DNA of 64,000 nt from contig JAJKIP010000030.1 of NCBI GenBank assembly GCA_021154405.1, positions 1 to 64,000 on the forward strand, given 5' to 3'. Below are positions 1 through 64,000 of this stretch, piece after piece (position 1 is the stretch's first letter; each line of letters opens with the position of its first letter). The DNA comes from Segetibacter sp. GTDB lineage: Bacteria; Bacteroidota; Bacteroidia; Chitinophagales; Chitinophagaceae. Under the pieces are notes generated by a model that had not been told where the DNA came from, did no database searches, and saw nothing but the letters and a program-made list of their open reading frames with translations. The translations under genes were made by a program, and so were the position numbers.

Positions 1-1680
1 AGCCTTGGCCTCATGGTGTCAATCAACCAACGGCTCGATGCCGAGGTAATTGAACTGGTAGCCGGTGAATTTGGGTACGAAGCCGAGTTCATCGACATGG
101 AAAAGCAAATGGAGATGGAAGAGGATGATGGTGATGACGATGATGGTGATCAGGTACCCCGCTCTCCAATTGTGACCATTATGGGTCACGTTGACAATGG
201 TAAAACTTCTTTGCTCGATTATATCCGGAATACAACCGTGGTCGCCGGTGAAGCAGGTGGTATCACCCAGCACATTGGGGCTTACCAGGTACAGCTTCCG
301 AATAATAAAGAGATCACATTCCTGGATACACCAGGTCACGAAGCATTTACCGCCATGCGTGCCAGGGGTGCCAAGGTTACGGATATTGCTGTGATCGTTA
401 TTGCTGCGGATGATGCTGTGATGCCTCAGACAAGAGAGGCCATCAGTCACGCACAGGCAGCCAATGTACCCATGATCTTCGCCATCAACAAGATTGATAA
501 AGACGGAGCCAATTCCCAAAAGATATATGAACAGCTTTCTCAAATGAACCTGCTGGTGGAAGAATGGGGTGGTAAATTCCAGAGCCAGGAAATCTCTGCC
601 AAAAAAGGTCTTAATGTAGACAAGCTGCTTGAAAAAATATTACTGGAAGCTGAGTTGCTTGAATTAAAGGCAAACCCTGATCGTGAAGCTACTGGTACTA
701 TCATTGAAGCTTCTCTTGATAAGGGTCGTGGTTACGTTGCCACGCTGCTGGTTGAGAATGGAACGCTTGAACCAGGAGATCTTGTAGTGAGTGGTCAGTA
801 TTACGGTCGCGTTAAGGCAATGTTCAATGAAAGAAATAAGAAAGAAGAAGCTGCCGGTCCTTCAGCGCCTGCAGTAATTCTTGGATTGAATGGTGCGCCT
901 CAGGCAGGTGAAAAGTTCAAGGTGTATGAAGATGAAGCGGAGGCGAAAGAAATTGCCAATCGCAGAGCACAGATCCTGAGAGAGCAGGGTATGCGTGCCA
1001 AGAAACATATCACCCTGGATGAGATCGGTCGCCGTTTGGCTCTTGGAAACTTTAAAGAATTGAACGTGATCATCAAAGGTGATGTGGATGGTTCTGTGGA
1101 AGCCCTGAGTGATTCACTACAAAAATTATCTACACAGGAAATTGCAGTTCGCGTCCTTCTCAAGGGTGTGGGCCAGATCTCGGAAAGTGATGTGGTGCTG
1201 GCAACTGCCTCTGATGCCGTCATCATTGGATTTAATGTGCGTCCTTCCCAGCAGGCCAACCGCCTCGCTGAAAATGAAGGCGTGGAAATTAAATTATACT
1301 CCATCATCTATACCGCCATTGATGAGATCAGGAGTGCGATGGAAGGTATGCTTGAACCCAAGATCCAGGAGAAGATTGTTGCCAATGTAGAAGTGAAGGA
1401 TGTCTTCAAATTTGATAAGGCAACTGTTGCAGGATGCCTGGTGAGGGATGGTAAGATCAAGCGTGATAGCAAGATCCGCCTCATTCGTGATGGTATTGTG
1501 GTTTACCCTATTGGTGAAGGCGCTGTGGCAGAGCTGGGTTCGCTGAAAAGATTCAAAGATGACGTGAAAGAAGTGCTTTCCGGCATGGAATGCGGATTGA
1601 CCGTCAAAAATTATAGTGACGTGAAGGTGGGGGATGTTGTAGAGGCATACGAGGAAGAGGAAGTAAAAAGAACCTTATAA
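1..1680 (+). CDS. infB: Translation initiation factor IF-2, C-terminal part (5' end outside window)
   Basis: IF-2 is the GTPase that places initiator tRNA on the 30S subunit and promotes subunit joining. The frame is open from base 1, four residues before the first ATG at 13, so this is a partial gene and that ATG is internal; 559 residues are visible. Seen: the end of an N-terminal domain, an acidic Glu/Asp linker (about residues 33-50), then a GTPase domain with G1 GHVDNGKT (about 62-69), GITQH, G3 DTPGHEAF and G4 NKID, then domain II and the C-terminal tRNA-binding region. G1 carries Asn where most IF-2 proteins have His. The SurA-like gene follows after 92 bases with its own promoter-like box, so cotranscription is not required. 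Confidence 0.97.
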
Positions 1681-1760
1681 TCCCTGGTATCGACCCACAT
1701 CTGAAGACTAAAAAACTTGTTAAACCCTTCCCCGATTACCTATCTATTGCAGGGGAAAGC

Positions 1761-1768
1761 TATTTTTG
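1761..1768 (+). promoter_or_regulatory. Bacteroidota -7 element (TATTTTTG) before the SurA-like gene
   Basis: TATTTTTG matches the Bacteroidota -7 consensus TAnnTTTG and ends 4 bases before the ATG at 1773. No TTTG -33 partner is visible at the usual spacing. A 6-bp GGGGAA/TTCCCC inverted repeat lies just upstream. If the box is used, the leader would be almost absent. Confidence 0.4.
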
Positions 1769-1772
1769 AAGT

Positions 1773-3152
1773 ATGTTGAATAAATATAAGATCCTGACAG
1801 TTTTTTCCCTGTTCACTACATCGATGGTAATTGCACAGGGGACCCCCACAAAAGCTGTTGCAGATAAAATTGTGGCCGTGGTTGGTGACAGGATCATTCT
1901 TCAATCCGAGATCGTCAATTCTATCAAGGATGCAGAACGTCAGGGTGGAACAGTGCCTGAAAATGCATTTTGTATCCTGATGGACCAGGCTGTTACCTCC
2001 AAGGTAATGATGCTTCAGGCTGAAAAAGACTCACTTCCCGTAACTGATGAGGAAGTTGAAGCGCAGCTGGATCAGCAGGTACGTTATTTCATCCGTCAGG
2101 TAGGAAGCCAGGAAGCCCTGGAAGAATATGCCGGAAAAACGATCTATCAGCTGAAAGATGATTCCCGCCAGGCTATCAGGGAAAGAAAGCTGGCTGAAGC
2201 CATGCAGCAAAAGATTGTTGGCAGCGTAAAGATCACTCCCACAGAAGTAAAAACATTCTTCGATAAAATACCGAAAGACAGTCTCCCGTTCTTTGAATCA
2301 GAACTGGAAATATGCCAGATAGTTACCTATCCAAAAGCCTCCCGTGACCTGGAACAGTATATAGTATCTGAAATGCAGAACTATAAAAAGCAGATTGAAT
2401 CAAAGGTGGCCACATTTGAACAGATAGCTCAACGATATTCTCAGGACCCCGGCAGTAAGGACAGAGGCGGTCATTACCAGATTAACCGGAATGAAAAATC
2501 CTGGGATCCCGTATTCCTGTCAACGGCTTTTCGCCTGAAGGAGGGTGAGATATCTCAACCGGTTAAATCCGACAAGTTTGGTTATTTCCTGATCAAAATG
2601 ATTGAAAGAAGAGGTGATGATGCCGATGTTGCCATGATCCTTCGTATACCTCCCGTAACTGATGCCGAAATCAGCCAGGCTTCAGCGCGGCTTGATACCG
2701 CCCGTTCAAAGATCATAGCGGGAACCCTCAGTTTCAATGAAGCGGCTCTGAAATATAGTGATGATGAAGTGGTCAAATACCAGGGAGCCTGCATTCTGAA
2801 CAGGGATGGTGCTCCTTACGTAACAATTGATCAGCTGGATAAGGAAATGGTAGCCACACTTGGTAAAATGAAAGTGGGTGAATATTCACAGCCAGTTGCC
2901 TTTACGGGTGATCAGGAAAAAAAGGGAGTGCGGATCGTTTATCTGAAATCCCGCTCTGAGCCCCACAGGATGAATATGCACGACGATTACAGCAAGATAT
3001 CCCAAATGGCCCTGGAAGAAAAGAAGGCAGAGGCACTCGAAAAATGGCTTAAGAAGATGATTCCCACCTACTACATCATGGTGGATGGAAGTACCGGAGC
3101 CGGCTGCCCTAACATTCAGAAGTATGTCAGCCCGGATGTAGCCGGCAACTGA
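1773..3152 (+). CDS. SurA-like periplasmic peptidyl-prolyl isomerase/chaperone
   Basis: Probable periplasmic chaperone that helps outer-membrane proteins fold. Residues 1-22 form a signal peptide ending near VIAQ. A SurA N-terminal-type domain follows (about 30-160; AVVGDRIILQSEI is typical), then two parvulin-like segments at about 170-285 (with FEQIAQRYSQDPGSKDRGG and FGYFLIKM) and 290-395. The length of 459 residues is close to SurA. The second parvulin-like segment is degenerate, so isomerase activity probably rests in the first or may be weak. The C-terminus is basic and helical. Infer an envelope-folding role; the exact client set cannot be seen. Confidence 0.88.
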   Translation: MLNKYKILTVFSLFTTSMVIAQGTPTKAVADKIVAVVGDRIILQSEIVNSIKDAERQGGTVPENAFCILMDQAVTSKVMMLQAEKDSLPVTDEEVEAQLDQQVRYFIRQVGSQEALEEYAGKTIYQLKDDSRQAIRERKLAEAMQQKIVGSVKITPTEVKTFFDKIPKDSLPFFESELEICQIVTYPKASRDLEQYIVSEMQNYKKQIESKVATFEQIAQRYSQDPGSKDRGGHYQINRNEKSWDPVFLSTAFRLKEGEISQPVKSDKFGYFLIKMIERRGDDADVAMILRIPPVTDAEISQASARLDTARSKIIAGTLSFNEAALKYSDDEVVKYQGACILNRDGAPYVTIDQLDKEMVATLGKMKVGEYSQPVAFTGDQEKKGVRIVYLKSRSEPHRMNMHDDYSKISQMALEEKKAEALEKWLKKMIPTYYIMVDGSTGAGCPNIQKYVSPDVAGN

Positions 3153-3160
3153 GAAAGGCT

Positions 3161-3168
3161 TACCTTTG
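3161..3168 (+). promoter_or_regulatory. Bacteroidota -7 element (TACCTTTG) before the PurF-like gene
   Basis: TACCTTTG fits TAnnTTTG and lies 19 bases before the ATG at 3188, just past the stop of the upstream gene. It implies that the PurF-type gene has its own promoter. No clear TTTG -33 element is seen. Confidence 0.5.
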
Positions 3169-3187
3169 CGGCTTCCTAAGCAGTCTA

Positions 3188-5035
3188 ATGAGTGACCCGA
3201 TCAAACATGAATGCGGATTAGCATTTATCAGGTTAAGAAAACCTTTTTCGTATTACCATCAAAAATATGGCACTGTCATGTGGGGGCTTAACAAGCTCTA
3301 CCTATTGATGGAAAAACAGCATAACCGCGGACAGGATGGTGCAGGCATAGCTGCCGTAAAATTGAATGTTGAACCGGGTTATCCCTTCATGTATCGCCGA
3401 CGTAGTAATGCTCCTCAGGCTATCGCAGATATCTTTCAGCAAATCGGAAAAGAACTGGATGAACTGGAACAATATCATCCTGGTATTCGCAATCACCCGG
3501 GCCTGATGAAGGGCCATGTAAGCTTTCTTGGTGAGTTATTGCTCGGCCATTTACGATATGGTACCCAGGGAAAAAATAAGCTGGAGTATTGTCATCCATT
3601 TATAAACCGTGATACCATTCCTGCGCGGAATCTTGCACTCGCAGGTAATTTCAATATTGTAAATACAGATGAATTGTTTGAGCTGGTAGGCAAGGAACCT
3701 CATGAGAATATGCGGTTCAGTGACCTTGCAGCAATGATAGAATTGATGCACACATTTTTGTGCAAAGAAGATGAAGCCTCTCCCGGCAAGCTGGATATAA
3801 AAAAAATATTGAAGAAAGCACTGCCATTATTTGATGGTGGATTTCATGTGGGTGGATTTACTGGTAACGGTATTGGATTTGTGTTCCGCGATGCCCATGG
3901 TATCCGGCCTTCTTATTATTATTATAACGATGAAGTGGTGGTTGCTGCTTCTGAAAGAGCCGCTATACGCACTACATTCAATGTGGGCGAAAATGAAGTA
4001 AAGGAATTAATGCCCGGACAGGCCTTAATTGTAAATGAAGATGGAGAGATTGAAGTAGCCCAGGTTTTGCCTCCAAAAGAAAGAAAGGCCTGCAGTTTTG
4101 AGCGCATTTATTTCTCAAGAGGTAGTGATGAGAAGATCTATCGTGAACGCAATTCACTTGGTTATCATCTGAGCGAACAGGTTTTGCAGTCCATTGATCA
4201 TGATCTGAAGAATACAATTTTTTCTTTTATCCCCAATACGGCCGAGGTGGCATTTTATGGAATGCTGAAAGGAATGGAAGACTATCTCAGCAAAACAAAG
4301 ATTGAAAGGATCATGAGTTGGGATAAGGATTTCGATGAAGAGAAGCTGAGTGAAATGATCAACCGTCGCATACGGATTGAAAAGATAGCCATCAAGGATG
4401 TGAAGATGCGCACGTTTATTTCCGAGGACGCCGGAAGAAATGAAATGGTGCAACACGTATATGATGTTACCTATGGTACTGTGCGACCGAAACAGGATAC
4501 CCTTGTTGTAATTGATGACTCCATTGTAAGAGGAACCACCCTTAAGGAAAGCATTATCCGGATGCTGGCCCGCCTTAAACCTAAACGTATTATCATTGTT
4601 TCTTCCTCTCCCCAGATAAGATATCCTGATTGCTACGGCATTGATATGAGCAAGATGGGTGATTTTATTGCATTTAATGCGGCAGTTGAATTAATGAAGG
4701 AAAGAGGCAAAATGGATTGCCTGAAGGACCTTCATAACAGATGCAGGGAATTGCAACGCAATAATCAATTGCATACCGAGAATGTGGTGAAGCAATTGTA
4801 TAAGCAATTCACAGCAGAAGAAATATCTAAAAAGATTGCTCAACTGATCACGCCGCCGGAGGTTGATATTCCGGTTGATGTCATATTCCAAAGTATCGAA
4901 GATCTGCACAAGGCCTGTCCCAATAACCTTGGCGACTGGTATTTTTCAGGTGATTATCCTACACCTGGAGGAAACAAGGTAGTTAACAAGGCCTTTATCA
5001 ATTATATGGAAGGAAAGAATGTGAGGGGATATTAA
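3188..5035 (+). CDS. purF: PurF-type amidophosphoribosyltransferase, long form
   Basis: Class II glutamine amidotransferase joined to a phosphoribosyltransferase domain, the architecture of the first enzyme of de novo purine synthesis (PRPP plus glutamine to phosphoribosylamine). Seen: an eight-residue leader before Cys9 (HECGLAF), the predicted nucleophile after processing; RGQDGAGIAA; GHLRYGTQG; GNFNIVN; and the PRPP loop VVIDDSIVRGTT (about residues 439-450). At 615 residues it is about 100 longer than ordinary PurF, with the extra length mainly after the PRTase core. A long form of this type is known in Bacteroidota, so a second role or allosteric domain is possible. Function is assigned from motifs. 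Confidence 0.85.
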   Translation: MSDPIKHECGLAFIRLRKPFSYYHQKYGTVMWGLNKLYLLMEKQHNRGQDGAGIAAVKLNVEPGYPFMYRRRSNAPQAIADIFQQIGKELDELEQYHPGIRNHPGLMKGHVSFLGELLLGHLRYGTQGKNKLEYCHPFINRDTIPARNLALAGNFNIVNTDELFELVGKEPHENMRFSDLAAMIELMHTFLCKEDEASPGKLDIKKILKKALPLFDGGFHVGGFTGNGIGFVFRDAHGIRPSYYYYNDEVVVAASERAAIRTTFNVGENEVKELMPGQALIVNEDGEIEVAQVLPPKERKACSFERIYFSRGSDEKIYRERNSLGYHLSEQVLQSIDHDLKNTIFSFIPNTAEVAFYGMLKGMEDYLSKTKIERIMSWDKDFDEEKLSEMINRRIRIEKIAIKDVKMRTFISEDAGRNEMVQHVYDVTYGTVRPKQDTLVVIDDSIVRGTTLKESIIRMLARLKPKRIIIVSSSPQIRYPDCYGIDMSKMGDFIAFNAAVELMKERGKMDCLKDLHNRCRELQRNNQLHTENVVKQLYKQFTAEEISKKIAQLITPPEVDIPVDVIFQSIEDLHKACPNNLGDWYFSGDYPTPGGNKVVNKAFINYMEGKNVRGY

Positions 5036-5057
5036 GACACATTTAAAAATCTGACCA

Positions 5058-5555
5058 TTGAAATCACTTCTACTAATTCGTCATGCAAAAAGCGATTGGG
5101 CTGATCTTTCACTAAAGGATTTTGATCGCCCCCTGAATGACAGAGGAAAAAGAGATGCCCCCGCAATGGCGCATCGGCTGCTGGACAAGAAAATAAAGAT
5201 CGACGCATTTATCTCCAGTCCCGCTAAAAGAGCAAAGAAAACAGCAGAATTATTTGCCAGCCAGTATAAGAGCGATAAAAAAGACATTATCTTTTTCGAT
5301 AAACTCTACCTTGCCGATACTGCAGCTTTTTATGATGTTATTTCTCAAACGGATGATGAATATTCTACCATTGCAGTTTTCTCACATAATGAAGGAATAA
5401 CCACTTTTGCAAATCAGCTGTCTGATGTTCGGGTAGATGATATGCCCACCTGTAGCATTTTCGGTGTAAAAATGAACTTGAAAAAATGGAAAGACTTCAG
5501 AGAAGCTGAGAAGGAATTCTGGTTTTTTGATTATCCAAAATCTAACCAGCTTTAA
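5058..5555 (+). CDS. SixA-like histidine phosphatase
   Basis: Small histidine-phosphatase superfamily protein, closest in type to SixA phosphohistidine phosphatases. The N-terminal RHAKSDW supplies the catalytic Arg-His pair and the SSPAKRAKKTAE segment is the usual second motif; FSHNEGI carries the second His. It starts at TTG (5058), because no ATG precedes the catalytic motif in frame. It is 165 residues, the normal length for a single-domain member, and lies 22 bases after the PurF-type gene, so cotranscription is likely. Its last 14 bases overlap the convergent gene at 5542. The substrate cannot be told from sequence. Confidence 0.85.
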   Translation: MKSLLLIRHAKSDWADLSLKDFDRPLNDRGKRDAPAMAHRLLDKKIKIDAFISSPAKRAKKTAELFASQYKSDKKDIIFFDKLYLADTAAFYDVISQTDDEYSTIAVFSHNEGITTFANQLSDVRVDDMPTCSIFGVKMNLKKWKDFREAEKEFWFFDYPKSNQL

Positions 5556-6651
5556 GCGTTGAAAGAAAGCCGGCAATAATACCCGAAAGTTTATTTTCCG
5601 TATTTTCCAGTTTGCAATAAGAGAAATTTGCAGCCTGATTCAATGCCTCTGCCAGTTTAAACTCACCTTGATCAATGCGGAGAGCAATTTTCCTTTCTGC
5701 AAGGTAACGGGAAAGATATTCCTGTTCGGTTTGTCCAGGTGTTGCAATAAGAATTGATTTTTTCTCCATTACAGCCAGGTCCATAACCGTTGAATAACCA
5801 CTGCGGCTGATCACATATTCAGCCTTTGCCATTTCCTGCTCATATTGATCTGTTGGGAGATGGTTATAAAAATGGATATCATTGGTAGAGGGAATAAGCC
5901 TGCTGGCATTTGGAAGCCCGCGAACTATTACAGCTGTGCCATTATAATGACTGAGTTGATTTACCAGTTTATCTTCCAGCAAGCTTCGCTGAGGTTCAGG
6001 TCCGGACAAGGATATAAACAAATGATCTTTCTTTTCTGGTAACTCAAAATGTTTTAACCTGGATAGAAAACCGCAATAGGAAACTGGAATGGCGGGCAGG
6101 TTTTTTGGATGAGACAGATCACCAGCCAGATCATTGCCTTTTTCTTTATCTGGAACCCAGCATGCTGCAAAGCGATTGATAAAACGATAATTGTATCGTT
6201 GAAGCAATGATGTAGTCCATTTCCCAAAAGGACTTTTTACGGCAAGCTGATGCGTTATAAAAATACATGGGGTTGAACGATGATATAATCCAAAACGATT
6301 ATCGGATATAATGGCATCAAAATGATATTCATTTATCATTTTTTCCAGCCATCTGTGTTCTCTGCCAATTGCCCGTAACAGGGAAGGCCATTGAATAATA
6401 AGATTCTTGATAAGGCCAAATGCAGACCGGCCATATTTGACCCGATAGCCAGGCAGTGAGAGAAAAGGCAGAGAAGGAAATTCCTTGCGCAAAATGGCCT
6501 CCTGGGGGCCTTCTCCAGCCAGCCAAACCTCTACATTTTGGGCTATTAATTCATAAATAACAGGGATACAACGGGTAGCATGTCCCAGTCCCCAATCAAG
6601 GGGAGCAACAAGTATGCGATGATTACCAAGGGGGTTTTTCCGGGAAGGCAT
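5542..6651 (-). CDS. MurG-like glycosyltransferase (family 28 type)
   Basis: Predicted GT-B fold transferase of 369 residues. Seen: an N-terminal motif PLDWGLGHATRC similar to the glycine-rich loop of MurG-like and related transferases, and a C-terminal nucleotide-sugar part with SRSGYSTVMDLAV and TPGQTEQEYLSRYL. No signal peptide is visible, so it probably acts at the inner face of the membrane. It is a Bacteroidota-type relative and not MurG itself, as the murein cluster is absent here. Its 3' end overlaps the histidine phosphatase convergently. Acceptor and donor sugar are unknown. Confidence 0.8.
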   Translation of the reverse strand: MPSRKNPLGNHRILVAPLDWGLGHATRCIPVIYELIAQNVEVWLAGEGPQEAILRKEFPSLPFLSLPGYRVKYGRSAFGLIKNLIIQWPSLLRAIGREHRWLEKMINEYHFDAIISDNRFGLYHRSTPCIFITHQLAVKSPFGKWTTSLLQRYNYRFINRFAACWVPDKEKGNDLAGDLSHPKNLPAIPVSYCGFLSRLKHFELPEKKDHLFISLSGPEPQRSLLEDKLVNQLSHYNGTAVIVRGLPNASRLIPSTNDIHFYNHLPTDQYEQEMAKAEYVISRSGYSTVMDLAVMEKKSILIATPGQTEQEYLSRYLAERKIALRIDQGEFKLAEALNQAANFSYCKLENTENKLSGIIAGFLSTLKAG

Positions 6652-6776
6652 GATTCCTGTTAATTTTTATCATTTTCAAGGGGTTGGATACTAATTTCCC
6701 CGTAAAATAGTTTTAATTTAGGATCGGCCACAGCTAAATTATTCGACCCTATTTTGAGGAAATAACAATTCAAATT

Positions 6777-6920
6777 ATGAAGAACTCAACGAAAATTGTA
6801 TGGTTACTTTTATTGGCGGGAATGCTATTTGTTTCATCCTGTCACCGCAATTATTATTCAGGTACTGGCAAGGGCAGTAATTGTGGTTGCCCCAGCCATA
6901 AAGGGATGTCAGGATATTAA
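6777..6920 (+). CDS. Very small lipoprotein (47 residues)
   Basis: Short gene with ATG at 6777 and TAA at 6918-6920. The product has a Lys-containing N-terminus, a hydrophobic stretch LLLLAGMLF and a lipobox ending VSSC, giving a lipidated Cys22. The mature peptide is only about 26 residues, rich in Gly, Tyr, Ser and Cys, with CGCPSHKGM near the end. An ATTTTG-like promoter remnant lies at about 6750. The two extra Cys and one His could bind metal, but this is a guess. Eleven bases separate it from the next gene. It belongs to no family I can name with certainty. Confidence 0.65.
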   Translation: MKNSTKIVWLLLLAGMLFVSSCHRNYYSGTGKGSNCGCPSHKGMSGY

Positions 6921-6931
6921 AAAATTAGGCG

Positions 6932-7174
6932 ATGAAAATGCCCACCCGTGATCTGCTGGTTTTGCTGAAGAATGAATTCATGAGTCAAAGGGCTCTCGAT
7001 CATGAGGTAGAATGCCTTAATGATATACTCCGTACGGCCGAGTCTGATGAACAGTTCTGCATAGCACATGAGCTGGTAAACCGTAACCGGATTACTGCCA
7101 AACCGGGGAAGATTTTGAAAGCTATTCGCTATTCAGAATTAAAAGCTTTTCGGTTCCTGATTAATAAGAATTAA
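6932..7174 (+). CDS. Small conserved-looking hypothetical protein (80 residues)
   Basis: An 80-residue soluble, charged protein with no signal peptide, membrane segment or recognised motif. The sequence is mostly predicted helix with Leu and Glu spacing (LLVLLKNEF, ECLNDILRTAES). It follows the small lipoprotein by 11 bases and ends just before a strong hairpin terminator, so the two form a likely two-gene unit. I do not recognise a function. Confidence 0.6.
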   Translation: MKMPTRDLLVLLKNEFMSQRALDHEVECLNDILRTAESDEQFCIAHELVNRNRITAKPGKILKAIRYSELKAFRFLINKN

Positions 7175-7190
7175 ATAAACTAACTCGAAT

Positions 7191-7221
7191 AAAAAAGGGG
7201 TGATAAAATCACCCCTTTTTC
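7191..7221. terminator. Bidirectional intrinsic terminator
   Basis: The inverted repeat AAAAAGGGGTGAT / ATCACCCCTTTTT with an AAA loop forms a 13-bp stem with A/T tails on both sides. It sits between the stops of two convergent genes (7174 and 7235) and can end transcription from either side. Confidence 0.9.
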
Positions 7222-7234
7222 TGTAGATCAATTC

Positions 7235-7867
7235 TTATTTTGCATCCACTTTTTCCTTGACCTTATCGCCATCCATTGTTCCTTTCTTCTTGAATACAGT
7301 TCCATCAGATGTTATCAATGCCGTCATTTTATCATTGCCTTTTTCCAATTTAACTTCATATGCTTCCCTGTTCTTATCGTTTTCTTTATTTACTGATTTG
7401 ATGGTATAATCTTTAAATTCTCTTTTAATAGCATTGTTAACAGGAGCAGGAAGATTTGAATAATTAGTAACTACAGTGGTAGTTCCAACCCAGTTACCAT
7501 CCTGGTCATACCAGGTATAATAATCACTTCCATCCATATTATAACGTACCGCATAATCTTTTGTGTCCAGGGCTGGCCATCCTGTCCAATCCCAGTTGAT
7601 ATCAGAATATGGTTCATAATATCCCCAGCTCACATTTGATGCAGAAGGATATTTACTTTCAAAATTTGTTTTTGCTGCCGGTATAACATCCACATTGGTT
7701 GCACCAGAAGTTGCACCTGAGTTTGAAGTACTACTATTATCCGTAGTTGTTGTAGTTGTATTGCTGGCAGAGGTTGAATCTCTATCGCCCGGTGTTGTAG
7801 AACTTTCTCCACAAGAACCAATGATTATTAAGGCTCCTGAGATAAATAACCAATTTTTCAGTTTCAT
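7235..7867 (-). CDS. Secreted lipoprotein with PepSY-like domain
   Basis: A 210-residue lipoprotein: hydrophobic N-terminus, lipobox IIIGSC with Cys19, then a Ser/Thr-rich low-complexity linker (about residues 22-58), then a folded part. That part has two short repeats of the kind seen in PepSY-like beta-lactamase-inhibitor-type domains (FESKYPSASNVSWGYY near the start, IKREFKDYTIKSVNKE later). Tyr and Trp are abundant in residues 80-125. It likely sits in the periplasm or on the outer membrane, anchored by lipid. The role is unknown; sensing or protein inhibition is possible for the family. Confidence 0.7.
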   Translation of the reverse strand: MKLKNWLFISGALIIIGSCGESSTTPGDRDSTSASNTTTTTTDNSSTSNSGATSGATNVDVIPAAKTNFESKYPSASNVSWGYYEPYSDINWDWTGWPALDTKDYAVRYNMDGSDYYTWYDQDGNWVGTTTVVTNYSNLPAPVNNAIKREFKDYTIKSVNKENDKNREAYEVKLEKGNDKMTALITSDGTVFKKKGTMDGDKVKEKVDAK

Positions 7868-8029
7868 ATTATGTTGATTTGTTTACCAATCACCGGTATT
7901 TACCGATGTATTACAGGTAAGCAGGTCAAAATACTATGCCAGCGAAGAAAATTGTGGAAAACAAATAATGGAAGAAAATTATACATTACCTGACCTGCGC
8001 AGGAAAAATTCAAAGGTTCAATTCCGGTA

Positions 8030-9286
8030 TCAAATTGCTTTAGAAAGCGCCCTGCGCAACATTTCAATCATTTCACTGATTTCTTCCTTTTTACAGGTAC
8101 CAACGCTTAGTCTATACCATGCAGAATCCCGGCTTGCTCCGAATGCGTAGAAAGGAACAACGGCTAATTTAGCTTCGTTCAATATATAAGCTGTAACATC
8201 ATTCTGGTTCTCTAAAAGTTTACCATCTGCTGTCTTCTTTCCAACCAGGTCAATCTTGATGGTAAGATAGATAGCTGCTTCAGGTGAAATGGCATCTACA
8301 GGCAACCCCTCTTTTTTAAGAGACATAAATCCATCATAAATGCGATGCAGCCTTTCTTCTACTTCCTTCTTAAAATGAGTCAGGTAAGTTTTGATAGCGT
8401 CACGATTTCCCAGGAATTGTGCCACTGCTTTTTGTTCCGCCATTGGGGCCCATGCACCTAAATGCGTGAGAATTGCTTTCATTTTATTGATGATCAGAGA
8501 TGGACCGAAACTCCAGCCCACACGGATACCTGTAGCAGCAAATACCTTGCTGACAGCATCAATAAAAATGGTGTAATCCCTCATCTCCGGACGTAATGAA
8601 ACAGGATTGTAATGCTGGATGGAACCAAATGTCAAATGCCAGTACATCTGGTCATACATTACATATAATTTCTTTTCATTGGCACCTCTTCTCTTATTTT
8701 CTTCGATGACCAGGTCACAGATGGATGCAAGTCCTTCTTTTTTAAAGGTGGTACCGGTTGGGTTTTGAGGTGAACATAATGCAATCAGTGTGGCATCCTT
8801 GATAAACGGGCGGATATCCTCTGCTGATGGCATGAAATTGTTGGCTGCTGTTGCTTCAACAACTATATGTTCTCCTCCAACAAAATGAGTATAATGGTTA
8901 TTGTTCCAACTGGGAACTGCATAAAGAATCTTATCTCCCTTATCACAAATCGCCCGAAATGTTGCATAGATCAATGGTCTTCCGCCTGAAGCTATCAACA
9001 CTTCAGTCAAACCATAATCAAGGCCTTCTGTATCTTTTGTAAAGGATATTACTGCTTCTCGCAGATCAAGATTTCCTTCTGCCGCAGGGTAATTGGTAAA
9101 ATGCAGGCGGTAGGCATCTACTATTGCATCTTCCAGTTCTTTGGGGATGGGAAAAATTGCAGGATCAAAATCGCCTACGGTGAAATTGTAAATACGCTCT
9201 CCCTGGCGGATCTTTTCCCTGATCTCTCCACCCAGCTTTACGATTTCAGAGCCAATTAATGTTTCGGATAAGTGAGACAACTTCAT
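8030..9286 (-). CDS. Class I/II PLP-dependent aminotransferase
   Basis: Fold-type I aminotransferase of 418 residues that would move an amino group between an amino acid and a 2-oxo acid. Seen: FTVGDFDP near the N-terminus, YPAAEGNLDLREAV, CSPQNPTGTTF (the NPTG cofactor motif), VMYDQMY, and the Schiff-base Lys context DAVSKVFAATGIRVGW. The frame is open to 9388, but I start at ATG 9286 because it gives the family N-terminus, follows a TATTTTTG box, and avoids running into msrB. The substrate cannot be fixed from sequence; aspartate/aromatic types are the closest general match. Confidence 0.88.
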   Translation of the reverse strand: MKLSHLSETLIGSEIVKLGGEIREKIRQGERIYNFTVGDFDPAIFPIPKELEDAIVDAYRLHFTNYPAAEGNLDLREAVISFTKDTEGLDYGLTEVLIASGGRPLIYATFRAICDKGDKILYAVPSWNNNHYTHFVGGEHIVVEATAANNFMPSAEDIRPFIKDATLIALCSPQNPTGTTFKKEGLASICDLVIEENKRRGANEKKLYVMYDQMYWHLTFGSIQHYNPVSLRPEMRDYTIFIDAVSKVFAATGIRVGWSFGPSLIINKMKAILTHLGAWAPMAEQKAVAQFLGNRDAIKTYLTHFKKEVEERLHRIYDGFMSLKKEGLPVDAISPEAAIYLTIKIDLVGKKTADGKLLENQNDVTAYILNEAKLAVVPFYAFGASRDSAWYRLSVGTCKKEEISEMIEMLRRALSKAI

Positions 9287-9290
9287 TACG

Positions 9291-9298
9291 CAAAAATA
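9291..9298 (-). promoter_or_regulatory. Bacteroidota -7 element (TATTTTTG) for the aminotransferase
   Basis: On the minus strand TATTTTTG lies 4 bases before the chosen ATG at 9286, downstream of the msrB terminator. It supports the short start for the aminotransferase and separate transcription from msrB. A -33 TTTG is not evident. Confidence 0.45.
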
Positions 9299-9317
9299 CT
9301 GCGTTATCAGGTAGAAA

Positions 9318-9337
9318 ATATGGGCCGAAAGGCCCTT
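9318..9337 (-). terminator. Intrinsic terminator after msrB
   Basis: The minus strand reads GGGCC-TTTC-GGCCC directly after the msrB stop, followed by ATATTTTC. A compact 5-bp GC stem with a tetraloop and a short T-rich tail fits a factor-independent terminator. Confidence 0.7.
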
Positions 9338-9926
9338 ATTTCTTTCCTGAATACTTTTTCTCTGCCTCTTTTGCTTTTTGGAAATCAAGCACTACACCAT
9401 TAATGCAATAACGGAGATGCGTTGGAGGGGGACCATCATCAAATACATGCCCCAGGTGTGATTTACAGCGACCGCACTGAACTTCAGTTCTTGCCATGCC
9501 ATGGCTATTATCTGGAATATAAATGATGCTTCCTTTACTAATAGGTTCATAGAAGCTGGGCCATCCGCAGCCACTTTCAAACTTGGTATCGCTTTTAAAT
9601 AATGCATTTCCACAGACGGCGCAATAATAGGTTCCCGTTTCAAATGACTTCTCATATTTACTGGTCCAGGGTGCTTCTGTTCCTTTTTGCCTGGCTATAT
9701 AATAAACCTCTTCTGGCAATATCTTTTTCCACTCGGTTTCGGAAAGATTGACCTTGGAGGTATCAGTAGTAGAATAAACAGGATTCCCGTCTTTGGAATT
9801 GGCCTGTTTGTTTTCAGAGCTGTCCATTTTTTCAGGGTTGTTTTTTGAATTATTTGTTTGTGAATAGCTGCACTGTTGCAGGGCTGTTGCCAGAAGGCAC
9901 ACTAATATCAATCTGATTGTTTGCAT
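9336..9926 (-). CDS. msrB: Secreted peptide-methionine (R)-S-oxide reductase
   Basis: MsrB reduces methionine-R-sulfoxide in proteins. Residues 1-19 look like a signal peptide, possibly a lipoprotein signal (Cys19, though LQQC is a weak lipobox), followed by a Ser/Asn/Lys-rich spacer to about residue 50. The catalytic domain shows the zinc pairs CAVC and CGRC, ESGCGWPSF, GHVFDDGP and the active-site RYCIN Cys. At 196 residues it is longer than cytosolic MsrB because of the export signal. An envelope location implies repair of oxidised periplasmic or surface proteins. Confidence 0.95.
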   Translation of the reverse strand: MQTIRLILVCLLATALQQCSYSQTNNSKNNPEKMDSSENKQANSKDGNPVYSTTDTSKVNLSETEWKKILPEEVYYIARQKGTEAPWTSKYEKSFETGTYYCAVCGNALFKSDTKFESGCGWPSFYEPISKGSIIYIPDNSHGMARTEVQCGRCKSHLGHVFDDGPPPTHLRYCINGVVLDFQKAKEAEKKYSGKK

Positions 9927-9944
9927 GAGTCTGTATTAATCTAA

Positions 9945-9952
9945 CAAATTTA
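9945..9952 (-). promoter_or_regulatory. Bacteroidota -7 element (TAAATTTG) for msrB
   Basis: The minus strand carries TAAATTTG 18 bases before the msrB ATG at 9926. Position and orientation fit a promoter with a short leader. No -33 partner is recognised. Confidence 0.45.
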
Positions 9953-10085
9953 CGACCAGCAGGTTCGGCTGGATTGTCGGCCTCCTGTCAATCCCCATTT
10001 CTTAACATTTTGTATGATTTCCAAGCGGCCTGAAAATGAGCCCGTAACAGGGCATGAATTTGAGTCAAAATTACGCGCTGTACAT

Positions 10086-10093
10086 TATATTTG
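10086..10093 (+). promoter_or_regulatory. Bacteroidota -7 element (TATATTTG) for adk
   Basis: TATATTTG lies 27 bases before the adk ATG at 10121. A TTTG at 10059-10062 may be the -33 element, although the 23-base gap is slightly longer than the usual 19-21. Confidence 0.55.
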
Positions 10094-10120
10094 TTTTTCA
10101 CCCAACGTGTATTAGCAGTT

Positions 10121-10708
10121 ATGTTCAATCTGATCCTGTTTGGCCCGCCCGGAAGCGGAAAGGGCACCCAATCTGAAAAACTGGTAGACAAATATGGCCT
10201 GGTTCATTTGTCTACCGGCAATCTCCTGCGGGAAGAAATAGCCAATAAAACACCTCTTGGCCTTGAGGCTAAGGCGTTTATAGACAAGGGTCAATTAGTG
10301 CCTGATGAAGTGGTTATTGGCATGGTGGATTCCTTTTTTGAACATCATAAGGATGCAAAAGGGTTCCTGTTTGATGGATTTCCCCGTACCGCAGCCCAGG
10401 CGGTTGCCCTGGATAAATTATTAGAACTGAAAAAAACAGAGATAGCAGCGGTGCTTGCCCTTGAAGTGGGTGAGGAAGAACTGGTAAAGCGTCTCCTTAA
10501 CAGAGGAAAGACAAGTGGCCGCTCAGATGATTCTGATGAAGATGTGATCAGGAAACGGTTCAATGTTTATATGACCGAAACTTCCGCTGTTGGTGACCAT
10601 TATAAAAAGGCCAGGAAGTTTCAAAACATTAAAGGAGAAGGATCGGTCAGCGATATTTTCAATTCACTGAGTGATTCAATTGACAAAAAAATGAAGAAGA
10701 ATGCATAG
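10121..10708 (+). CDS. adk: Adenylate kinase, short-LID type
   Basis: Interconverts ATP plus AMP with two ADP. Seen: P-loop GPPGSGKGTQ at the N-terminus, LSTGNLLREE, the AMP-site GFPRTAAQA, and RGKTSGRSDDSDEDVIRKRF. The LID lacks the four-Cys zinc insert, giving a short-type enzyme of 195 residues. The frame extends upstream to a TTG at 10091, but ATG 10121 places Met directly before the usual FNLILFG strand and leaves room for the TATATTTG promoter. The protein is cytosolic. Confidence 0.96.
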   Translation: MFNLILFGPPGSGKGTQSEKLVDKYGLVHLSTGNLLREEIANKTPLGLEAKAFIDKGQLVPDEVVIGMVDSFFEHHKDAKGFLFDGFPRTAAQAVALDKLLELKKTEIAAVLALEVGEEELVKRLLNRGKTSGRSDDSDEDVIRKRFNVYMTETSAVGDHYKKARKFQNIKGEGSVSDIFNSLSDSIDKKMKKNA

Positions 10709-10811
10709 TGTATAATTGAGGCCCTCCTGCGCTTTCATTAAAGCTTTGGCCGATGGATGTCAGCGATTGAAAAAAGCAAGGGTGGGTACAGGCTGTTCAC
10801 AAGATTGCTAT

Positions 10812-11291
10812 ATGAGTTTCGAAAAAGAGAATTTTCTTCGTACAAAGCTGATAAGATATTTGCAGCAGCTGGATCCTTCAACTCCGCCCAGGTGGGGGAA
10901 AATGAATGTTCAGCAGATGATTGAACATTGTTCGGGAGATGTTTTCCGGACTGCAAGCGGCCGCATAAAGATCTCAGAGATTGTAACTCCTCCTGACCTC
11001 CTGCAAAAGATGAGAGATTTCCTGATGAGTGATCGTCCATTCAAAGAAAATATTAAAAACCCTTTACTGGGAGATGAACCACGCCCTCTACATTTCAAAA
11101 CAGTACAGGGTGCCATTGGCGCCCTGCAACAGGAGATCATTTATTTCTTTGAAGTTTTTGATAATAATCCTTCCCTGATTACCCGTAATCCTTTCTATGG
11201 TGATCTGGACTTTGAACAGAATGTTCAATTGCTCTATAAGCATTCCCTGCATCACCTGCGCCAGTTTGGTGTGGAACCGCTTAATCTTTAG
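10812..11291 (+). CDS. DinB/DUF1569-like protein
   Basis: A 159-residue soluble protein resembling DUF1569/DinB-type four-helix proteins. Seen: PPRWGKMNVQQMIEHC, which supplies the first metal-type His, and a C-terminal HSLHHLRQFG with further His residues, the usual helical-bundle layout for divalent metal ligands. I use ATG 10812; the frame is open further upstream to 10716 but that part shows no family similarity and reads like adk 3' flank. Function is unknown; some relatives are thiol-dependent transferases, which cannot be inferred here. Confidence 0.7.
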   Translation: MSFEKENFLRTKLIRYLQQLDPSTPPRWGKMNVQQMIEHCSGDVFRTASGRIKISEIVTPPDLLQKMRDFLMSDRPFKENIKNPLLGDEPRPLHFKTVQGAIGALQQEIIYFFEVFDNNPSLITRNPFYGDLDFEQNVQLLYKHSLHHLRQFGVEPLNL

Positions 11292-11752
11292 AATTTTGCT
11301 TTCAAAACAGAATCCGCTTTCTGCAGGCCGTTTAGAAGGTCTTCTTTTACCTTGTCTACTTTAATTTTTTCCGTTGTCAGATATCTGATCCTTTCTTCGG
11401 TATTGTTAACGGCAGAGTCCATATTAAATGACTCCATCCATTGATTCATGTTAACATCTGCAGTCCTTAATTCTTCCTGAAGATTTTCCAGTTTTGTTTT
11501 ATAGGGAGCTGCAGCTTCACGCGCCTTTGCAGGTAATTTGCTGATTGAGTCAATCAGCCTTGATACCTGCTGCTGTGTCCTGTTAAGCTTTCCCATCTTT
11601 CCCATGGCCACTGCATGTCCATCGTCAACTTCATCCAGTAATGAATCTGCCTTTGTTTTTGTAACCTCATTATTTTTGATTTCAGCTGAATTGTTACAGG
11701 CTGTCATTATTGTAACAGCAAAAAGAAAGAGGATAGCGCAGCGTTTTTTCAT
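11288..11752 (-). CDS. Coiled-coil lipoprotein, hypothetical
   Basis: A 154-residue predicted lipoprotein with a signal ending IMTAC (Cys19), then an almost wholly helical, charged body (about 40-150) with heptad-like spacing, consistent with a coiled coil. The start at ATG 11752 gives the signal peptide directly; the longer open frame to 11785 would put 11 residues before it. It follows the upstream secreted protein by 5 bases, so the two form an operon. The 3' end overlaps the DUF1569-like gene convergently by 4 bases. Function is unknown. Confidence 0.7.
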   Translation of the reverse strand: MKKRCAILFLFAVTIMTACNNSAEIKNNEVTKTKADSLLDEVDDGHAVAMGKMGKLNRTQQQVSRLIDSISKLPAKAREAAAPYKTKLENLQEELRTADVNMNQWMESFNMDSAVNNTEERIRYLTTEKIKVDKVKEDLLNGLQKADSVLKAKF

Positions 11753-11757
11753 ATAAC

Positions 11758-12159
11758 TTAATGTTGATGTTCTGGTTTTTCGCACTTCTCCATTATCTCA
11801 TGAAAGACATTATGCAGGGAAGAAAGCCTGGTTTTCAACTCCTGATCACCTGCTTTTGCCTTCACCATTCTGTCGATCTCTCTTGCACCAGTAACCAGTT
11901 TTTTTAAAGTGGCGTTAACAGCTTTTTTATCATAACCGGCAGGCGCTGTTGATTTTTCCCAGGCAACTGCTTTATCTACCATTTCCTTAGACCGTGTACG
12001 AATCGGTTCAAGTTTCCCTTCCTCAGCGGGATGATAAGTACCACCCATTACGGCGTGAAAATCTTCCATTTCTTTCCATTTCGCCTTTTCCTGGCCAAAG
12101 GAGGTATTGGCAAACAGAAGTGAGGCCACAATTACCATAGCAGCAATCAGTTTTTTCAT
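11758..12159 (-). CDS. Small periplasmic helical protein, His-rich
   Basis: A 133-residue secreted protein: cleavable signal ending NTSFGQ (about residue 23), then a helical body. FHAVMGGTYHPAEEG near the mature N-terminus and a C-terminal HNVFHEIMEKC plus HQH give several His residues and a Cys that could bind metal or haem; this is inference. Alternating helices and length recall cytochrome c'-like four-helix bundles, but no CxxCH is present. ATG 12159 was chosen over the longer frame because it gives a clean signal peptide. It is first gene of a two-gene unit with the coiled-coil lipoprotein. Confidence 0.7.
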   Translation of the reverse strand: MKKLIAAMVIVASLLFANTSFGQEKAKWKEMEDFHAVMGGTYHPAEEGKLEPIRTRSKEMVDKAVAWEKSTAPAGYDKKAVNATLKKLVTGAREIDRMVKAKAGDQELKTRLSSLHNVFHEIMEKCEKPEHQH

Positions 12160-12178
12160 GCGAGTAATTTTTAGCCTA

Positions 12179-12186
12179 CAAAGATA
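12179..12186 (-). promoter_or_regulatory. Bacteroidota -7 element (TATCTTTG) for the two-gene secreted unit
   Basis: The minus strand has TATCTTTG 19 bases before ATG 12159. It matches TAnnTTTG exactly and supports the chosen start and an operon of this gene with the coiled-coil lipoprotein. Confidence 0.55.
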
Positions 12187-12271
12187 GGTGTAAAATAGAC
12201 CGTTAAACCTGTTGCTTCCTGTAATGCGAACGCTCATTTGAATTAATTTCGCGCCTTCAGGAGAATGCTAT

Positions 12272-14323
12272 ATGACTAAACTGGAAAATTATATAAAGGG
12301 AAGCTGGGTACAGGGCGATGGAGTTGGCCAGCCATTATTTGACGCTGTTACCGGCCAGGAAATTGCCTTTTCAACAACAAAGGGCCTGGATTTTAAAGGC
12401 ATGCTGGATTATGCACGGAATACCGGTAATCCCGCGCTTCGAAAACTGACCTTTCATGAAAGGGGCAATATGCTGAAAGCATTGGCGCTGTATCTGCGGA
12501 ATCACCTGGAGAAATTTTATTCTATCAGTTATAAGACAGGAGCAACAAAAGCAGATAGCTGGATTGATATTGAAGGCGGTATCGGAAATCTCTTTGCCAA
12601 TGCATCACTCAGGAGAAAATTCCCTGATGAAACTTTCTGTATAGATGGTGAGTCCCATTCCCTGGGTAAAGCCAATACTTTTATGGGTACACATATTCTG
12701 GTACCCAAGGAAGGTGTAGTGGTTCATATCAATGCATTTAACTTTCCCGTGTGGGGTATGCTGGAAAAAATAGCGGTGAACTTGTTGGCCGGTATGCCTG
12801 CGATTGTAAAACCTGCTACAATTTCATCCTATTTAACAGAAGCGGTGTTCAGAGAGATCGTTGCTTCAAATATCTTACCTGAAGGAGCTTTGCAATTGAT
12901 CTGTGGCAGTGCCGGTGATCTCCTGGACCATGTTACTTCCCAGGATGTAGTCACATTCACAGGTTCTGCTTCAACCGGAATGTTATTGAAATCCAACCCG
13001 AATATTCTAAAAGAGAATGTTCCCTTCAATATGGAAGCGGATTCATTGAACTGCATTGTGCTGGGTGATGATGTAACGCCTGACAAACCCGAATGGGATA
13101 TTTTCATAAAAGAGGTGAGGAAGGAAATGACGGTGAAGGCCGGGCAGAAATGTACGGCTATCCGCCGAATTTTCGTACCAGAAAATAAAATGGAAGATGT
13201 CTGGAAGGCGATCTTCAAATCCTTATCACAAACTCCTATTGGAAATCCTTTGAATGAAAAAGTAAGAATGGGAAGTCTTGCCGGTCAGGATCAGCGCAGG
13301 GAAGTGAAAGAGCAGGTTAAGAAACTGCTTGCTTCTTCTCAAATCATATATGGTTCACTCGATAGCGTGGAGGTGATAGATGCAGATAGTAATAATGGCG
13401 CTTTCCTTTCTCCGTTATTATTATTGAACGAGGAGCCTTTTGCGGTTAAAGAACCGCATGAAGTAGAAGCCTTTGGCCCCGTCAGTACAATTATGCCGTA
13501 CAGGGGAATGGAGGAAGCAATTGCACTTAGCAAAAAAGGGAAAGGAAGTCTTTGTACTACAATTGTTACAGCAGATGGTAAAACAGCCAGACAATATGTT
13601 TTAGGTGCAGCTACTCATCATGGCAGGATACTGGTTTTAAATAATGAATGTGCAAAAGAAAGTACCGGACATGGTTCACCGCTACCCTTACTGGTGCATG
13701 GTGGACCAGGCCGTGCAGGAGGTGGTGAAGAAATGGGTGGGATCAGGGGAGTAAAGCATTATATGCAAAGAGTGGCATTGCAGGGATCGCCAAGTATGGT
13801 GACAGAAATTACCAATGTGTACCAGCCTGATGCAAAAGGAAAGGATCCGGGCAAACATCCATTTAAGAAGTATTTTGAAGAATTACAGATCGGTGATCAG
13901 TTGATCACGCAAAAGCGCATAATAACATCAGAAGATATTGACAGGTTTGCAGACCTGAGCGGGGATCATTTTTACGCGCATATAAAAACTACTGATTTTA
14001 AAGGCACCATGTTTGAACAGCAGGTGGCTCATGGTTATTTCATGATCAGTGTAGCCGCCGGACTATTTGTTGACAGCTATGAGAAGAACCCTGTTCTTCT
14101 TAATTACGGCATTGATGAATTGCGATTCACCAAGCCAGTGTATCCAGGCACAGAAGTTTATGTACGTTTTACCTGTAAAGAAAAACTGCCACAGGATCCC
14201 AAAGATGAAAATGATATTCCCAAAGGAATTGTAAAATGGCTGGTAGAAATGCTGGATGAAACAGAAGAACCGGTTATCGGGGTTTCAACGATTTTAACGA
14301 TGGTGGCAAAAAAGAATAAATGA
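12272..14323 (+). CDS. paaZ: PaaZ: oxepin-CoA hydrolase / semialdehyde dehydrogenase fusion
   Basis: Bifunctional enzyme of aerobic phenylacetate breakdown that opens the oxepin-CoA ring and oxidises the resulting semialdehyde. Domain order is aldehyde dehydrogenase (about 1-520) then MaoC-like hydratase (about 540-680). Seen: [29 protein letters not shown], the catalytic-Cys region [10 protein letters not shown], and in the MaoC part GDHFYAH and [12 protein letters not shown]. The length, 683 residues, is close to characterised PaaZ. It is followed after 15 bases by an enoyl-CoA hydratase. A TAATTTCG box, one base off the promoter consensus, sits at about 12244. No paaABCDE oxygenase genes are in the window. 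Confidence 0.9.
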
Positions 14324-14338
14324 ACCTAATTTTGTATT

Positions 14339-15103
14339 ATGGCAGACGGTTATGTAAAAACGGAATTTCATAAAGGAGTTGCTACGATAGAATTCTCTCA
14401 TCCCCAGAGCAATTCATTACCAGGCATCCTGCTGGAACAACTGGCACAGGCGATCCATAGTGTGGGAAATGATAATGAAACCAATGTAATCATCATAAGG
14501 TCAACTGGCGACAAAGCATTTTGTGCAGGTGCATCGTTTGATGAACTGTCTGCAATTAAAAACAGGAACCAGGGATTAGAGTTTTTCAGCGGTTTTGCCA
14601 ATGTGATCAATGCCATGCGGATATGTCCAAAAATCATCATTGGCCGCATACATGCCAAATGTGTTGGTGGAGGAGTTGGAATTGCAGCAGCTGTTGATTA
14701 CGCCATTGCCGCGGAAGGTGCTGACGTCAAATTAAGTGAGTTGGCAATTGGCATCGGGCCTTTTGTGGTGGGCCCGGCTGTTGAAAGAAAGATTGGATTG
14801 TCTGCCTATTCACAACTGGCAATTGATGCCACTCAATGGAGGAATGCTGATTGGGCAAGGAAGAAAGGTCTTTTTTCAGAGCTGCATCCAACCGTTGAAG
14901 GAATGGATGAATCAATTGCGCGATTGGCTCATACGCTTGTGCATTCAAGCCCCGCAGCTATTGAGGAATTAAAGAAAGTGTTTTGGAAAGGAACAGAAGA
15001 TTGGGATAAATTATTACTGGAAAGAGCTGCCATTAGTGGTAAACTGGTGCTTGGCGATTTCACAAAGAATGCCCTCGCATCCTTTAAAAAGAAAAAGTCC
15101 TGA
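14339..15103 (+). CDS. Enoyl-CoA hydratase/isomerase family protein
   Basis: Crotonase-fold protein of 254 residues, likely hydrating or isomerising a CoA-thioester double bond. Seen: GDKAFCAGASFDELS (the CoA/oxyanion loop), GRIHAKCVGGGVG and ELAIGIGPFVVGPAV. The usual catalytic Glu of the second loop is not evident at GIGPFVVGP, so the exact reaction is uncertain. Immediate placement after paaZ suggests a step in phenylacetate or related ring-fission acyl-CoA breakdown (PaaF/PaaG-like), though methylglutaconyl-CoA hydratase-type relatives look similar. A TAATTTTG sequence lies 4 bases before the ATG. Confidence 0.82.
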   Translation: MADGYVKTEFHKGVATIEFSHPQSNSLPGILLEQLAQAIHSVGNDNETNVIIIRSTGDKAFCAGASFDELSAIKNRNQGLEFFSGFANVINAMRICPKIIIGRIHAKCVGGGVGIAAAVDYAIAAEGADVKLSELAIGIGPFVVGPAVERKIGLSAYSQLAIDATQWRNADWARKKGLFSELHPTVEGMDESIARLAHTLVHSSPAAIEELKKVFWKGTEDWDKLLLERAAISGKLVLGDFTKNALASFKKKKS

Positions 15104-15741
15104 AAAAGCAAATCTCCGTTTTTCATAAAGATAATTTCGTTGATATCTGCAGAAAGCTGGCGCGAAAGGATGAAGCGCTCAGCGAAATTATCAAGCAGTA
15201 TGGTTACCCTCCCATGTGGAGAAGGACCAATTCCTTTCAGACACTCATATTGATCATTCTGGAGCAGCAGGTTTCACTAGCCTCTGCATGGGCAGCGTAT
15301 ACCAGGCTGAAGAATAAAATAAAATCCATCACGCCTGCAAGGGTATTGGCATTAACTGATGAGGAATTGCGCAGTTGTTATTTTAGCAGGCAAAAGACGG
15401 TATATGCCAGGGAACTGGCAAAGGCTTTTATATCCAAAGAAATAAGACTGAAGAAACTGGTGGATCATCATGATGAAGATATACGGGACATATTGAAAAA
15501 AGTGAAGGGCATTGGAGACTGGACAGTTGATGTGTATCTGCTCTTTGCACTCCAGCGTTCAGATGTGTTTCCTCATGGTGACCTGGCAATGATAAACGCC
15601 TTTAAGAAAGTAAAAGGGCTTTCTGCAAAGGCGGGCAAGGAAAAAATAATCAGTATGGCGGAAGTCTGGCGACCTTACCGTTCTGTTGCAACCATGATCC
15701 TCTGGCATTATTATCTCAGCGTACGGAAAAAAGGAAATTAA
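15100..15741 (+). CDS. AlkA-type DNA-3-methyladenine glycosylase, apparent CTG start
   Basis: HhH-GPD base-excision glycosylase that removes alkylated purines. Seen: LEQQVSLASAWAAY, the helix-hairpin-helix KVKGIGDWTVDVYLLFAL and the catalytic Asp in FPHGDLAMINAF. The first ATG (15214) lies too far in: family-like sequence (FVDICRKLARKDEAL) is encoded before it, and the frame back to the stop at 15085 holds no ATG, GTG or TTG. CTG at 15100 overlaps the upstream TGA as CTGA, the same geometry as ATGA coupling, and gives 213 residues. The start is inference; the product call is firm. A second paralogous glycosylase is at 53358. Confidence 0.82.
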   Translation: MKKQISVFHKDNFVDICRKLARKDEALSEIIKQYGYPPMWRRTNSFQTLILIILEQQVSLASAWAAYTRLKNKIKSITPARVLALTDEELRSCYFSRQKTVYARELAKAFISKEIRLKKLVDHHDEDIRDILKKVKGIGDWTVDVYLLFALQRSDVFPHGDLAMINAFKKVKGLSAKAGKEKIISMAEVWRPYRSVATMILWHYYLSVRKKGN

Positions 15742-15759
15742 TTATTTTGTCCCAACATC

Positions 15760-16584
15760 ATGATGGAAAACAAAGAACTGGAACTGGATTTTTGTTTGTT
15801 GATTCCCTGTTATAACAACAAGGCAGGGTTGATCCATTCCCTTTCCTCCATAAAATATCCACCCAACCGTTTCCTCGTTTTGGTCGTAGATGATGGAAGT
15901 ACCGAACCAATTGAGGAGAAGGAAGTTTCAAACCAGTTACCAGTGAAAATAATTAGCCTTGAAAAAAACCAGGGGATTACCAATGCCCTGAACACAGGAT
16001 TATTGTGGATCAGGGATAATCTTTCCGTGAAATACATCGCCAGGCTGGATTGTGATGATACCTGCGACCCGGAAAGGTTTAATATCCAGGTCAGTTATAT
16101 GGACGCCCATCCTGAGGTGGCTCTGGCGGGAAGCTGGTGCCTGTTTGTAGGCAGGAATTCCAATGACAGGTATGTGTATAAAACACCAACTGAGGACAAA
16201 GACATCCGGCGAGCCATGTATTATCGAAATGTGTTTATGCATCCGACTGTCATTTTTAGGAAAGATGCCGCGATAAGGGTGGGATTATATCCTGAAAATT
16301 TTGAGCTGGCTGAGGATTATGCCTTATTCTGGAAGTTAATGAGTGACGGGCTAACGTTTGTTGATAGAAGGATATTAGTTACCACACGGATAGAAAAGAC
16401 CGGAATTTCTTTTAGAAATAGGGGTAAACAATTAATTGCTAGACAAAAAGTTGTAAATTACTATGGGAATAACCGGTTTCTTAAGGTTATATCAATTATC
16501 AGGTTAGGTATTCTCTTTTTAGTACCGAAACGATTACTTTTGCCACTGAAAATTCTTAAAGGCAGACAGTTGTGCAACGTTTGA
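15760..16584 (+). CDS. Family 2 glycosyltransferase
   Basis: GT-A fold transferase of 274 residues, predicted cytosolic and membrane-associated. Seen: LLIPCYNNKAGL at the N-terminus, VVDDGSTEP, the metal-binding LDCDDTCDPERF and the acceptor-side FELAEDYALFWKL. The basic, hydrophobic C-terminus (ISIIRLGILFLVPKRLLL) may contact the membrane. It is the first gene of the polysaccharide locus and lies 18 bases after the DNA glycosylase. Sugar and acceptor are not predictable. A 164-base gap follows. Confidence 0.9.
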   Translation: MMENKELELDFCLLIPCYNNKAGLIHSLSSIKYPPNRFLVLVVDDGSTEPIEEKEVSNQLPVKIISLEKNQGITNALNTGLLWIRDNLSVKYIARLDCDDTCDPERFNIQVSYMDAHPEVALAGSWCLFVGRNSNDRYVYKTPTEDKDIRRAMYYRNVFMHPTVIFRKDAAIRVGLYPENFELAEDYALFWKLMSDGLTFVDRRILVTTRIEKTGISFRNRGKQLIARQKVVNYYGNNRFLKVISIIRLGILFLVPKRLLLPLKILKGRQLCNV

Positions 16585-16748
16585 AAGATTCGCCTTGTCA
16601 TTTCCGTTTTATACTAATAATGCTTGCTTTTCGTTAGGGATTGAGTAGCAAGGGCTACAAAACACCTTAACAAGATTTTAACACTTAATTAATGTAATCT
16701 TTTTGGAATTGACATCAGATTCAGTGCCAGAACCTTGTATTAATACCT

Positions 16749-17879
16749 ATGATAATCGTCCATATAGTAGAACCATTTGCTGCTGGAATTGCGGTGTTCG
16801 TTAAATCACTTACTGAAGCCATGCCGGATGATATGCATATCATCGTTCATGGTGAAAGAAAAAAGGAAATGAGCGCCAGGGAAGTTAAAAAAAGCTTCCC
16901 TCGACAGAATGTGCGCTTTATCAAGTGGCGCTCAGCACAACGTTCTATTGACCCCCTCAAAGATTTATTGGCTTTAGCAGAACTCTATAAGATCTTGCGC
17001 AGATTGAAACGTAAGAACCTGGTTGATGCTGTTCATTTGCATTCTTCAAAAAGCGGTTTATTGGGCAGGGCGGCCTGCAAAATGGCTGGAGTCACTAATG
17101 TTTTCTACACGCCCAATGGTGCTTCATTCCTTTCAGCTCCGAATAGACTGGCCCGTTATTTCTATCAGCAACTGGAAAGAGTAGGTCATCGCCTGGGAGG
17201 AAATGTAGTTTGTTGCTCAGCGTCTGAACTCGAAGAGTTTGTTAAGTTGGGAATTAATGCCGGTTATATCAACAATGGCATTAACATCAGCCAGCAACAG
17301 AAATCAGCCATCAACATTAATGCCCGTGACAAGTTCAGGGTAGTAACCAGTGGCCGTATTGAAAAGCAGAAAAACCCCCGTCTCTTTAATGAGATCGCTA
17401 CCTACTTCGAGGACATGGAGCAGGTAGAATTTATCTGGATCGGTGATGGCACATACAAGAAATACTTTACTGCAAAAAATATTACTGTTACAGGATGGAT
17501 AGGAAATAAGGAAGTTCATGATCTGGTGGCTGCTTCCAATTTATACCTGTCTACTTCCCACTATGAAGGATTATCCTTTGCGGTGTTGGAAGCATTGGCA
17601 TTGAAGAAACCAGTATTGCTTAGCAATTGTACCGGCAATATTGATATTGTAAAGAAAGGCATCAATGGTGATTTGTTTACCAAGGCATCAGAAGCCAATG
17701 TAAAGATCCTGCAGTATTATAATAACCGGGAAATGCTGGATGTGATGGGGACCTTCTCCGCCGAGATTTGCCAGGCAGAGTTCAATGTAAAGGAAAATTT
17801 CAAAACTTATAGGGAATTATATGCCGGATCGTTGCAAAAGGTAATGGGCGGCAAAGTGAAATGGAATTTCGGATATTAA
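16749..17879 (+). CDS. Family 4 glycosyltransferase
   Basis: GT-B retaining-type transferase of 376 residues. Seen: IVHIVEPFAAGIAVFVKSL at the start, HLHSSKSGLLGRAA, NGASFLSAP, VTSGRIEKQKNP at the domain junction and the donor-site STSHYEGLSFAVLEALA (the EGLSFAVLEA pattern is the family E-x7-E motif). This architecture is typical of lipid-carrier sugar assembly. The gap before it (16585-16748) is AT-rich and shows no gene or clear promoter. The downstream coiled-coil gene begins near its stop. Confidence 0.93.
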   Translation: MIIVHIVEPFAAGIAVFVKSLTEAMPDDMHIIVHGERKKEMSAREVKKSFPRQNVRFIKWRSAQRSIDPLKDLLALAELYKILRRLKRKNLVDAVHLHSSKSGLLGRAACKMAGVTNVFYTPNGASFLSAPNRLARYFYQQLERVGHRLGGNVVCCSASELEEFVKLGINAGYINNGINISQQQKSAININARDKFRVVTSGRIEKQKNPRLFNEIATYFEDMEQVEFIWIGDGTYKKYFTAKNITVTGWIGNKEVHDLVAASNLYLSTSHYEGLSFAVLEALALKKPVLLSNCTGNIDIVKKGINGDLFTKASEANVKILQYYNNREMLDVMGTFSAEICQAEFNVKENFKTYRELYAGSLQKVMGGKVKWNFGY

Positions 17880-17893
17880 TAAAACCTTACTGC

Positions 17894-18277
17894 ATGAAGC
17901 ATTCCATATCGGTGAAATCACATTCCGTATCAGACTTGGACAAGATGGATGATTTCCAGCAATCGCTAGAGATGATTGAGCAAAAGCTGGATACTGAAAT
18001 TGCTGCGAAACAGAACACCATTGATCGACAGGAACAGGAAATTCAGCGTCTTCATGGACTGGTTGAGGAGAAGAACAAGATTATACTGGAGATCAACGGC
18101 AAGCTGGTAGAATGCATGCGAAATAGCGAAGGAAATCGTCAATTGATCAATAAACTGCTGAATGATATGTCACGGTTGCAGCAGGATATAGAATGGTACA
18201 AGAGAACATATGAGAACCGAAGTCTCCTGGGTACCTTAAGAGAAAAGCTTAAGAAAAATTTTACAAAAGGCAGGTGA
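17894..18277 (+). CDS. Small coiled-coil protein of the polysaccharide locus
   Basis: A 127-residue protein, almost all heptad-like coiled coil from about residue 20 to 105 (long runs of Glu, Lys, Gln and Leu). The tail has an aromatic and basic segment, IEWYKRTYENRSLLG, then an amphipathic Lys-rich helix that could contact membrane. I use ATG 17894; a longer open frame from 17861 overlaps the upstream gene. It has no catalytic motif. Its form resembles the coiled-coil parts fused to enzymes elsewhere in this locus (21779 and 31631), so it may be a free scaffold or length-control subunit; this is inference. Confidence 0.65.
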   Translation: MKHSISVKSHSVSDLDKMDDFQQSLEMIEQKLDTEIAAKQNTIDRQEQEIQRLHGLVEEKNKIILEINGKLVECMRNSEGNRQLINKLLNDMSRLQQDIEWYKRTYENRSLLGTLREKLKKNFTKGR

Positions 18278-18361
18278 TCTCATTGATGTTCGTGTAATTA
18301 CAATGTTGGTAACAATACCAATTTCCCTCTCTATAATTACACAACTTAGCCAGGATTATTC

Positions 18362-18369
18362 TATTTTTG
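18362..18369 (+). promoter_or_regulatory. Bacteroidota -7 element (TATTTTTG) before rfbF
   Basis: TATTTTTG lies 10 bases before the rfbF ATG at 18380, within a 102-base gene-free gap. It suggests a fresh transcription start for the nucleotide-sugar and transferase block. No -33 TTTG is clear. Confidence 0.5.
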
Positions 18370-18379
18370 CGGCTTTAAT

Positions 18380-19150
18380 ATGAAAGCAGTTCTACTGGCT
18401 GGTGGGCTGGGCACACGTATCTCTGAAGAAACAACTGTGAAGCCCAAGCCGATGATCGAAATTGGCTATAAGCCTATCTTATGGCATATCATGAAATCAT
18501 ACTCCACGTATGGCATCAATGAATTCATCATTTGTCTGGGTTATAAAGGATATGTCATCAAAGAATACTTTTCCAATTATTATCTCCATACGTCTGACGT
18601 AACTATTGACCTCACCACTAACCAGACACAGGTACATCAAAGCAAGGCTGAACCCTGGAAAATAACTTTAGTTGATACAGGTGAAGAAACAATGATAGGA
18701 GGCCGCATCAAACGTATCATTCCTTACGTAGAAGAGGATGAATATTTTTTTGTAACCTATGGTGATGGCGTGGGTGATGTTGATATAACAGCTACTGTTG
18801 ACCTTCATAAAAAAGAAAAAAGACTTGCTACTGTTACGGCTGTGCAGCCCCCTGGAAGATTTGGCGCAATAAGATATGAACAGAATAAGGTGTCCGGCTT
18901 TATGGAAAAACCGCAAGGTGATGGCGGATGGATCAATGGAGGCTTTTTTGTACTGTCCCCGAAAGTCAAGGATTATATAGATGGTGATGCAACAGTATGG
19001 GAAAAAGAGCCATTGGAAAACCTGGCAAAAGATAACGAGTTATCCGTTTATTTTCATAATGGCTTCTGGCATCCTATGGATACTCTCCGGGATAAAAAAT
19101 ATCTCGAAGATCTGTGGGACAAAGGAAAAGCTCCATGGAAAACATGGTAA
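18380..19150 (+). CDS. rfbF: Glucose-1-phosphate cytidylyltransferase
   Basis: Makes CDP-glucose from CTP and glucose-1-phosphate, the entry to CDP-linked deoxysugars. Seen: AGGLGTRISEETTVKPKPM (the nucleotide-binding loop, ending in the RfbF-type KPKPM), GYKGYVIKEYFSNYY, VTYGDGVGDVD and EKPQGDGGWINGGFFV. The 256-residue length equals the family. The usual next enzyme, CDP-glucose 4,6-dehydratase, is not recognisable next to it; instead two other SDR proteins and an RmlC-like epimerase follow. It sits 102 bases after the coiled-coil gene behind a promoter-like box. Confidence 0.95.
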   Translation: MKAVLLAGGLGTRISEETTVKPKPMIEIGYKPILWHIMKSYSTYGINEFIICLGYKGYVIKEYFSNYYLHTSDVTIDLTTNQTQVHQSKAEPWKITLVDTGEETMIGGRIKRIIPYVEEDEYFFVTYGDGVGDVDITATVDLHKKEKRLATVTAVQPPGRFGAIRYEQNKVSGFMEKPQGDGGWINGGFFVLSPKVKDYIDGDATVWEKEPLENLAKDNELSVYFHNGFWHPMDTLRDKKYLEDLWDKGKAPWKTW

Positions 19151-19182
19151 CTCTCGTTCTATAATTAGAATCAATATAACCG

Positions 19183-20229
19183 ATGAAAATTTTAATTACA
19201 GGAAACCTGGGATATATTGGTCCTGTTCTAACCAAACACCTGAAAAAAAGACATCCCGATTATTCTATTACGGGTATTGACAGTGCATTCTTTGCGCACT
19301 GCCTCACTGACGCAGTTTATTCCCCCGATATTTACACCGATGTACAGTATTTTAAAGATGTAAGGAACATTGAGGAAAGCTTTTTGAAAGGCTTTGATGC
19401 CATTATTCATCTGGCCGCTGTTTCAAATGACCCGATGGGCAATAAATTTGAACAGGTGACGGATGAGATCAATCACAAGGCAAGTGTGGACCTGGCAATT
19501 AAGGCATCCGCGGCAGGAGTAAAGAAATTTGTATTTGCCTCCAGTTGCAGTATATATGGTTTTGCAGAAGGAGGAGCCAAAACGGAAAAGGATGCACTGA
19601 ATCCTCTCACTGCTTATGCCAAATCAAAAGTGAATACAGAGATTGGTTTGGAAAAAGTATCTGTGCAGTCAGATATGGTCATTACTGCTCTTCGGTTTGC
19701 TACAGCCTGTGGAATGTCTGACAGAATTCGTCTTGATCTTGTTCTGAATGATTTCATCGCTTCAGCACTTGCTACTGGTAAGATAACCGTTCTCAGTGAC
19801 GGATCTCCCTGGCGGCCATTGATTGATGTAAAGGATATGTCACGTGCAATGGAATGGGCGCTGTTGAGAAGCAGGGATGCAGGAAAGTTTTTAGCGATAA
19901 ATATCGGTCATAACGATTTTAACTACCAGGTAAGAGATATTGCAGAAACAGTTTCATCCATCATCCCGGGTACTGAGATTTCAATCAATAAAAATGCTCC
20001 ACCAGATAAGCGCTCCTACCGGGTTGATTTTTCATTATTCAATCAATTGGCCCCGGAGTATATTCCCATTACCAATCTCGTGCAATCTGCCAAAGAAATA
20101 AGGGATGGCTTACAGCACATGCAATTCAATGACGCCAATTTCAGAGAATCACAATTAATACGCCTGAAGGTGCTGGAAAAACATATGGCCACCAACAAGA
20201 TGAACAATAACCTGGAATGGGTTTATTAA
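19183..20229 (+). CDS. NAD-dependent sugar epimerase/dehydratase (extended SDR)
   Basis: Extended short-chain dehydrogenase of 348 residues with Rossmann motif TGNLGYIG, the IIHLAAVSNDP segment, the Ser-containing strand FASSCSIYG and the catalytic YAKSK. Such enzymes act on nucleotide-sugars as epimerases, dehydratases or reductases. The context (rfbF before, RmlC-like after) points to a CDP-sugar substrate. It does not show the TGHTGFKG signature of CDP-glucose 4,6-dehydratase (RfbG), so assigning it that step would be a guess. The next gene starts 12 bases later. Confidence 0.9.
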   Translation: MKILITGNLGYIGPVLTKHLKKRHPDYSITGIDSAFFAHCLTDAVYSPDIYTDVQYFKDVRNIEESFLKGFDAIIHLAAVSNDPMGNKFEQVTDEINHKASVDLAIKASAAGVKKFVFASSCSIYGFAEGGAKTEKDALNPLTAYAKSKVNTEIGLEKVSVQSDMVITALRFATACGMSDRIRLDLVLNDFIASALATGKITVLSDGSPWRPLIDVKDMSRAMEWALLRSRDAGKFLAINIGHNDFNYQVRDIAETVSSIIPGTEISINKNAPPDKRSYRVDFSLFNQLAPEYIPITNLVQSAKEIRDGLQHMQFNDANFRESQLIRLKVLEKHMATNKMNNNLEWVY

Positions 20230-20241
20230 AATTAAGCTGCA

Positions 20242-20808
20242 ATGAAATTCACCGAAACACCATTGAAAGGCGCCTTCCTGATCGATCTTGAAAAGAAAGG
20301 GGATCACAGGGGGTTCTTTGCAAGATTCTTTTGCGAGAATGAATATAGGGCGCATAACCTCGTCACTCATTTTGTACAGATCAATAATTCGCTTACCGCT
20401 ACAAAAGGAACGCTTCGGGGCATGCACTATCAATTAGAGCCATCTGGAGAAGTGAAGGTGGTGCGGTGCATCAGGGGTTCTCTATTTGATATGATCCTTG
20501 ATCTGCGCCCTGATTCACCCACATTCGGGAAATCATTTGGTGCAGAGCTAAATGCTGAAAACAGGTCCATGATGTATGTACCGAAAGGATTCGCGCATGG
20601 TTTTGTGACCCTGCAGGATGATACAGAAGCCCTCTACCTCGTAAGTTCCTTCTATGCCCCGGATCTTGAAAGAGGTATTCGTTATAATGACCCCAGGTTT
20701 GGCATCAACTGGCCAATACAACCTGTTGAGATTTCAGATAAGGACAAAAACTGGCCGGATTTTGATCCAAAGTATCATGGTGTTGATACCCTAAAGAACC
20801 TGATATGA
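20242..20808 (+). CDS. rfbC: RmlC-like sugar 3,5-epimerase
   Basis: Cupin-fold epimerase of 188 residues that inverts C3/C5 of a 4-keto-6-deoxy nucleotide sugar. The residues expected for RmlC are visible: GTLRGMHYQ (Arg and catalytic His), EVKVVRC (Lys), DMILDLRPDSPTFG and the later YLVSSFYAPDLERG with the catalytic-type Tyr. No RmlA, RmlB or RmlD is in the window, so the natural substrate may be CDP-linked and not dTDP-linked; this is inference. Its TGA overlaps the next ATG (ATGA), indicating translational coupling. Confidence 0.88.
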   Translation: MKFTETPLKGAFLIDLEKKGDHRGFFARFFCENEYRAHNLVTHFVQINNSLTATKGTLRGMHYQLEPSGEVKVVRCIRGSLFDMILDLRPDSPTFGKSFGAELNAENRSMMYVPKGFAHGFVTLQDDTEALYLVSSFYAPDLERGIRYNDPRFGINWPIQPVEISDKDKNWPDFDPKYHGVDTLKNLI

Positions 20809-21740
20809 AGATCCTAATGACAGGAGCCAGCTCCTTCACCGGATATTGGTTCGCAAAAACCTTAGCGGAAAAAGGGCATCAGCTTACTCTGACGTTCACC
20901 AAATCCAGAATTGCTTATTCAGGTCTAAGAGAGCAGAGAATTGAATTGCTCGAAAAATTTCCTGCCATTTCCTGTTTATGGAATTATTCTTTTGGGACAG
21001 AAGAATTTCTCGATCTGCTTGATCAAAAATTTGAGGCGGTATGTCATCACGGCGCTTTTGTAGAGGATTATAAAAGCCTGTCTTTTGATGTAGGCCGTGC
21101 GGTTGCCGAAAATGCGAATCATTGCCAGGAATTCATGGTCCGTACAAAACAGGCAGGCGTGAATAAAATTGTATTGACAGGGAGCGTATTTGAAGCAAAT
21201 GAAGGAAAGGGCTCAGATCCGCTCGTTGCTTTTTCACCATACGGATTATCTAAAACTTTTACCTGGGAAACTTTCCGCTATTGGGCGTGGAAACAGGATA
21301 TCACGCTGACCAAGTTTGTTATTCCCAACCCTTTTGGCCCATACGAAGAGCCAAGATTTTGTAATTACCTTGTGCAAAACTGGGCAAAAGGCATCACTCC
21401 ATCCGTGAAAACACCGGATTATGTACGTGATAATATTCATGTAGACCTGCTTGCCTGTGCATATGCATTGGCAGTGGAGAAGGAAAGCAAAGGGATTACG
21501 AGTATCAATCCGGGAGGTTATGCTGCCACCCAAAGAGAATTCACACTGAAATTTGCCCTTGAAATTGGAAAGAGACTGGGTTTCGCCCATGAGGTAAACT
21601 TTTATGTGCAGGAGAATTTTGACGAACCTTTAGCCAGAATAAATTTATTCCCTGCTGTTGAAATGTGCGGCAACTGGAATGAAGAAAAAGCCTGGGATCA
21701 GTTAGCTGTCTATTATAGACATATGCTGTCATTAAAATAA
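20805..21740 (+). CDS. NAD(P)-dependent nucleotide-sugar reductase/epimerase (SDR)
   Basis: SDR protein of 311 residues. Seen: TGASSFTGYWFAKTLA (Rossmann loop), LTGSVFEANEG, the catalytic-type YGLSKTF and FVIPNPFGPYEEPRF. It is likely the finishing 4-ketoreductase or an epimerase for the sugar made by the two preceding enzymes. The start overlaps rfbC by four bases, so production is coupled. The Ser-Tyr-Lys triad has YGLSK, normal for the family. Exact stereochemistry is unknown. Confidence 0.85.
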   Translation: MKILMTGASSFTGYWFAKTLAEKGHQLTLTFTKSRIAYSGLREQRIELLEKFPAISCLWNYSFGTEEFLDLLDQKFEAVCHHGAFVEDYKSLSFDVGRAVAENANHCQEFMVRTKQAGVNKIVLTGSVFEANEGKGSDPLVAFSPYGLSKTFTWETFRYWAWKQDITLTKFVIPNPFGPYEEPRFCNYLVQNWAKGITPSVKTPDYVRDNIHVDLLACAYALAVEKESKGITSINPGGYAATQREFTLKFALEIGKRLGFAHEVNFYVQENFDEPLARINLFPAVEMCGNWNEEKAWDQLAVYYRHMLSLK

Positions 21741-21778
21741 CCCGGTCTAATGTTCAACAAGAAATTCAAAATATATCT

Positions 21779-24700
21779 ATGAAATTTACAGGAGAGTTCT
21801 TTGTTCCTGACGAGAAGTACAGGAAATTGTCTGAAGACAGAGAGCTTGCAATTGAGCACCTTCAGCGGTATAACACAATCCTGCCATTGGTAGCTAATAA
21901 AGATGTTTTGGATATTGCATCCGGTGAAGGATATGGCTCCAATATACTTGCTTCAGGAGCTGCTTCAGTTATTGGAGTAGATATAAATGAGGAACTTGTA
22001 GCTCATGCTACAGAAAAATATGTAAAAGATAATCTCAGTTTCAAGGCCGGCAATGTTGTAGCTATGCCTCTTGAAGATGCCTGTGTAGATGTTGTTGTGA
22101 GTTTTGAAACACTGGAGCACGTAAATGACGAAGCGCAGCAAAAATTTCTTCAGGAAATACGCCGGGTATTAAAAAAGGAAGGCATACTTATTATTTCAAC
22201 ACCCAATAAGGCTAATTATACCGACCGGTTCAATCATATCAATGAATTTCACGTTAAGGAACTGGATGAGGCTGCCTTTGTCTCCCTGCTTAAACAGAAT
22301 TTTCCCCGGGTTGAGTTGTTTAACCAGGGACAGGAAATTGTGAGTATGGTATTCAATAAGGAAAAATACATTGAGCAATCACCTGTGCCTTCCTTACCTA
22401 TTGTTAAAGACCATTTCCGGTTGCAGGGTAAATATCTTCTGGCTGTTTGTGGCAAATCAGAAAAAAAGCAATTGCCTGATATTTCAAGCGTGGTGGTTGA
22501 AGGAAATAAATCTTTCTTTGATCTAACGGAAAGGATTGTTCAGTTACAGGATGAAGTAGAGCAACTGGGTGCCTGGGGACGGAGATCTGCCGCTGAGGTT
22601 GAACAGATGCAAGGGTTAATAGCGGAGCAAAACAAGGCGAGAGAGAATAACGAAAAAATTATTAATGAGAAGGAAAAAGTTATTGCTGAAAAGAATGCGG
22701 TGATCAAACAGTTTGATGAACTGATGGTATTGCGGGAAAAATTACACCAGGATAGTGAAAGCGTGATAAGGGTAAAGAACGATATTATTACACAGTTAGA
22801 GCAATTGCTTATCCTCAGGGACAAAATGTTCCAGGATACGGAAAAAGCAAATAAGGAAAACCAGACAAAGTTAAAGGAGTTTCAGAAAAAAATAGATGAA
22901 GAAAAGACTATTACTGAAAATCTTTCCAACAGGAACCTGAAATTAAACCAGGAAAAGGATAATCTGCAGGCAGAAAAAAGCAGAATGCAGGCTGAACTGA
23001 ATGTAGAAATCCGGCAGATACAGATTAAATCGGAAGAAGATATCAGAAAGAAGGAAAAAGAAATTGCCGAGTTGTCAGAGGAAATATCAAAATTAAGCAG
23101 GGAGGTACAGGAACAGAGCAATAATTCTTATCGGATTGAGACTCAAAAATTATTATTGCAGCAAACCCTGGATCATATCTATGGTTCCGAAGGATGGAAA
23201 ATGTTATCCATTTATTACAAAATAAAAGGGAAACTGCTTCCTGAAGAAAGCGGCAGGTATAAAACATTGAAGAAATGGTTCCAGGTTCTGAAGAGAAATA
23301 AGAACCCGGAAAAGGTATTTACTGTGGTTGCCGAACAGGAAACAAAGCCTGTGGTAGCTCAACCCGTTATTGTGCCGGAAGAGCATATGAAATGGCCAGT
23401 TGTTTTCCCGGTATTTGATAAGATCGAAGTGTCAATCGTAATGCCGGCCTATAATAATTGGGAGTTTACGAGAAATTGCCTGCTATCAATACATAAATAC
23501 AACGATGGGGTTCCTTTTGAGATAATTGTTGGAGATAATGTTTCTACTGATGATACACAGAAACTGCCTCAATACTTTACTAATGTAAATTATATACGTA
23601 ATCCAGAGAACCTGGGATACATAAAAAATGTGAACAATGCTGCATCTAAAGCAAAAGGTAAATATATTTTAACGCTGAATAATGACACTACTGTAACTGA
23701 AGGATGGCTGATCAACCTTGTGAAGGTGATGGAAGCTGATCCTAAAGCAGGACTTGTAGGTTCAAAGCTGGTATATCCAGATGGTAGCCTGCAGGAAGCC
23801 GGTGGTATAGTCTGGAAAGATGCCAGTGGCTGGAACTATGGAAGAGGTTCAGACCCGGATTTACCAGAGTATAATTATGTAAAGGAGGCTGATTATATCA
23901 GCGGCGCCAGTAATCTTGTGCGCCGGGAACTTTGGGAAAAGCTGCAGGGATTGGATCTCCGTTATGTTCCCGCCTATTTTGATGATTCTGACCTCGCCTT
24001 CGGTATCCGTAGACTTGGTTATAAAGTGATTTATCAACCCCTTTCTGTAGTTGTCCATTATGAAGGCTTGACCCATGGAACCAATACAACCGAAGGCACC
24101 AAGCAATATCAAATGCTCAATCTGGAAAAATTCAAACAGAAATGGAAAGAAGAGTTGAAGCATGAACAGTTCCCAAACGGTGAACATGTTTTCGTTGCAC
24201 GTGACCGTAGCCGGTCCAAAAAGACAATACTCGTTGTAGATCACTATGTCCCTCAATTTGATAAAGACGCTGGGTCAAGAACTGTATTCCAGTACCTGAA
24301 GCTTTTTGTCTCCCTGGATTTTAATGTAAAATTCATTGGAGATAATTTTTACCGGCATGAGCCTTATACTACTGTTCTGCAACAAATGGGTATTGAAGTG
24401 CTCTACGGCCCATGGTACTGGAATCACTGGCAGAAATGGATAAAGAATAATCATGATGAATTTGACTATGTATTATTGAATCGTCCGCATATTTCCGTTA
24501 AATACATAGATTTCATTAAAGAAAATACTAAGGCCAGGATATTATACTATGGACATGACCTGCATTATGTGCGGATGGCAAAGCAGTACGAGGTAGAAAA
24601 TAAAAAAGAGTTATTGGATGAAGCTGCCAGGTGGAAAGATGTTGAAACGTCTTTATTTAGTAAAGCAGATGTGGTGCTGGCGCCCAGCAAAGAAGAAAGT

Positions 24701-25360
24701 GACCTTATAAAGGAGCTTGGTGTAAATAACAGGGTCTATCCGATTAAGCCATACATTTTTGATAGAATACCTGAGGCGCTTACTGATTTCTCCAGTAAAA
24801 AAGATATATTATTCATTGGGGGGTTCACCCATGTACCCAACGTTGATGCGGTAATCTGGTTTGTAAAAGAAGTATGGCCGCTTGTGAAGCAGGAGGTGAA
24901 AGGTGCGCGTTTTATTATTGCGGGATCAAATCCACCGGCCGAAGTTACATCTCTTGCAGCATCTGATATTGATGTGCTGGGCTATGTTTCAGATGAAGCG
25001 TTGACAAAATTATATGCTGGAATAAAACTGGTAGTGATTCCACTGAGGTACGGCGCAGGTGTAAAGGGAAAGACCGTGGAGGCAATGTACAATGGGGTAC
25101 CGATCGTATCTACTTCATTTGGGACAGAAGGTCTGCCAGGAAATGTTTCATTCCTGGCTCCCAAAGATAATCCTGCAGATTTTGCGAATGAGGTGACAAG
25201 GTTATATGTAGCAACTGATGAAGAATTGGTCACATTTAGCCAAAACGAAGTAAAATATATCTATGAGCACTTCTATGTGGAAACGGTAAAAGCCGAATTT
25301 ATGGGTATTCTGGATGAGTTGACCGGCAGGAAAAAGAAGGAAGGTGAATTGATCAAATAA
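21779..25360 (+). CDS. Methyltransferase / coiled-coil / GT2 / GT4 fusion protein (1193 residues)
   Basis: Four-part protein. Residues about 40-200: class I SAM methyltransferase with VLDIASGEGYGS and DVVVSFETLEHV. About 235-460: long Lys/Glu-rich coiled coil. About 465-520: GSEGWKMLSIYYKIKGKLL linker with amphipathic helix. About 548-790: GT2 domain (VSIVMPAYNNWEF, NNDTTVTEGWL, FDDSDLAFGIRR). About 815-1180: GT4 domain (ILVVDHYVPQFDKDAGSR, GAGVKGKTVEAMYNGVP). It probably adds sugars and methylates the growing glycan on the cytosolic face. A methyltransferase joined to a coiled coil recalls chain-terminating ruler enzymes such as WbdD, but the two glycosyltransferase domains differ from that protein. 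It is by far the largest gene of the locus. Confidence 0.9.
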   Translation: MKFTGEFFVPDEKYRKLSEDRELAIEHLQRYNTILPLVANKDVLDIASGEGYGSNILASGAASVIGVDINEELVAHATEKYVKDNLSFKAGNVVAMPLEDACVDVVVSFETLEHVNDEAQQKFLQEIRRVLKKEGILIISTPNKANYTDRFNHINEFHVKELDEAAFVSLLKQNFPRVELFNQGQEIVSMVFNKEKYIEQSPVPSLPIVKDHFRLQGKYLLAVCGKSEKKQLPDISSVVVEGNKSFFDLTERIVQLQDEVEQLGAWGRRSAAEVEQMQGLIAEQNKARENNEKIINEKEKVIAEKNAVIKQFDELMVLREKLHQDSESVIRVKNDIITQLEQLLILRDKMFQDTEKANKENQTKLKEFQKKIDEEKTITENLSNRNLKLNQEKDNLQAEKSRMQAELNVEIRQIQIKSEEDIRKKEKEIAELSEEISKLSREVQEQSNNSYRIETQKLLLQQTLDHIYGSEGWKMLSIYYKIKGKLLPEESGRYKTLKKWFQVLKRNKNPEKVFTVVAEQETKPVVAQPVIVPEEHMKWPVVFPVFDKIEVSIVMPAYNNWEFTRNCLLSIHKYNDGVPFEIIVGDNVSTDDTQKLPQYFTNVNYIRNPENLGYIKNVNNAASKAKGKYILTLNNDTTVTEGWLINLVKVMEADPKAGLVGSKLVYPDGSLQEAGGIVWKDASGWNYGRGSDPDLPEYNYVKEADYISGASNLVRRELWEKLQGLDLRYVPAYFDDSDLAFGIRRLGYKVIYQPLSVVVHYEGLTHGTNTTEGTKQYQMLNLEKFKQKWKEELKHEQFPNGEHVFVARDRSRSKKTILVVDHYVPQFDKDAGSRTVFQYLKLFVSLDFNVKFIGDNFYRHEPYTTVLQQMGIEVLYGPWYWNHWQKWIKNNHDEFDYVLLNRPHISVKYIDFIKENTKARILYYGHDLHYVRMAKQYEVENKKELLDEAARWKDVETSLFSKADVVLAPSKEESDLIKELGVNNRVYPIKPYIFDRIPEALTDFSSKKDILFIGGFTHVPNVDAVIWFVKEVWPLVKQEVKGARFIIAGSNPPAEVTSLAASDIDVLGYVSDEALTKLYAGIKLVVIPLRYGAGVKGKTVEAMYNGVPIVSTSFGTEGLPGNVSFLAPKDNPADFANEVTRLYVATDEELVTFSQNEVKYIYEHFYVETVKAEFMGILDELTGRKKKEGELIK

Positions 25361-25386
25361 TTAGAACCCAAAATTATTTCCAGCTA

Positions 25387-26247
25387 ATGAGTATAAACCA
25401 GTGTGCTGTCTGTAATTCAGAGGATACAAAACTATTTATGAGCGTAAGAGATGTTTCTTATCAGGAATGTAATTCCTGCGAGGTAATCTTTGCATCCCCT
25501 GACGTATTGGCAGGAATTGACGCTGGCAAAGGTATAGTTGAATATAATGAGATCTATTGGAAAGAAGAGCTCTATGCGGCCAGGGGACGCTCCTGGGGAA
25601 CATCACTAGCACGAGTGGCAGAAGTATTTCTCTATGCAAGGCTTCCAATCTCTAAATTTCTTGATATCGGGTCTGGACCCGGCTATCTTTTGGATTCCCT
25701 GCAATACCAATTACCCTCCTCCCAGGTATTTTATGCTAATGAATTATTCCCGCCGGCAGACGAATATTGTACAACCAATCAAAACTATCTGAGAGGCCCG
25801 TTATCAAGTTTTGATATTTCTTTCGATGCGGGTTGCTGTATTGAGGTGATTGAACATCTTACTCCCTCCATGGTGAAACAATTGTTCACCGATCTTGCAC
25901 AAAAATCAAGGCCGAACAGTATATACATTTTTAACACAGGGTTGTCTCACTATATCAAAAATGAAGACATTGGCTATCTCGATCCCTATAAACGCGGTCA
26001 CATAATGGGATGGTCAATTAAAGGCCTGCAGACGGTTGTAGACTCAATAGGATTTCAAATCCTGCCTATTCCGGGAAAATCCTGGGCATTTATAGCTGAG
26101 TACAGGCCTGATCATGAATTTAGGGAAGACCAGATTGATGCCAGAATATGGTATGCTTTTCCCGAAAATGTAAATACCCTAAAAGATAAAAAAACCGGTG
26201 ATCTTATGTATATACTTGGATTGGATACGGTCCGTGCCTATAGTTAA
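25387..26247 (+). CDS. Class I SAM methyltransferase with N-terminal zinc-ribbon
   Basis: A 286-residue protein beginning with a four-Cys ribbon (CAVCNSEDT and ECNSCEVIF), followed by a methyltransferase domain with the SAM loop LDIGSGPGYLLDSL and motif GCCIEVIEHLTP. Such ribbon-plus-methyltransferase proteins are common in polysaccharide clusters as sugar O- or C-methyltransferases. It lies 26 bases after the large fusion gene. The target is not predictable. The 119-base gap after it contains a weak GACTG/CAGTC hairpin at 26307-26320 and no gene. Confidence 0.85.
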   Translation: MSINQCAVCNSEDTKLFMSVRDVSYQECNSCEVIFASPDVLAGIDAGKGIVEYNEIYWKEELYAARGRSWGTSLARVAEVFLYARLPISKFLDIGSGPGYLLDSLQYQLPSSQVFYANELFPPADEYCTTNQNYLRGPLSSFDISFDAGCCIEVIEHLTPSMVKQLFTDLAQKSRPNSIYIFNTGLSHYIKNEDIGYLDPYKRGHIMGWSIKGLQTVVDSIGFQILPIPGKSWAFIAEYRPDHEFREDQIDARIWYAFPENVNTLKDKKTGDLMYILGLDTVRAYS

Positions 26248-26366
26248 CAGATCAATTAAAAGAAAGCTGGATTTGTTCCCTTGTATCCTATGGCAGAAAA
26301 GAAGGTGACTGGAGTCAGTCGTATTTTATGGAATTTTTTTAATAATTTTTAGTATAAGGAAATATT

Positions 26367-26864
26367 ATGATCAACAGTTCAAGATTTATTGAAGGTTTTT
26401 TACAAAAGCAACGATTTAAAAAGGTTATACCCCTTTTAAAAGGGGATGTATTGGATTTTGGAGGCAATGAAGGAGAATTGAGAGAATACATCAAGGGAGA
26501 TTATACAGTTGTAAATTATGATCATGCTCCTATGGAAGGCAAAACATTTGATACCATAGTAGCATTGGCTGTAATTGAACATATTGAAATTGCCGATGTA
26601 TTTTCCATATTTCATAAATTCAAGTCAAAACTTAATCCCGGAGGCCAGATTTTTCTGACCACACCAACGAAAATGGCCAAACCAGTGTTGGAATTCATGG
26701 CCGCAATAAAAATTGTTGATAAGGAAAATATAGAAGAGCATAAACATTACTGGAACAGGGCAGAAATTCATGATTTGGCCCACAAGAATGGATTTAGGGT
26801 AAAAAAGTATAAAAAATTTCAAATCGGATTCAACCAATACGCGCTTTTCGAACATGCCTCATAA
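26367..26864 (+). CDS. Short SAM-dependent methyltransferase
   Basis: A 165-residue compact methyltransferase-like protein. Seen: DVLDFGGNEGELREYI (a SAM loop with GGNEG), IVALAVIEHIEIADV and GGQIFLTTPTKMAKP. It is shorter than most class I sugar methyltransferases and lacks an N-terminal extension, but start, core and stop look intact, so it is not obviously truncated. Likely modifies a sugar or lipid carrier intermediate of the locus. It precedes the membrane protein by 27 bases. Confidence 0.78.
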   Translation: MINSSRFIEGFLQKQRFKKVIPLLKGDVLDFGGNEGELREYIKGDYTVVNYDHAPMEGKTFDTIVALAVIEHIEIADVFSIFHKFKSKLNPGGQIFLTTPTKMAKPVLEFMAAIKIVDKENIEEHKHYWNRAEIHDLAHKNGFRVKKYKKFQIGFNQYALFEHAS

Positions 26865-26891
26865 TCAAAAGGCTGCCCGAACAATTAATTT

Positions 26892-29018
26892 ATGAGAAAA
26901 CCTTTCATACTGTTCCTGTTACTCATTAGCCTGATAGCCTGGTTTTCAGATCTGGCTAATCTGATCTTTTATAGTTTACATATAGTCACGTCTAACAATA
27001 GAATGTATTGTTGGATATTGAGCGTTATTCTGCTATTTATAGCCGCTATTATTTACAGGAGGAATTATGGCCAAAAATTGCCTGCTTTTAAATCCCTTTT
27101 CGGAGGGGCAGATAAATCAGAATGGGTATTGCTGTTTTTGGTATCCTCCCCGGTTATATTACTGGGTCTGTTCCGCGCCCTTTACCCTGACATGAATTAT
27201 GATATTTTTCATTATGAAATGTATTTGCAGGATTTTGACCTAAGGGACAATTCCATAAGTTTTGCTCCAGGAGCATTCCGTTCTTATTTATTTCCCCTGG
27301 CAGAACGAATAAGCAAGTTGTTTCGCTATGTGCTGGGATACAGAATGGGTACGATATTCAATACGTTCCTTCTGATTACTATCATTTTTTCTGTGTATGA
27401 TTTCCTGAAAAAAGCGTTTGCAGCCTGTCTCCCTGATAGGCGTTTTCCGCGTATTCCAATTGCATTATTTTGTTTGTTCACGATTTTCGCAGACAATACT
27501 TTATTTACGATAGGCTCCTACAAATCTGATCTTATAGGAGTTCCTCTTTTACTGGAATTAATTCACCTTTATTTTTTTCCTTCAGGCAGGTCTGGGAAAT
27601 TCCGCCATGTTGTTTTTTTCCTGCTTGGTTCTATTTGTATAGCCTATAAATTGACTTTTCTGCCGTATGTGGGAATAATTTCATTTTTCTATTTAATAAA
27701 AAACCGGAGCGAATTTAAGGTGAAGGATTATTTCGTAAGCTGTTTGCTTCTTTTAATCTTCCCACTGATTTACTTTGTCTATAACCTGATGGATACGGGT
27801 AGTCCAATGTTTCCTTTTTATAATGATATTTTCCATTCCAGGCTGTTTCCCGCGAAAAGGTTCAGGGATGAGAGATACGGCATAAAAGAGTGGTATGAGC
27901 TATTCACTTTTCATATTGCTACCCTGCGGAATCCCGAAAGATGCAATGAATGGCATATTTTCAGTTATCGTCTGTTAGTGGGAAATTTCATAAGTCTCAT
28001 TGTTATCCTGGTTTATTTTGTGAGAAAAAAGATGGGTCAGGCGAACCCCTTATTGCAACTGATCGCTCATATTGCCTTACTTGCACTTTTATTTGATTAT
28101 GCCTGCGTAATTACAACAGGCTATTTCAGGTATGGAGCTATTGTTGAGATACTTTATGGGGTTATTTTACTGCTTCTTTTTTACGGACTGTTGGAAAGAG
28201 CTTTCGCTATACTTTTATTCTTCGCAATCTTTTTACAGTCCTTTATTACATTCAAAAATATATATGTAACCCATTATAACCTTTCCTGGCACGATTACAA
28301 TGCTTTAATGTCCGATGGCCGTGGAATCAAAAGGAATGCTGCAATGTTTTTCCGGGATCACGGAAAAATAAATGATCCTGCAGGAGCACTTGATAAGGTA
28401 GAAGGATTTGTGAATACAGCACCGTTTCCTGAGGACGGACTGGCAAAAATTTTAAAAGGAAGTATACCAATATATGATCTGCAGCCTGACGGCCGTACCC
28501 CGGAATTGGTTATGGAAATGGAAAAAAAGTTAAGAGATCTTTCCCGTAAAAAAACTTTAATGTCCGTTTGCTCAATGGAGGCCTTTAATATTGACCAAAT
28601 TAAAACATTAAACGGCAAAGGCTTCCTGGTAACTAAAATGTATGATGTTTATCCAGACTTTATGCATGTGGGTGAGCCTGTTTTCCTTCTGGAGATTAAA
28701 TACCTGGATACAAGTGCCTATTCAATTAAGACTACAGTACAATATATCAGGGATGAGAATCCGCCAGGATTAGCAAATAGTTTTGAATATAATACCGGGA
28801 ATGATCTGAAAATCTTTGTCAGGGAAGCCGCCTTCGCCTATTCGTGGGATTTTCTGCCCCAACAATATGAGATTACGATAAACGGTACTAAACATACAAC
28901 CAATAACAGATTCGGGCTCAATAAAATTATGGCAATAGAAGATAATAAATTGAAGATTGAAAAGCCCAATAGCGTGCCTTATTTTGTATTAATCCAGGAA
29001 TTGGAGAAGAAAAAGTAA
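26892..29018 (+). CDS. Large multi-pass membrane protein, GT-C-like
   Basis: A 708-residue inner-membrane protein with about ten hydrophobic segments in residues 1-450 and a soluble C-terminal part (about 460-708). After the first segments comes an acidic loop, YPDMNYDIFHYEMYLQDF; Asp-rich first loops of this sort are typical of GT-C transferases using polyprenyl-phosphate sugars. The following gene is a DPM1-like GT2 which could make that donor, and the two are separated by one base. The assignment as GT-C is by topology and loop type, not by family match. An ordinary transport role is the main alternative. Confidence 0.7.
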   Translation: MRKPFILFLLLISLIAWFSDLANLIFYSLHIVTSNNRMYCWILSVILLFIAAIIYRRNYGQKLPAFKSLFGGADKSEWVLLFLVSSPVILLGLFRALYPDMNYDIFHYEMYLQDFDLRDNSISFAPGAFRSYLFPLAERISKLFRYVLGYRMGTIFNTFLLITIIFSVYDFLKKAFAACLPDRRFPRIPIALFCLFTIFADNTLFTIGSYKSDLIGVPLLLELIHLYFFPSGRSGKFRHVVFFLLGSICIAYKLTFLPYVGIISFFYLIKNRSEFKVKDYFVSCLLLLIFPLIYFVYNLMDTGSPMFPFYNDIFHSRLFPAKRFRDERYGIKEWYELFTFHIATLRNPERCNEWHIFSYRLLVGNFISLIVILVYFVRKKMGQANPLLQLIAHIALLALLFDYACVITTGYFRYGAIVEILYGVILLLLFYGLLERAFAILLFFAIFLQSFITFKNIYVTHYNLSWHDYNALMSDGRGIKRNAAMFFRDHGKINDPAGALDKVEGFVNTAPFPEDGLAKILKGSIPIYDLQPDGRTPELVMEMEKKLRDLSRKKTLMSVCSMEAFNIDQIKTLNGKGFLVTKMYDVYPDFMHVGEPVFLLEIKYLDTSAYSIKTTVQYIRDENPPGLANSFEYNTGNDLKIFVREAAFAYSWDFLPQQYEITINGTKHTTNNRFGLNKIMAIEDNKLKIEKPNSVPYFVLIQELEKKK

Positions 29019-29019
29019 T

Positions 29020-29988
29020 ATGAAAATAGCTGTTCTCATACCCTGTTACAATGAAGCGATGACCATTCAACAGGTCATTAATGGATTCAGGAAGGAAGTT
29101 CCAGGAGCGGATATTTATGTATATGATAATAACTCCAGGGACAACACCTACGAAATGGCCAAATCAGCAAACGTAAATGTAGTAAGGGAATCTCGTCAGG
29201 GAAAAGGAAATGTTGTTCGATCAATGCTCAAGAATATCGATAGTGATATTTATATTCTTGTAGATGGTGATGATACTTATCCTGCGGAGTCCATCCATGA
29301 ACTGTTGAAGCCGGTTCTGGCAAATGAGGCAGATATTGTTATTGGTGATAGAATTTCCAATGGGCGTTATTCCGACGAAAACAAAAGGGCATTCCATAGC
29401 TTTGGAAATAATCTTGTCAGAAGACTCATTAATACCTTATTTAAATCCAGACTTAAGGATATAATGAGCGGCTACAGGATAATGAACAGGCATTTTGCAA
29501 AAACTTTTCCTGTCTTAAGCAAGGGATTTGAAATTGAAACTGAAATGAGTATTTACTCTCTGCATAATAATTTCCGCATAATTGAGGTCCCAATTGATTA
29601 TCGAGACAGGCCCACGGGAAGTGTTTCAAAATTGAATACTTACCGCGATGGCTTCAAAGTAGTAAAAATCATATTCTGGCTTTTTAAAGATTATAAGCCT
29701 TTGATCTTTTTCTCCTGGTCCAGCCTCATCCTGGTTCTTGCCGGCTTTGCCATAGGTACGCCTGTTATTCTTGAATTCCTGAGAACAGGGTTTATTCTTC
29801 GTGTACCTTCCGCTATATTATCGGCCGCACTTGAAATAATCGGTATTTTATTGTTTGCCTGCGGATTGATCCTCGATACGACAGTTAAACATCAGCGCTC
29901 GCTAAATGAACAGATGTCAAATCTTTTCATAACATTAGATGAAAACTGGAAACGGGAGCATTCAAATAGAAAAAATGAAAGTATTTAG
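29020..29988 (+). CDS. DPM1-like GT2 with C-terminal membrane segments
   Basis: A 322-residue glycosyltransferase of the polyprenyl-phosphate sugar synthase type. Seen: LIPCYNEAMTIQQVI, YVYDNNSRDNT, ILVDGDDTYPAES (metal-binding DGDD), KDIMSGYRIMNR and RPTGSVSKLNTYRDG. Two C-terminal hydrophobic helices (about 232-292) anchor it. It most likely loads a hexose onto polyprenyl phosphate for a periplasmic GT-C enzyme; the adjacent 708-residue membrane protein is the natural partner (inference). It overlaps the next methyltransferase gene by 14 bases. Confidence 0.88.
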   Translation: MKIAVLIPCYNEAMTIQQVINGFRKEVPGADIYVYDNNSRDNTYEMAKSANVNVVRESRQGKGNVVRSMLKNIDSDIYILVDGDDTYPAESIHELLKPVLANEADIVIGDRISNGRYSDENKRAFHSFGNNLVRRLINTLFKSRLKDIMSGYRIMNRHFAKTFPVLSKGFEIETEMSIYSLHNNFRIIEVPIDYRDRPTGSVSKLNTYRDGFKVVKIIFWLFKDYKPLIFFSWSSLILVLAGFAIGTPVILEFLRTGFILRVPSAILSAALEIIGILLFACGLILDTTVKHQRSLNEQMSNLFITLDENWKREHSNRKNESI

Positions 29989-30826
29989 AATCAGATCTTT
30001 GCAGGAATATATTGATCATGTTGAAAAAAACAAGACCAATTATTCCTACATGCAGCAGGTGGAGGCGAAGATAGCTGGTAATCCTGCCAGGGATTTTACT
30101 GTTAAAGGGATTTCTTATCCTGCGGGTCAATTCGTGGATTTTAAGGTAGATTATTTATTTTCCAATGGAAAGGATATCAATTGGAGGGAGCGGCTTATTT
30201 GCCCATCTACCGGCCTTAATAACAGATTAAGGGCCTCCGTCCATATTCTTGATTTTGAGTTATCTCCTTACCCTGAAAGTAAAATTTATATAACTGAACA
30301 GGTAACTCCATTGTTCTCCTTTTTAAATAGTCGCTTTCGGAATCTTATTGGATCAGAATATTTGGGTAATGATCTCATATCAGGCTCAATCAAAGATGGG
30401 ATTTGTCATGAAGACATGACCGCGTTATCATTTGAAGATGATTCTATTGATCATTACCTGACATTTGAATGCTTTGAACATATACCCAATTATCCGAAAG
30501 CAATTTCAGAGGCATTTCGGGTACTAAAACCGGGAGGACTCTTCCTCGGAAGTTTTCCTTTTGACAGGAATATTGAAAAGAATCTTGTCAGGGCCAGGCT
30601 GGACAGGGAAGGCAATATTATTCATCTGATGGAGCCTGAATATCATGGCGACCCGGTTTCAGAAAAGGGTATATTGTGCTTTACTGTGTTTGGTTGGGAA
30701 ATTATGAAGCAATTGCGTGAAGCGGGATTTGAAGATGCGTATGCGTTATTTATCTGGTCACATGAATTTGGTTATCTTGGAGGAGAACAGGTTTTCATAA
30801 TTGCAAAAAAAGGATATTCTAAATAA
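29975..30826 (+). CDS. SAM-dependent methyltransferase
   Basis: A 283-residue methyltransferase-type protein. Seen: ICPSTGLNNRLRA in an N-terminal part, the later HYLTFECFEHIPNYPKA and VLKPGGLFLGSFPF, typical post-SAM motifs of class I methyltransferases; the SAM loop itself is less clear. I choose ATG 29975, which overlaps the GT2 stop by 14 bases; the open frame reaches 29939. It is the fourth methyltransferase domain of the locus. Target unknown. A 55-base gap follows. Confidence 0.78.
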   Translation: MKVFRIRSLQEYIDHVEKNKTNYSYMQQVEAKIAGNPARDFTVKGISYPAGQFVDFKVDYLFSNGKDINWRERLICPSTGLNNRLRASVHILDFELSPYPESKIYITEQVTPLFSFLNSRFRNLIGSEYLGNDLISGSIKDGICHEDMTALSFEDDSIDHYLTFECFEHIPNYPKAISEAFRVLKPGGLFLGSFPFDRNIEKNLVRARLDREGNIIHLMEPEYHGDPVSEKGILCFTVFGWEIMKQLREAGFEDAYALFIWSHEFGYLGGEQVFIIAKKGYSK

Positions 30827-30881
30827 AAGCATCGCTGAGCCTGTATAATCGAAACGGCACAATTTAATTTATTGTGAGAAG

Positions 30882-31634
30882 ATGAAGGATACCACTTGTT
30901 CAATTTTTTTCCATAATTATTATGGTCAACACGAGAAGTGGATGAAGCTTTTTTCTGAGAAAATGAATGTTCCCTTTAACCTTTTCTATAATATAGTAGG
31001 AGATAGCATTTATACTCTTGATGAAAAAAGCCCTGAAGCTGTAACTTTTGATTCCTCCCAATCCAGGGTCCTGCAAAACCTTATTGTCTGCAAATCTTCC
31101 AACCAGGGTAAAGACCTGGGAGGTAAAATGATTTTGATGGATGCGTACTCAAATGCAGGCTTGGCAAGTGAATATATAATATTCCTGCAGGACAAAAAAA
31201 GCCCGTATAAGATTCAGAACGAAGAATGGAAAAGAAAGTTGTTTCGGATCATTGATCCAGTATTTATTCAGGAGGCTGTAACCACCTTTCAAAACAATAA
31301 GAATATCGGAATTGTAGCAGCTGCAGAAAGCATTCTTAATGAATGGGATCATTCAGATCAATCTTACAAAAGCAATAATAAGCGCCAGTTGTTGAATTTG
31401 CAAGACCAGTATAAAATATATACAAAAGACCATCTGTATATTGCCGGGACTATGTTCTGGGCTAGAGCAGTAACTTTGGAAAACTTTTTTGCCAAAAATA
31501 ACCCACTTGATATACGTTCCAGCCTTGAAAAAGGCAATGTGATGGATGAAAATAGTGGAAGCAATACACACGCCTGGGAGCGATTACTAAGCTGGCTGAT
31601 TACGTCTCAGGGCTATGGGATAAAAGGATTATGA
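30882..31634 (+). CDS. RgpF-like glycan synthesis protein
   Basis: A 250-residue protein resembling the rhamnan-synthesis F (RgpF) family. Seen: IFFHNYYGQHEKWM, VCKSSNQGKDLGGKMI (the asparagine-glycine-x-aspartate pattern of the family), IIFLQDKKSP, AGTMFWARAVTL and HAWERLLSW. Such proteins are found in rhamnose-rich polysaccharide loci and are thought to take part in polymer assembly. The stop overlaps the next ATG by four bases (ATGA), implying coupling with the WbsX-like gene. Confidence 0.75.
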   Translation: MKDTTCSIFFHNYYGQHEKWMKLFSEKMNVPFNLFYNIVGDSIYTLDEKSPEAVTFDSSQSRVLQNLIVCKSSNQGKDLGGKMILMDAYSNAGLASEYIIFLQDKKSPYKIQNEEWKRKLFRIIDPVFIQEAVTTFQNNKNIGIVAAAESILNEWDHSDQSYKSNNKRQLLNLQDQYKIYTKDHLYIAGTMFWARAVTLENFFAKNNPLDIRSSLEKGNVMDENSGSNTHAWERLLSWLITSQGYGIKGL

Positions 31635-32482
31635 TTAACCGGATTTTTTTTGTTGCAGATGAAACAAGTTTATTGGGGAACCAGCTTCCTGATGAGGAAA
31701 ATGTGTTTTTCAGCGTTCGTGTGGATCCGCTGGATGAAATAAAGCTGAAAGAGATTTATAAATTCACTATCGATAACCCCCGCCTGCCAATAGCTTTAAC
31801 ATTATCCCTGACAGGGAAACTGCCACATGAAACCATACGGCTACTAACCTCATTTTTTTTCCTTGATTCCTCTCTTCGGATTGATAACAAACCCGTGATT
31901 AATATAATGGGGGATAATCCCGAAATATTATCCGGGATCGAAATTCATCTTAAAGATTATTGCAAATTGCAGGGATTAGATGAAGTAATTGTAAATACTA
32001 TTCCTGGTATACTGAACCAGAGTCTAAACTATTCTACAGCACGATCACCGGAAGAAGCTATTCGATTGTACAGGGAATTTTTAAATCTTAGACATTTTGG
32101 TACAGGTACTCTTTTTACTCTTTTGACAGCAAATGATAATCTGCATGATCTGTTAAAGTCCCTGGCTTCCGAAGATTTAGGGCTTGATAAAGAATTTACT
32201 GGATTATCTGATCTTATCGTTAAATGCAGGCTTCTTGAAAAGGAAACAACTTATCTTAAAAGAAAACTCCTATTAAACGAAAAGGAACTGGCAAATCAGA
32301 AACAATATCAGGATATTTTAAGGTCACAGCATTCAACCAGGCAATTGCAGGATTACTATAATAATGAGTATGAGATATTGCCGAAATGGTATAAGCAAAT
32401 GGGTCATGTATTGAAAGTGATTATGGGTAAAAGAACACTGAAATCATTGTTTAGGGACGACGTTAAAAAATATAGGGATTGA
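31631..32482 (+). CDS. WbsX-like partial domain with coiled-coil tail
   Basis: A 283-residue protein. Residues about 45-120 (LTSFFFLDSSLRIDNKPVINI) resemble the segment of WbsX-type proteins in which a sugar-transferase-like barrel reads a conserved Lys-Pro-Val strand, but much of the usual WbsX length is missing, so this is a reduced form or only a distant relative. Residues about 200-275 form a charged helical tail with YNNEYEILPKWYKQMGH and a basic end. It is coupled to the RgpF-like gene upstream (ATGA) and to the GT fusion downstream (TTGA). The function is not established. Confidence 0.6.
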   Translation: MINRIFFVADETSLLGNQLPDEENVFFSVRVDPLDEIKLKEIYKFTIDNPRLPIALTLSLTGKLPHETIRLLTSFFFLDSSLRIDNKPVINIMGDNPEILSGIEIHLKDYCKLQGLDEVIVNTIPGILNQSLNYSTARSPEEAIRLYREFLNLRHFGTGTLFTLLTANDNLHDLLKSLASEDLGLDKEFTGLSDLIVKCRLLEKETTYLKRKLLLNEKELANQKQYQDILRSQHSTRQLQDYYNNEYEILPKWYKQMGHVLKVIMGKRTLKSLFRDDVKKYRD

Positions 32483-34650
32483 AGTACTGGCTATTGACAA
32501 CGGAATATCCTCCATTTTTTGGAGGTGGAATAGGAACTTATTCTGCTATTACCGCAAGAATGATGGCTGCCAAAGGTCATTCTGTTTCCGTATTTGTGAA
32601 TGATGCTTCGGTCAATAATATTGCTATTGAGGAAAGAGAGGGGATACAGATAATCCGGTTCAATACCTCGCGTACAAACTCTTCTTCTTTTCTGGGACAT
32701 ACCACCAATATCAGCTATGAATTCGCACATATTGTAAAACATTTTATTGAAAAAGAAGGGAAGCCTGATTGTATCGAAGCCCAGGAATACCTGGGAATCG
32801 CTTACTATCTTTTGCAGTATAAGCTAATGCTGTATGATTGGTGTAAAGACATTCCTGTTTTGATAACCATGCACTCTCCCTCTTTCCTCTATATGGAGTA
32901 CAATCATGTGCCCATGTACCGTTATCCCAATTTCTGGATCTGTGAAATGGAGCGGTTTTGTTTGCAGGCAGCAGACCATGTTATTTCACCCAGCCAGTTT
33001 ATGATACGTGAACTGGACAAAAGATTCAAATTAAGTAATAAGAACGTTTCAATTATACCCAACCCATTTGAAGGAAAGGCATATGGCAGGTTTGAAGCAG
33101 GTAATTCAGTACCTGATCAGATTGTGTTTTATGGAAAGCTCACTGCACAAAAAGGCGCCTTTCGTCTGATGGCCTATTTCAAACAATTATGGGACGAGGG
33201 ATTTGACAGACCGCTGTACCTGCTGGGAGGCCAGGATATAGTCTATCATCCTGAAGGCAGAACAATGGGTGATATCATCAGACAGCGATTTAAAAAATAT
33301 ATTGAAAGTGGATTGCTGAAAATGGAGGCGCGTGTAAAACCGTCAGATATTGGTCAGCGGCTTTCCAAGGCTGAACTCGTTATAATTCCCAGTGATAATG
33401 ACAACCTTCCTTATGTGGCATTTGAGATGATGGCACTTGGAAGGATTGTGCTTGTTTCAAAGCAGGGTGGTCATTCTGAAGTGGTTGAAAACGGTTTGGA
33501 TGGTTTCATCTTTGATCATAATGAACCGCAAACCTTTTTTGACCAGTTGAAAAATATCTTACAATTGAATCGGGAAGAAAGAAAGAAAATTGCCTCTGCA
33601 GCAATAAAGAAGGTAAATGAAAACTATAATCCGGATATAACTTATGCTAAAAAAATCCCGGTAATAGAAAATCTGATTCGGTCACACCAAAACCTTCGCA
33701 CCGTTTTCCCATTTGTACACCACAAACCGGCTCCACCACTCGTGGATCAGATTTCTTCTCGTAAGGGTCTATTATCTGTAGTTGTTCCATATTACAACAT
33801 GGGGGCTTATATCGATGAAACCATCAACTCTATTTTAAAAACTGACTATGAAGAACGAGAGGTCATCATCATCAATGATGGAAGTACGGACGATATAAGT
33901 ATTGAAAAATTGAATACTTATCGGAACAGACAGGACATTAAAATTATAGATGTTCCCAATGGTGGCCTTGCAAAATCCCGCAACCTGGGAGCGCAATCTG
34001 CCAATGGTGAGTTCCTTGCCTTTCTGGATGCTGATGATACAGTACGGCCGGAATATTATTCTCGCGCCATTTCCGTATTTAACCAGTACTCCAATGTTTA
34101 TTTTGCTGGTTGCTGGGTAAGATATTTTGGAAATTCAAATAATAGCTGGCCTGCCTTTCAGCCAGAACCTCCCATCATCCTTTATCACAATCTCGTAAAT
34201 TCAAGTAGCCTGGTTTATAAGCGCGCGGCTTTTTTGGCTGCAGGAAAAAATGATTCAACCATGAGTTTTCAGGGGCTTGAGGATTATGATAGCGTTATTT
34301 CCCTGTTAGCTGCCGGCTTTGGTGGTATTGCCATACCCGAGGCCCTGTTTAACTATAGAATACGTCCGGACTCTATGATAAGGGCGATCTCCACATCCAA
34401 AAAATTATATTTATACCAACATATTAGCGAGAAGCATAGACAGTTTTACGCTACTTTTGCCGCCGATGTATCTAACCTGCTCAATGCCAATGGTCCAGGC
34501 ATATCGCAGGACAACCCATCCCTTGACTACCACCTGGCAGACCGGCTTCCTTTCGGAGGGAAAATGGCAGGAAAGATGGTCGGGTTGATCAAGCGTAATC
34601 GTTTTATGAAAAACATAGCTTACAAGGTCTATAAGCTGCTCAAAAAATAA
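32479..34650 (+). CDS. GT4-GT2 fusion glycosyltransferase (723 residues)
   Basis: Two transferases in one chain. Residues 1-400: GT4 type with WLLTTEYPPFFGGGIGTYS, MHSPSFLYME, YGKLTAQKGAF and IPSDNDNLPYVAFEMMALG. Residues about 430-650: GT2 type with LSVVVPYYNMGAYIDETI, IIINDGSTDD, FLDADDTVRPEY and FQGLEDYDSVISLL. It starts at TTG (32479), which overlaps the preceding TGA as TTGA. Two domains suggest successive addition of two sugars. Predicted cytosolic, membrane-associated. Confidence 0.9.
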   Translation: MKYWLLTTEYPPFFGGGIGTYSAITARMMAAKGHSVSVFVNDASVNNIAIEEREGIQIIRFNTSRTNSSSFLGHTTNISYEFAHIVKHFIEKEGKPDCIEAQEYLGIAYYLLQYKLMLYDWCKDIPVLITMHSPSFLYMEYNHVPMYRYPNFWICEMERFCLQAADHVISPSQFMIRELDKRFKLSNKNVSIIPNPFEGKAYGRFEAGNSVPDQIVFYGKLTAQKGAFRLMAYFKQLWDEGFDRPLYLLGGQDIVYHPEGRTMGDIIRQRFKKYIESGLLKMEARVKPSDIGQRLSKAELVIIPSDNDNLPYVAFEMMALGRIVLVSKQGGHSEVVENGLDGFIFDHNEPQTFFDQLKNILQLNREERKKIASAAIKKVNENYNPDITYAKKIPVIENLIRSHQNLRTVFPFVHHKPAPPLVDQISSRKGLLSVVVPYYNMGAYIDETINSILKTDYEEREVIIINDGSTDDISIEKLNTYRNRQDIKIIDVPNGGLAKSRNLGAQSANGEFLAFLDADDTVRPEYYSRAISVFNQYSNVYFAGCWVRYFGNSNNSWPAFQPEPPIILYHNLVNSSSLVYKRAAFLAAGKNDSTMSFQGLEDYDSVISLLAAGFGGIAIPEALFNYRIRPDSMIRAISTSKKLYLYQHISEKHRQFYATFAADVSNLLNANGPGISQDNPSLDYHLADRLPFGGKMAGKMVGLIKRNRFMKNIAYKVYKLLKK

Positions 34651-34656
34651 CAGACT

Positions 34657-35454
34657 ATGCTTATTAGAATCGTGACAGATTGGGTAAAGCGTTCCAATAA
34701 ACTGGAACGGTTGTGGTTGATGGCCAAGATTGAATTCAAACTTAGGTACTATGAAAACAAGCTGGGCCTTCTTTGGGCACTGATCAAACCAGTTTCCGAC
34801 ATAGTCATCTACTATGTGGCTTTTGAGCTAATCATGAAGCAGGGTGTACCCAATTTTATTTCCTTTCTTTTTATCGGTCTTATCATGTGGAATTTCTTTG
34901 TTGAATGCACAACAGGAACTATTCAGATTCTCAATACTAAAAAATATTTGTATGAGTTTACAAATATGAATAAGATTGAGATATATGTCTCCACACTTAT
35001 CAGTAATTGTATAGGGTTTTTTTTCAATTTACTGATGTTTACCCTGTACTTTCACATTTTTGAAAAAGGGGTGGGCTCGTATACATGGAATGCACTTTAT
35101 TTTATACCCATATTTCTGAACCTGTTGATCATTGCGCTAGCCTTTTCGCTGATCCTTTCGAATATTTATATTATTGCGAAAGATATTACCCAGATTTGGA
35201 TTGTTATTACGGGGCTTGGATTCTGGCTTTCACCCATTTTATTTAAACTTGATAAATTCAGGGAAGCTTTGCCTGGCCTGGAATTCATTAATCCACTTTC
35301 AGGCGTTATCATCAATGCAAGAAATGTATTACTGTACCATAAAGCACCTGACTGGACACTGTTCTTTTTTGGCTGGCTTTATGCAGGAATTTTGCTCGTA
35401 ATAGGCTTGCTGCTATTAAACAGACTGGGATCTAAAGCTGCTGAAAAACTATGA
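34657..35454 (+). CDS. Wzm-type ABC-2 permease for polysaccharide export
   Basis: A 265-residue membrane protein with six hydrophobic segments. The pattern is that of ABC-2 permeases that export O-antigen or teichoic-type polymers: an N-terminal amphipathic KIEFKLRYYENKLGLLWALIK, then the first membrane helix, and a FINPLSGVIINARN segment. It lies 6 bases after the GT fusion gene and 4 bases before its ATP-binding partner. It would carry the undecaprenyl-linked glycan across the inner membrane. Confidence 0.9.
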   Translation: MLIRIVTDWVKRSNKLERLWLMAKIEFKLRYYENKLGLLWALIKPVSDIVIYYVAFELIMKQGVPNFISFLFIGLIMWNFFVECTTGTIQILNTKKYLYEFTNMNKIEIYVSTLISNCIGFFFNLLMFTLYFHIFEKGVGSYTWNALYFIPIFLNLLIIALAFSLILSNIYIIAKDITQIWIVITGLGFWLSPILFKLDKFREALPGLEFINPLSGVIINARNVLLYHKAPDWTLFFFGWLYAGILLVIGLLLLNRLGSKAAEKL

Positions 35455-35458
35455 TACC

Positions 35459-36196
35459 ATGAAAAACCAGGAATTCGCCATCGTTGCCAAAAACATAAGC
35501 AAAACCTTTCATATAACAGAGGATAGCCATAATAGTGTCAAGCAGCGTCTGTTTAATCTGTTTAATTCGCCAAAGAAGAAAAGAGTTGAAGCTATCAAGC
35601 CTTTATCGCTCGAGATCAGAAGTGGCGAATGCATAGGCCTGTTAGGGCGGAATGGATGCGGAAAGTCAACGCTCGTCAAATTACTGGCTGGCGTTTATCC
35701 TGTTGATGGGGGAACTATGAAGATCAATGGTTCTACCATGCTTATGAACCTTGGGGTTGGTATGAGCCATGAATTGACCGCCAGAGAGAATATCTATGTT
35801 TCTGGTTCCGTGCTTGGACTTAAGATCAAAGAGATTGATGCTATATTTGACCAGATCATTGACTTTGCAGAACTGAGAGAATTTGTGGATTCAAAGATCA
35901 AATATTTTTCTTCTGGTATGGTGGCAAGACTTGGTTTTTCCATTGCCGTTAACGCCGGAGCCGATATCATGTTTCTCGATGAAATATTTGCCGTTGGCGA
36001 TATGAAATTCCAGGAAAAAGCCATCAAAGTATTTGAAAGTTCCTGGATCGAAGGCAAGACGGTTATATTGGTAAGCCATAGCATGGACGTTGTGAGAAAA
36101 TATTGTAAGCGTGCAGCTTTTATGAAGAATGGAGAACTGATATATATTGGGGAAACTGAAAAAGCAATTGAGCTTTACATGGAAGACAACCATTAA
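35459..36196 (+). CDS. Wzt-type ABC exporter ATP-binding protein, short form
   Basis: A 245-residue ABC ATPase with Walker A GLLGRNGCGKSTL, signature FSSGMVARLGF, Walker B IMFLDEIFAVGD and the switch His in VSHSMD. It pairs with the permease. It lacks the C-terminal beta-sandwich that in Wzt proteins binds the modified end of the glycan, so export here is probably not gated by that route. The stop overlaps the last four bases of the opposite-strand ligase gene. Confidence 0.93.
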   Translation: MKNQEFAIVAKNISKTFHITEDSHNSVKQRLFNLFNSPKKKRVEAIKPLSLEIRSGECIGLLGRNGCGKSTLVKLLAGVYPVDGGTMKINGSTMLMNLGVGMSHELTARENIYVSGSVLGLKIKEIDAIFDQIIDFAELREFVDSKIKYFSSGMVARLGFSIAVNAGADIMFLDEIFAVGDMKFQEKAIKVFESSWIEGKTVILVSHSMDVVRKYCKRAAFMKNGELIYIGETEKAIELYMEDNH

Positions 36197-37482
36197 AAAT
36201 GCCCAACCTCCTCACCATGGTTCCTACTTAACAGGAAAGGAATAAAAAAACCAAACAATAAAGCGCCAAGGCTTCTGTCAAAATAATTCTCCGTTAGCAT
36301 GGCGATCAAAAAAGTAGTTAGGATCAGAAATCCCAATTCATCTCTTCCTTTAATCACCCTGATCATTGGAAGGATAGCCCAACCCACCAGGAACAGGAAT
36401 AGTCCAATAATGCCCGTACTCATTAAAATATCGAGATAATTATTGTGTACATTTTTACCGGTGGATATTGCAAACATGAATTTCTTTTCCTCATAAACTT
36501 TAAATAGCTCATCTTTTTTATCGCCTATTCCAACACCCATTACAGGATTTTTTTTAAAAACTTTCCAGCCACAGGGCCATGCAGCCAGCCTGAAATTGGC
36601 ACCATTCCATAGATCCGGGGTTAAATTCCCTGCGTAGTGGCTTTCTTTGGCCTGGCTTTCATAATTGAATTGTGTAAAAGCCAGTTCTTTAAAGCGATTG
36701 ATGGTTTTGGGAAAGAAAACAAAGACAGCCCCCGCCATTATTACAATCGCTACCAGTAATCCAATCCCTGCAATGTATTTCCTCCTTTTAATAATAATAT
36801 AGAGAGAAAAAAGAAAAATGGTCAGGTAAAGGATCAGCATCATGTTGCGACTGGCTAACAGATAACTTATCACAAACAAAAATCCTATACCAATAATCAG
36901 TAAGATCCGCTTCCAGCCAGATAATTGGTAATTCAATAAATAATATACAAAACTATAAACAGATATGTTTACAATTACTGAAGTATAGATTGATTGCTGC
37001 CGGATAAAGTAGGTAAGCGCATCATTGTATAGCCAGACAGAATTATTCTCCTGTTTAAACCGGTAATAAGCATATCCCAGGGTGGCCATGCAGGCTATAC
37101 TCACTATTATTCCTGCTCCCAAAAGAATAATATCCCTCTGTTTTTTAGAAAGACTGATCAGCCCGATAGTAAAAGGAAAAATCAGAAGAGGAATACGCCT
37201 TAAAAGAAATTGTGTTCCTGCCGTTTTATTATCTGAATCAAGAAAACTGAATAGCAATACAATCACAAAGGCAAACATGAATCGCAGGTACTTGCGTTCT
37301 CTGAACAATTGAACCTTTTCCTGGTAAGTGTTATAAAAGATCGCTGCAGTTCCCACTGCGCACATGCCAGCTGTATAAGAACTGGCCAAACGGTTAAGGA
37401 ATAGTGAAACGAAAAACAGGTAAAAGGAAAGGAACAGAATTGTTTCCTTTTTAGAGCTCAATAGCTGGTTGGTACTTGTCAC
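36193..37482 (-). CDS. O-antigen ligase/polymerase (WaaL/Wzy type)
   Basis: A 429-residue integral membrane protein with about ten to twelve hydrophobic segments. Seen: LLASRNMMLILYL and, in a large periplasmic loop, GKNVHNNYLDILMSTGIIG, the His-containing motif of the O-antigen ligase family. It joins lipid-linked glycan to lipid A core, or polymerises units. It starts at GTG (37482), 10 bases after the fabG stop, so fabG and this gene may be cotranscribed. It faces the ABC exporter across a 4-base overlap. Confidence 0.85.
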   Translation of the reverse strand: MTSTNQLLSSKKETILFLSFYLFFVSLFLNRLASSYTAGMCAVGTAAIFYNTYQEKVQLFRERKYLRFMFAFVIVLLFSFLDSDNKTAGTQFLLRRIPLLIFPFTIGLISLSKKQRDIILLGAGIIVSIACMATLGYAYYRFKQENNSVWLYNDALTYFIRQQSIYTSVIVNISVYSFVYYLLNYQLSGWKRILLIIGIGFLFVISYLLASRNMMLILYLTIFLFSLYIIIKRRKYIAGIGLLVAIVIMAGAVFVFFPKTINRFKELAFTQFNYESQAKESHYAGNLTPDLWNGANFRLAAWPCGWKVFKKNPVMGVGIGDKKDELFKVYEEKKFMFAISTGKNVHNNYLDILMSTGIIGLFLFLVGWAILPMIRVIKGRDELGFLILTTFLIAMLTENYFDRSLGALLFGFFIPFLLSRNHGEEVGHF

Positions 37483-37492
37483 AATAAATTGT

Positions 37493-38248
37493 CTAAATAT
37501 TCAATCCCCCACAAACACTGATCGTCTGTCCTGTAATATAGGACCCCATATCAGAAGCAAGAAAGAGTGCTACATTGGCAATATCTTCTGTACTCGCAAA
37601 TCGGCCTAGCGGAATACCTGCCTTATATTTATCAGCAGCTTCACCATCTTTCAGGTAAGAAGTCATATCTGTTTCTACAAAACCTGGAGCAATTGCATTA
37701 CAACGGATATTCCGGCTGCCCAATTCCTTTGCTACACTCTTGGTAAAACCAATGATGCCGGATTTGGATGCAGCATAGCTGCTTTGACCTGCATTGCCCA
37801 TTTCACCAATGATTGAGCTCATATTGATGATAGCGCCTGATTTCGCTTTCATCATTGGACGTATCACCTGCTTGGTCATATAAAATACACTGTTCAGGTT
37901 TACCTTGATCACCTCATCCCATTGATCAGGCGTCAATCGCAATAGCAGGTTGTCTTTTGAAATGCCTGCATTATTTACACAGATATCCACGGTACCGAAT
38001 TCTTTTAATACATCATTCACAAAGGTCTCACATTGGGCAAATTCGCCGGCATTACTTTTATATGCTTTTGCCTTTACGCCCATTCCATTCAGTTTTGTTT
38101 CCAGGGCGGATGCTTTTTCAGCGCTTCCGTCACTCACATAGCTAAAAGCCACATTGGCTCCATGTTCTGCAAATTTCAATGCAATACCTTCTCCAATTCC
38201 ACGGGCTGCACCTGTAACAATAGCTGATTTGCCTGCTAATAATTTCAT
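37493..38248 (-). CDS. fabG: 3-oxoacyl-ACP reductase
   Basis: Classical short-chain dehydrogenase of 251 residues that reduces the 3-oxoacyl-ACP of the fatty-acid elongation cycle with NADPH. Seen: VTGAARGIGEGIALKFAE, NNAGISKDNLLL, INMSSIIGEMGNAGQSSYAASK (the Ser-Tyr-Lys triad) and PGFVETDMT. The acpP or fabF genes usually next to it are absent, so a close SDR role cannot be excluded. It lies between the GH3-type enzyme and the O-antigen ligase. Confidence 0.88.
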   Translation of the reverse strand: MKLLAGKSAIVTGAARGIGEGIALKFAEHGANVAFSYVSDGSAEKASALETKLNGMGVKAKAYKSNAGEFAQCETFVNDVLKEFGTVDICVNNAGISKDNLLLRLTPDQWDEVIKVNLNSVFYMTKQVIRPMMKAKSGAIINMSSIIGEMGNAGQSSYAASKSGIIGFTKSVAKELGSRNIRCNAIAPGFVETDMTSYLKDGEAADKYKAGIPLGRFASTEDIANVALFLASDMGSYITGQTISVCGGLNI

Positions 38249-38268
38249 GATTTGGTTTGATAGTTATA

Positions 38269-39777
38269 TTAAGTGGTGAATGTAAGAATTTCTTCCACAT
38301 ATTTCCGTTCATTGCTTAACCGGGGCACCTTATGTTGCCCACCCAGTTTCCCCTTGCTGTGTAACCACTGATTGAATGTTCCTTTTCTTAGGGAATGAAC
38401 AACCGGTTTCCGTAAAGCAATATCCTTGTGGCGTTTGGCTTCATAATCACTATTGATACTTTTAAGTGATATATCCATTTCATTGATAAAGGAATCCAGG
38501 TTAGCGGGTTCCTGTTCAAATTCAATGAGCCATTCATGGGCGCCATTGGCATTATCAGAAAAATAAATGGGAGCTGCTGTGTAATCATTTACGATCGCGC
38601 CAGTTTTATGGGCGGCCATGGCAATAGCCTTATCTGCGTTATCAACGATCACTTCCTCGCCAAATGCATTCATAAAATGTTTAACTCTGCCCGAAACCTT
38701 TATCCGAAATGGCTTTAAAGAGGTGAATTGAATGGTATCACCTACCAGGTATCGCCATAATCCTCCGTTAGTACTTATTACGGGAGCATAGTTTTTACCT
38801 AATTCCACATCCTGCAGACTGATGGTTGTGGGCTGATTTTTTCCATATTCACTCACTGGCATAAACTCCATAAAAATGCCATGGTCAGTAAACAGCAGCA
38901 TGCCATCATCACCCGGTCGTTCCTGGGCAGCAAAGAAACCCTCACTGGCATTATACATTTCAAGGTAGTGAATGTCTTTCCCGATCAGTTTGCTAAACTG
39001 TTCTTTATACGGCGTGAAGGAAACTCCGCCATGCATATACAATTCAAGGGAAGGCCATACTTCCTTCATTGTTTTCTTCCCCGTTAATTCAAGTATACGT
39101 TTGAATAATACCAGTGTCCAGGTTGGCACGCCTGATATGGAAGTAACATTCTCATTAATGGTACTGGCCGCCAGTTTTTCAATCTTATTCTCCCATTCAT
39201 CCATAAGCGCAATGCTGAGATCGGGTGTTCGCAGCCAGTGACCCCAGAATGGAGTGTTCTGCAACAAAACGGCACTAAGATCCCCGTATTGGGCTTCTGT
39301 ATTCATCGGGTTGATATTATGACTTCCACCGATCACCAGTCCCTTACCTGTCAGCAGTGCAGAATCCGAATTAAACTGGTAATACATGGTGAGTACATCT
39401 TTAGCGGCTTTAAAATGACAATCTTCCAGGCTTTCTTCACTGATGGGAATGAATTTACTTTTCTCGCTGGTGGTACCGCTGCTTTTGGCAAACCAGAATA
39501 CAGGGGTATTCCAGATAACATTCTGTTCGCCTTTCATGGTGCGCTCGATATAAGGCTTCAGGTCATCATATTCGTGTATCGGGACCGCCTGTTTAAAGGA
39601 ACGAACATTGAATAATTCGTGGAAATGGTATTTGCGGCCAAACTCGGTGTACTGGGAAGAGGTTACAAGATCCTGTAATACCTCCCGCTGGGCATCCAGG
39701 GGGTTGTTTTTCCAGGCTTCAATGCGCCAAAGACGCATCCGGGCAAGGGATGATATGGCTGGGCTTAACAGGCTCAT
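38269..39777 (-). CDS. GH3-family acyl-adenylating enzyme
   Basis: A 502-residue protein of the GH3 (auxin-responsive) superfamily, ANL-type enzymes that activate a carboxylate as an adenylate and often join it to an amino acid. Seen: FAKSSGTTSEKSKFIPIS (the phosphate-binding motif), YMHGGVSFTPY, EMYNASEGFFA and YLVGDTIQF. Bacterial members are common in Bacteroidota but mostly uncharacterised. ATG 39777 was taken; an in-frame TTG is at 39789. It lies between fabG and lptB, so an acyl substrate is plausible. The true substrate is unknown. Confidence 0.85.
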   Translation of the reverse strand: MSLLSPAISSLARMRLWRIEAWKNNPLDAQREVLQDLVTSSQYTEFGRKYHFHELFNVRSFKQAVPIHEYDDLKPYIERTMKGEQNVIWNTPVFWFAKSSGTTSEKSKFIPISEESLEDCHFKAAKDVLTMYYQFNSDSALLTGKGLVIGGSHNINPMNTEAQYGDLSAVLLQNTPFWGHWLRTPDLSIALMDEWENKIEKLAASTINENVTSISGVPTWTLVLFKRILELTGKKTMKEVWPSLELYMHGGVSFTPYKEQFSKLIGKDIHYLEMYNASEGFFAAQERPGDDGMLLFTDHGIFMEFMPVSEYGKNQPTTISLQDVELGKNYAPVISTNGGLWRYLVGDTIQFTSLKPFRIKVSGRVKHFMNAFGEEVIVDNADKAIAMAAHKTGAIVNDYTAAPIYFSDNANGAHEWLIEFEQEPANLDSFINEMDISLKSINSDYEAKRHKDIALRKPVVHSLRKGTFNQWLHSKGKLGGQHKVPRLSNERKYVEEILTFTT

Positions 39778-39822
39778 TGGAAGCGGCAAAATAAGGGATA
39801 TTCGTGACTTTAAGGGTGCGCC

Positions 39823-40611
39823 TTAAATACTGCTGTCCGCCTCACCCCTGGCCTTAAGTGCTTCCTCATGGATCCAGTCCTTGCGTTTAAGTTCAAAGTT
39901 TCTGCCCAGGTAAAGCTTACGTACCTGTTCATCGGCAGCCAGCTCTTCAGCTGTGCCATGTTTGAAGATTTTGCCCTCTATGAGAAGGTAGGCCCTGTCG
40001 CAGATCGAGAGAGTTTCAGTTACGTTATGGTCTGTAATGAGAATTCCGATATTCTTATATTTAAGCCGGGCTACTATAGTCTGTATATCTTCTACGGCTA
40101 TTGGGTCGATACCTGCAAAAGGTTCATCCAGCAGAATGAATTTAGGATCCACCGCCAGGGCCCTTGCTATCTCTGTTCTTCTTCTCTCACCACCACTTAA
40201 TACATCACCATTGCTTTTACGTACATGATGAAGTCGGAATTCATCCAGCAGGGATTCCATTTTTTCCCGTTGCTGCTGCTTTGAAAGGGAAGTCATTTCG
40301 AGGACTGCCAGCAGGTTGTCTTCTACGCTTAGCTTGCGAAATACGGAAGCCTCCTGAGGTAGATATCCTATACCCATTTTAGCCCGCTTATACATCGGTA
40401 AAGGAGTAATATTCTCATCATTCAGGAATACTTCCCCTTCATCAGGCCGCACAAGCCCTACCACCTGGTAAAAGGATGTTGTTTTGCCCGCTCCGTTTGG
40501 TCCCAGCAAACCCACAATTTCACCCTGTTTCACCTCAAATGAAACATGGTTCACAACGGTTCGTGAACCATATCGTTTGACCAGGTCTTTGGCGTAAATA
40601 TTAACGGACAT
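39823..40611 (-). CDS. lptB: LPS export ABC ATP-binding protein LptB
   Basis: A 262-residue ABC ATPase that powers LPS extraction from the inner membrane with LptFG. Seen: Walker [13 protein letters not shown], signature [16 protein letters not shown], Walker [14 protein letters not shown] and the LptB-type [22 protein letters not shown] 40611 was chosen over the open frame to 40662 because a TACTTTTG box lies 7 bases before it and the residues match the family start ([13 protein letters not shown]). The C-terminal tail is basic. LptF/G are not in the window. Confidence 0.94.
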
Positions 40612-40618
40612 AGACCCG

Positions 40619-40626
40619 CAAAAGTA
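40619..40626 (-). promoter_or_regulatory. Bacteroidota -7 element (TACTTTTG) for lptB
   Basis: The minus strand reads TACTTTTG, a TAnnTTTG match, 7 bases before ATG 40611. It supports the short lptB start. Confidence 0.5.
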
Positions 40627-40672
40627 AGGCATAGGCAGCAATACATGAGCCTGGAAAATCATTTAACAGCAC

Positions 40673-40703
40673 TTTGAGCAATGGCGTTGCATCGTTAGCT
40701 TTG
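40673..40703 (+). promoter_or_regulatory. Full Bacteroidota promoter (TTTG-N19-TAGCTTTG) for metF
   Basis: TTTG at 40673-40676, a spacer of 19, and TAGCTTTG at 40696-40703, 7 bases before the ATG at 40711. It has both -33 and -7 elements at canonical spacing and is the clearest promoter in the window. Confidence 0.75.
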
Positions 40704-40710
40704 CAGCCTT

Positions 40711-41661
40711 ATGAAGATCATTGATCATATCAAACAGGCAAAAGGTACCTTGGTATCCTTTGAAGTATTACCCCCATTGAAAGGAAAAGGAATTGACGCG
40801 CTGTATAAGCACCTTGATCCCTTAATGGAGTTCAACCCTTCTTTCATAAACGTTACCTATCACAGAAGTGAGCACGTCTTCAAGAAAAGGGCAGATGGCT
40901 CATTTGAAAAGGTAGTCATACGAAAGAGACCTGGAACGGAAAGTATCTGTGCAGCGATTATGAACAAATACAATGTTGATACAGTTCCTCACCTCATTTG
41001 TGGCGGGTTCAGCGTCAATGAAACCGAAGACGCGTTATTGAACCTGCAATACCTGGGCATCGATAATGTGCTGGTTCTTCGGGGTGATGCGGCTAAAAAT
41101 GAAACGGCATTTGAACCAGAACCGGATGGCCATAAATATGCTATCGACCTGCTTAAACAGGTTGTCAATCTCAATTCTGGTATCTATCTGGAAGAAGATT
41201 TGAAAGCCACCAATAAAACAACATTCTGTATAGGTGTGGCTGGTTATCCTGAAAAACATTTTGAAGCCCCCAATATGCAAACTGATCTGCGCTATTTGAA
41301 AGCAAAAGTAGATAGTGGCGCTGATTATATAGTTACTCAGATGTTTTTTGACAATGAAAAGTATTATGCATATGTCAAGGCCTGTCGTGATTTTGGTATC
41401 AATGTTCCCATCATTCCAGGATTAAAACCTATTTATACCAAAAAGCAATTAACTGTATTGCCAAAAACCTTCTCTATTGATCTGCCAACAGATCTCTCCA
41501 ATGAGATACTGAAATGCAAAAATGATGAGGAAGTTGAGCAGGTGGGTATTGAATGGTTGTTGCACCAGTCGAAGGACCTGAAGAAAAATGGCGTGCCGGT
41601 TCTCCATTATTATACATTGGGAAAACCGCACATCGTAGCCAGCGTGGTGAAAAACCTGTAA
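40711..41661 (+). CDS. metF: Methylenetetrahydrofolate reductase
   Basis: Flavoprotein of 316 residues that reduces 5,10-methylene-THF to 5-methyl-THF for methionine synthesis. Seen: SFEVLPPLKGKG with the catalytic Glu, NVTYHRSEH, PHLICGG, DNVLVLRGD, GVAGYPEKHFEAP and YIVTQMFFDNEKYY. Length is slightly above the roughly 295-residue bacterial norm. A canonical promoter precedes it. It is convergent with the parvulin gene, with a single base between the stops. Confidence 0.95.
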   Translation: MKIIDHIKQAKGTLVSFEVLPPLKGKGIDALYKHLDPLMEFNPSFINVTYHRSEHVFKKRADGSFEKVVIRKRPGTESICAAIMNKYNVDTVPHLICGGFSVNETEDALLNLQYLGIDNVLVLRGDAAKNETAFEPEPDGHKYAIDLLKQVVNLNSGIYLEEDLKATNKTTFCIGVAGYPEKHFEAPNMQTDLRYLKAKVDSGADYIVTQMFFDNEKYYAYVKACRDFGINVPIIPGLKPIYTKKQLTVLPKTFSIDLPTDLSNEILKCKNDEEVEQVGIEWLLHQSKDLKKNGVPVLHYYTLGKPHIVASVVKNL

Positions 41662-41662
41662 C

Positions 41663-43591
41663 TTATTTTGCTATCTGGTTCAGCACTTTCTGGTCAACAG
41701 TTACCGGATATTTCTTTCTTAATTCTTTGATCCACTCTTCTTCAAGGATGGTCTGATAATCATTCATCACCAAACCCTTGGCATCATTGAAGCTGCGCTG
41801 TTCAGCCTGTGGATACACCTTCATGATATAGGAAAATGAGGCGGTATTATCTGCGGAATTGACAGTTACCGGAGTGATATCTCCTGATTTAGGACCATTC
41901 TTTCCGACACCAGGTAACTGAGACCATTCGTATCTTCCGGAATCAGCCAGCACTTTTTCACCCATTGCCTCTGACAGTTTCTTCCAGCCACCTGGGTTCT
42001 TTTTGATCTGGTCAGATAAAGATTTGGCGATGTTTTCATCAGAGCAGAAAAAGATAACGGCTTCTGAACTTGGCTTCCAGGTGTAGTTACGCGCATTCTT
42101 TTCATACAGTGCAACGAGTGCAAGTGAATCTGCCTGTGCCTTGTTCCACACCTCCTGTTGCATGATCTCAAAAAAGAGATTACCATCCCTGAATTCATTC
42201 ATCTGGTTGCGGAATTCTTCATTGTAATCTTCCAGATGATCATGGTAGTATTGATACATCGTACTCTTGACAAACTCATCCATCAGGCCAGGGTAAGGTT
42301 TAAGTCCATTCCTGTCTGACCGATACCGGTTCATTTGCGCATAGTTGATCCAGTCAGATACTTTAAATACAGAATCTTTTAGTTTAAACAGTGGTGATTC
42401 CTGTTTCATGCTTCTTCCTGCACCTGCGGGTTTCAGATCAAGCAGGCTATCGGTTAATGCCCAAAGTGCAGCATCTGAATATGCATATTTTTGAAAACCA
42501 TTACGTTTTACATTTTCATAAATGAAATCCCTTGCAGTTTTCCAGCGATCATCCAGTAACACTCGCTGCTTAAGATTTTCAAGGTTGGTCTTGTTATTTG
42601 GATCAGTGACCACCGGGGTTATCCCGATCTTTCTAATAATGTGATAACCGTTCGAACTTAGATATGGTTTGTTAAGGGTATTGTCCTTCATTGACCATAT
42701 CAGCTTTTCAAATGCAGGCTCAAATTGTCCCACTGAGATGTCAGGAACATTCCCACCTGCAGCAGCGCTTACTACATCATTGCTGTAGCTGGTTGCCAGT
42801 GTTGCAATATTATCACCTGCTGCAAGGCGCTGATAGATTGAATCGGCAAGCCTGGCCTGACTTCTTTTAATAACCTCATTCGCATTAGGCGGTATTGCAA
42901 TGAGTATCTGCTGGATCTTTGCTTTTCCTAATGCTTTACGTTCACCAAGGTTCTTGAAAATATGGAAGCCAGCTTTTGAATGGTAAGGTTTGGAATATTT
43001 GCCAACAGGGGTATTGTAAATAATACTTTCAAATTCGTAAGGAAGTGTAAATACGGTGATGTAATTGATGTCACCCTTGTTCTCATGGACGGAAGGATCA
43101 TTGGAAAACTCCTGGGCTACAGCCTGGAAATCTTCCCCTTTCGCCAGTCGTTTTTCTACCTCATTCAATTTACGACGGGCAAGAGCTGTATCCGTTCCTG
43201 GTTCTTCTGCTATGAATATGTGTGCTACATGAATGTCTTTCAGACTACGCTGGAACGCTTCTTTTGCCAGGCGCTCATTCGCCCTGGGATCACTCATATA
43301 ATTTTCAACGATCTGGCTTCTGAGATTATCCACCTCAGCCTTTATCTGGGGAAGCGTATCATAACCTTTATCGTAAGCCTGCCTGATCTTAAGTCTTGAG
43401 TTAATATATAAGTCCAGGTATTCCCGGATAGCCGATCCGCGATTGGCAGCAGGTTGCTGGTTATTCTTGTTGAAAGCCCGAAGAAATTCGCTTGCATCCG
43501 TCTTGTATTTCCCATAAGTAAACAGCGTCTGGGAAGAAGCGGAAAGGGTTAAAAAGCAGATAATGATGGCAACCAGCCCATTTTTTTTCAT
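41663..43591 (-). CDS. Periplasmic peptidyl-prolyl isomerase with two parvulin domains
   Basis: A 642-residue secreted protein: signal peptide ending SASSQ (about 21), an N-terminal helical part, then two parvulin domains, about 118-220 (HVAHIFIAEEP, FSNDPSVHENKGDINYI, AGFHIFKN) and 224-325 (KIQQILIAIPP, YSNDVVSAAAGGNVPDI, NGYHIIRK), then a long helical and unknown C-terminal part. Both domains keep a His near the end of the fold. It likely aids folding or insertion of outer-membrane or surface proteins. It complements the SurA-like gene at 1773. Confidence 0.85.
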   Translation of the reverse strand: MKKNGLVAIIICFLTLSASSQTLFTYGKYKTDASEFLRAFNKNNQQPAANRGSAIREYLDLYINSRLKIRQAYDKGYDTLPQIKAEVDNLRSQIVENYMSDPRANERLAKEAFQRSLKDIHVAHIFIAEEPGTDTALARRKLNEVEKRLAKGEDFQAVAQEFSNDPSVHENKGDINYITVFTLPYEFESIIYNTPVGKYSKPYHSKAGFHIFKNLGERKALGKAKIQQILIAIPPNANEVIKRSQARLADSIYQRLAAGDNIATLATSYSNDVVSAAAGGNVPDISVGQFEPAFEKLIWSMKDNTLNKPYLSSNGYHIIRKIGITPVVTDPNNKTNLENLKQRVLLDDRWKTARDFIYENVKRNGFQKYAYSDAALWALTDSLLDLKPAGAGRSMKQESPLFKLKDSVFKVSDWINYAQMNRYRSDRNGLKPYPGLMDEFVKSTMYQYYHDHLEDYNEEFRNQMNEFRDGNLFFEIMQQEVWNKAQADSLALVALYEKNARNYTWKPSSEAVIFFCSDENIAKSLSDQIKKNPGGWKKLSEAMGEKVLADSGRYEWSQLPGVGKNGPKSGDITPVTVNSADNTASFSYIMKVYPQAEQRSFNDAKGLVMNDYQTILEEEWIKELRKKYPVTVDQKVLNQIAK

Positions 43592-43695
43592 AGTCTGAAT
43601 TTTGGTGGTTATATAACGATCTTAAAAGCAGTTTATTACAAAATTATAAAACAGGCAAAATTTGAAGAACCACTGGTACTACAGCAGCTACTCCA

Positions 43696-45156
43696 TTAAT
43701 TAATTGACCCACCCTTACGCTTGATCTCCATAATTTCGTCCGTTTGCTCCCAGCTCAGTTTTTTGGCAACGATCCGTTTATCCTTATCCAGCAAATAAAC
43801 GGTAGGAAAGGTCTGCACATCATAAAGCTGGGAATACCCCGGAATATTGGCGTCAATACGGGTCTTTTCCTCCGCTTTGGAATAGTACACATTAGTCCAG
43901 TCTTCGAGGTGTTTGGTACGAATAAAATCCAGCCAGTCCTGTTTGTTTCCCTCAGTTTCTTTGGCCACAGCATATATTTTCACGCCATTTGCTTTCCATT
44001 TGGCACGATATATTGAATCTATTTTTGGCAGCGTCTCTTTACAGTGGCCGCAGGTGGGATCCCAAAAACATACTACGGTAAAAGGTGCCGTTTCACCGTA
44101 AAGTGATTTTGACAATCCTGCAGTATCTGGCAGGGTAATATTTTCCGCCGGATTACCCATGATATTTGCCATTAGACTATAAGCCCTGTCTGTGATCAGC
44201 TTTTTTCCCCCGGGTGTAAGCCAGTCGTAGTCTTTTTGCGAAAAATATTTTTCATACAGGTGAACGAATACCTTATCCTCCCACATGTATTTCATATTGA
44301 GATAGCGTGTCACAAATTTTACCAGAAGGAATCGGAACAATTCCTTGCTACCACTGGCATAGCCCAGCATCCAGTCAATTTCCCTGTTTACCGAGTCAGC
44401 ACCGGGATATACGAGTGTGTTAAAATATTTATCCAGCCTTTCTTCAAATAAGGATGAAGGTGTACGTGATATCCGGTCGTCCCAGAAATTAATACCATCC
44501 CAATAATGGTCCTTGAAGAATCGATAGGCATACGTAGAATCATATTTGCCATTGGGATGTTTTTCGGCTGGGGGGATCTGTGGTTCTTCCATCAGATGAA
44601 GAAGTACACTCAGTATATTATCTGGATTTTTGGAAATAATATTCCTTCTGTATTCGCCTACTTCTTTATTGACCTGCTGCAGGCGTTGCGTCCAAAAAGC
44701 CGAATCTATTGATGTCCTTGCCGCCTGAAGACCCTTATGAGCTGAATCTATCGATTGGCCCTTTGTATTCATATATCGCTGGTAAGCATCAAACAGCTGG
44801 TTATCGGGAGAATTGATAAATTTCTTTCCTGTAGCCAGATTAGCTGTATCTGCGATCACGGAAAAATGCTGCTGCTTATCTACCAGGATCTCAAAGAATT
44901 TGCTCCGGGAAGGGAAAACGATCAGGTATATTCCTCCACCAAGGGGTTCTTTACCCTTAAAGACACCTTCACTTTTATCATTGACTTTTACAGAATCAAC
45001 TACCGGGTATTGCTTGCCGGAATAATAGCCCAGGAAGATATATTCATTTTTAAAAGGCTTCAGGGTAACCTTTATTTCATAACCAGTTTGCGCAAAGAGA
45101 CTTGCAGCTATAAATACGGTGGGGAAAAAAAGCAGGATTTTCCTGGGAATCGGCAT
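43696..45156 (-). CDS. Secreted thioredoxin-fold protein with CGHC (redoxin)
   Basis: A 486-residue secreted protein: signal peptide ending SLFAQ (about 22), an N-terminal beta-rich DUF4369-type part (about 25-130), a helical middle (about 130-330), and a thioredoxin-like domain (about 335-480) with the active-site CFWDPTCGHCKE and cis-Pro TFPTVYLLD. This is a Bacteroidota TlpA/ResA-like layout. It would keep cysteines reduced in the periplasm. A TAACTTTA sequence, close to the promoter box, lies just upstream. Confidence 0.85.
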   Translation of the reverse strand: MPIPRKILLFFPTVFIAASLFAQTGYEIKVTLKPFKNEYIFLGYYSGKQYPVVDSVKVNDKSEGVFKGKEPLGGGIYLIVFPSRSKFFEILVDKQQHFSVIADTANLATGKKFINSPDNQLFDAYQRYMNTKGQSIDSAHKGLQAARTSIDSAFWTQRLQQVNKEVGEYRRNIISKNPDNILSVLLHLMEEPQIPPAEKHPNGKYDSTYAYRFFKDHYWDGINFWDDRISRTPSSLFEERLDKYFNTLVYPGADSVNREIDWMLGYASGSKELFRFLLVKFVTRYLNMKYMWEDKVFVHLYEKYFSQKDYDWLTPGGKKLITDRAYSLMANIMGNPAENITLPDTAGLSKSLYGETAPFTVVCFWDPTCGHCKETLPKIDSIYRAKWKANGVKIYAVAKETEGNKQDWLDFIRTKHLEDWTNVYYSKAEEKTRIDANIPGYSQLYDVQTFPTVYLLDKDKRIVAKKLSWEQTDEIMEIKRKGGSIN

Positions 45157-45247
45157 AATCGGTAAAGTTATCTAAAAACCCTTTTTCGGTTGTTAAAAAG
45201 ATGCAAAACAGGCGTTAATGGTTGGCAGGGTGCAAGCCCCAAAAGCC

Positions 45248-45255
45248 TAGCTTTG
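45248..45255 (+). promoter_or_regulatory. Bacteroidota -7 element (TAGCTTTG) for rlmD
   Basis: TAGCTTTG lies 4 bases before the GTG at 45260. A TTG at 45222-45224 is a weak candidate -33 element with a 23-base gap. Confidence 0.5.
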
Positions 45256-45259
45256 CGCC

Positions 45260-46708
45260 GTGGCAAGAAAAAATAAACATATAGTACTGGAAAACATCCT
45301 GGTGGAGGATTATGCTGCAGAAGGAAAATCGCTGGCCCGGGTGGATGGGAAGGTGATTTTTATAGAAAATGTGGTGCCTGGAGATGTGGTCGATGTCAAA
45401 CTGGGCAAGAATAAAAAGGATTGGGCGGAAGGTTGGCCCCTTCGTTTTCATAGTCTTTCCAGCCAGCGGGTTGAACCATTCTGCCAGCATTTCGGGGTAT
45501 GCGGAGGCTGCCAGTGGCAGATGCTTCCATATGAAAAACAATTGGAATACAAACAGCGCCAGGTAAGGGATAATCTTCAGCGTATCGGGAAAATAAAGCT
45601 GCCTGAAATGCAGCCCATCTTAGGTGCCGATAGCACAAAGTTTTATCGAAATAAGATTGAATACACTTTCGGAACCCGGGAATATTTGTCAACAGCAGAA
45701 TTCAATAAGAGAAAGCAGGAATTAGCCAATTCATCTGAAAAACTGGATCCTTCTAACAAAAATGTGTTTGGATTCCATGCCAAAGGTTTTTGGGACAAGA
45801 TCGTGGATATCCAAACCTGCTATCTCCAGGATGAACCTACCAATGCCATCCGGAATGCCATCAGGGAATATGCAATTAGGAATGATTTCTCTTTTTACGA
45901 TATACGTCAGCATACCGGTCTTTTACGAACCATGCAGGTAAGACTCTGCACTACCGGAGAATTGATGTTAAATATAGTATTCGGGGAAAATGACCAGAAA
46001 AAAATAAAGCTCCTGCTGGATTACATGCTGACAGATTTTCCTGCCATCACCACTATTTTGTACACGATCAATACAAAGAAAAATGATAGCATGAACGACC
46101 TGGAGCCAGTTGTCTATCATGGGAAAGGTTTTGTAATTGAAAAACTGGAGGACTTCCAGTTCAAGATCGGACCCAAATCTTTTTTTCAAACGAACTCAAG
46201 GCAGGGAGAAGCGTTGTACAAAGTAGCAAGGGAGTTTGCCGGATTAACAGGGACTCAAACCGTTTATGATCTGTATTGTGGAACAGGCAGCATAGGTATC
46301 TTTCTTAGCGAGGGTGCAAAAAAGATCATTGGAGTGGAATTGATTGAGGATGCAATTGCTGACGCAAAGGAAAATGCACAGCTGAACAATCTTCAATCAA
46401 CTGCATTTTTTGCAGGCGATGTGATTGATGTTTGTGACGACAGCTTTTTTGCTGACCATGGAAGCCCTGATGTGATCATTACTGACCCGCCAAGGATGGG
46501 GATGCATGAAAAGCTGACAAGAAAGATTCTGGACATCGCTGCCCCGACAGTTGTTTACGTTAGTTGTAATCCTGCTACCCAGGCGCGCGACCTGGCCCTG
46601 CTGGATGAGAAGTATGAGGTAACGGCGATTCGTCCGGTTGATATGTTCCCTCACACCCTGCATATTGAGAATGTTGCGCAACTGAAGAGAAGGGATTTAC
46701 ATAATTGA
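45260..46708 (+). CDS. rlmD: 23S rRNA (uracil-5-)-methyltransferase
   Basis: RumA-family enzyme of 482 residues that makes 5-methyluridine in 23S rRNA. Domain order: TRAM domain (about 10-70), an iron-sulfur Cys cluster (FCQHFGVCGGCQ and later QTCYLQ), a SAM methyltransferase with YDLYCGTGSIGIFLSE, ITDPPRMGM and the nucleophile VSCNPATQARDL. The GTG start at 45260 is used because ARKNKHIVLENILVEDYA is the expected first strand and no ATG lies upstream in frame. The exact target base of this family differs between members. Confidence 0.92.
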   Translation: MARKNKHIVLENILVEDYAAEGKSLARVDGKVIFIENVVPGDVVDVKLGKNKKDWAEGWPLRFHSLSSQRVEPFCQHFGVCGGCQWQMLPYEKQLEYKQRQVRDNLQRIGKIKLPEMQPILGADSTKFYRNKIEYTFGTREYLSTAEFNKRKQELANSSEKLDPSNKNVFGFHAKGFWDKIVDIQTCYLQDEPTNAIRNAIREYAIRNDFSFYDIRQHTGLLRTMQVRLCTTGELMLNIVFGENDQKKIKLLLDYMLTDFPAITTILYTINTKKNDSMNDLEPVVYHGKGFVIEKLEDFQFKIGPKSFFQTNSRQGEALYKVAREFAGLTGTQTVYDLYCGTGSIGIFLSEGAKKIIGVELIEDAIADAKENAQLNNLQSTAFFAGDVIDVCDDSFFADHGSPDVIITDPPRMGMHEKLTRKILDIAAPTVVYVSCNPATQARDLALLDEKYEVTAIRPVDMFPHTLHIENVAQLKRRDLHN

Positions 46709-46738
46709 CAAATTAGAGAATAAAAGTATTTTTGAGCC

Positions 46739-47461
46739 ATGAGTGATTTTCGCTATACGCGTCCAAGCAGTTTTCCTCCTGTAATAAAAAATCTGATCAT
46801 AATCAACGCACTGGTGTGGGTTGCTCAACTGTTTTTTGATCAGCAATATGATCTTTCAGGAAAATTGGGATTATGGCCCATCGAATCAGATCATTTCAAG
46901 CCTTACCAGATTGCCACGCACATGTTTGCCCATGCCAGTTATATACCTGGTGGGGGAATTATGTTCTGGCATATTCTTTTTAATATGCTAATGCTGTGGA
47001 TGTTTGGAAGAATACTGGAAAATGTGTGGGGAGGGAAAAGATTCCTGTTTTTCTATCTCGCCTGTGGTGTAGGATCTGCGATTGCGCATATGACCGTTCA
47101 ATATTTTGAATTCAGGCCGGTTGCCGAGGCTATTGAGCAGGCAAAACAATTAGGTAATCTTGACCTTGCGAGAGCGATTGACGATAGATACGCCGGGTAT
47201 GCCATAGGGGCATCAGGGGCAGTGATGGGTGTAATGGTAGCTTTTGCTTTCCTTTTTCCAAATACGGAACTACTCCTGTTTTTTGCAATACCAGTCAAAG
47301 CCAAATGGGCTATATTAGGTTATGTGGCACTCGATCTCTTTGGCGGTATAAATCCGTCCCAGGGTGATAACGTGGCTCACTTTGCTCACCTTGGTGGTGC
47401 AATCACAGGATTCATAATTGTATTTATCTGGAACAAAAGCAATAGACGAACGCTTTATTAA
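46739..47461 (+). CDS. Rhomboid intramembrane serine protease (1 of 2)
   Basis: A 240-residue membrane protease with about six hydrophobic helices. Catalytic residues seen: the Ser of AIGASGAVMG and the His of HFAHLGGAITG; HILFNMLMLWMFG holds the Asn-containing oxyanion region. The length is the minimal rhomboid core. It lies 30 bases after rlmD and is followed by a second rhomboid. Substrates are unknown. Confidence 0.93.
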   Translation: MSDFRYTRPSSFPPVIKNLIIINALVWVAQLFFDQQYDLSGKLGLWPIESDHFKPYQIATHMFAHASYIPGGGIMFWHILFNMLMLWMFGRILENVWGGKRFLFFYLACGVGSAIAHMTVQYFEFRPVAEAIEQAKQLGNLDLARAIDDRYAGYAIGASGAVMGVMVAFAFLFPNTELLLFFAIPVKAKWAILGYVALDLFGGINPSQGDNVAHFAHLGGAITGFIIVFIWNKSNRRTLY

Positions 47462-47512
47462 CAAATGACGCGGACAGAAAAAGAGTTAAATTTACCTTCG
47501 GAATTGTGAGCT

Positions 47513-48442
47513 ATGAGTTACAAAGAAAAAGAATACCGACAACGCCTTTCTCTTGGGCAACGCAGCAATACATTGGTCTTACTGATCAGCATTAATGTTA
47601 TCCTGTATATTGTTCTCGCCTTTATTTACGCTTTCTTTTATATGCAGTATAAGGATAGCGGTAATACGGATGTTCGCTTCAATAATAGTGTTTTATCCTG
47701 GTTCACTTTGCCCGGTAGTCTGGGAAAACTGGCTACCCGTCCATGGACGCTGATCACACATATGTTTGCAGATAACAGACTGTGGCCCGTGATCGGGAAT
47801 ATGCTTTGGCTCTGGATGTTTGGTTATATACTGCAGGACCTTACCGGAAACCGGAAACTATTCCCCATTTATTTTTATGGAGCCCTGGCAGGCGCCATTG
47901 CATTTTTAGCCGCAGTAAACCTGATTGATAATTATAGTGCCGCAAAGATTGCGCCCCCAATTCTGGGTGCATCATCTGGTGTAATGGCTATTGCAATTGC
48001 TGTTACTACACTTTCCCCCGGTTATCGCATTTTTCCAATGATAAATGGAGGATTTCCAATATGGATCCTCACCGTTCTATACCTGGCCGTGGATGTGGCG
48101 CTCCTTGCTGCTGATAATTCAGGGCAACAGGTGGCCCATATCGCAGGTGGAATAACCGGCTTTCTTTTTATCCATTCCTATAAAAAGGGAATTGACTGGG
48201 GCGGATGGATGAATAATTTTTATGATTGGGTCAATGATCTTTTCAATCCGGAAAAGCCTAAAAAGGGTAAATCGATCCGGCAGGAACTTTTTTATAAATC
48301 TCCCACAAAGCCTTACCAGAAGAAATCAAACGTTACTCAACAACGCGTTGATGAAATATTAGATAAGATCAATCAAAATGGCTATGACTCCCTGACTGAT
48401 GAAGAAAAGGAATTATTAAAGAAAGCCAGCCGTGATATTTAA
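47513..48442 (+). CDS. Rhomboid intramembrane serine protease (2 of 2), C-terminal extension
   Basis: A 309-residue rhomboid with Ser in ILGASSGVMA and His in QQVAHIAGGITG. The core spans about 15-225; a soluble basic tail of about 80 residues ends in a helical DEILDKINQNGYDSLTDEEKELLKK segment, typed DUF6576 in Bacteroidota rhomboids. Its first rhomboid helix region is more divergent than in the neighbour. A TACCTTCG sequence, one base off the promoter box, lies 13 bases upstream. Confidence 0.9.
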   Translation: MSYKEKEYRQRLSLGQRSNTLVLLISINVILYIVLAFIYAFFYMQYKDSGNTDVRFNNSVLSWFTLPGSLGKLATRPWTLITHMFADNRLWPVIGNMLWLWMFGYILQDLTGNRKLFPIYFYGALAGAIAFLAAVNLIDNYSAAKIAPPILGASSGVMAIAIAVTTLSPGYRIFPMINGGFPIWILTVLYLAVDVALLAADNSGQQVAHIAGGITGFLFIHSYKKGIDWGGWMNNFYDWVNDLFNPEKPKKGKSIRQELFYKSPTKPYQKKSNVTQQRVDEILDKINQNGYDSLTDEEKELLKKASRDI

Positions 48443-48499
48443 CGGCATTTCAACACCTCTAACACTATAATTTTATAGGCACATGTTGTAAATTGCAAT

Positions 48500-49621
48500 A
48501 TGGCAACCAAACTTCGTCGTTTTACCAAGCGATTACTCATCGTTTTAAACGTGGTTGCTGTTATATTCTTCTTGCTCGCCTGTCTTGCAGCCTATCTTGA
48601 TCCGCAAAACTGGTGGTTCATTTCCTCCCTGGCCCTGGCATTTCCTTTCCTGCTGCTAATAGTGCTGGCTTTTTTGTTATGGTGGATATTTATTAAAATA
48701 AAATGGGCAATGATCTCAGGCATCGCCTTATCACTGGGAATTGTAGGAATATCCCATTTTTATGCATTTCATTTTCCTGCATCGTTTAAAAAGGAAAAAG
48801 AGAAAAATTCCATCCGGATAGCAACCTGGAATGTGGCACGTTTTATTGAAATGAAACGAAACAATAATAAGGGTAGCCAGACAAGGTTGAAAATGATGGA
48901 CCTGATCCGTGAGCAGAATGCTGATATCCTTTGTTTGCAGGAGTTCTTTCATTCAACGGATAATACTTATTACGCCAATATTGATTATGTGCGTGATAAA
49001 CTTCATTACCCTTATTATTACTTTTCCCAGGATGATGATGGTTTCCCTCATTTGACCGGAAGCATAATCTTTTCCAGATATCCCATCATCGATAGCGGGA
49101 TTATCCGATATCCGCGTCCTACCTTGCCAGATGCATTGATACATGCAGATATCAAGGTAAACAATGATACGATTCGGGTATATACCACGCACCTGCAATC
49201 CCTCCAGTTTGGAAAGAATGATTATCAAAAGATCGATCAGATAAAATCTGTAGAGGATAGCCTTCTTTCGAATTCACGTACCATCCTGTCAAAAATCAAG
49301 AATGCAGTGATCAATCGTAGCATCCAGGCATATATTATTGGGGAAGTGCTGGATGACTCACCCTATCCTTTATTATTTTGTGCAGACCTGAATGATGTAC
49401 CCAATTCATATACCTATTCAAAAGTGAGAGGGGATATGCAGGACGCATTTCTGAAAAGGGGTGGGGGTATAGGAAGGACTTTTGCTGCTTTATCTCCTAC
49501 GCTTCGGATAGATTATATATTTGCTGAAGAGGATTTCAGGGTCAGGCAGTTTAAGCGTATCATAAAAGACTATTCGGATCATTATATGCTTGTTTCTGAT
49601 GTTCAGCTGAAGCCTAAATGA
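48500..49621 (+). CDS. Endonuclease/exonuclease/phosphatase (EEP) family protein
   Basis: A 373-residue protein. Residues 1-90 hold about three hydrophobic segments that anchor it; residues about 110-373 form the EEP domain with IRIATWNVARF, ADILCLQEFF (metal-binding Glu), CADLNDVPNS and the C-terminal LRIDYIF plus YSDHYMLVSDV. The domain faces either side of the membrane depending on topology. Substrate may be a phospholipid, nucleotide or nucleic acid. It lies 58 bases after the rhomboid pair. Confidence 0.85.
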   Translation: MATKLRRFTKRLLIVLNVVAVIFFLLACLAAYLDPQNWWFISSLALAFPFLLLIVLAFLLWWIFIKIKWAMISGIALSLGIVGISHFYAFHFPASFKKEKEKNSIRIATWNVARFIEMKRNNNKGSQTRLKMMDLIREQNADILCLQEFFHSTDNTYYANIDYVRDKLHYPYYYFSQDDDGFPHLTGSIIFSRYPIIDSGIIRYPRPTLPDALIHADIKVNNDTIRVYTTHLQSLQFGKNDYQKIDQIKSVEDSLLSNSRTILSKIKNAVINRSIQAYIIGEVLDDSPYPLLFCADLNDVPNSYTYSKVRGDMQDAFLKRGGGIGRTFAALSPTLRIDYIFAEEDFRVRQFKRIIKDYSDHYMLVSDVQLKPK

Positions 49622-49679
49622 ATTCCCGTTTTAACAGCAAGGCAGGGCTTCCACCAGTCGTCAACTGCCTCCTGCCCCC

Positions 49680-49687
49680 TATCTTTG
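49680..49687 (+). promoter_or_regulatory. Bacteroidota -7 element (TATCTTTG) for cysS
   Basis: TATCTTTG lies 22 bases before the cysS ATG at 49710, in the gap after the EEP gene. No TTTG partner is clear. Confidence 0.5.
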
Positions 49688-49709
49688 CCAGACTTTTATT
49701 GGAGTTACA

Positions 49710-51206
49710 ATGAGCGAGTTAAAGGTCCATAATTCTTATAGCAGACAAAAGGAAGTTTTTACCCCTATCACACCGGGACATGTAGGCATGTATGTGTGTG
49801 GTCCCACCGTGAGCGGCGAAAGTCATCTGGGCCATGCCCGTCCTTACATAACATTTGATGTGGTGTACAGATACCTTAACCATTTAGGCTATAAGGTTCG
49901 CTATGTCCGGAATATTACCGATGCTGGCCACTTTGAGGAAGAAGGTCGTGCAGCAGAGGATAAGATATCAAAGAAGGCTACACTCGAAAAGCTTGAACCC
50001 ATGGAACTGGTGCAGAAATACACCAATCTTTTCCATTGGGGAATGGCGGAATTCAATACGCTGCGTCCATCCATAGAACCAACTGCTACCGGTCATATTG
50101 TTGAACAGATTGGGATGATCCAAAAGCTGATACAGGAAGGTTATGCCTACGAGGCAAACGGCTCAGTCTATTTTGATGTAAGGAAGTATGCCGCCTCACA
50201 TGATTATGGCAAACTTAGTGGCCGCATCATTGATGAACTTTTTGTAAATACACGGGATACAGAAGGACAGGAGGAAAAAAAAGACAGTGTGGATTTTGCA
50301 CTTTGGAAAAATGCTGCTCCTGAACATATCATGCGCTGGCAATCTCCCTGGGGCGAAGGATTTCCCGGATGGCACATTGAATGCTCTGCCATGGCAACAA
50401 AATACCTGGGTAGCCAGTTTGATATTCATGGTGGCGGTATGGACCTGCAATTTCCTCACCATGAAAGTGAAATTGCACAAAGTACCATCTGCAATCATGT
50501 AGCTCCGGTGCGTTACTGGATGCACAACAATATGATCACCATCAATGGTAAAAAGATGGGGAAGAGTTACAATAATGTTATCACTCTTACCCAGCTCTTT
50601 AGCGGAAATCATCCCGAACTGCAAAAAGCATATCACCCGATCGTGATCCGGTTTTTCATTCTGCAAACCCATTATCGCAGTACGCTTGATTTCAGCAATG
50701 AAGCATTGATGGCTTCTGAAAAAGGATTAAAAAGGTTATGGGAAGGATATGAGGCGCTGAAGAAACTGCAGTATGAGAACACAGCTGGTAAAGAAATAAA
50801 TGCTGACCTGGATGGAAAGGTGAAAAAGCTGGCAGAGGAGTTTGAGGAGTTCATGAATGATGATATCAGTACTGCAAAAGTACTGGCAAATATGTTTGAG
50901 CTGGTGCCAGTGATCAACTCCATGAAGGATAAAACCATCCCGGTATCTTCTTTGTCCGCTGAAACTTTTGAATTCCTGAAAAAGCAGTTCAGCCTCTATA
51001 TTGAGGATATTCTTGGCTTGAAAGATATTTCAGAAGGCAATAACGACAAATTACAGGGGGTATTACAATTGCTGATTGATATCCGCAAAGAGGCTAAGGG
51101 CAAAAAAGATTTTACTACATCCGATAAGATCAGGAAACAACTGGCTGATATGGGCATCCTTATCAAAGACGAAAAGGATGGCAGCATGAGCTACAGTTTT
51201 GAATGA
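49710..51206 (+). CDS. cysS: Cysteinyl-tRNA synthetase
   Basis: Class I synthetase of 498 residues. Seen: the HIGH-type motif SHLGHARPY with the zinc Cys in CGPTVSG, further zinc residues in ECSAMATK and HHESE, the KMSKS-type KKMGKSYNN and the C-terminal anticodon-binding helices. Length and order are normal. It has its own promoter-like box. It is convergent with the Gfo/Idh gene after 20 bases. Confidence 0.96.
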   Translation: MSELKVHNSYSRQKEVFTPITPGHVGMYVCGPTVSGESHLGHARPYITFDVVYRYLNHLGYKVRYVRNITDAGHFEEEGRAAEDKISKKATLEKLEPMELVQKYTNLFHWGMAEFNTLRPSIEPTATGHIVEQIGMIQKLIQEGYAYEANGSVYFDVRKYAASHDYGKLSGRIIDELFVNTRDTEGQEEKKDSVDFALWKNAAPEHIMRWQSPWGEGFPGWHIECSAMATKYLGSQFDIHGGGMDLQFPHHESEIAQSTICNHVAPVRYWMHNNMITINGKKMGKSYNNVITLTQLFSGNHPELQKAYHPIVIRFFILQTHYRSTLDFSNEALMASEKGLKRLWEGYEALKKLQYENTAGKEINADLDGKVKKLAEEFEEFMNDDISTAKVLANMFELVPVINSMKDKTIPVSSLSAETFEFLKKQFSLYIEDILGLKDISEGNNDKLQGVLQLLIDIRKEAKGKKDFTTSDKIRKQLADMGILIKDEKDGSMSYSFE

Positions 51207-51226
51207 CCTGGATTTAGCTGAAGGTA

Positions 51227-52558
51227 TCAGACCTTGGGCAATTTATATCCGTTGTGATAGACCTTCATCATATATTGATCATTCACTTTATTATCTGTAA
51301 ATTTTCCCGATCCTTTGTCCCAGGTCAATTTCTGCCCGGTACGAAATGCAATATTACCCATTTGCGCTACAGTAGCAACATGCGCTGCTGCTTCTACATT
51401 GCAATTCAGGGATTCCTTTTTATTATTTCTAATAGCATCAGTAAAATTGATCCAGTGCCTGTCAACGCCATTATCAGATGATTTTACAAATGGCCTGCTG
51501 ACCTTGTTCTTCGCCTGCGCCTCCTCAATTACTTCCCAGCCTGATCTGTCCAGCACCAGCGTACCATTGTTTCCAATAAAGGCAATGCAATGTGTTCTGC
51601 CATAAGAACCATTGTCAATCCCCATTGCGCTATCCCAAACCAGGTTGAATCCATCAAATTCATAAAGTGTAGTGAGTGTATCTGGTGTTTCCTGGTATAA
51701 TTCAGGATAAGCAAACTTGCCACCTAAAGCTGAAATGGATTTAGGTGTTTCAGCCTTCATGCCCAGCAAAGCATAGTCTAAAAGATGAACGCCCCAGTCT
51801 GTCATTAAGCCACCAGCATAATCCCAGAACCACCGGAAATGAAAATGAAAACGACTTGCATTGAAAGGTCTTGCTGGAGCTGGCCCAAGCCAGGTCTTAT
51901 AATCAACTCCCGGAGGTGGAGCGCTATCAGGCACTACTGGTTGCGGACGCATCCATCCCTGGTAGCAGGATACCTTGACTGTACGTATCATACCCAGTTG
52001 GCCACTATGCACAAAATCAACAGCATCTTTGAAATGCTGCTGGCTTCGCTGCCATTGTCCAACCTGTACCACACGATCATATCTTTTCTGAGCTGCTATC
52101 ATTGCACGACATTCGCCAATTGAATTTCCTACGGGTTTTTCACAATACACATGCTTTCCGGCCTCGCAGGCCTGCATCATTATTAGTGCATGCCAATGGT
52201 CCGGCGTACCGATAATGACGAGATCAATATCCTTATTATCCAGAATGGTTCGATAGTCACCCGTTGTCTTAACCTTGTCTGTATCAATGTTCCATTTTTT
52301 CAGATCAGCCAACCGCTGATCGATCACGCTTTGGTCTATATCACAGATAGCAACCAGGTTCGCACCAGGAACCTTCAGAGCAGAAGTAACATTGGCCCAG
52401 CCCATTCCTTTTATTCCAATAGCCCCGATATTTAATCGGTCGGCCGGAGAAAACCGGTTAGGGAAAATGGCGAAGGCCTTATTATCCATGGAATTTAAAA
52501 CGGTACCGCCAGCAAGTAAAGCGGCGGATTGCTTCAGGAATTTTTTTCTGGAAGACAT
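51227..52558 (-). CDS. Exported Gfo/Idh/MocA-family oxidoreductase
   Basis: A 443-residue NAD(P)-dependent oxidoreductase with a Tat-like N-terminus (SRKKFLKQSAALLAGG). Seen: IGAIGIKGMGWANV (Rossmann loop), CDIDQSVIDQR, HVYCEKPVGNS and FWDYAGGLMTDWGVHLLDYAL. Many such secreted members of Bacteroidota act on sugars. The order of His and Asp around DWGVHLLD is typical. No sugar-import or glycoside hydrolase genes are adjacent, so a substrate is not suggested. Confidence 0.88.
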   Translation of the reverse strand: MSSRKKFLKQSAALLAGGTVLNSMDNKAFAIFPNRFSPADRLNIGAIGIKGMGWANVTSALKVPGANLVAICDIDQSVIDQRLADLKKWNIDTDKVKTTGDYRTILDNKDIDLVIIGTPDHWHALIMMQACEAGKHVYCEKPVGNSIGECRAMIAAQKRYDRVVQVGQWQRSQQHFKDAVDFVHSGQLGMIRTVKVSCYQGWMRPQPVVPDSAPPPGVDYKTWLGPAPARPFNASRFHFHFRWFWDYAGGLMTDWGVHLLDYALLGMKAETPKSISALGGKFAYPELYQETPDTLTTLYEFDGFNLVWDSAMGIDNGSYGRTHCIAFIGNNGTLVLDRSGWEVIEEAQAKNKVSRPFVKSSDNGVDRHWINFTDAIRNNKKESLNCNVEAAAHVATVAQMGNIAFRTGQKLTWDKGSGKFTDNKVNDQYMMKVYHNGYKLPKV

Positions 52559-52585
52559 CGTTAGCGGTTTAGAATAATGAATATA

Positions 52586-53266
52586 CTACATTTCCTTCCA
52601 CGCCCTTACCATTTCCCGCTTTCCAGGCGGGCCGGTCAGCTTTTCAACTTTGAATCCTGCCGACTGCATTGCCCTTCGAACATCTCCCTTGCTACAGTAA
52701 GTTACCAGTAACCCCCCAGGTGAAAGAAGAGCAAATATTTTTTCAAATACTCCGCTCGTCCAGAGTTCTGGCTGGGCAGCAGGAGCAAACGCATCAAAGT
52801 AGATGAGATGAAACAACTGACCTGAACGAGGCGTCTCAAATTTCAACAGATCGGTTCGAGATTTAAACAGTGTGAAACTTTCGACTATAGGGATTTCTTT
52901 TTCCCAGGGCGATGTGTGAAGGATTTCAAAAACGGGCTGAAGATCTTTGCGATCCAGCTGTTGAACATAATTAAGCGATTTGATCTGTTCCTGTTCTAGC
53001 GGGTATAATTCAATTGCGGTATAGTGTACAGGTTTTTGGACTGCTTCTGTTTCTATTAACGTCAGCAGGGCATTAAGACCAGTACCAAAACCCATTTCCA
53101 GAATGGATATGGAAGAATAGCTGGAAAGCGCCTGATTCAATCCCGCCTGTATGAACACATGTATTGATTCTCTGATCGCTCCGTGAGTGGAATGATAGGT
53201 AACATTCATTTCCGGGATGGAAACCGTTGATGAACCGTCCGCCGTAACAATAACCTGCCTTTCCAT
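52586..53266 (-). CDS. mnmD: tRNA 5-methylaminomethyl-2-thiouridine methyltransferase MnmD
   Basis: A 226-residue SAM methyltransferase that finishes the wobble-uridine modification. Seen: MGFGTGLNALLTLIE, YFDAFAPAAQPELWT (the DxFxPxxxPELW motif) and LLVTYCSKGDVRRAM. It stands alone without the MnmC oxidase domain, the normal state in many Bacteroidota. I use ATG 53266; a TTG at 53272 is in frame. TAAATTTG on the minus strand at 53270-53277 lies directly before the start. Confidence 0.88.
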   Translation of the reverse strand: MERQVIVTADGSSTVSIPEMNVTYHSTHGAIRESIHVFIQAGLNQALSSYSSISILEMGFGTGLNALLTLIETEAVQKPVHYTAIELYPLEQEQIKSLNYVQQLDRKDLQPVFEILHTSPWEKEIPIVESFTLFKSRTDLLKFETPRSGQLFHLIYFDAFAPAAQPELWTSGVFEKIFALLSPGGLLVTYCSKGDVRRAMQSAGFKVEKLTGPPGKREMVRAWKEM

Positions 53267-53325
53267 TTGCAAATTTATATTTATCTCCCCCCTTAAATTT
53301 GATCCAGTGATTTAATTTTACTTCC

Positions 53326-53351
53326 CCCGCCGAAGCTTATGCGAAGGCGGG
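53326..53351 (+). repeat. Palindromic hairpin element next to AlkA-type gene start
   Basis: CCCGCC and GGCGGG arms enclose GAA-GC-TTAT-GC-GAA: a 6-bp GC stem, a symmetric GAA/GAA purine internal loop and a 2-bp top stem with a TTAT loop. It ends 6 bases before the ATG at 53358. The element has the look of dispersed intergenic palindromes found in Bacteroidota. It could hide the translation start. Confidence 0.6.
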
Positions 53352-53357
53352 TTACCT

Positions 53358-53969
53358 ATGCATTACAAAGAACATCTGAGTAAGGACAGAAAGCTGAAAA
53401 AACTGATTGAAGGTAGCGAACCGCATACCCTGAAGAAGCGCAAGAATATTTGTAACTATCTCTGTGCCTCCATTATGAGCCAGCAACTTTCCACTAAAGT
53501 GGCCAAAGTGATCCATACCCGCTTTATTGGTCTTTACGGAAACAAAGAACCTGGTGCACAACAGATTATTGATACTCCCCATGAACAATTAAGGTCAATC
53601 GGACTGTCCAATGCCAAAGCGAATTATGTAAAGAACGTGGCCCAGTTTGAACTGGACCATGGTATGGACCATAAGAAGCTGAATAAAATGGAAAATGAGG
53701 AAATAATAGAGTATCTCACCCAGATCAAAGGCGTTGGCCGGTGGACAGTTGAAATGCTTCTCATGTTTGCATTGGGACGTGAAGATATATTTGCGATTGA
53801 TGACTGGGGTGTTCAGAATGCCATGATCCATTTATATAAGCTGGACCGGGAGGATAAGAAAAAATTTCGTGAGGACCTTCTCCGCATCTCCAAAAAATGG
53901 AGCCCTTACAGGACCTATGCCTGTTTGCATCTTTGGAGATGGAAAGACAATCCACCTGAAATAAAATGA
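53358..53969 (+). CDS. AlkA-type DNA-3-methyladenine glycosylase (second copy)
   Basis: HhH-GPD glycosylase of 203 residues. Seen: IMSQQLSTKVAKV, the helix-hairpin-helix IKGVGRWTVEMLLMFAL and the catalytic Asp in IFAIDDWGVQNAM, WSPYRTYACLHLWRW near the end. It lacks the iron-sulfur Cys cluster of EndoIII. It is distinct from the glycosylase at 15100 in the active-site strand (DDWG against GDLA). It probably excises alkylated bases. A stable hairpin ends 6 bases before its start. Confidence 0.9.
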   Translation: MHYKEHLSKDRKLKKLIEGSEPHTLKKRKNICNYLCASIMSQQLSTKVAKVIHTRFIGLYGNKEPGAQQIIDTPHEQLRSIGLSNAKANYVKNVAQFELDHGMDHKKLNKMENEEIIEYLTQIKGVGRWTVEMLLMFALGREDIFAIDDWGVQNAMIHLYKLDREDKKKFREDLLRISKKWSPYRTYACLHLWRWKDNPPEIK

Positions 53970-53998
53970 TTATCGCAACCCATAATTGAGGTGAATGA

Positions 53999-55105
53999 TC
54001 AGCTGCACCATTTGCTGATCATGTTTTCTCCAATAGAAGCGCCTAACCCCGGTATATCTGGAATTGTGATTACCCCATTCCTGCTATAAATAATTCCCCC
54101 TGTAACGGGATCTTCACTAAACATAAGGGCAGTATCAAAATCAAAATGCTCTATTAATGGATGACAGAGAGAGAAATGAGCAAAAGCTGTCATGGCCAGG
54201 CGTGATTCTACAAATCCTCCAACCTGCAAATGAATAGCTGCGTCTGCTGCCAGCTTTACAATTTTCAAAGCTTTAAATATACCACCCGATTTACCCAGTT
54301 TGATATTCATATAATCACAGGCCTTTAAATTGATCAATCTTTCCGCATCATGTTCATCCCCACAACTTTCATCAGCCATGATCGGGATAGGGCTTGCTCT
54401 TCTTATTGAAGGAAGTTTCATGAAATCCCAGCGGGGAATGGGTTCCTCACAATGCTGTATATCAAAGGGTGAAAGTGCGTTAAGTGTTTCAATGGCTTCC
54501 TCAGCATTCCATCCCTGATTGGCATCAATGCGTAATGGAATTTCTTTTCCTACCGCCTGGCGTATAGCCCTCATGCGCTGAACATCTTTTTTACCATCCT
54601 TTCCCAGTTTTACTTTTATGGCAGTATAACCTTCGCCCTTTATTTTAAGGGCATCCTGTGCCATCTTTTCTGGTTCACCAATACTCACGGTATAATCTGT
54701 AGCAATGATCTTGCTTTTATCTCCACCCAGGAATTTATACAGGGGAACTTCAGCGTGCTGCGCAGCAATATCATACAGAGCCATATCAAATGCGCTCTTG
54801 ATGCTGGTGTTGCCATAGATCAGCTTATCCATTTCCTCAACCCTCTCTTCAATGTCCAATGCATTCTTACCCTTGAATAAAGTTGCAAAATAGCCACCAA
54901 CTGTATAACAGGTATCCTGGCTTTCACCACTAATGGCCATATAAGGACTGCATTCCCCAAAACCGGTGATCCCTTCACTGGTTTGGATCTTAACCAGCAC
55001 ATTCCTTGCAAAATCATCCCTTCCCAGAGAAGTGATAAATGGCTCTTTAAGAGGAATAGATAATTTAAACAATTCAATTTTCTGGATCAGTAATGGCTGT
55101 TGCAT
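53999..55105 (-). CDS. Dipeptide epimerase (L-Ala-D/L-Glu type, enolase superfamily)
   Basis: A 368-residue enolase-superfamily enzyme. Seen: the general base KxK in AIKVKLGKDG, metal ligands in IDANQGW, HCEEPIP and MADESCG, and the second base Lys in MNIKLGKSGG. This pattern fits dipeptide epimerases, of which the L-Ala-D/L-Glu type recycles murein peptides. The S46 peptidase gene nearby (55819) fits a peptide-use setting. The precise dipeptide cannot be read from sequence. Confidence 0.85.
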   Translation of the reverse strand: MQQPLLIQKIELFKLSIPLKEPFITSLGRDDFARNVLVKIQTSEGITGFGECSPYMAISGESQDTCYTVGGYFATLFKGKNALDIEERVEEMDKLIYGNTSIKSAFDMALYDIAAQHAEVPLYKFLGGDKSKIIATDYTVSIGEPEKMAQDALKIKGEGYTAIKVKLGKDGKKDVQRMRAIRQAVGKEIPLRIDANQGWNAEEAIETLNALSPFDIQHCEEPIPRWDFMKLPSIRRASPIPIMADESCGDEHDAERLINLKACDYMNIKLGKSGGIFKALKIVKLAADAAIHLQVGGFVESRLAMTAFAHFSLCHPLIEHFDFDTALMFSEDPVTGGIIYSRNGVITIPDIPGLGASIGENMISKWCS

Positions 55106-55127
55106 GAAGGTGTTTTATGAAAGAAGC

Positions 55128-55793
55128 TTAAAACAGTACTCTTATTCCCAGGTTTAAAGAACCTATAAATGGAGCATTATCATAGATATAAATAAATCGA
55201 CTTGGATAGTCCGTAATCGGAACAAGTGCCCGTCCCTCCATATACAGGAAAACATCAGCACCCACAGGTTTCTCATACCCCAGAGAAAAGTCAGCCGTGA
55301 GTCGTTTGAAATGCGCTGAGCCCTCCAAAACCTGTACATCATATTTGGAAGTATCAATATTAACGGAATAGAAATTTTCTATCCTGCCAATCATCAATCC
55401 CCATCCTGCAGACGCATACAGGTTCCACTTGTCTTCTGCATTGAAGGCGCCTTTCAGGTAATGTTTCCAACCCAGCGAAACATGCCTGATACTCATCCGG
55501 GCTTTATTCGAAAACGAAATTTGCTGCGGGGCGGTTGTTGGCTGTTTGGCTGTTGCCTTAAGTTGATTATGGAAAATACCTTTGCTATAATATACCAGCC
55601 AGGCATAGGCCTGATCCTTTGGTGTGAAATGAAAATTACCAGTTACGGTTTGGCCAAGAGCCCAGAATCTTTGTTGTTTCCTCAAACTGCGTAAAACATT
55701 CACATCAGTGGAAAGACTAAAACGGGTTTGCTGGGCAAGCAAAGAAGATAAAGGAAATAACAGAATAAGAAATATGTAGCCTGATTTTTTCAA
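55128..55793 (-). CDS. Outer-membrane beta-barrel-like protein
   Basis: A 221-residue secreted protein with a signal peptide ending SLLAQ (about 21). The rest alternates polar and aromatic/hydrophobic residues, ends in a terminal Phe (IRVLF) as many outer-membrane barrel proteins do, and shows Tyr/Trp girdles. It starts at TTG (55793); no ATG precedes the signal peptide in frame. It sits between dipeptide epimerase and the peptidase, 22 bases after the epimerase start. Role unknown. Confidence 0.65.
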   Translation of the reverse strand: MKKSGYIFLILLFPLSSLLAQQTRFSLSTDVNVLRSLRKQQRFWALGQTVTGNFHFTPKDQAYAWLVYYSKGIFHNQLKATAKQPTTAPQQISFSNKARMSIRHVSLGWKHYLKGAFNAEDKWNLYASAGWGLMIGRIENFYSVNIDTSKYDVQVLEGSAHFKRLTADFSLGYEKPVGADVFLYMEGRALVPITDYPSRFIYIYDNAPFIGSLNLGIRVLF

Positions 55794-55818
55794 GCCATGA
55801 AATTACTTTAAAACTCAA

Positions 55819-57984
55819 TCACTTCACAATCTTCAGCTCTTTGATAAGGTTGGAAGCTCCGCCCAGCTTGTCGATGCACCAGAGCACGTATCTTATATCC
55901 ACACAAATAGTACGGACCTGTTCTTTATCAAATGCCATTTTATGGCTCAGCGCCTCATAATTACCATCAAAAGCAAGTCCAATTAATTCTCCATTACCAT
56001 TGAGAACCGGTGAACCTGAATTACCTCCTGTAATATCATTGGTTGTAATAAAACCCGTAACCAGGTCCTTGCGAACAGGATCAGCATATGGGCCAAAATC
56101 CTTTTTCTTCAACAACTCAATCTGTTTCGCCGGCAAATCAAATTCATAATCTCCGGGAATGTATTTTTCCAGTATGCCTTTTGAAGTAGTAACATAATCA
56201 TATTGAACACCATCTCTTGGACGATAAGCCTTAACGGCCCCATAAGTCATTCGCATCGTAAAAGTGGCATCGGGATACATCATTTTTGCTTTTACCGGAT
56301 CCATTTGCATTATGCCTTTCAGGTACAGGCGCCCGAGGTCCATATTCTTTGCATTGAATTGCTGGTAATAGGGCGAATATTTGCTTATATAGTTTGAATA
56401 AAATGCATTGGCATAATAAAACGCAGGGTCGCCCTGTAGCACATTAGCATCAGGATGAGCCATGAACGCATTCCATTTTGTATCATCAAATATGAATGTT
56501 TTACTGAAAATATCAGCCGCCAGTTTTTCAAATGTCTCCTGCTTGTCCAAAGCGCCATACTGGTTACGGATAGTTCCATATATGCCGATAGGGTGCTGGT
56601 CCTTGGGTATATTCTCATAAAAGAGTTTAAGAATGACAGCAACAATATGCTGGTCGGATATTTTATTTTCTTCAGAAAGGAAATGTGTGCGATAGTTATT
56701 GGCTGCATCCAATGCTTTTTTCAGGTCTGCCTGCGATGCACTCGTTTTTACCAGCGCAGCCTCTACAGGAATAAGCATGGTAGAAAATTCAAAAAGAGAA
56801 GATCCAAAAATGCCTTCATTGATATACATCCGGTGTTTGGCATATTTTGTCCAGGCTTTGTAAGCATCACTCCATTCAGCGAAAATTCCCTGGAATTCCG
56901 GTTTCCCATCTGCCCACTTTATAAAGGCTTCCTCAGCCTTTTTCTTCTGGCCATATACATCATGTTTGATCAGCTGCTTTGTTTCTCCGTCATAAAACTT
57001 CCAGTAATTGGCAACCATGGCATAGGAGGGAGATAATTGTAATTTTGTAGCCGGGTCTTTCTTCATTTCATCCATCATGTATTTCAATCTCACTTCGCGA
57101 AGGCTTACAAGAGTGGGGTTATTAATTTCAGTGGCGAGCTGAACACCATAAGAAGTTTCATACCGGTTAGTACTTCCGGGATAACCCCATATCATCGCAA
57201 AATTGTTTTCTTTCACACCTTTGAGTGAAACCGGTAAATACCATTTGGGTTTAAGAGGAATATTGCCTGCATCATATTTGGCTGATTTGCCATCGGGACT
57301 TGTGTAAACGCGGTAGATAGAGTAATCACCTGTATGGCGAGGCCACTCCCAATTATCTGTATCGCCTCCAAACTTTCCAACGCTTTCAGGTGGTGCACCT
57401 GCCAGGCGAACATCATAATACCGCTGGTAAACAAATGCAATGAACTGGTTGCCTTTGAAAAGTGCATTCACGCGTGTTTCTATACTTTGTGTGGGATCAC
57501 TCATCCGTCTATTGATCCCGGCAAGCACCGCTGATTGCTTTTGCCATCTTTCAAGCCCGCTCTTATCGCCGAGTGAATCCATCACTTCTTTGGTTACATC
57601 TTCAACCCGCAAAAGAAATTGAACGGTGATGTCGGTAGGAATTTCCTCCCCTTTATTGGAAGCATAAAATCCATCTCTTAAATAATTGTGGTCTACAGTG
57701 CTGGCGCCTGCAATTGCATCATAACCGCAATGATGGTTGGTGAAAAGTAATCCTTCAGCACTTACCACCTCTCCTGTACATCCACTTCCGAATATGACAA
57801 TGGCGTCTTTCAGAGAGGCCTTATTGATATTGTAGAGTTGTTCTTTTGTGAGCTTCAAACCTTTCTTCACCATGTCATTATAAACCTGCTGACCCAGCAG
57901 GAACGGGAGCCACATACCTTCATCCGCCAAAGAGCGTAAAACCAGTAAAAACAGCAACGCAACCGTTAATAAGAATTTCTTCAT
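55819..57984 (-). CDS. S46-family dipeptidyl-peptidase (DPP7/DPP11 type)
   Basis: A 721-residue secreted serine peptidase that releases dipeptides. Signal peptide ends SLADEGMW; residues after follow the family. Seen: the His motif FTNHHCGYDAI and the Ser motif TGGNSGSPVLN; the Asp was not assigned. Counting from the catalytic Ser, the specificity position 18 residues later is Gly (FDGNYE), the DPP7 (hydrophobic P1) state, and not Arg of DPP11. ATG 57984 gives the signal peptide directly. It is periplasmic and suits peptide nutrition. Confidence 0.92.
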   Translation of the reverse strand: MKKFLLTVALLFLLVLRSLADEGMWLPFLLGQQVYNDMVKKGLKLTKEQLYNINKASLKDAIVIFGSGCTGEVVSAEGLLFTNHHCGYDAIAGASTVDHNYLRDGFYASNKGEEIPTDITVQFLLRVEDVTKEVMDSLGDKSGLERWQKQSAVLAGINRRMSDPTQSIETRVNALFKGNQFIAFVYQRYYDVRLAGAPPESVGKFGGDTDNWEWPRHTGDYSIYRVYTSPDGKSAKYDAGNIPLKPKWYLPVSLKGVKENNFAMIWGYPGSTNRYETSYGVQLATEINNPTLVSLREVRLKYMMDEMKKDPATKLQLSPSYAMVANYWKFYDGETKQLIKHDVYGQKKKAEEAFIKWADGKPEFQGIFAEWSDAYKAWTKYAKHRMYINEGIFGSSLFEFSTMLIPVEAALVKTSASQADLKKALDAANNYRTHFLSEENKISDQHIVAVILKLFYENIPKDQHPIGIYGTIRNQYGALDKQETFEKLAADIFSKTFIFDDTKWNAFMAHPDANVLQGDPAFYYANAFYSNYISKYSPYYQQFNAKNMDLGRLYLKGIMQMDPVKAKMMYPDATFTMRMTYGAVKAYRPRDGVQYDYVTTSKGILEKYIPGDYEFDLPAKQIELLKKKDFGPYADPVRKDLVTGFITTNDITGGNSGSPVLNGNGELIGLAFDGNYEALSHKMAFDKEQVRTICVDIRYVLWCIDKLGGASNLIKELKIVK

Positions 57985-58067
57985 TTTTTCCTCATGTTTT
58001 CTGGGTTGCAAACCTACTACAAAATGAGGCCGGAGCCAAGCGTGCCCAGGCTTATATGCTGAGTGGT

Positions 58068-58162
58068 AAGACAGGCAGTTTAAGCTCTAAATTCGAGTGC
58101 TTTAGAGAGCCGGGTAATCGGATCGATGCTGAAATTATCCGATTAAACTGCAATTCTGTCTT
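58068..58162. other. Nested inverted-repeat structure, candidate structured RNA or regulatory element
   Basis: A 95-base multi-branch fold in the gap between the peptidase and the hypothetical protein. P1: AAGACAG 58068-58074 pairs CTGTCTT 58156-58162. P2: CAGTTTAA 58076-58083 pairs TTAAACTG 58143-58150. P3: CTCTAAA 58085-58091 pairs TTTAGAG 58101-58107. P4: TAATCGGAT 58115-58123 pairs ATCCGATTA 58137-58145. P2 and P4 compete for 58143-58145. Neither strand ends with a T run, so it is not a simple terminator. No family was recognised. Confidence 0.5.
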
Positions 58163-58183
58163 TTGATACGAAAATTATCGGAG

Positions 58184-58606
58184 TTAATCCATGCTTGCCA
58201 GGGAGGCATCATCCACAATCTTACTCGGAACTTTTACTCTATAACTGAGTTGAATATTTTTCCTGGGAGATCGTATCAGGAAAGTAACATCATCTGATTC
58301 GGTGAGGCGGGTTAACCTGATCTTTTTCCTGAAATTCTTTCCAGAATAGGATTGTTGGAACAAAACATCTCCGGATTCATTCAGGACCATCAATTTAAAA
58401 TCAGATCCGGAATTATTATTGTATTTCAGATTGAATAATAGAACATCATTGTCTCCTTCAATATACTTCACCTTCATTTCAGGAGGGTTTTCATTAATTG
58501 CCAGCTGTTGAGCAAAAATCGGTGAATTCATTAATGAAAACAGCAGGAGAACTGCAGATACACCAACTACCCTGGTTACGTTACTGGCGGACTTTAATGG
58601 ATGCAT
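58184..58606 (-). CDS. Small secreted hypothetical protein
   Basis: A 140-residue exported protein: positive N-terminus, hydrophobic segment VVGVSAVLLLFSLM, signal cleavage near IFAQQ, then a beta-rich domain (about 35-130) with Val/Leu/Ser/Arg alternation. The middle, VLFNLKYNNNSGSDFKLM, is like Ig-fold strands. Similar small secreted beta proteins occur in Bacteroidota without assigned function. The 199-base gap up to the peptidase gene holds the nested inverted-repeat element. Confidence 0.6.
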   Translation of the reverse strand: MHPLKSASNVTRVVGVSAVLLLFSLMNSPIFAQQLAINENPPEMKVKYIEGDNDVLLFNLKYNNNSGSDFKLMVLNESGDVLFQQSYSGKNFRKKIRLTRLTESDDVTFLIRSPRKNIQLSYRVKVPSKIVDDASLASMD

Positions 58607-58689
58607 ACGTTCGGTTTAAAAAGGATCCTAAAAATGGTTTTACATCTCTTTCTTTAAGCAAGCAGTAAGGTATTGGGTATTCATACCAA

Positions 58690-58707
58690 TCCCGATTGTA
58701 TTCGGGA
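58690..58707. repeat. Short palindrome TCCCGA/TCGGGA
   Basis: A 6-bp inverted repeat (TCCCGA at 58690, TCGGGA at 58702) with a TTGTAT loop, followed by GGGG. It is in the gap downstream of obg and resembles intergenic TCCCGAT-type palindromes seen in Bacteroidota genomes. It is a repeat candidate only. Confidence 0.45.
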
Positions 58708-58727
58708 GGGGAGCGGGGCAGGAATAA

Positions 58728-58770
58728 TCAGAAAAAATGATTGCCTGCTTCCATTTAAATAAAGCAGGCA
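58728..58770 (-). terminator. Intrinsic terminator after obg
   Basis: The minus strand reads TGCCTGCTT, a 10-base loop, then AAGCAGGCA (9-bp perfect stem), followed by ATCATTTTTTC. It lies about 70 bases past the obg stop. Stem and T run fit a factor-independent terminator. Confidence 0.8.
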
Positions 58771-58839
58771 TCTACCCGAATTTAGAATTTTTTTCCGGGC
58801 TGGAGAAAATTTTTATGGCTACCCCGATAATTATCTGGG

Positions 58840-59841
58840 TTAAGAAACCGGAGTGTTGAGCACTTTCCACAAAAGGTCTTTTAATTCCACAAGGCCCTTG
58901 CCGGTAACAGAAGAGATAAATAAATGGGGAATATCAGCAGGTAATTCCTTTTCAATAGCGCTGATGAGTTCTTCATCAAGCATATCCGATTTACTGATAG
59001 CTATCACAAACTGCTTATGCAGGAGTTCAGGATTATATTGCTCCAGTTCCCTGACCAATATGTCAAATTCTTTCTTATGATCCGGACTGTCTGCGGGTAT
59101 CAGGAATAAAAGAATGGAATTCCGTTCAATATGCCTTAGAAAGCGATGACCGAGCCCCTTTCCTTCTGCAGCGCCTTCAATTATTCCGGGAAGATCAGCA
59201 ATGCAAAAGCTTTTTCCATCTCTGTATTCCACCATACCCAAATTGGGAGTCAATGTGGTAAACGCATAATCAGCTACCTTGGGTTTGGCCGCAGTTACTA
59301 CAGATAATAATGTGGATTTACCAGCATTCGGAAAACCAACCAATCCAACATCAGCCAGCACTTTTAATTCAAGCACCTTCCAGCCTTCTATTCCGGGTAA
59401 TCCTGGTTGAGCATACTCAGGCGCCTGGTTGGTAGGAGTGGCAAAATTGCTATTGCCTAAACCACCCTTGCCGCCGGGTAACCAGATAACTTCCTGGCCA
59501 TCCTCCAATATTTCTACTTCCTTGTTTCCCGTTTCCTCATCAACTGCTATAGTTCCCAGAGGCACATCAATGATCACATCTTTTCCAAATCGGCCGGTCC
59601 TGTTATTACCCATTCCACCTTCCCCGTTTTCCGCAAGCACATTTTTGTAATAGCGTAAATGGAGCAGGGTCCAGACATTACTGTTCCCTTTCAGGATGAT
59701 ATGTCCACCGCGACCGCCATCTCCACCGTCAGGTCCGCCAAGTGCCGTAAATTTATTCCGCATAAAGTGCTTACAACCAGCACCTCCATGTCCGCTGCGG
59801 CAAAAAATCCTTATCTGGTCAACAAAATTGCTCTTTTCCAA
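58840..59841 (-). CDS. obg: Ribosome-associated GTPase Obg/CgtA
   Basis: A 333-residue essential GTPase linked to 50S assembly and stress control. Seen: a Gly-rich Obg fold ([17 protein letters not shown]), G1 [12 protein letters not shown]3 [16 protein letters not shown], and G4 as SKSD in place of NKxD. I choose TTG 59841, which gives the family start [10 protein letters not shown] and leaves 24 bases after a TATATTTG box; an in-frame TTG at 59868 would overlap that box. The C-terminus is short, with no OCT extension. Confidence 0.94.
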
Positions 59842-59865
59842 TCGGTCTGCTTTTTGTTCAGTTTG

Positions 59866-59873
59866 CAAATATA
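59866..59873 (-). promoter_or_regulatory. Bacteroidota -7 element (TATATTTG) for obg
   Basis: The minus strand carries TATATTTG 24 bases before TTG 59841. It overlaps the alternative start at 59868 and so favours the shorter Obg. Confidence 0.55.
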
Positions 59874-59999
59874 GCTACGACGTACGAGCCCTGAGCCGAT
59901 AACCCGCTCCATCTGGCCTGAAAACGATAAAAAATAAAAATGAACCAGCGCATTTTTGCGTAACTCCAGCTGACTGATTAGAACAATAAAATTAAACAG

Positions 60000-60347
60000 A
60001 TGCAATACGCTATTTTGATTCTTTCACTAACAGTATTAATGTCTTCCACCTGCCACAAGGCGCAGGACTCGCACAAAATCCCTTCGTGTATTCAGCAGAA
60101 GATTGATGAAATAAGGGCCCAACCCAAATGGAATCCGCCTGCAGAGGTCAATGAATACCTGTACAATGATAAGCACGTTTATCTTTTCAGCAGCCCTTGC
60201 TGTGATCAGTATAATATGCTTTACAGCGAAGATTGTACGCCACTGTGTGCGCCTTCTGGTGGATACACCGGTCGCGGCAACGGAAAATGTGCTGATTTCA
60301 ATGAAAAGGCAAAGAAGTTAAGACTGGTCTGGAAAGATGAAAGATAA
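60000..60347 (+). CDS. Small cysteine-rich secreted protein (DUF6970-like)
   Basis: A 115-residue exported protein: hydrophobic N-terminus ILILSLTVLM and STC at 16-18, so possibly a lipoprotein with an atypical lipobox. The mature part has IPSCIQQKIDEI, FSSPCCDQYNMLY, and APSGGYTGRGNGKCADF. Five or six Cys suggest disulfides or metal binding. The arrangement matches DUF6970-type Bacteroidota proteins. A hairpin terminator follows in the opposite direction. Its function is unknown. Confidence 0.7.
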   Translation: MQYAILILSLTVLMSSTCHKAQDSHKIPSCIQQKIDEIRAQPKWNPPAEVNEYLYNDKHVYLFSSPCCDQYNMLYSEDCTPLCAPSGGYTGRGNGKCADFNEKAKKLRLVWKDER

Positions 60348-60371
60348 AAATGCCGGCCTTACGGGGCCGGC
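60345..60371 (-). terminator. Intrinsic terminator for the first type IX-secreted protein gene
   Basis: GCCGGCC (60352-60358) and GGCCGGC (60365-60371) form a 7-bp GC stem; on the minus strand it is followed by ATTTTTAT. It ends transcription of the gene at 60397. Confidence 0.8.
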
Positions 60372-60396
60372 TTGCAATTCAGTGAAGCACTGGTCT

Positions 60397-61629
60397 TTAC
60401 TGAACGACTATCTTTTTGGAGAAAATGGTAGCGCTGTTCTGGTCTACTACTTTCACCAGGTATATTCCTCTCTTTGTATTCTCGGGTAACTGAATAGATT
60501 CTGTTTGTCCTTTCCCATTCACCCTTGCAACGGAACGAATGGTCTGGCGTCCCAAAACATCTGAGACCAGAATGGTATAATTTCCCTCAGGCTGATTGAA
60601 TTGAACAGTGAACTGTTTTTTCAGTGTTGGGTTAGGATACAAACCAATTCTTGTATCTGGTACATCTGGTAAGGCAGCCAGTACTGAAGGGATCGCTGAT
60701 GAACGACGCGTAGCTAATAAATTGCTGTTGGCAAGATCAGAACTGCGCCATGCCATGGAGGATTCAATGGGAGTTGCATTCCAGGTAGAATTATCCAGGG
60801 AATACATTACGCCACTATTGGTAGCGCTGACAATTACAATCCTGTTATCAGTTCCAACAGCAGCGCCATTGGTAGTAAAATTTGCAGGTAATCCATTAAT
60901 GGCTCCCAGGTGCGTTGCAATTTTATTATTGATATTTATTTTAAAGACATGGTTGCGGGCTGAGAATACATACAGGTTATCATCATCATCTGCTATCATA
61001 TCTCCACCATAGCTGCTGCAGGAATTATGAACTGAAATAGTTTTATTAGCCTGGTCATCAACAACAGCCCCAAGATCAGTTATCGCAATTTTTTTACCAG
61101 TAGTGAAGCGAAGAAGGTGATTGCCATCATTGGTCAAGGCATATCCGTTTCCGTCATTACCAATAGCCATACGTGTAATAATATTACTCTGATCAGAAGC
61201 TTTCACCTTAAGTGCATCGTTGGCAGGAGTGTTAATGAAATATACTTTCATTGTTTTCAGATCGATATAACGAAGCTGATCAATGAACATGGGTGTATAA
61301 TACAATCGGCTGTTCTTTCTGTCATAGGCAATGGCAGCTACGCCTGTGCCGAAGGGTGCATTGGCAACAGTACCAAAACGGTCGTCTGAAAATGGGGTGC
61401 TGAACTGCTTTTTGGTGCTTGCATCATAAGGAAGCGGTTTGGCATCACTCCCATTCAGCAACACATCACTATAAGTATTCGATTGGAGGTCTATCTTGCG
61501 TAATACGTTCCAGTTGATGCCGTCCTTAACATTATCTGTAATTACATAAGCAAAACGATCGGCCTGGCTATACGCAGTATTCAAAAGAGTAAGAGAAACA
61601 GAGCAAATGAGAAGTAGATTTTTTCTCAT
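60397..61629 (-). CDS. Secreted protein with type IX sorting domain (1 of 2)
   Basis: A 410-residue exported protein. Signal peptide ends about residue 21 (NTAYSQ). The middle (about 30-310) has repeats of about 50 residues with Asp/Asn-rich strands, like a beta-propeller (YYTPMFIDQLRYIDL, LRFTTGKKIAI, VFSARNHVFKIN). The last 80 residues form a type IX secretion C-terminal sorting domain (IGLYPNPTLKKQF to SKKIVV). It is likely released or attached to the cell surface. Followed by its own terminator. Confidence 0.8.
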   Translation of the reverse strand: MRKNLLLICSVSLTLLNTAYSQADRFAYVITDNVKDGINWNVLRKIDLQSNTYSDVLLNGSDAKPLPYDASTKKQFSTPFSDDRFGTVANAPFGTGVAAIAYDRKNSRLYYTPMFIDQLRYIDLKTMKVYFINTPANDALKVKASDQSNIITRMAIGNDGNGYALTNDGNHLLRFTTGKKIAITDLGAVVDDQANKTISVHNSCSSYGGDMIADDDDNLYVFSARNHVFKININNKIATHLGAINGLPANFTTNGAAVGTDNRIVIVSATNSGVMYSLDNSTWNATPIESSMAWRSSDLANSNLLATRRSSAIPSVLAALPDVPDTRIGLYPNPTLKKQFTVQFNQPEGNYTILVSDVLGRQTIRSVARVNGKGQTESIQLPENTKRGIYLVKVVDQNSATIFSKKIVVQ

Positions 61630-61722
61630 AGACTAGGGTTTTTTAGGTTATACGAAAAGTAAATAGGGACATTTAAGGTACGATTATTCCCGAAGCAGGA
61701 AAATTAATTTTACGTGTCGGTA

Positions 61723-61757
61723 ATAAAAAAACCCCTCCGCAATCTGCCAGAGGGGCC
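61723..61757 (-). terminator. Intrinsic terminator for the second type IX-secreted protein gene
   Basis: CCCCTC (61732-61737) and GAGGGG (61750-61755) form a stem; the minus strand then reads TTTTTTTATT. It lies 64 bases past the stop at 61821, in the gap before the next gene. Confidence 0.88.
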
Positions 61758-61820
61758 AAGGTAATAAAACCCTGAGCATGTCCGTCCTAATAACTTATGC
61801 CCGTTTAATAAAATTCTGCA

Positions 61821-63284
61821 TTACCTGATCACTGAAAGCTTGCTGCTCAGAATTTCGTCATCAGCTACCACCTGAACGGTGTAAATTCCGGACTGCAGGT
61901 GGCTTTGGTTATTAAATGATATACTATTAATTCCTTCGTTCAATTGATTCTGTTGTTTCAATACAATCTTTCCTGAATTATCAATTACTCTTACCTCAAC
62001 ACTCTTCTTTGATTCACAACCTAACCTGATTGTTACAACGCCACCGCCGAATACCGGATTGGGGCTAATGATCAGGCTGGCCATTTGTTTCTGGTCTTTG
62101 CGAACCATGATCACATTGCTGTAAGAATATTTGCCATCGATATCAACCATTCTCAGCCGATAGTAAAATACATTTTCATATGAGCCATTGAGATCATCCG
62201 AGAACTGGTATTTGGGCTGAGCGATACCTGTCTTCGATTTTTCAGAAGCAATTGCCAGGTAATCACTGCCATTAGTGCTGCGTTCAACATCATAGCGGTC
62301 AAAATTCACTTCATTAGCGGTTTCCCAGCTCAGCAATGTTTTGGAACCATTATAGCTGCCGGAGAAAGCAAGTAACTTAACAGGTAATGTGATCTGTTGA
62401 GGGAAGTTGAAACATCCCAGCCTGGAACCATATTGTCTTACAGGCCTGCCGATATTACCACCGGCATTATAATCATATCCCATCCGGAATGTGATGGAAG
62501 GAAGGCTTCCCGAAAAAGAAAAGGAAGAAGCTACCTGTGCACATCTGGATACACCATCTCTTTCGCAAATACCACCTGCGTAACCAGTCCAGCTTGTGGC
62601 AACAGGATCTGTATAATTATAGGCAATAAGATCAGATGCGCTATTTGCAAGTACCAGGGGATTTGATACAGAGACCCTTTGGGCCATTCCTGTTTCACGG
62701 AACCAGCTGCCGGCAGTTCCGGAGGCTACATTCCCTGCATCATTACCGTCAATATCATAGTGTACATAGTTGATATTGCTCAGGTTTACTGTATTGGCAA
62801 AATCAGCATTGCTATTATTGTTTGTGCCAGTTGAATTTTTATAAAATTTCATGGTAAACTGTACATAACCTCTTCGGTTTGTACCATTCAGATTTACATC
62901 CGGACCAATACGTGGAGAAAAGAAACTTCCAATTGAATTGCCGGCCTGGTCATCTGCTGCATCATCGTCAATAGACTCCAGCGTGGCGTTGGAAATATCA
63001 TCAATAGTTACTTCCATGTTGACAGTAACTCCGCCTACAGTGGCAAAGTTGCGATAACGCCAAATGGCTCCTTCTCCAAGGTGATCGGGATTGTTACCTC
63101 TGTTATAAGCTCCGTTAATTGTGGAACTGATAACGGTTGATCCTCCCGCAGGACACACATCAATGAGTGCGTTTGTTGTACAATTGTTGGCATTACATGC
63201 CCCAGGATTTCCTGGAATGGTAGGTTGTGCCGCTACCACAAATACCGCAAAAAGCGATACGATTAATGAATAAAACTTGTTCAT
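61821..63284 (-). CDS. Secreted protein with type IX sorting domain (2 of 2)
   Basis: A 487-residue exported protein with signal peptide ending VVAAQ (about 21), Cys pair NANNCTTNA, an Asp/Asn-rich beta region (about 60-330) and an FN3-like segment (about 340-400, LLAFSGSYNGSKTLLSWETANEVNFDRYDVER in shorter form), then the type IX C-terminal domain (ISPNPVFGGGVV to KLSVIR). ATG 63284 was used; a longer open frame to 63467 adds no signal. Role is unknown; adhesion or extracellular binding is possible. Confidence 0.82.
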   Translation of the reverse strand: MNKFYSLIVSLFAVFVVAAQPTIPGNPGACNANNCTTNALIDVCPAGGSTVISSTINGAYNRGNNPDHLGEGAIWRYRNFATVGGVTVNMEVTIDDISNATLESIDDDAADDQAGNSIGSFFSPRIGPDVNLNGTNRRGYVQFTMKFYKNSTGTNNNSNADFANTVNLSNINYVHYDIDGNDAGNVASGTAGSWFRETGMAQRVSVSNPLVLANSASDLIAYNYTDPVATSWTGYAGGICERDGVSRCAQVASSFSFSGSLPSITFRMGYDYNAGGNIGRPVRQYGSRLGCFNFPQQITLPVKLLAFSGSYNGSKTLLSWETANEVNFDRYDVERSTNGSDYLAIASEKSKTGIAQPKYQFSDDLNGSYENVFYYRLRMVDIDGKYSYSNVIMVRKDQKQMASLIISPNPVFGGGVVTIRLGCESKKSVEVRVIDNSGKIVLKQQNQLNEGINSISFNNQSHLQSGIYTVQVVADDEILSSKLSVIR

Positions 63285-63643
63285 GCTCTTAGGTTTTAAT
63301 ATATGTGGAAAAGAAAAGACCTCAGTTGTTAAACTGGCTTCCCGGGCATGGATAGAGCGGCATTGACAGGATGTAAAATGGAAGTCTTTTTCTGGGATCT
63401 GGTATCGGGAGGTCTTTTGGAGGATCAGATATGAGTATATCGGTATGACAACATGGTTGTCAGTCAATTAATAACTGCGATAATGAAAACGGCCTTTTTG
63501 ATGGGATTTTGGGTACGTGTGATTAATGAAGGTCTTTGGGGAGGAATGGAAGTAGCGCTAAACTACTCTTCAGCGAGGATTTATGCAAGCTTTTACGAAG
63601 GAATTTTACGGCATGTTTATGGGAAAATTTGTTATTGCCTGAG
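63285..63643. other. Gene-free gap of 359 bases
   Basis: No convincing gene. An open frame at 63453-63677 on the plus strand lacks family similarity and overlaps the PaaY-type gene on the other strand. The gap holds the upstream region of the second type IX protein and weak partial repeats around GGTCTTT (near 63406 and 63530). No tRNA-like fold or clear promoter was seen. Confidence 0.7.
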
Positions 63644-64000
63644 TTACTTTGATTTGCGTTGCTTAAGAGGAACATAATTTTTTTGCTGTTGTTGCAAATT
63701 TGCAGGAATCTCTCGCAAAGGCTCCGTCAAACCACTTTCTTCCAGCATTATTTTGGGTAGCGATTGATAGATTTTCGTACCCTCCGTTTTCCAGGCCATC
63801 ATCTCGTCAGTTACCTGTTTAATGATCTTGCCTGGGTTTCCCACAACAAGGCTTCGGGCAGGTATCTTTTCTCCCTCCCGGACAAGCGTCAAAGCTCCTA
63901 TAATGCATTCATCTCCAAGCTCTACATCATCCATTACCACACTGTTCATTCCCACCAGGCAATTCTTACCCACGGTGGATCCATGGATTATGGCGCCATG
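63644..64000 (-). CDS. paaY: PaaY-like hexapeptide thioesterase/carbonic anhydrase-type protein (5' end outside window)
   Basis: C-terminal 118 residues of a left-handed beta-helix protein, open through the window end. Seen: HGAIIHGSTVGKNCLVGMNS, then CIIGALTLVREGEKIPARSL, and AWKTEGTKIYQSLP. The GMNS and AWKxxGTxxYQ segments match PaaY, the phenylacetate-pathway hexapeptide thioesterase, more than gamma-carbonic anhydrase. The His residues at the start would be metal ligands. It may belong with paaZ at 12272, though they are 50 kb apart. The open frame's first GTG (63973) is internal. Confidence 0.8.
   Translation of the reverse strand, partial: HGAIIHGSTVGKNCLVGMNSVVMDDVELGDECIIGALTLVREGEKIPARSLVVGNPGKIIKQVTDEMMAWKTEGTKIYQSLPKIMLEESGLTEPLREIPANLQQQQKNYVPLKQRKSK

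What the first reader, a model, noticed from the sequence alone, without database searches (positions are those of the whole stretch)
21779..25360. Methyltransferase/coiled-coil/GT2/GT4 fusion may be a chain-length and end-capping enzyme
Seen: one protein holds a SAM methyltransferase, about 220 residues of coiled coil and two glycosyltransferase domains, in a locus with an ABC-2 exporter. Established: in ABC-dependent O-antigens, WbdD-type proteins use a methyltransferase plus coiled-coil rod to end chains at a set length. Inference: this protein combines elongation and length-set termination in one chain. WbdD has no glycosyltransferase domains, so this would be a variant not described to my knowledge.
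Basis: partly seen in the sequence, partly recalled or inferred. Interest (0 to 1): 0.6.

Follow-up and report, generated by a model that had tools for sequence, protein, structure and literature searches.

The report
One-chain sugar-polymer maker with ruler
One bacterial protein joins a methyl-capping enzyme, a rod about 30 nm long and two sugar-adding enzymes, probably to build a surface sugar chain and stop it at a set length; the design is already known, but relatives have rods of very different length, some built from near-identical repeats, and the exporter lacks the part that normally checks the cap.

Summary
Window 21779-25360 encodes 1193 aa: a class I SAM methyltransferase (about 1-225), a real coiled coil (245-466; heptad period 3.50, z = 7), a short basic linker, GT2 (549-790) and GT4 (812-1180), upstream of Wzm/Wzt. 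AlphaFold gives the methyltransferase core pLDDT about 95 and one helix, 274-479.

The claim that the fusion is undescribed does not hold. Klebsiella O7 ORF6 (methyltransferase-kinase, coiled coil, two GT2), O12 WbbB and WsaE already combine termination and polymerisation in one chain. The likely job, polymerase plus methyl terminator with a rod as ruler, is plausible but unproven. One hallmark fails: Wzt is 245 aa without the cap-reading domain, none is found in the genome (83% complete), and a syntenic locus elsewhere has the same short Wzt.

New here: orthologs keep methyltransferase and GTs (46-59% identity) while the rod runs from 115 to 297 residues between fixed anchors. Several related rods are near-perfect in-frame DNA tandem arrays (42 bp x 7.7, 54 bp x 9.0, 63 bp x 5.1, 138 bp x 2.2); the window rod holds a diverged 28-residue duplication. 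Rod length thus changes easily in evolution, so natural variants can test the ruler model.

The parts
21779..25360 (+). methyltransferase - coiled coil - GT2 - GT4 protein, 1193 aa
21779..22453 (+). class I SAM methyltransferase domain, aa 1-225
   Evidence: Pfam; AlphaFold pLDDT about 95 in the core; structural neighbours incl. CgnL 7pd7 Z 19.6, rmsd 2.8 over 184 residues
22511..23185 (+). coiled-coil rod, aa 245-469 (predicted continuous helix 274-479)
   Evidence: heptad period 3.50, z 7.1
22670..22837 (+). two diverged tandem copies of a 28-residue (4-heptad) unit, aa 298-325 and 326-353
   Evidence: 13 of 28 identical at offset 28; best of 500 shuffles was 12
23174..23302 (+). basic linker after the rod with conserved SEGWK motif, aa 466-508; possible membrane contact
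   Evidence: 55-58% identity in three orthologs against 21-32% for the rod; hydrophobic moment not exceptional
23423..24148 (+). GT2 glycosyltransferase domain, aa 549-790
   Evidence: Pfam
24212..25318 (+). GT4 glycosyltransferase domain, aa 812-1180
   Evidence: Pfam
15760..16584 (+). GT2 enzyme, kept in syntenic loci
16749..17879 (+). GT4 enzyme, kept in syntenic loci (58-62%)
17861..18277 (+). small protein of coiled-coil appearance, kept in syntenic loci (38-46%)
   Evidence: coiled coil judged by eye from sequence
18380..21740 (+). sugar nucleotide genes: glucose-1-phosphate cytidylyltransferase (TIGR02623), SDR, 3,5-epimerase (rmlC type), SDR
25387..26247 (+). methyltransferase
29020..29988 (+). 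GT2 enzyme with predicted membrane tail
   Evidence: tail read from sequence
30882..31634 (+). RgpF-like protein, kept in syntenic loci (41-43%)
31631..32482 (+). 283 aa protein with helical C-terminal tail, kept in syntenic loci
32479..34650 (+). GT4-GT2 enzyme, 55-57% in syntenic loci
34657..35454 (+). Wzm-type ABC-2 permease
35459..36196 (+). Wzt-type ATPase, 245 aa, no C-terminal cap-reading domain
   Evidence: 80% identical in L066
36193..37482 (-). O-antigen ligase type protein (Wzy_C), kept beside Wzt in L066 (44%)

Best explanation
A single-chain polymerase-terminator for a surface glycan, probably an O-antigen, made in the cytoplasm and exported by Wzm/Wzt. GT2 and GT4 extend a lipid-linked chain near the membrane. 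The methyltransferase, held about 30 nm away by the coiled-coil rod, O-methylates the non-reducing end once the chain is long enough to reach it, and this stops growth; rod length sets modal chain length. Shown: domains, order, rod, synteny, rod length variation. Inferred: membrane tethering, terminal methylation, termination, length setting. How the exporter selects finished chains without a cap-reading domain is open; it may be non-selective.
For: [quoted passage not shown] The rod is real. The cluster is syntenic with L066, including Wzm, Wzt and ligase. Rod length varies (115, 122, 207, 297) while the catalytic modules stay at 46-59% identity, as expected of a tunable ruler. The same methyltransferase family, with a short coiled-coil-like tail, stands alone directly beside Wzm and a Wzt with cap-reading domain in Rhizobium (L174), and is fused to GT2-GT4 near such a Wzt in Allorhizobium (L054).
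Against: Wzt lacks the cap-reading domain found in all characterised terminated systems; none in this genome or the Rufibacter genome. Some relatives lie away from any annotated ABC exporter in the flanks read (L052, L053; L171). GT2-GT4 also occurs without methyltransferase (L027, L056). The same methyltransferase family occurs without a rod (L175). [quoted passage not shown]
Confidence: 0.5

Rival explanations
1. Modular synthase without length control: the methyltransferase methylates sugars within or at the end of the glycan as decoration, the rod is an oligomerisation and spacing scaffold, and length is set by the balance of synthesis and export, as usual for short Wzt transporters.
For: Short Wzt without cap-reading domain, kept in L066. 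Relatives away from exporters. GT2-GT4 combines with TPR, RgpF-like and repeat domains in other genomes. At least three further methyltransferases in the cluster.
Against: A rod between cap enzyme and polymerase is the stated marker of the termination strategy (PMC11231755). Rod length diverges in units that keep helical phase.
Confidence: 0.35
2. Scaffold: the rod with the small coiled-coil protein (17861-18277) and the helical-tail protein (31631-32482) assembles the glycosyltransferases into one membrane complex; its length matters little.
For: Both partner proteins are kept in three syntenic loci.
Against: Tested only by conservation; does not explain the methyltransferase at the far end.
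Confidence: 0.1

Closest known systems
Klebsiella pneumoniae O7 ORF6 (PMC11231755)
   Same: N-terminal methyltransferase, coiled coil, two C-terminal GT modules in one chain; ABC exporter cluster
   Different: O7 ORF6 has a kinase and an Ig-like domain between methyltransferase and rod and two GT2 modules; here no kinase, and GT2 plus GT4. Sequences were not compared
Klebsiella O12 / Raoultella WbbB
   Same: terminator, coiled coil and two polymerase GTs in one chain
   Different: terminator is a Kdo transferase, not a methyltransferase; its Wzt reads the cap
WsaE of Geobacillus stearothermophilus
   Same: N-terminal capping methyltransferase plus two GT domains; ABC exporter; no kinase described
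   Different: S-layer glycan; no coiled-coil ruler reported in the passages read; sequence not available here
WbdD of E. coli O9/O9a
   Same: methyltransferase at the tip of a coiled-coil rod
   Different: has a kinase, no GT domains, works with separate WbdA; its Wzt is 431 aa with Wzt_C

Membership tests
WbdD (methyltransferase-kinase terminator) | N-terminal class I methyltransferase | tested here: met
   profile match to E. coli HS WbdD over 89 columns, probability 94.9, fold level only
WbdD (methyltransferase-kinase terminator) | kinase domain between methyltransferase and rod | tested here: not met
   no Pfam kinase in P0001; the same search finds APH/Pkinase in E. coli HS WbdD. No folded domain between about aa 230 and 274 in the model
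WbdD (methyltransferase-kinase terminator) | long coiled coil | tested here: met
WbdD (methyltransferase-kinase terminator) | membrane-associated amphipathic helix after the rod | tested here: inconclusive
   conserved basic linker, but hydrophobic moment not exceptional
single-chain polymerase-terminator (O7 ORF6, O12 WbbB) | order terminator, coiled coil, two GT modules in one chain | tested here: met
   same order in L031, L066, L051, L052
single-chain polymerase-terminator (O7 ORF6, O12 WbbB) | Wzt carries a C-terminal cap-reading domain | tested here: not met
   Wzt is 245 aa; Wzt_C absent from own genome, 83% complete; control E. coli HS Wzt scores 89 bits
single-chain polymerase-terminator (O7 ORF6, O12 WbbB) | terminating and polymerising activity in vitro | not testable with these tools
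   needs biochemistry
WsaE | sequence relationship of methyltransferase and GT domains to WsaE | not tested
   WsaE sequence not retrieved

The most novel reading that the evidence does not exclude
A family of one-chain glycan polymerase-terminators whose ruler is encoded by expandable in-frame tandem repeats, so that surface glycan length can shift stepwise by repeat gain or loss, and whose terminated chains are exported without a cap-reading Wzt domain.
Probability: 0.2. Interest if true: 0.75.

Novelty: new variant of a known kind. Interest (0 to 1): 0.42.

Why it matters
The ruler model rests on a few enterobacterial systems with engineered rods. Here nature offers orthologs in one syntenic cluster with rods of about 115, 122, 207 and 297 residues and conserved catalytic modules, so the predicted order of glycan length can be tested directly. 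Near-perfect tandem arrays in the rods suggest an easy genetic route to change glycan length. A terminator beside a short Wzt would show that capping and cap-dependent export can be uncoupled.

Tried and rejected
Bactofilin domain in the L051 spacer (Pfam 42.7 bits): rejected as an artefact of an 18-residue tandem coiled-coil repeat. Full-length AlphaFold run: too shallow an alignment. Genome-contig scan gave one relative only. Search for repeat-number variants of the L051 gene in plasmids: only itself. Search of 50 species of the L066 genus: only itself, so strain-level copy number change could not be tested. Two Aminobacter relatives have the same rod and no tandem arrays, so no variation there. 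Profile search of 395 phylum genomes found mostly GT2-GT4 proteins with other N-terminal parts. E. coli HS WbdD has no strong tandem array (best score 50). WbdD was not among the 50 listed structural neighbours, which excludes nothing. Literature searches for tandem-repeat rulers found nothing, in an open-access library only.

Full report
OBSERVATION. The ORF at 21779-25360 encodes 1193 aa. Pfam finds a SAM methyltransferase, a GT2 and a GT4 domain. The stretch between methyltransferase and GT2 is a coiled coil: hydrophobic periodicity peaks at exactly 3.50 residues, z = 7.1 against shuffles, with 1.4% Pro+Gly; the catalytic domains show no such signal. A model of residues 1-520 with 45 aligned sequences has a confident methyltransferase core and one continuous helix, 274-479, about 31 nm if straight. 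WbdD is quoted at about 20 nm (PMC5082667).

CONTEXT. The gene lies in a one-directional cluster from 15760 to 36196: GTs, a small coiled-coil-like protein, sugar nucleotide genes headed by glucose-1-phosphate cytidylyltransferase, further methyltransferases, an RgpF-like protein, a GT4-GT2 fusion, then Wzm and Wzt; an O-antigen ligase type gene follows on the other strand. Locus L066 in another genome has the same cluster including Wzm (60%), Wzt (80%) and the ligase (44%); L065 and L031 share much of it.

PRIOR KNOWLEDGE. The design is known. K. pneumoniae O7 ORF6 is a methyltransferase-kinase, coiled coil and two GT2 modules in one chain, with both activities shown in vitro; O12 WbbB is a Kdo transferase, coiled coil and two GTs (PMC11231755). 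WsaE joins a capping methyltransferase and two rhamnosyltransferases (PMC3898925, PMC2943079).

WHAT DIFFERS. There is no kinase, with E. coli HS WbdD as positive control. Wzt is 245 aa and lacks the cap-reading Wzt_C domain; the control Wzt has it. No Wzt_C is found in the own genome (83% complete) or the Rufibacter genome. Since all characterised terminated systems have that domain, this is the strongest evidence against a textbook terminator. In contrast, relatives in Allorhizobium and Rhizobium do sit near a Wzt with Wzt_C, so the methyltransferase family can occur in the textbook setting.

RODS. Between the conserved anchors LGAWG and SEGWK the rod is 207 residues in the window, 122 in L031, 115 in L065 and 297 in L066, while methyltransferase identity is 46-47%, GT2 55-57% and GT4 52-59%; rod identity is 21-32%. 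L031, L065 and L066 differ from each other by whole heptads (7, 175, 182 residues); the window rod does not fit this series, and four sequences are few. L066 carries a 42-bp unit (two heptads) 7.7 times at 98%, L051 a 54-bp unit 9.0 times at 99%, L053 a 63-bp unit (three heptads) 5.1 times at 94%, L055 a 138-bp unit 2.2 times at 98%. L053 has no Pfam methyltransferase and L055 is frame-broken in its GT part. In nine loci (244 kb) four of five strong tandem arrays fall in rods that make up 2.8% of the bases (binomial P about 3e-6). This test was set up after seeing the arrays, and coiled coils are repetitive by nature, so it is descriptive. The window rod has a diverged 28-residue duplication (13 of 28 identical; best of 500 shuffles 12). 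Rods of L031, L052, L054 and L065 have no such arrays.

MECHANISM. I think it most likely that the protein polymerises and caps one glycan, with the rod as ruler (0.5). Domains, order and rod variation are shown; capping, termination and length control are inferred. The main rival is a modular synthase in which methylation is decoration and length is set by export (0.35), favoured by the short Wzt and by relatives away from exporters.

VERDICT. A new variant of a known kind, of moderate interest. The useful new lead is the natural series of rod lengths and the tandem-repeat rods, not the fusion itself. Whether repeat number varies within a species could not be tested.

Noticed in passing
L066 10174-10498; L051 6620-7105; L053 6495-6816; L055 13016-13321: Near-perfect in-frame tandem DNA arrays inside the coiled-coil spacers of related proteins.
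   Followed up: partly
window 17861-18277: Small protein of coiled-coil appearance; relatives lie just upstream of the fusion gene in L031, L065 and L066.
   Followed up: partly
window 31631-32482: 283 aa protein without Pfam match, with a helical tail containing LPKWYKQMGHVLKVIMGKR; conserved in syntenic loci.
   Followed up: no
window 26892-29018: 708 aa membrane protein, weak match to LIC_10190 family (34.7 bits, below cut-off); relative in L056 at 34%.
   Followed up: no
L174 7070-8137: Stand-alone methyltransferase with short helical tail directly after Wzm and a Wzt with Wzt_C: a WbdD-like layout without kinase.
   Followed up: partly
L051, protein residues 271-372 of the gene at 5798-9427: Pfam Bactofilin match is a false positive caused by the 18-residue coiled-coil repeat.
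   Followed up: yes
window 18380-21740: Cytidylyltransferase followed by SDR, 3,5-epimerase and SDR suggests a CDP-activated deoxysugar; no orthologs of these four genes were found in the syntenic stretches read.
   Followed up: no
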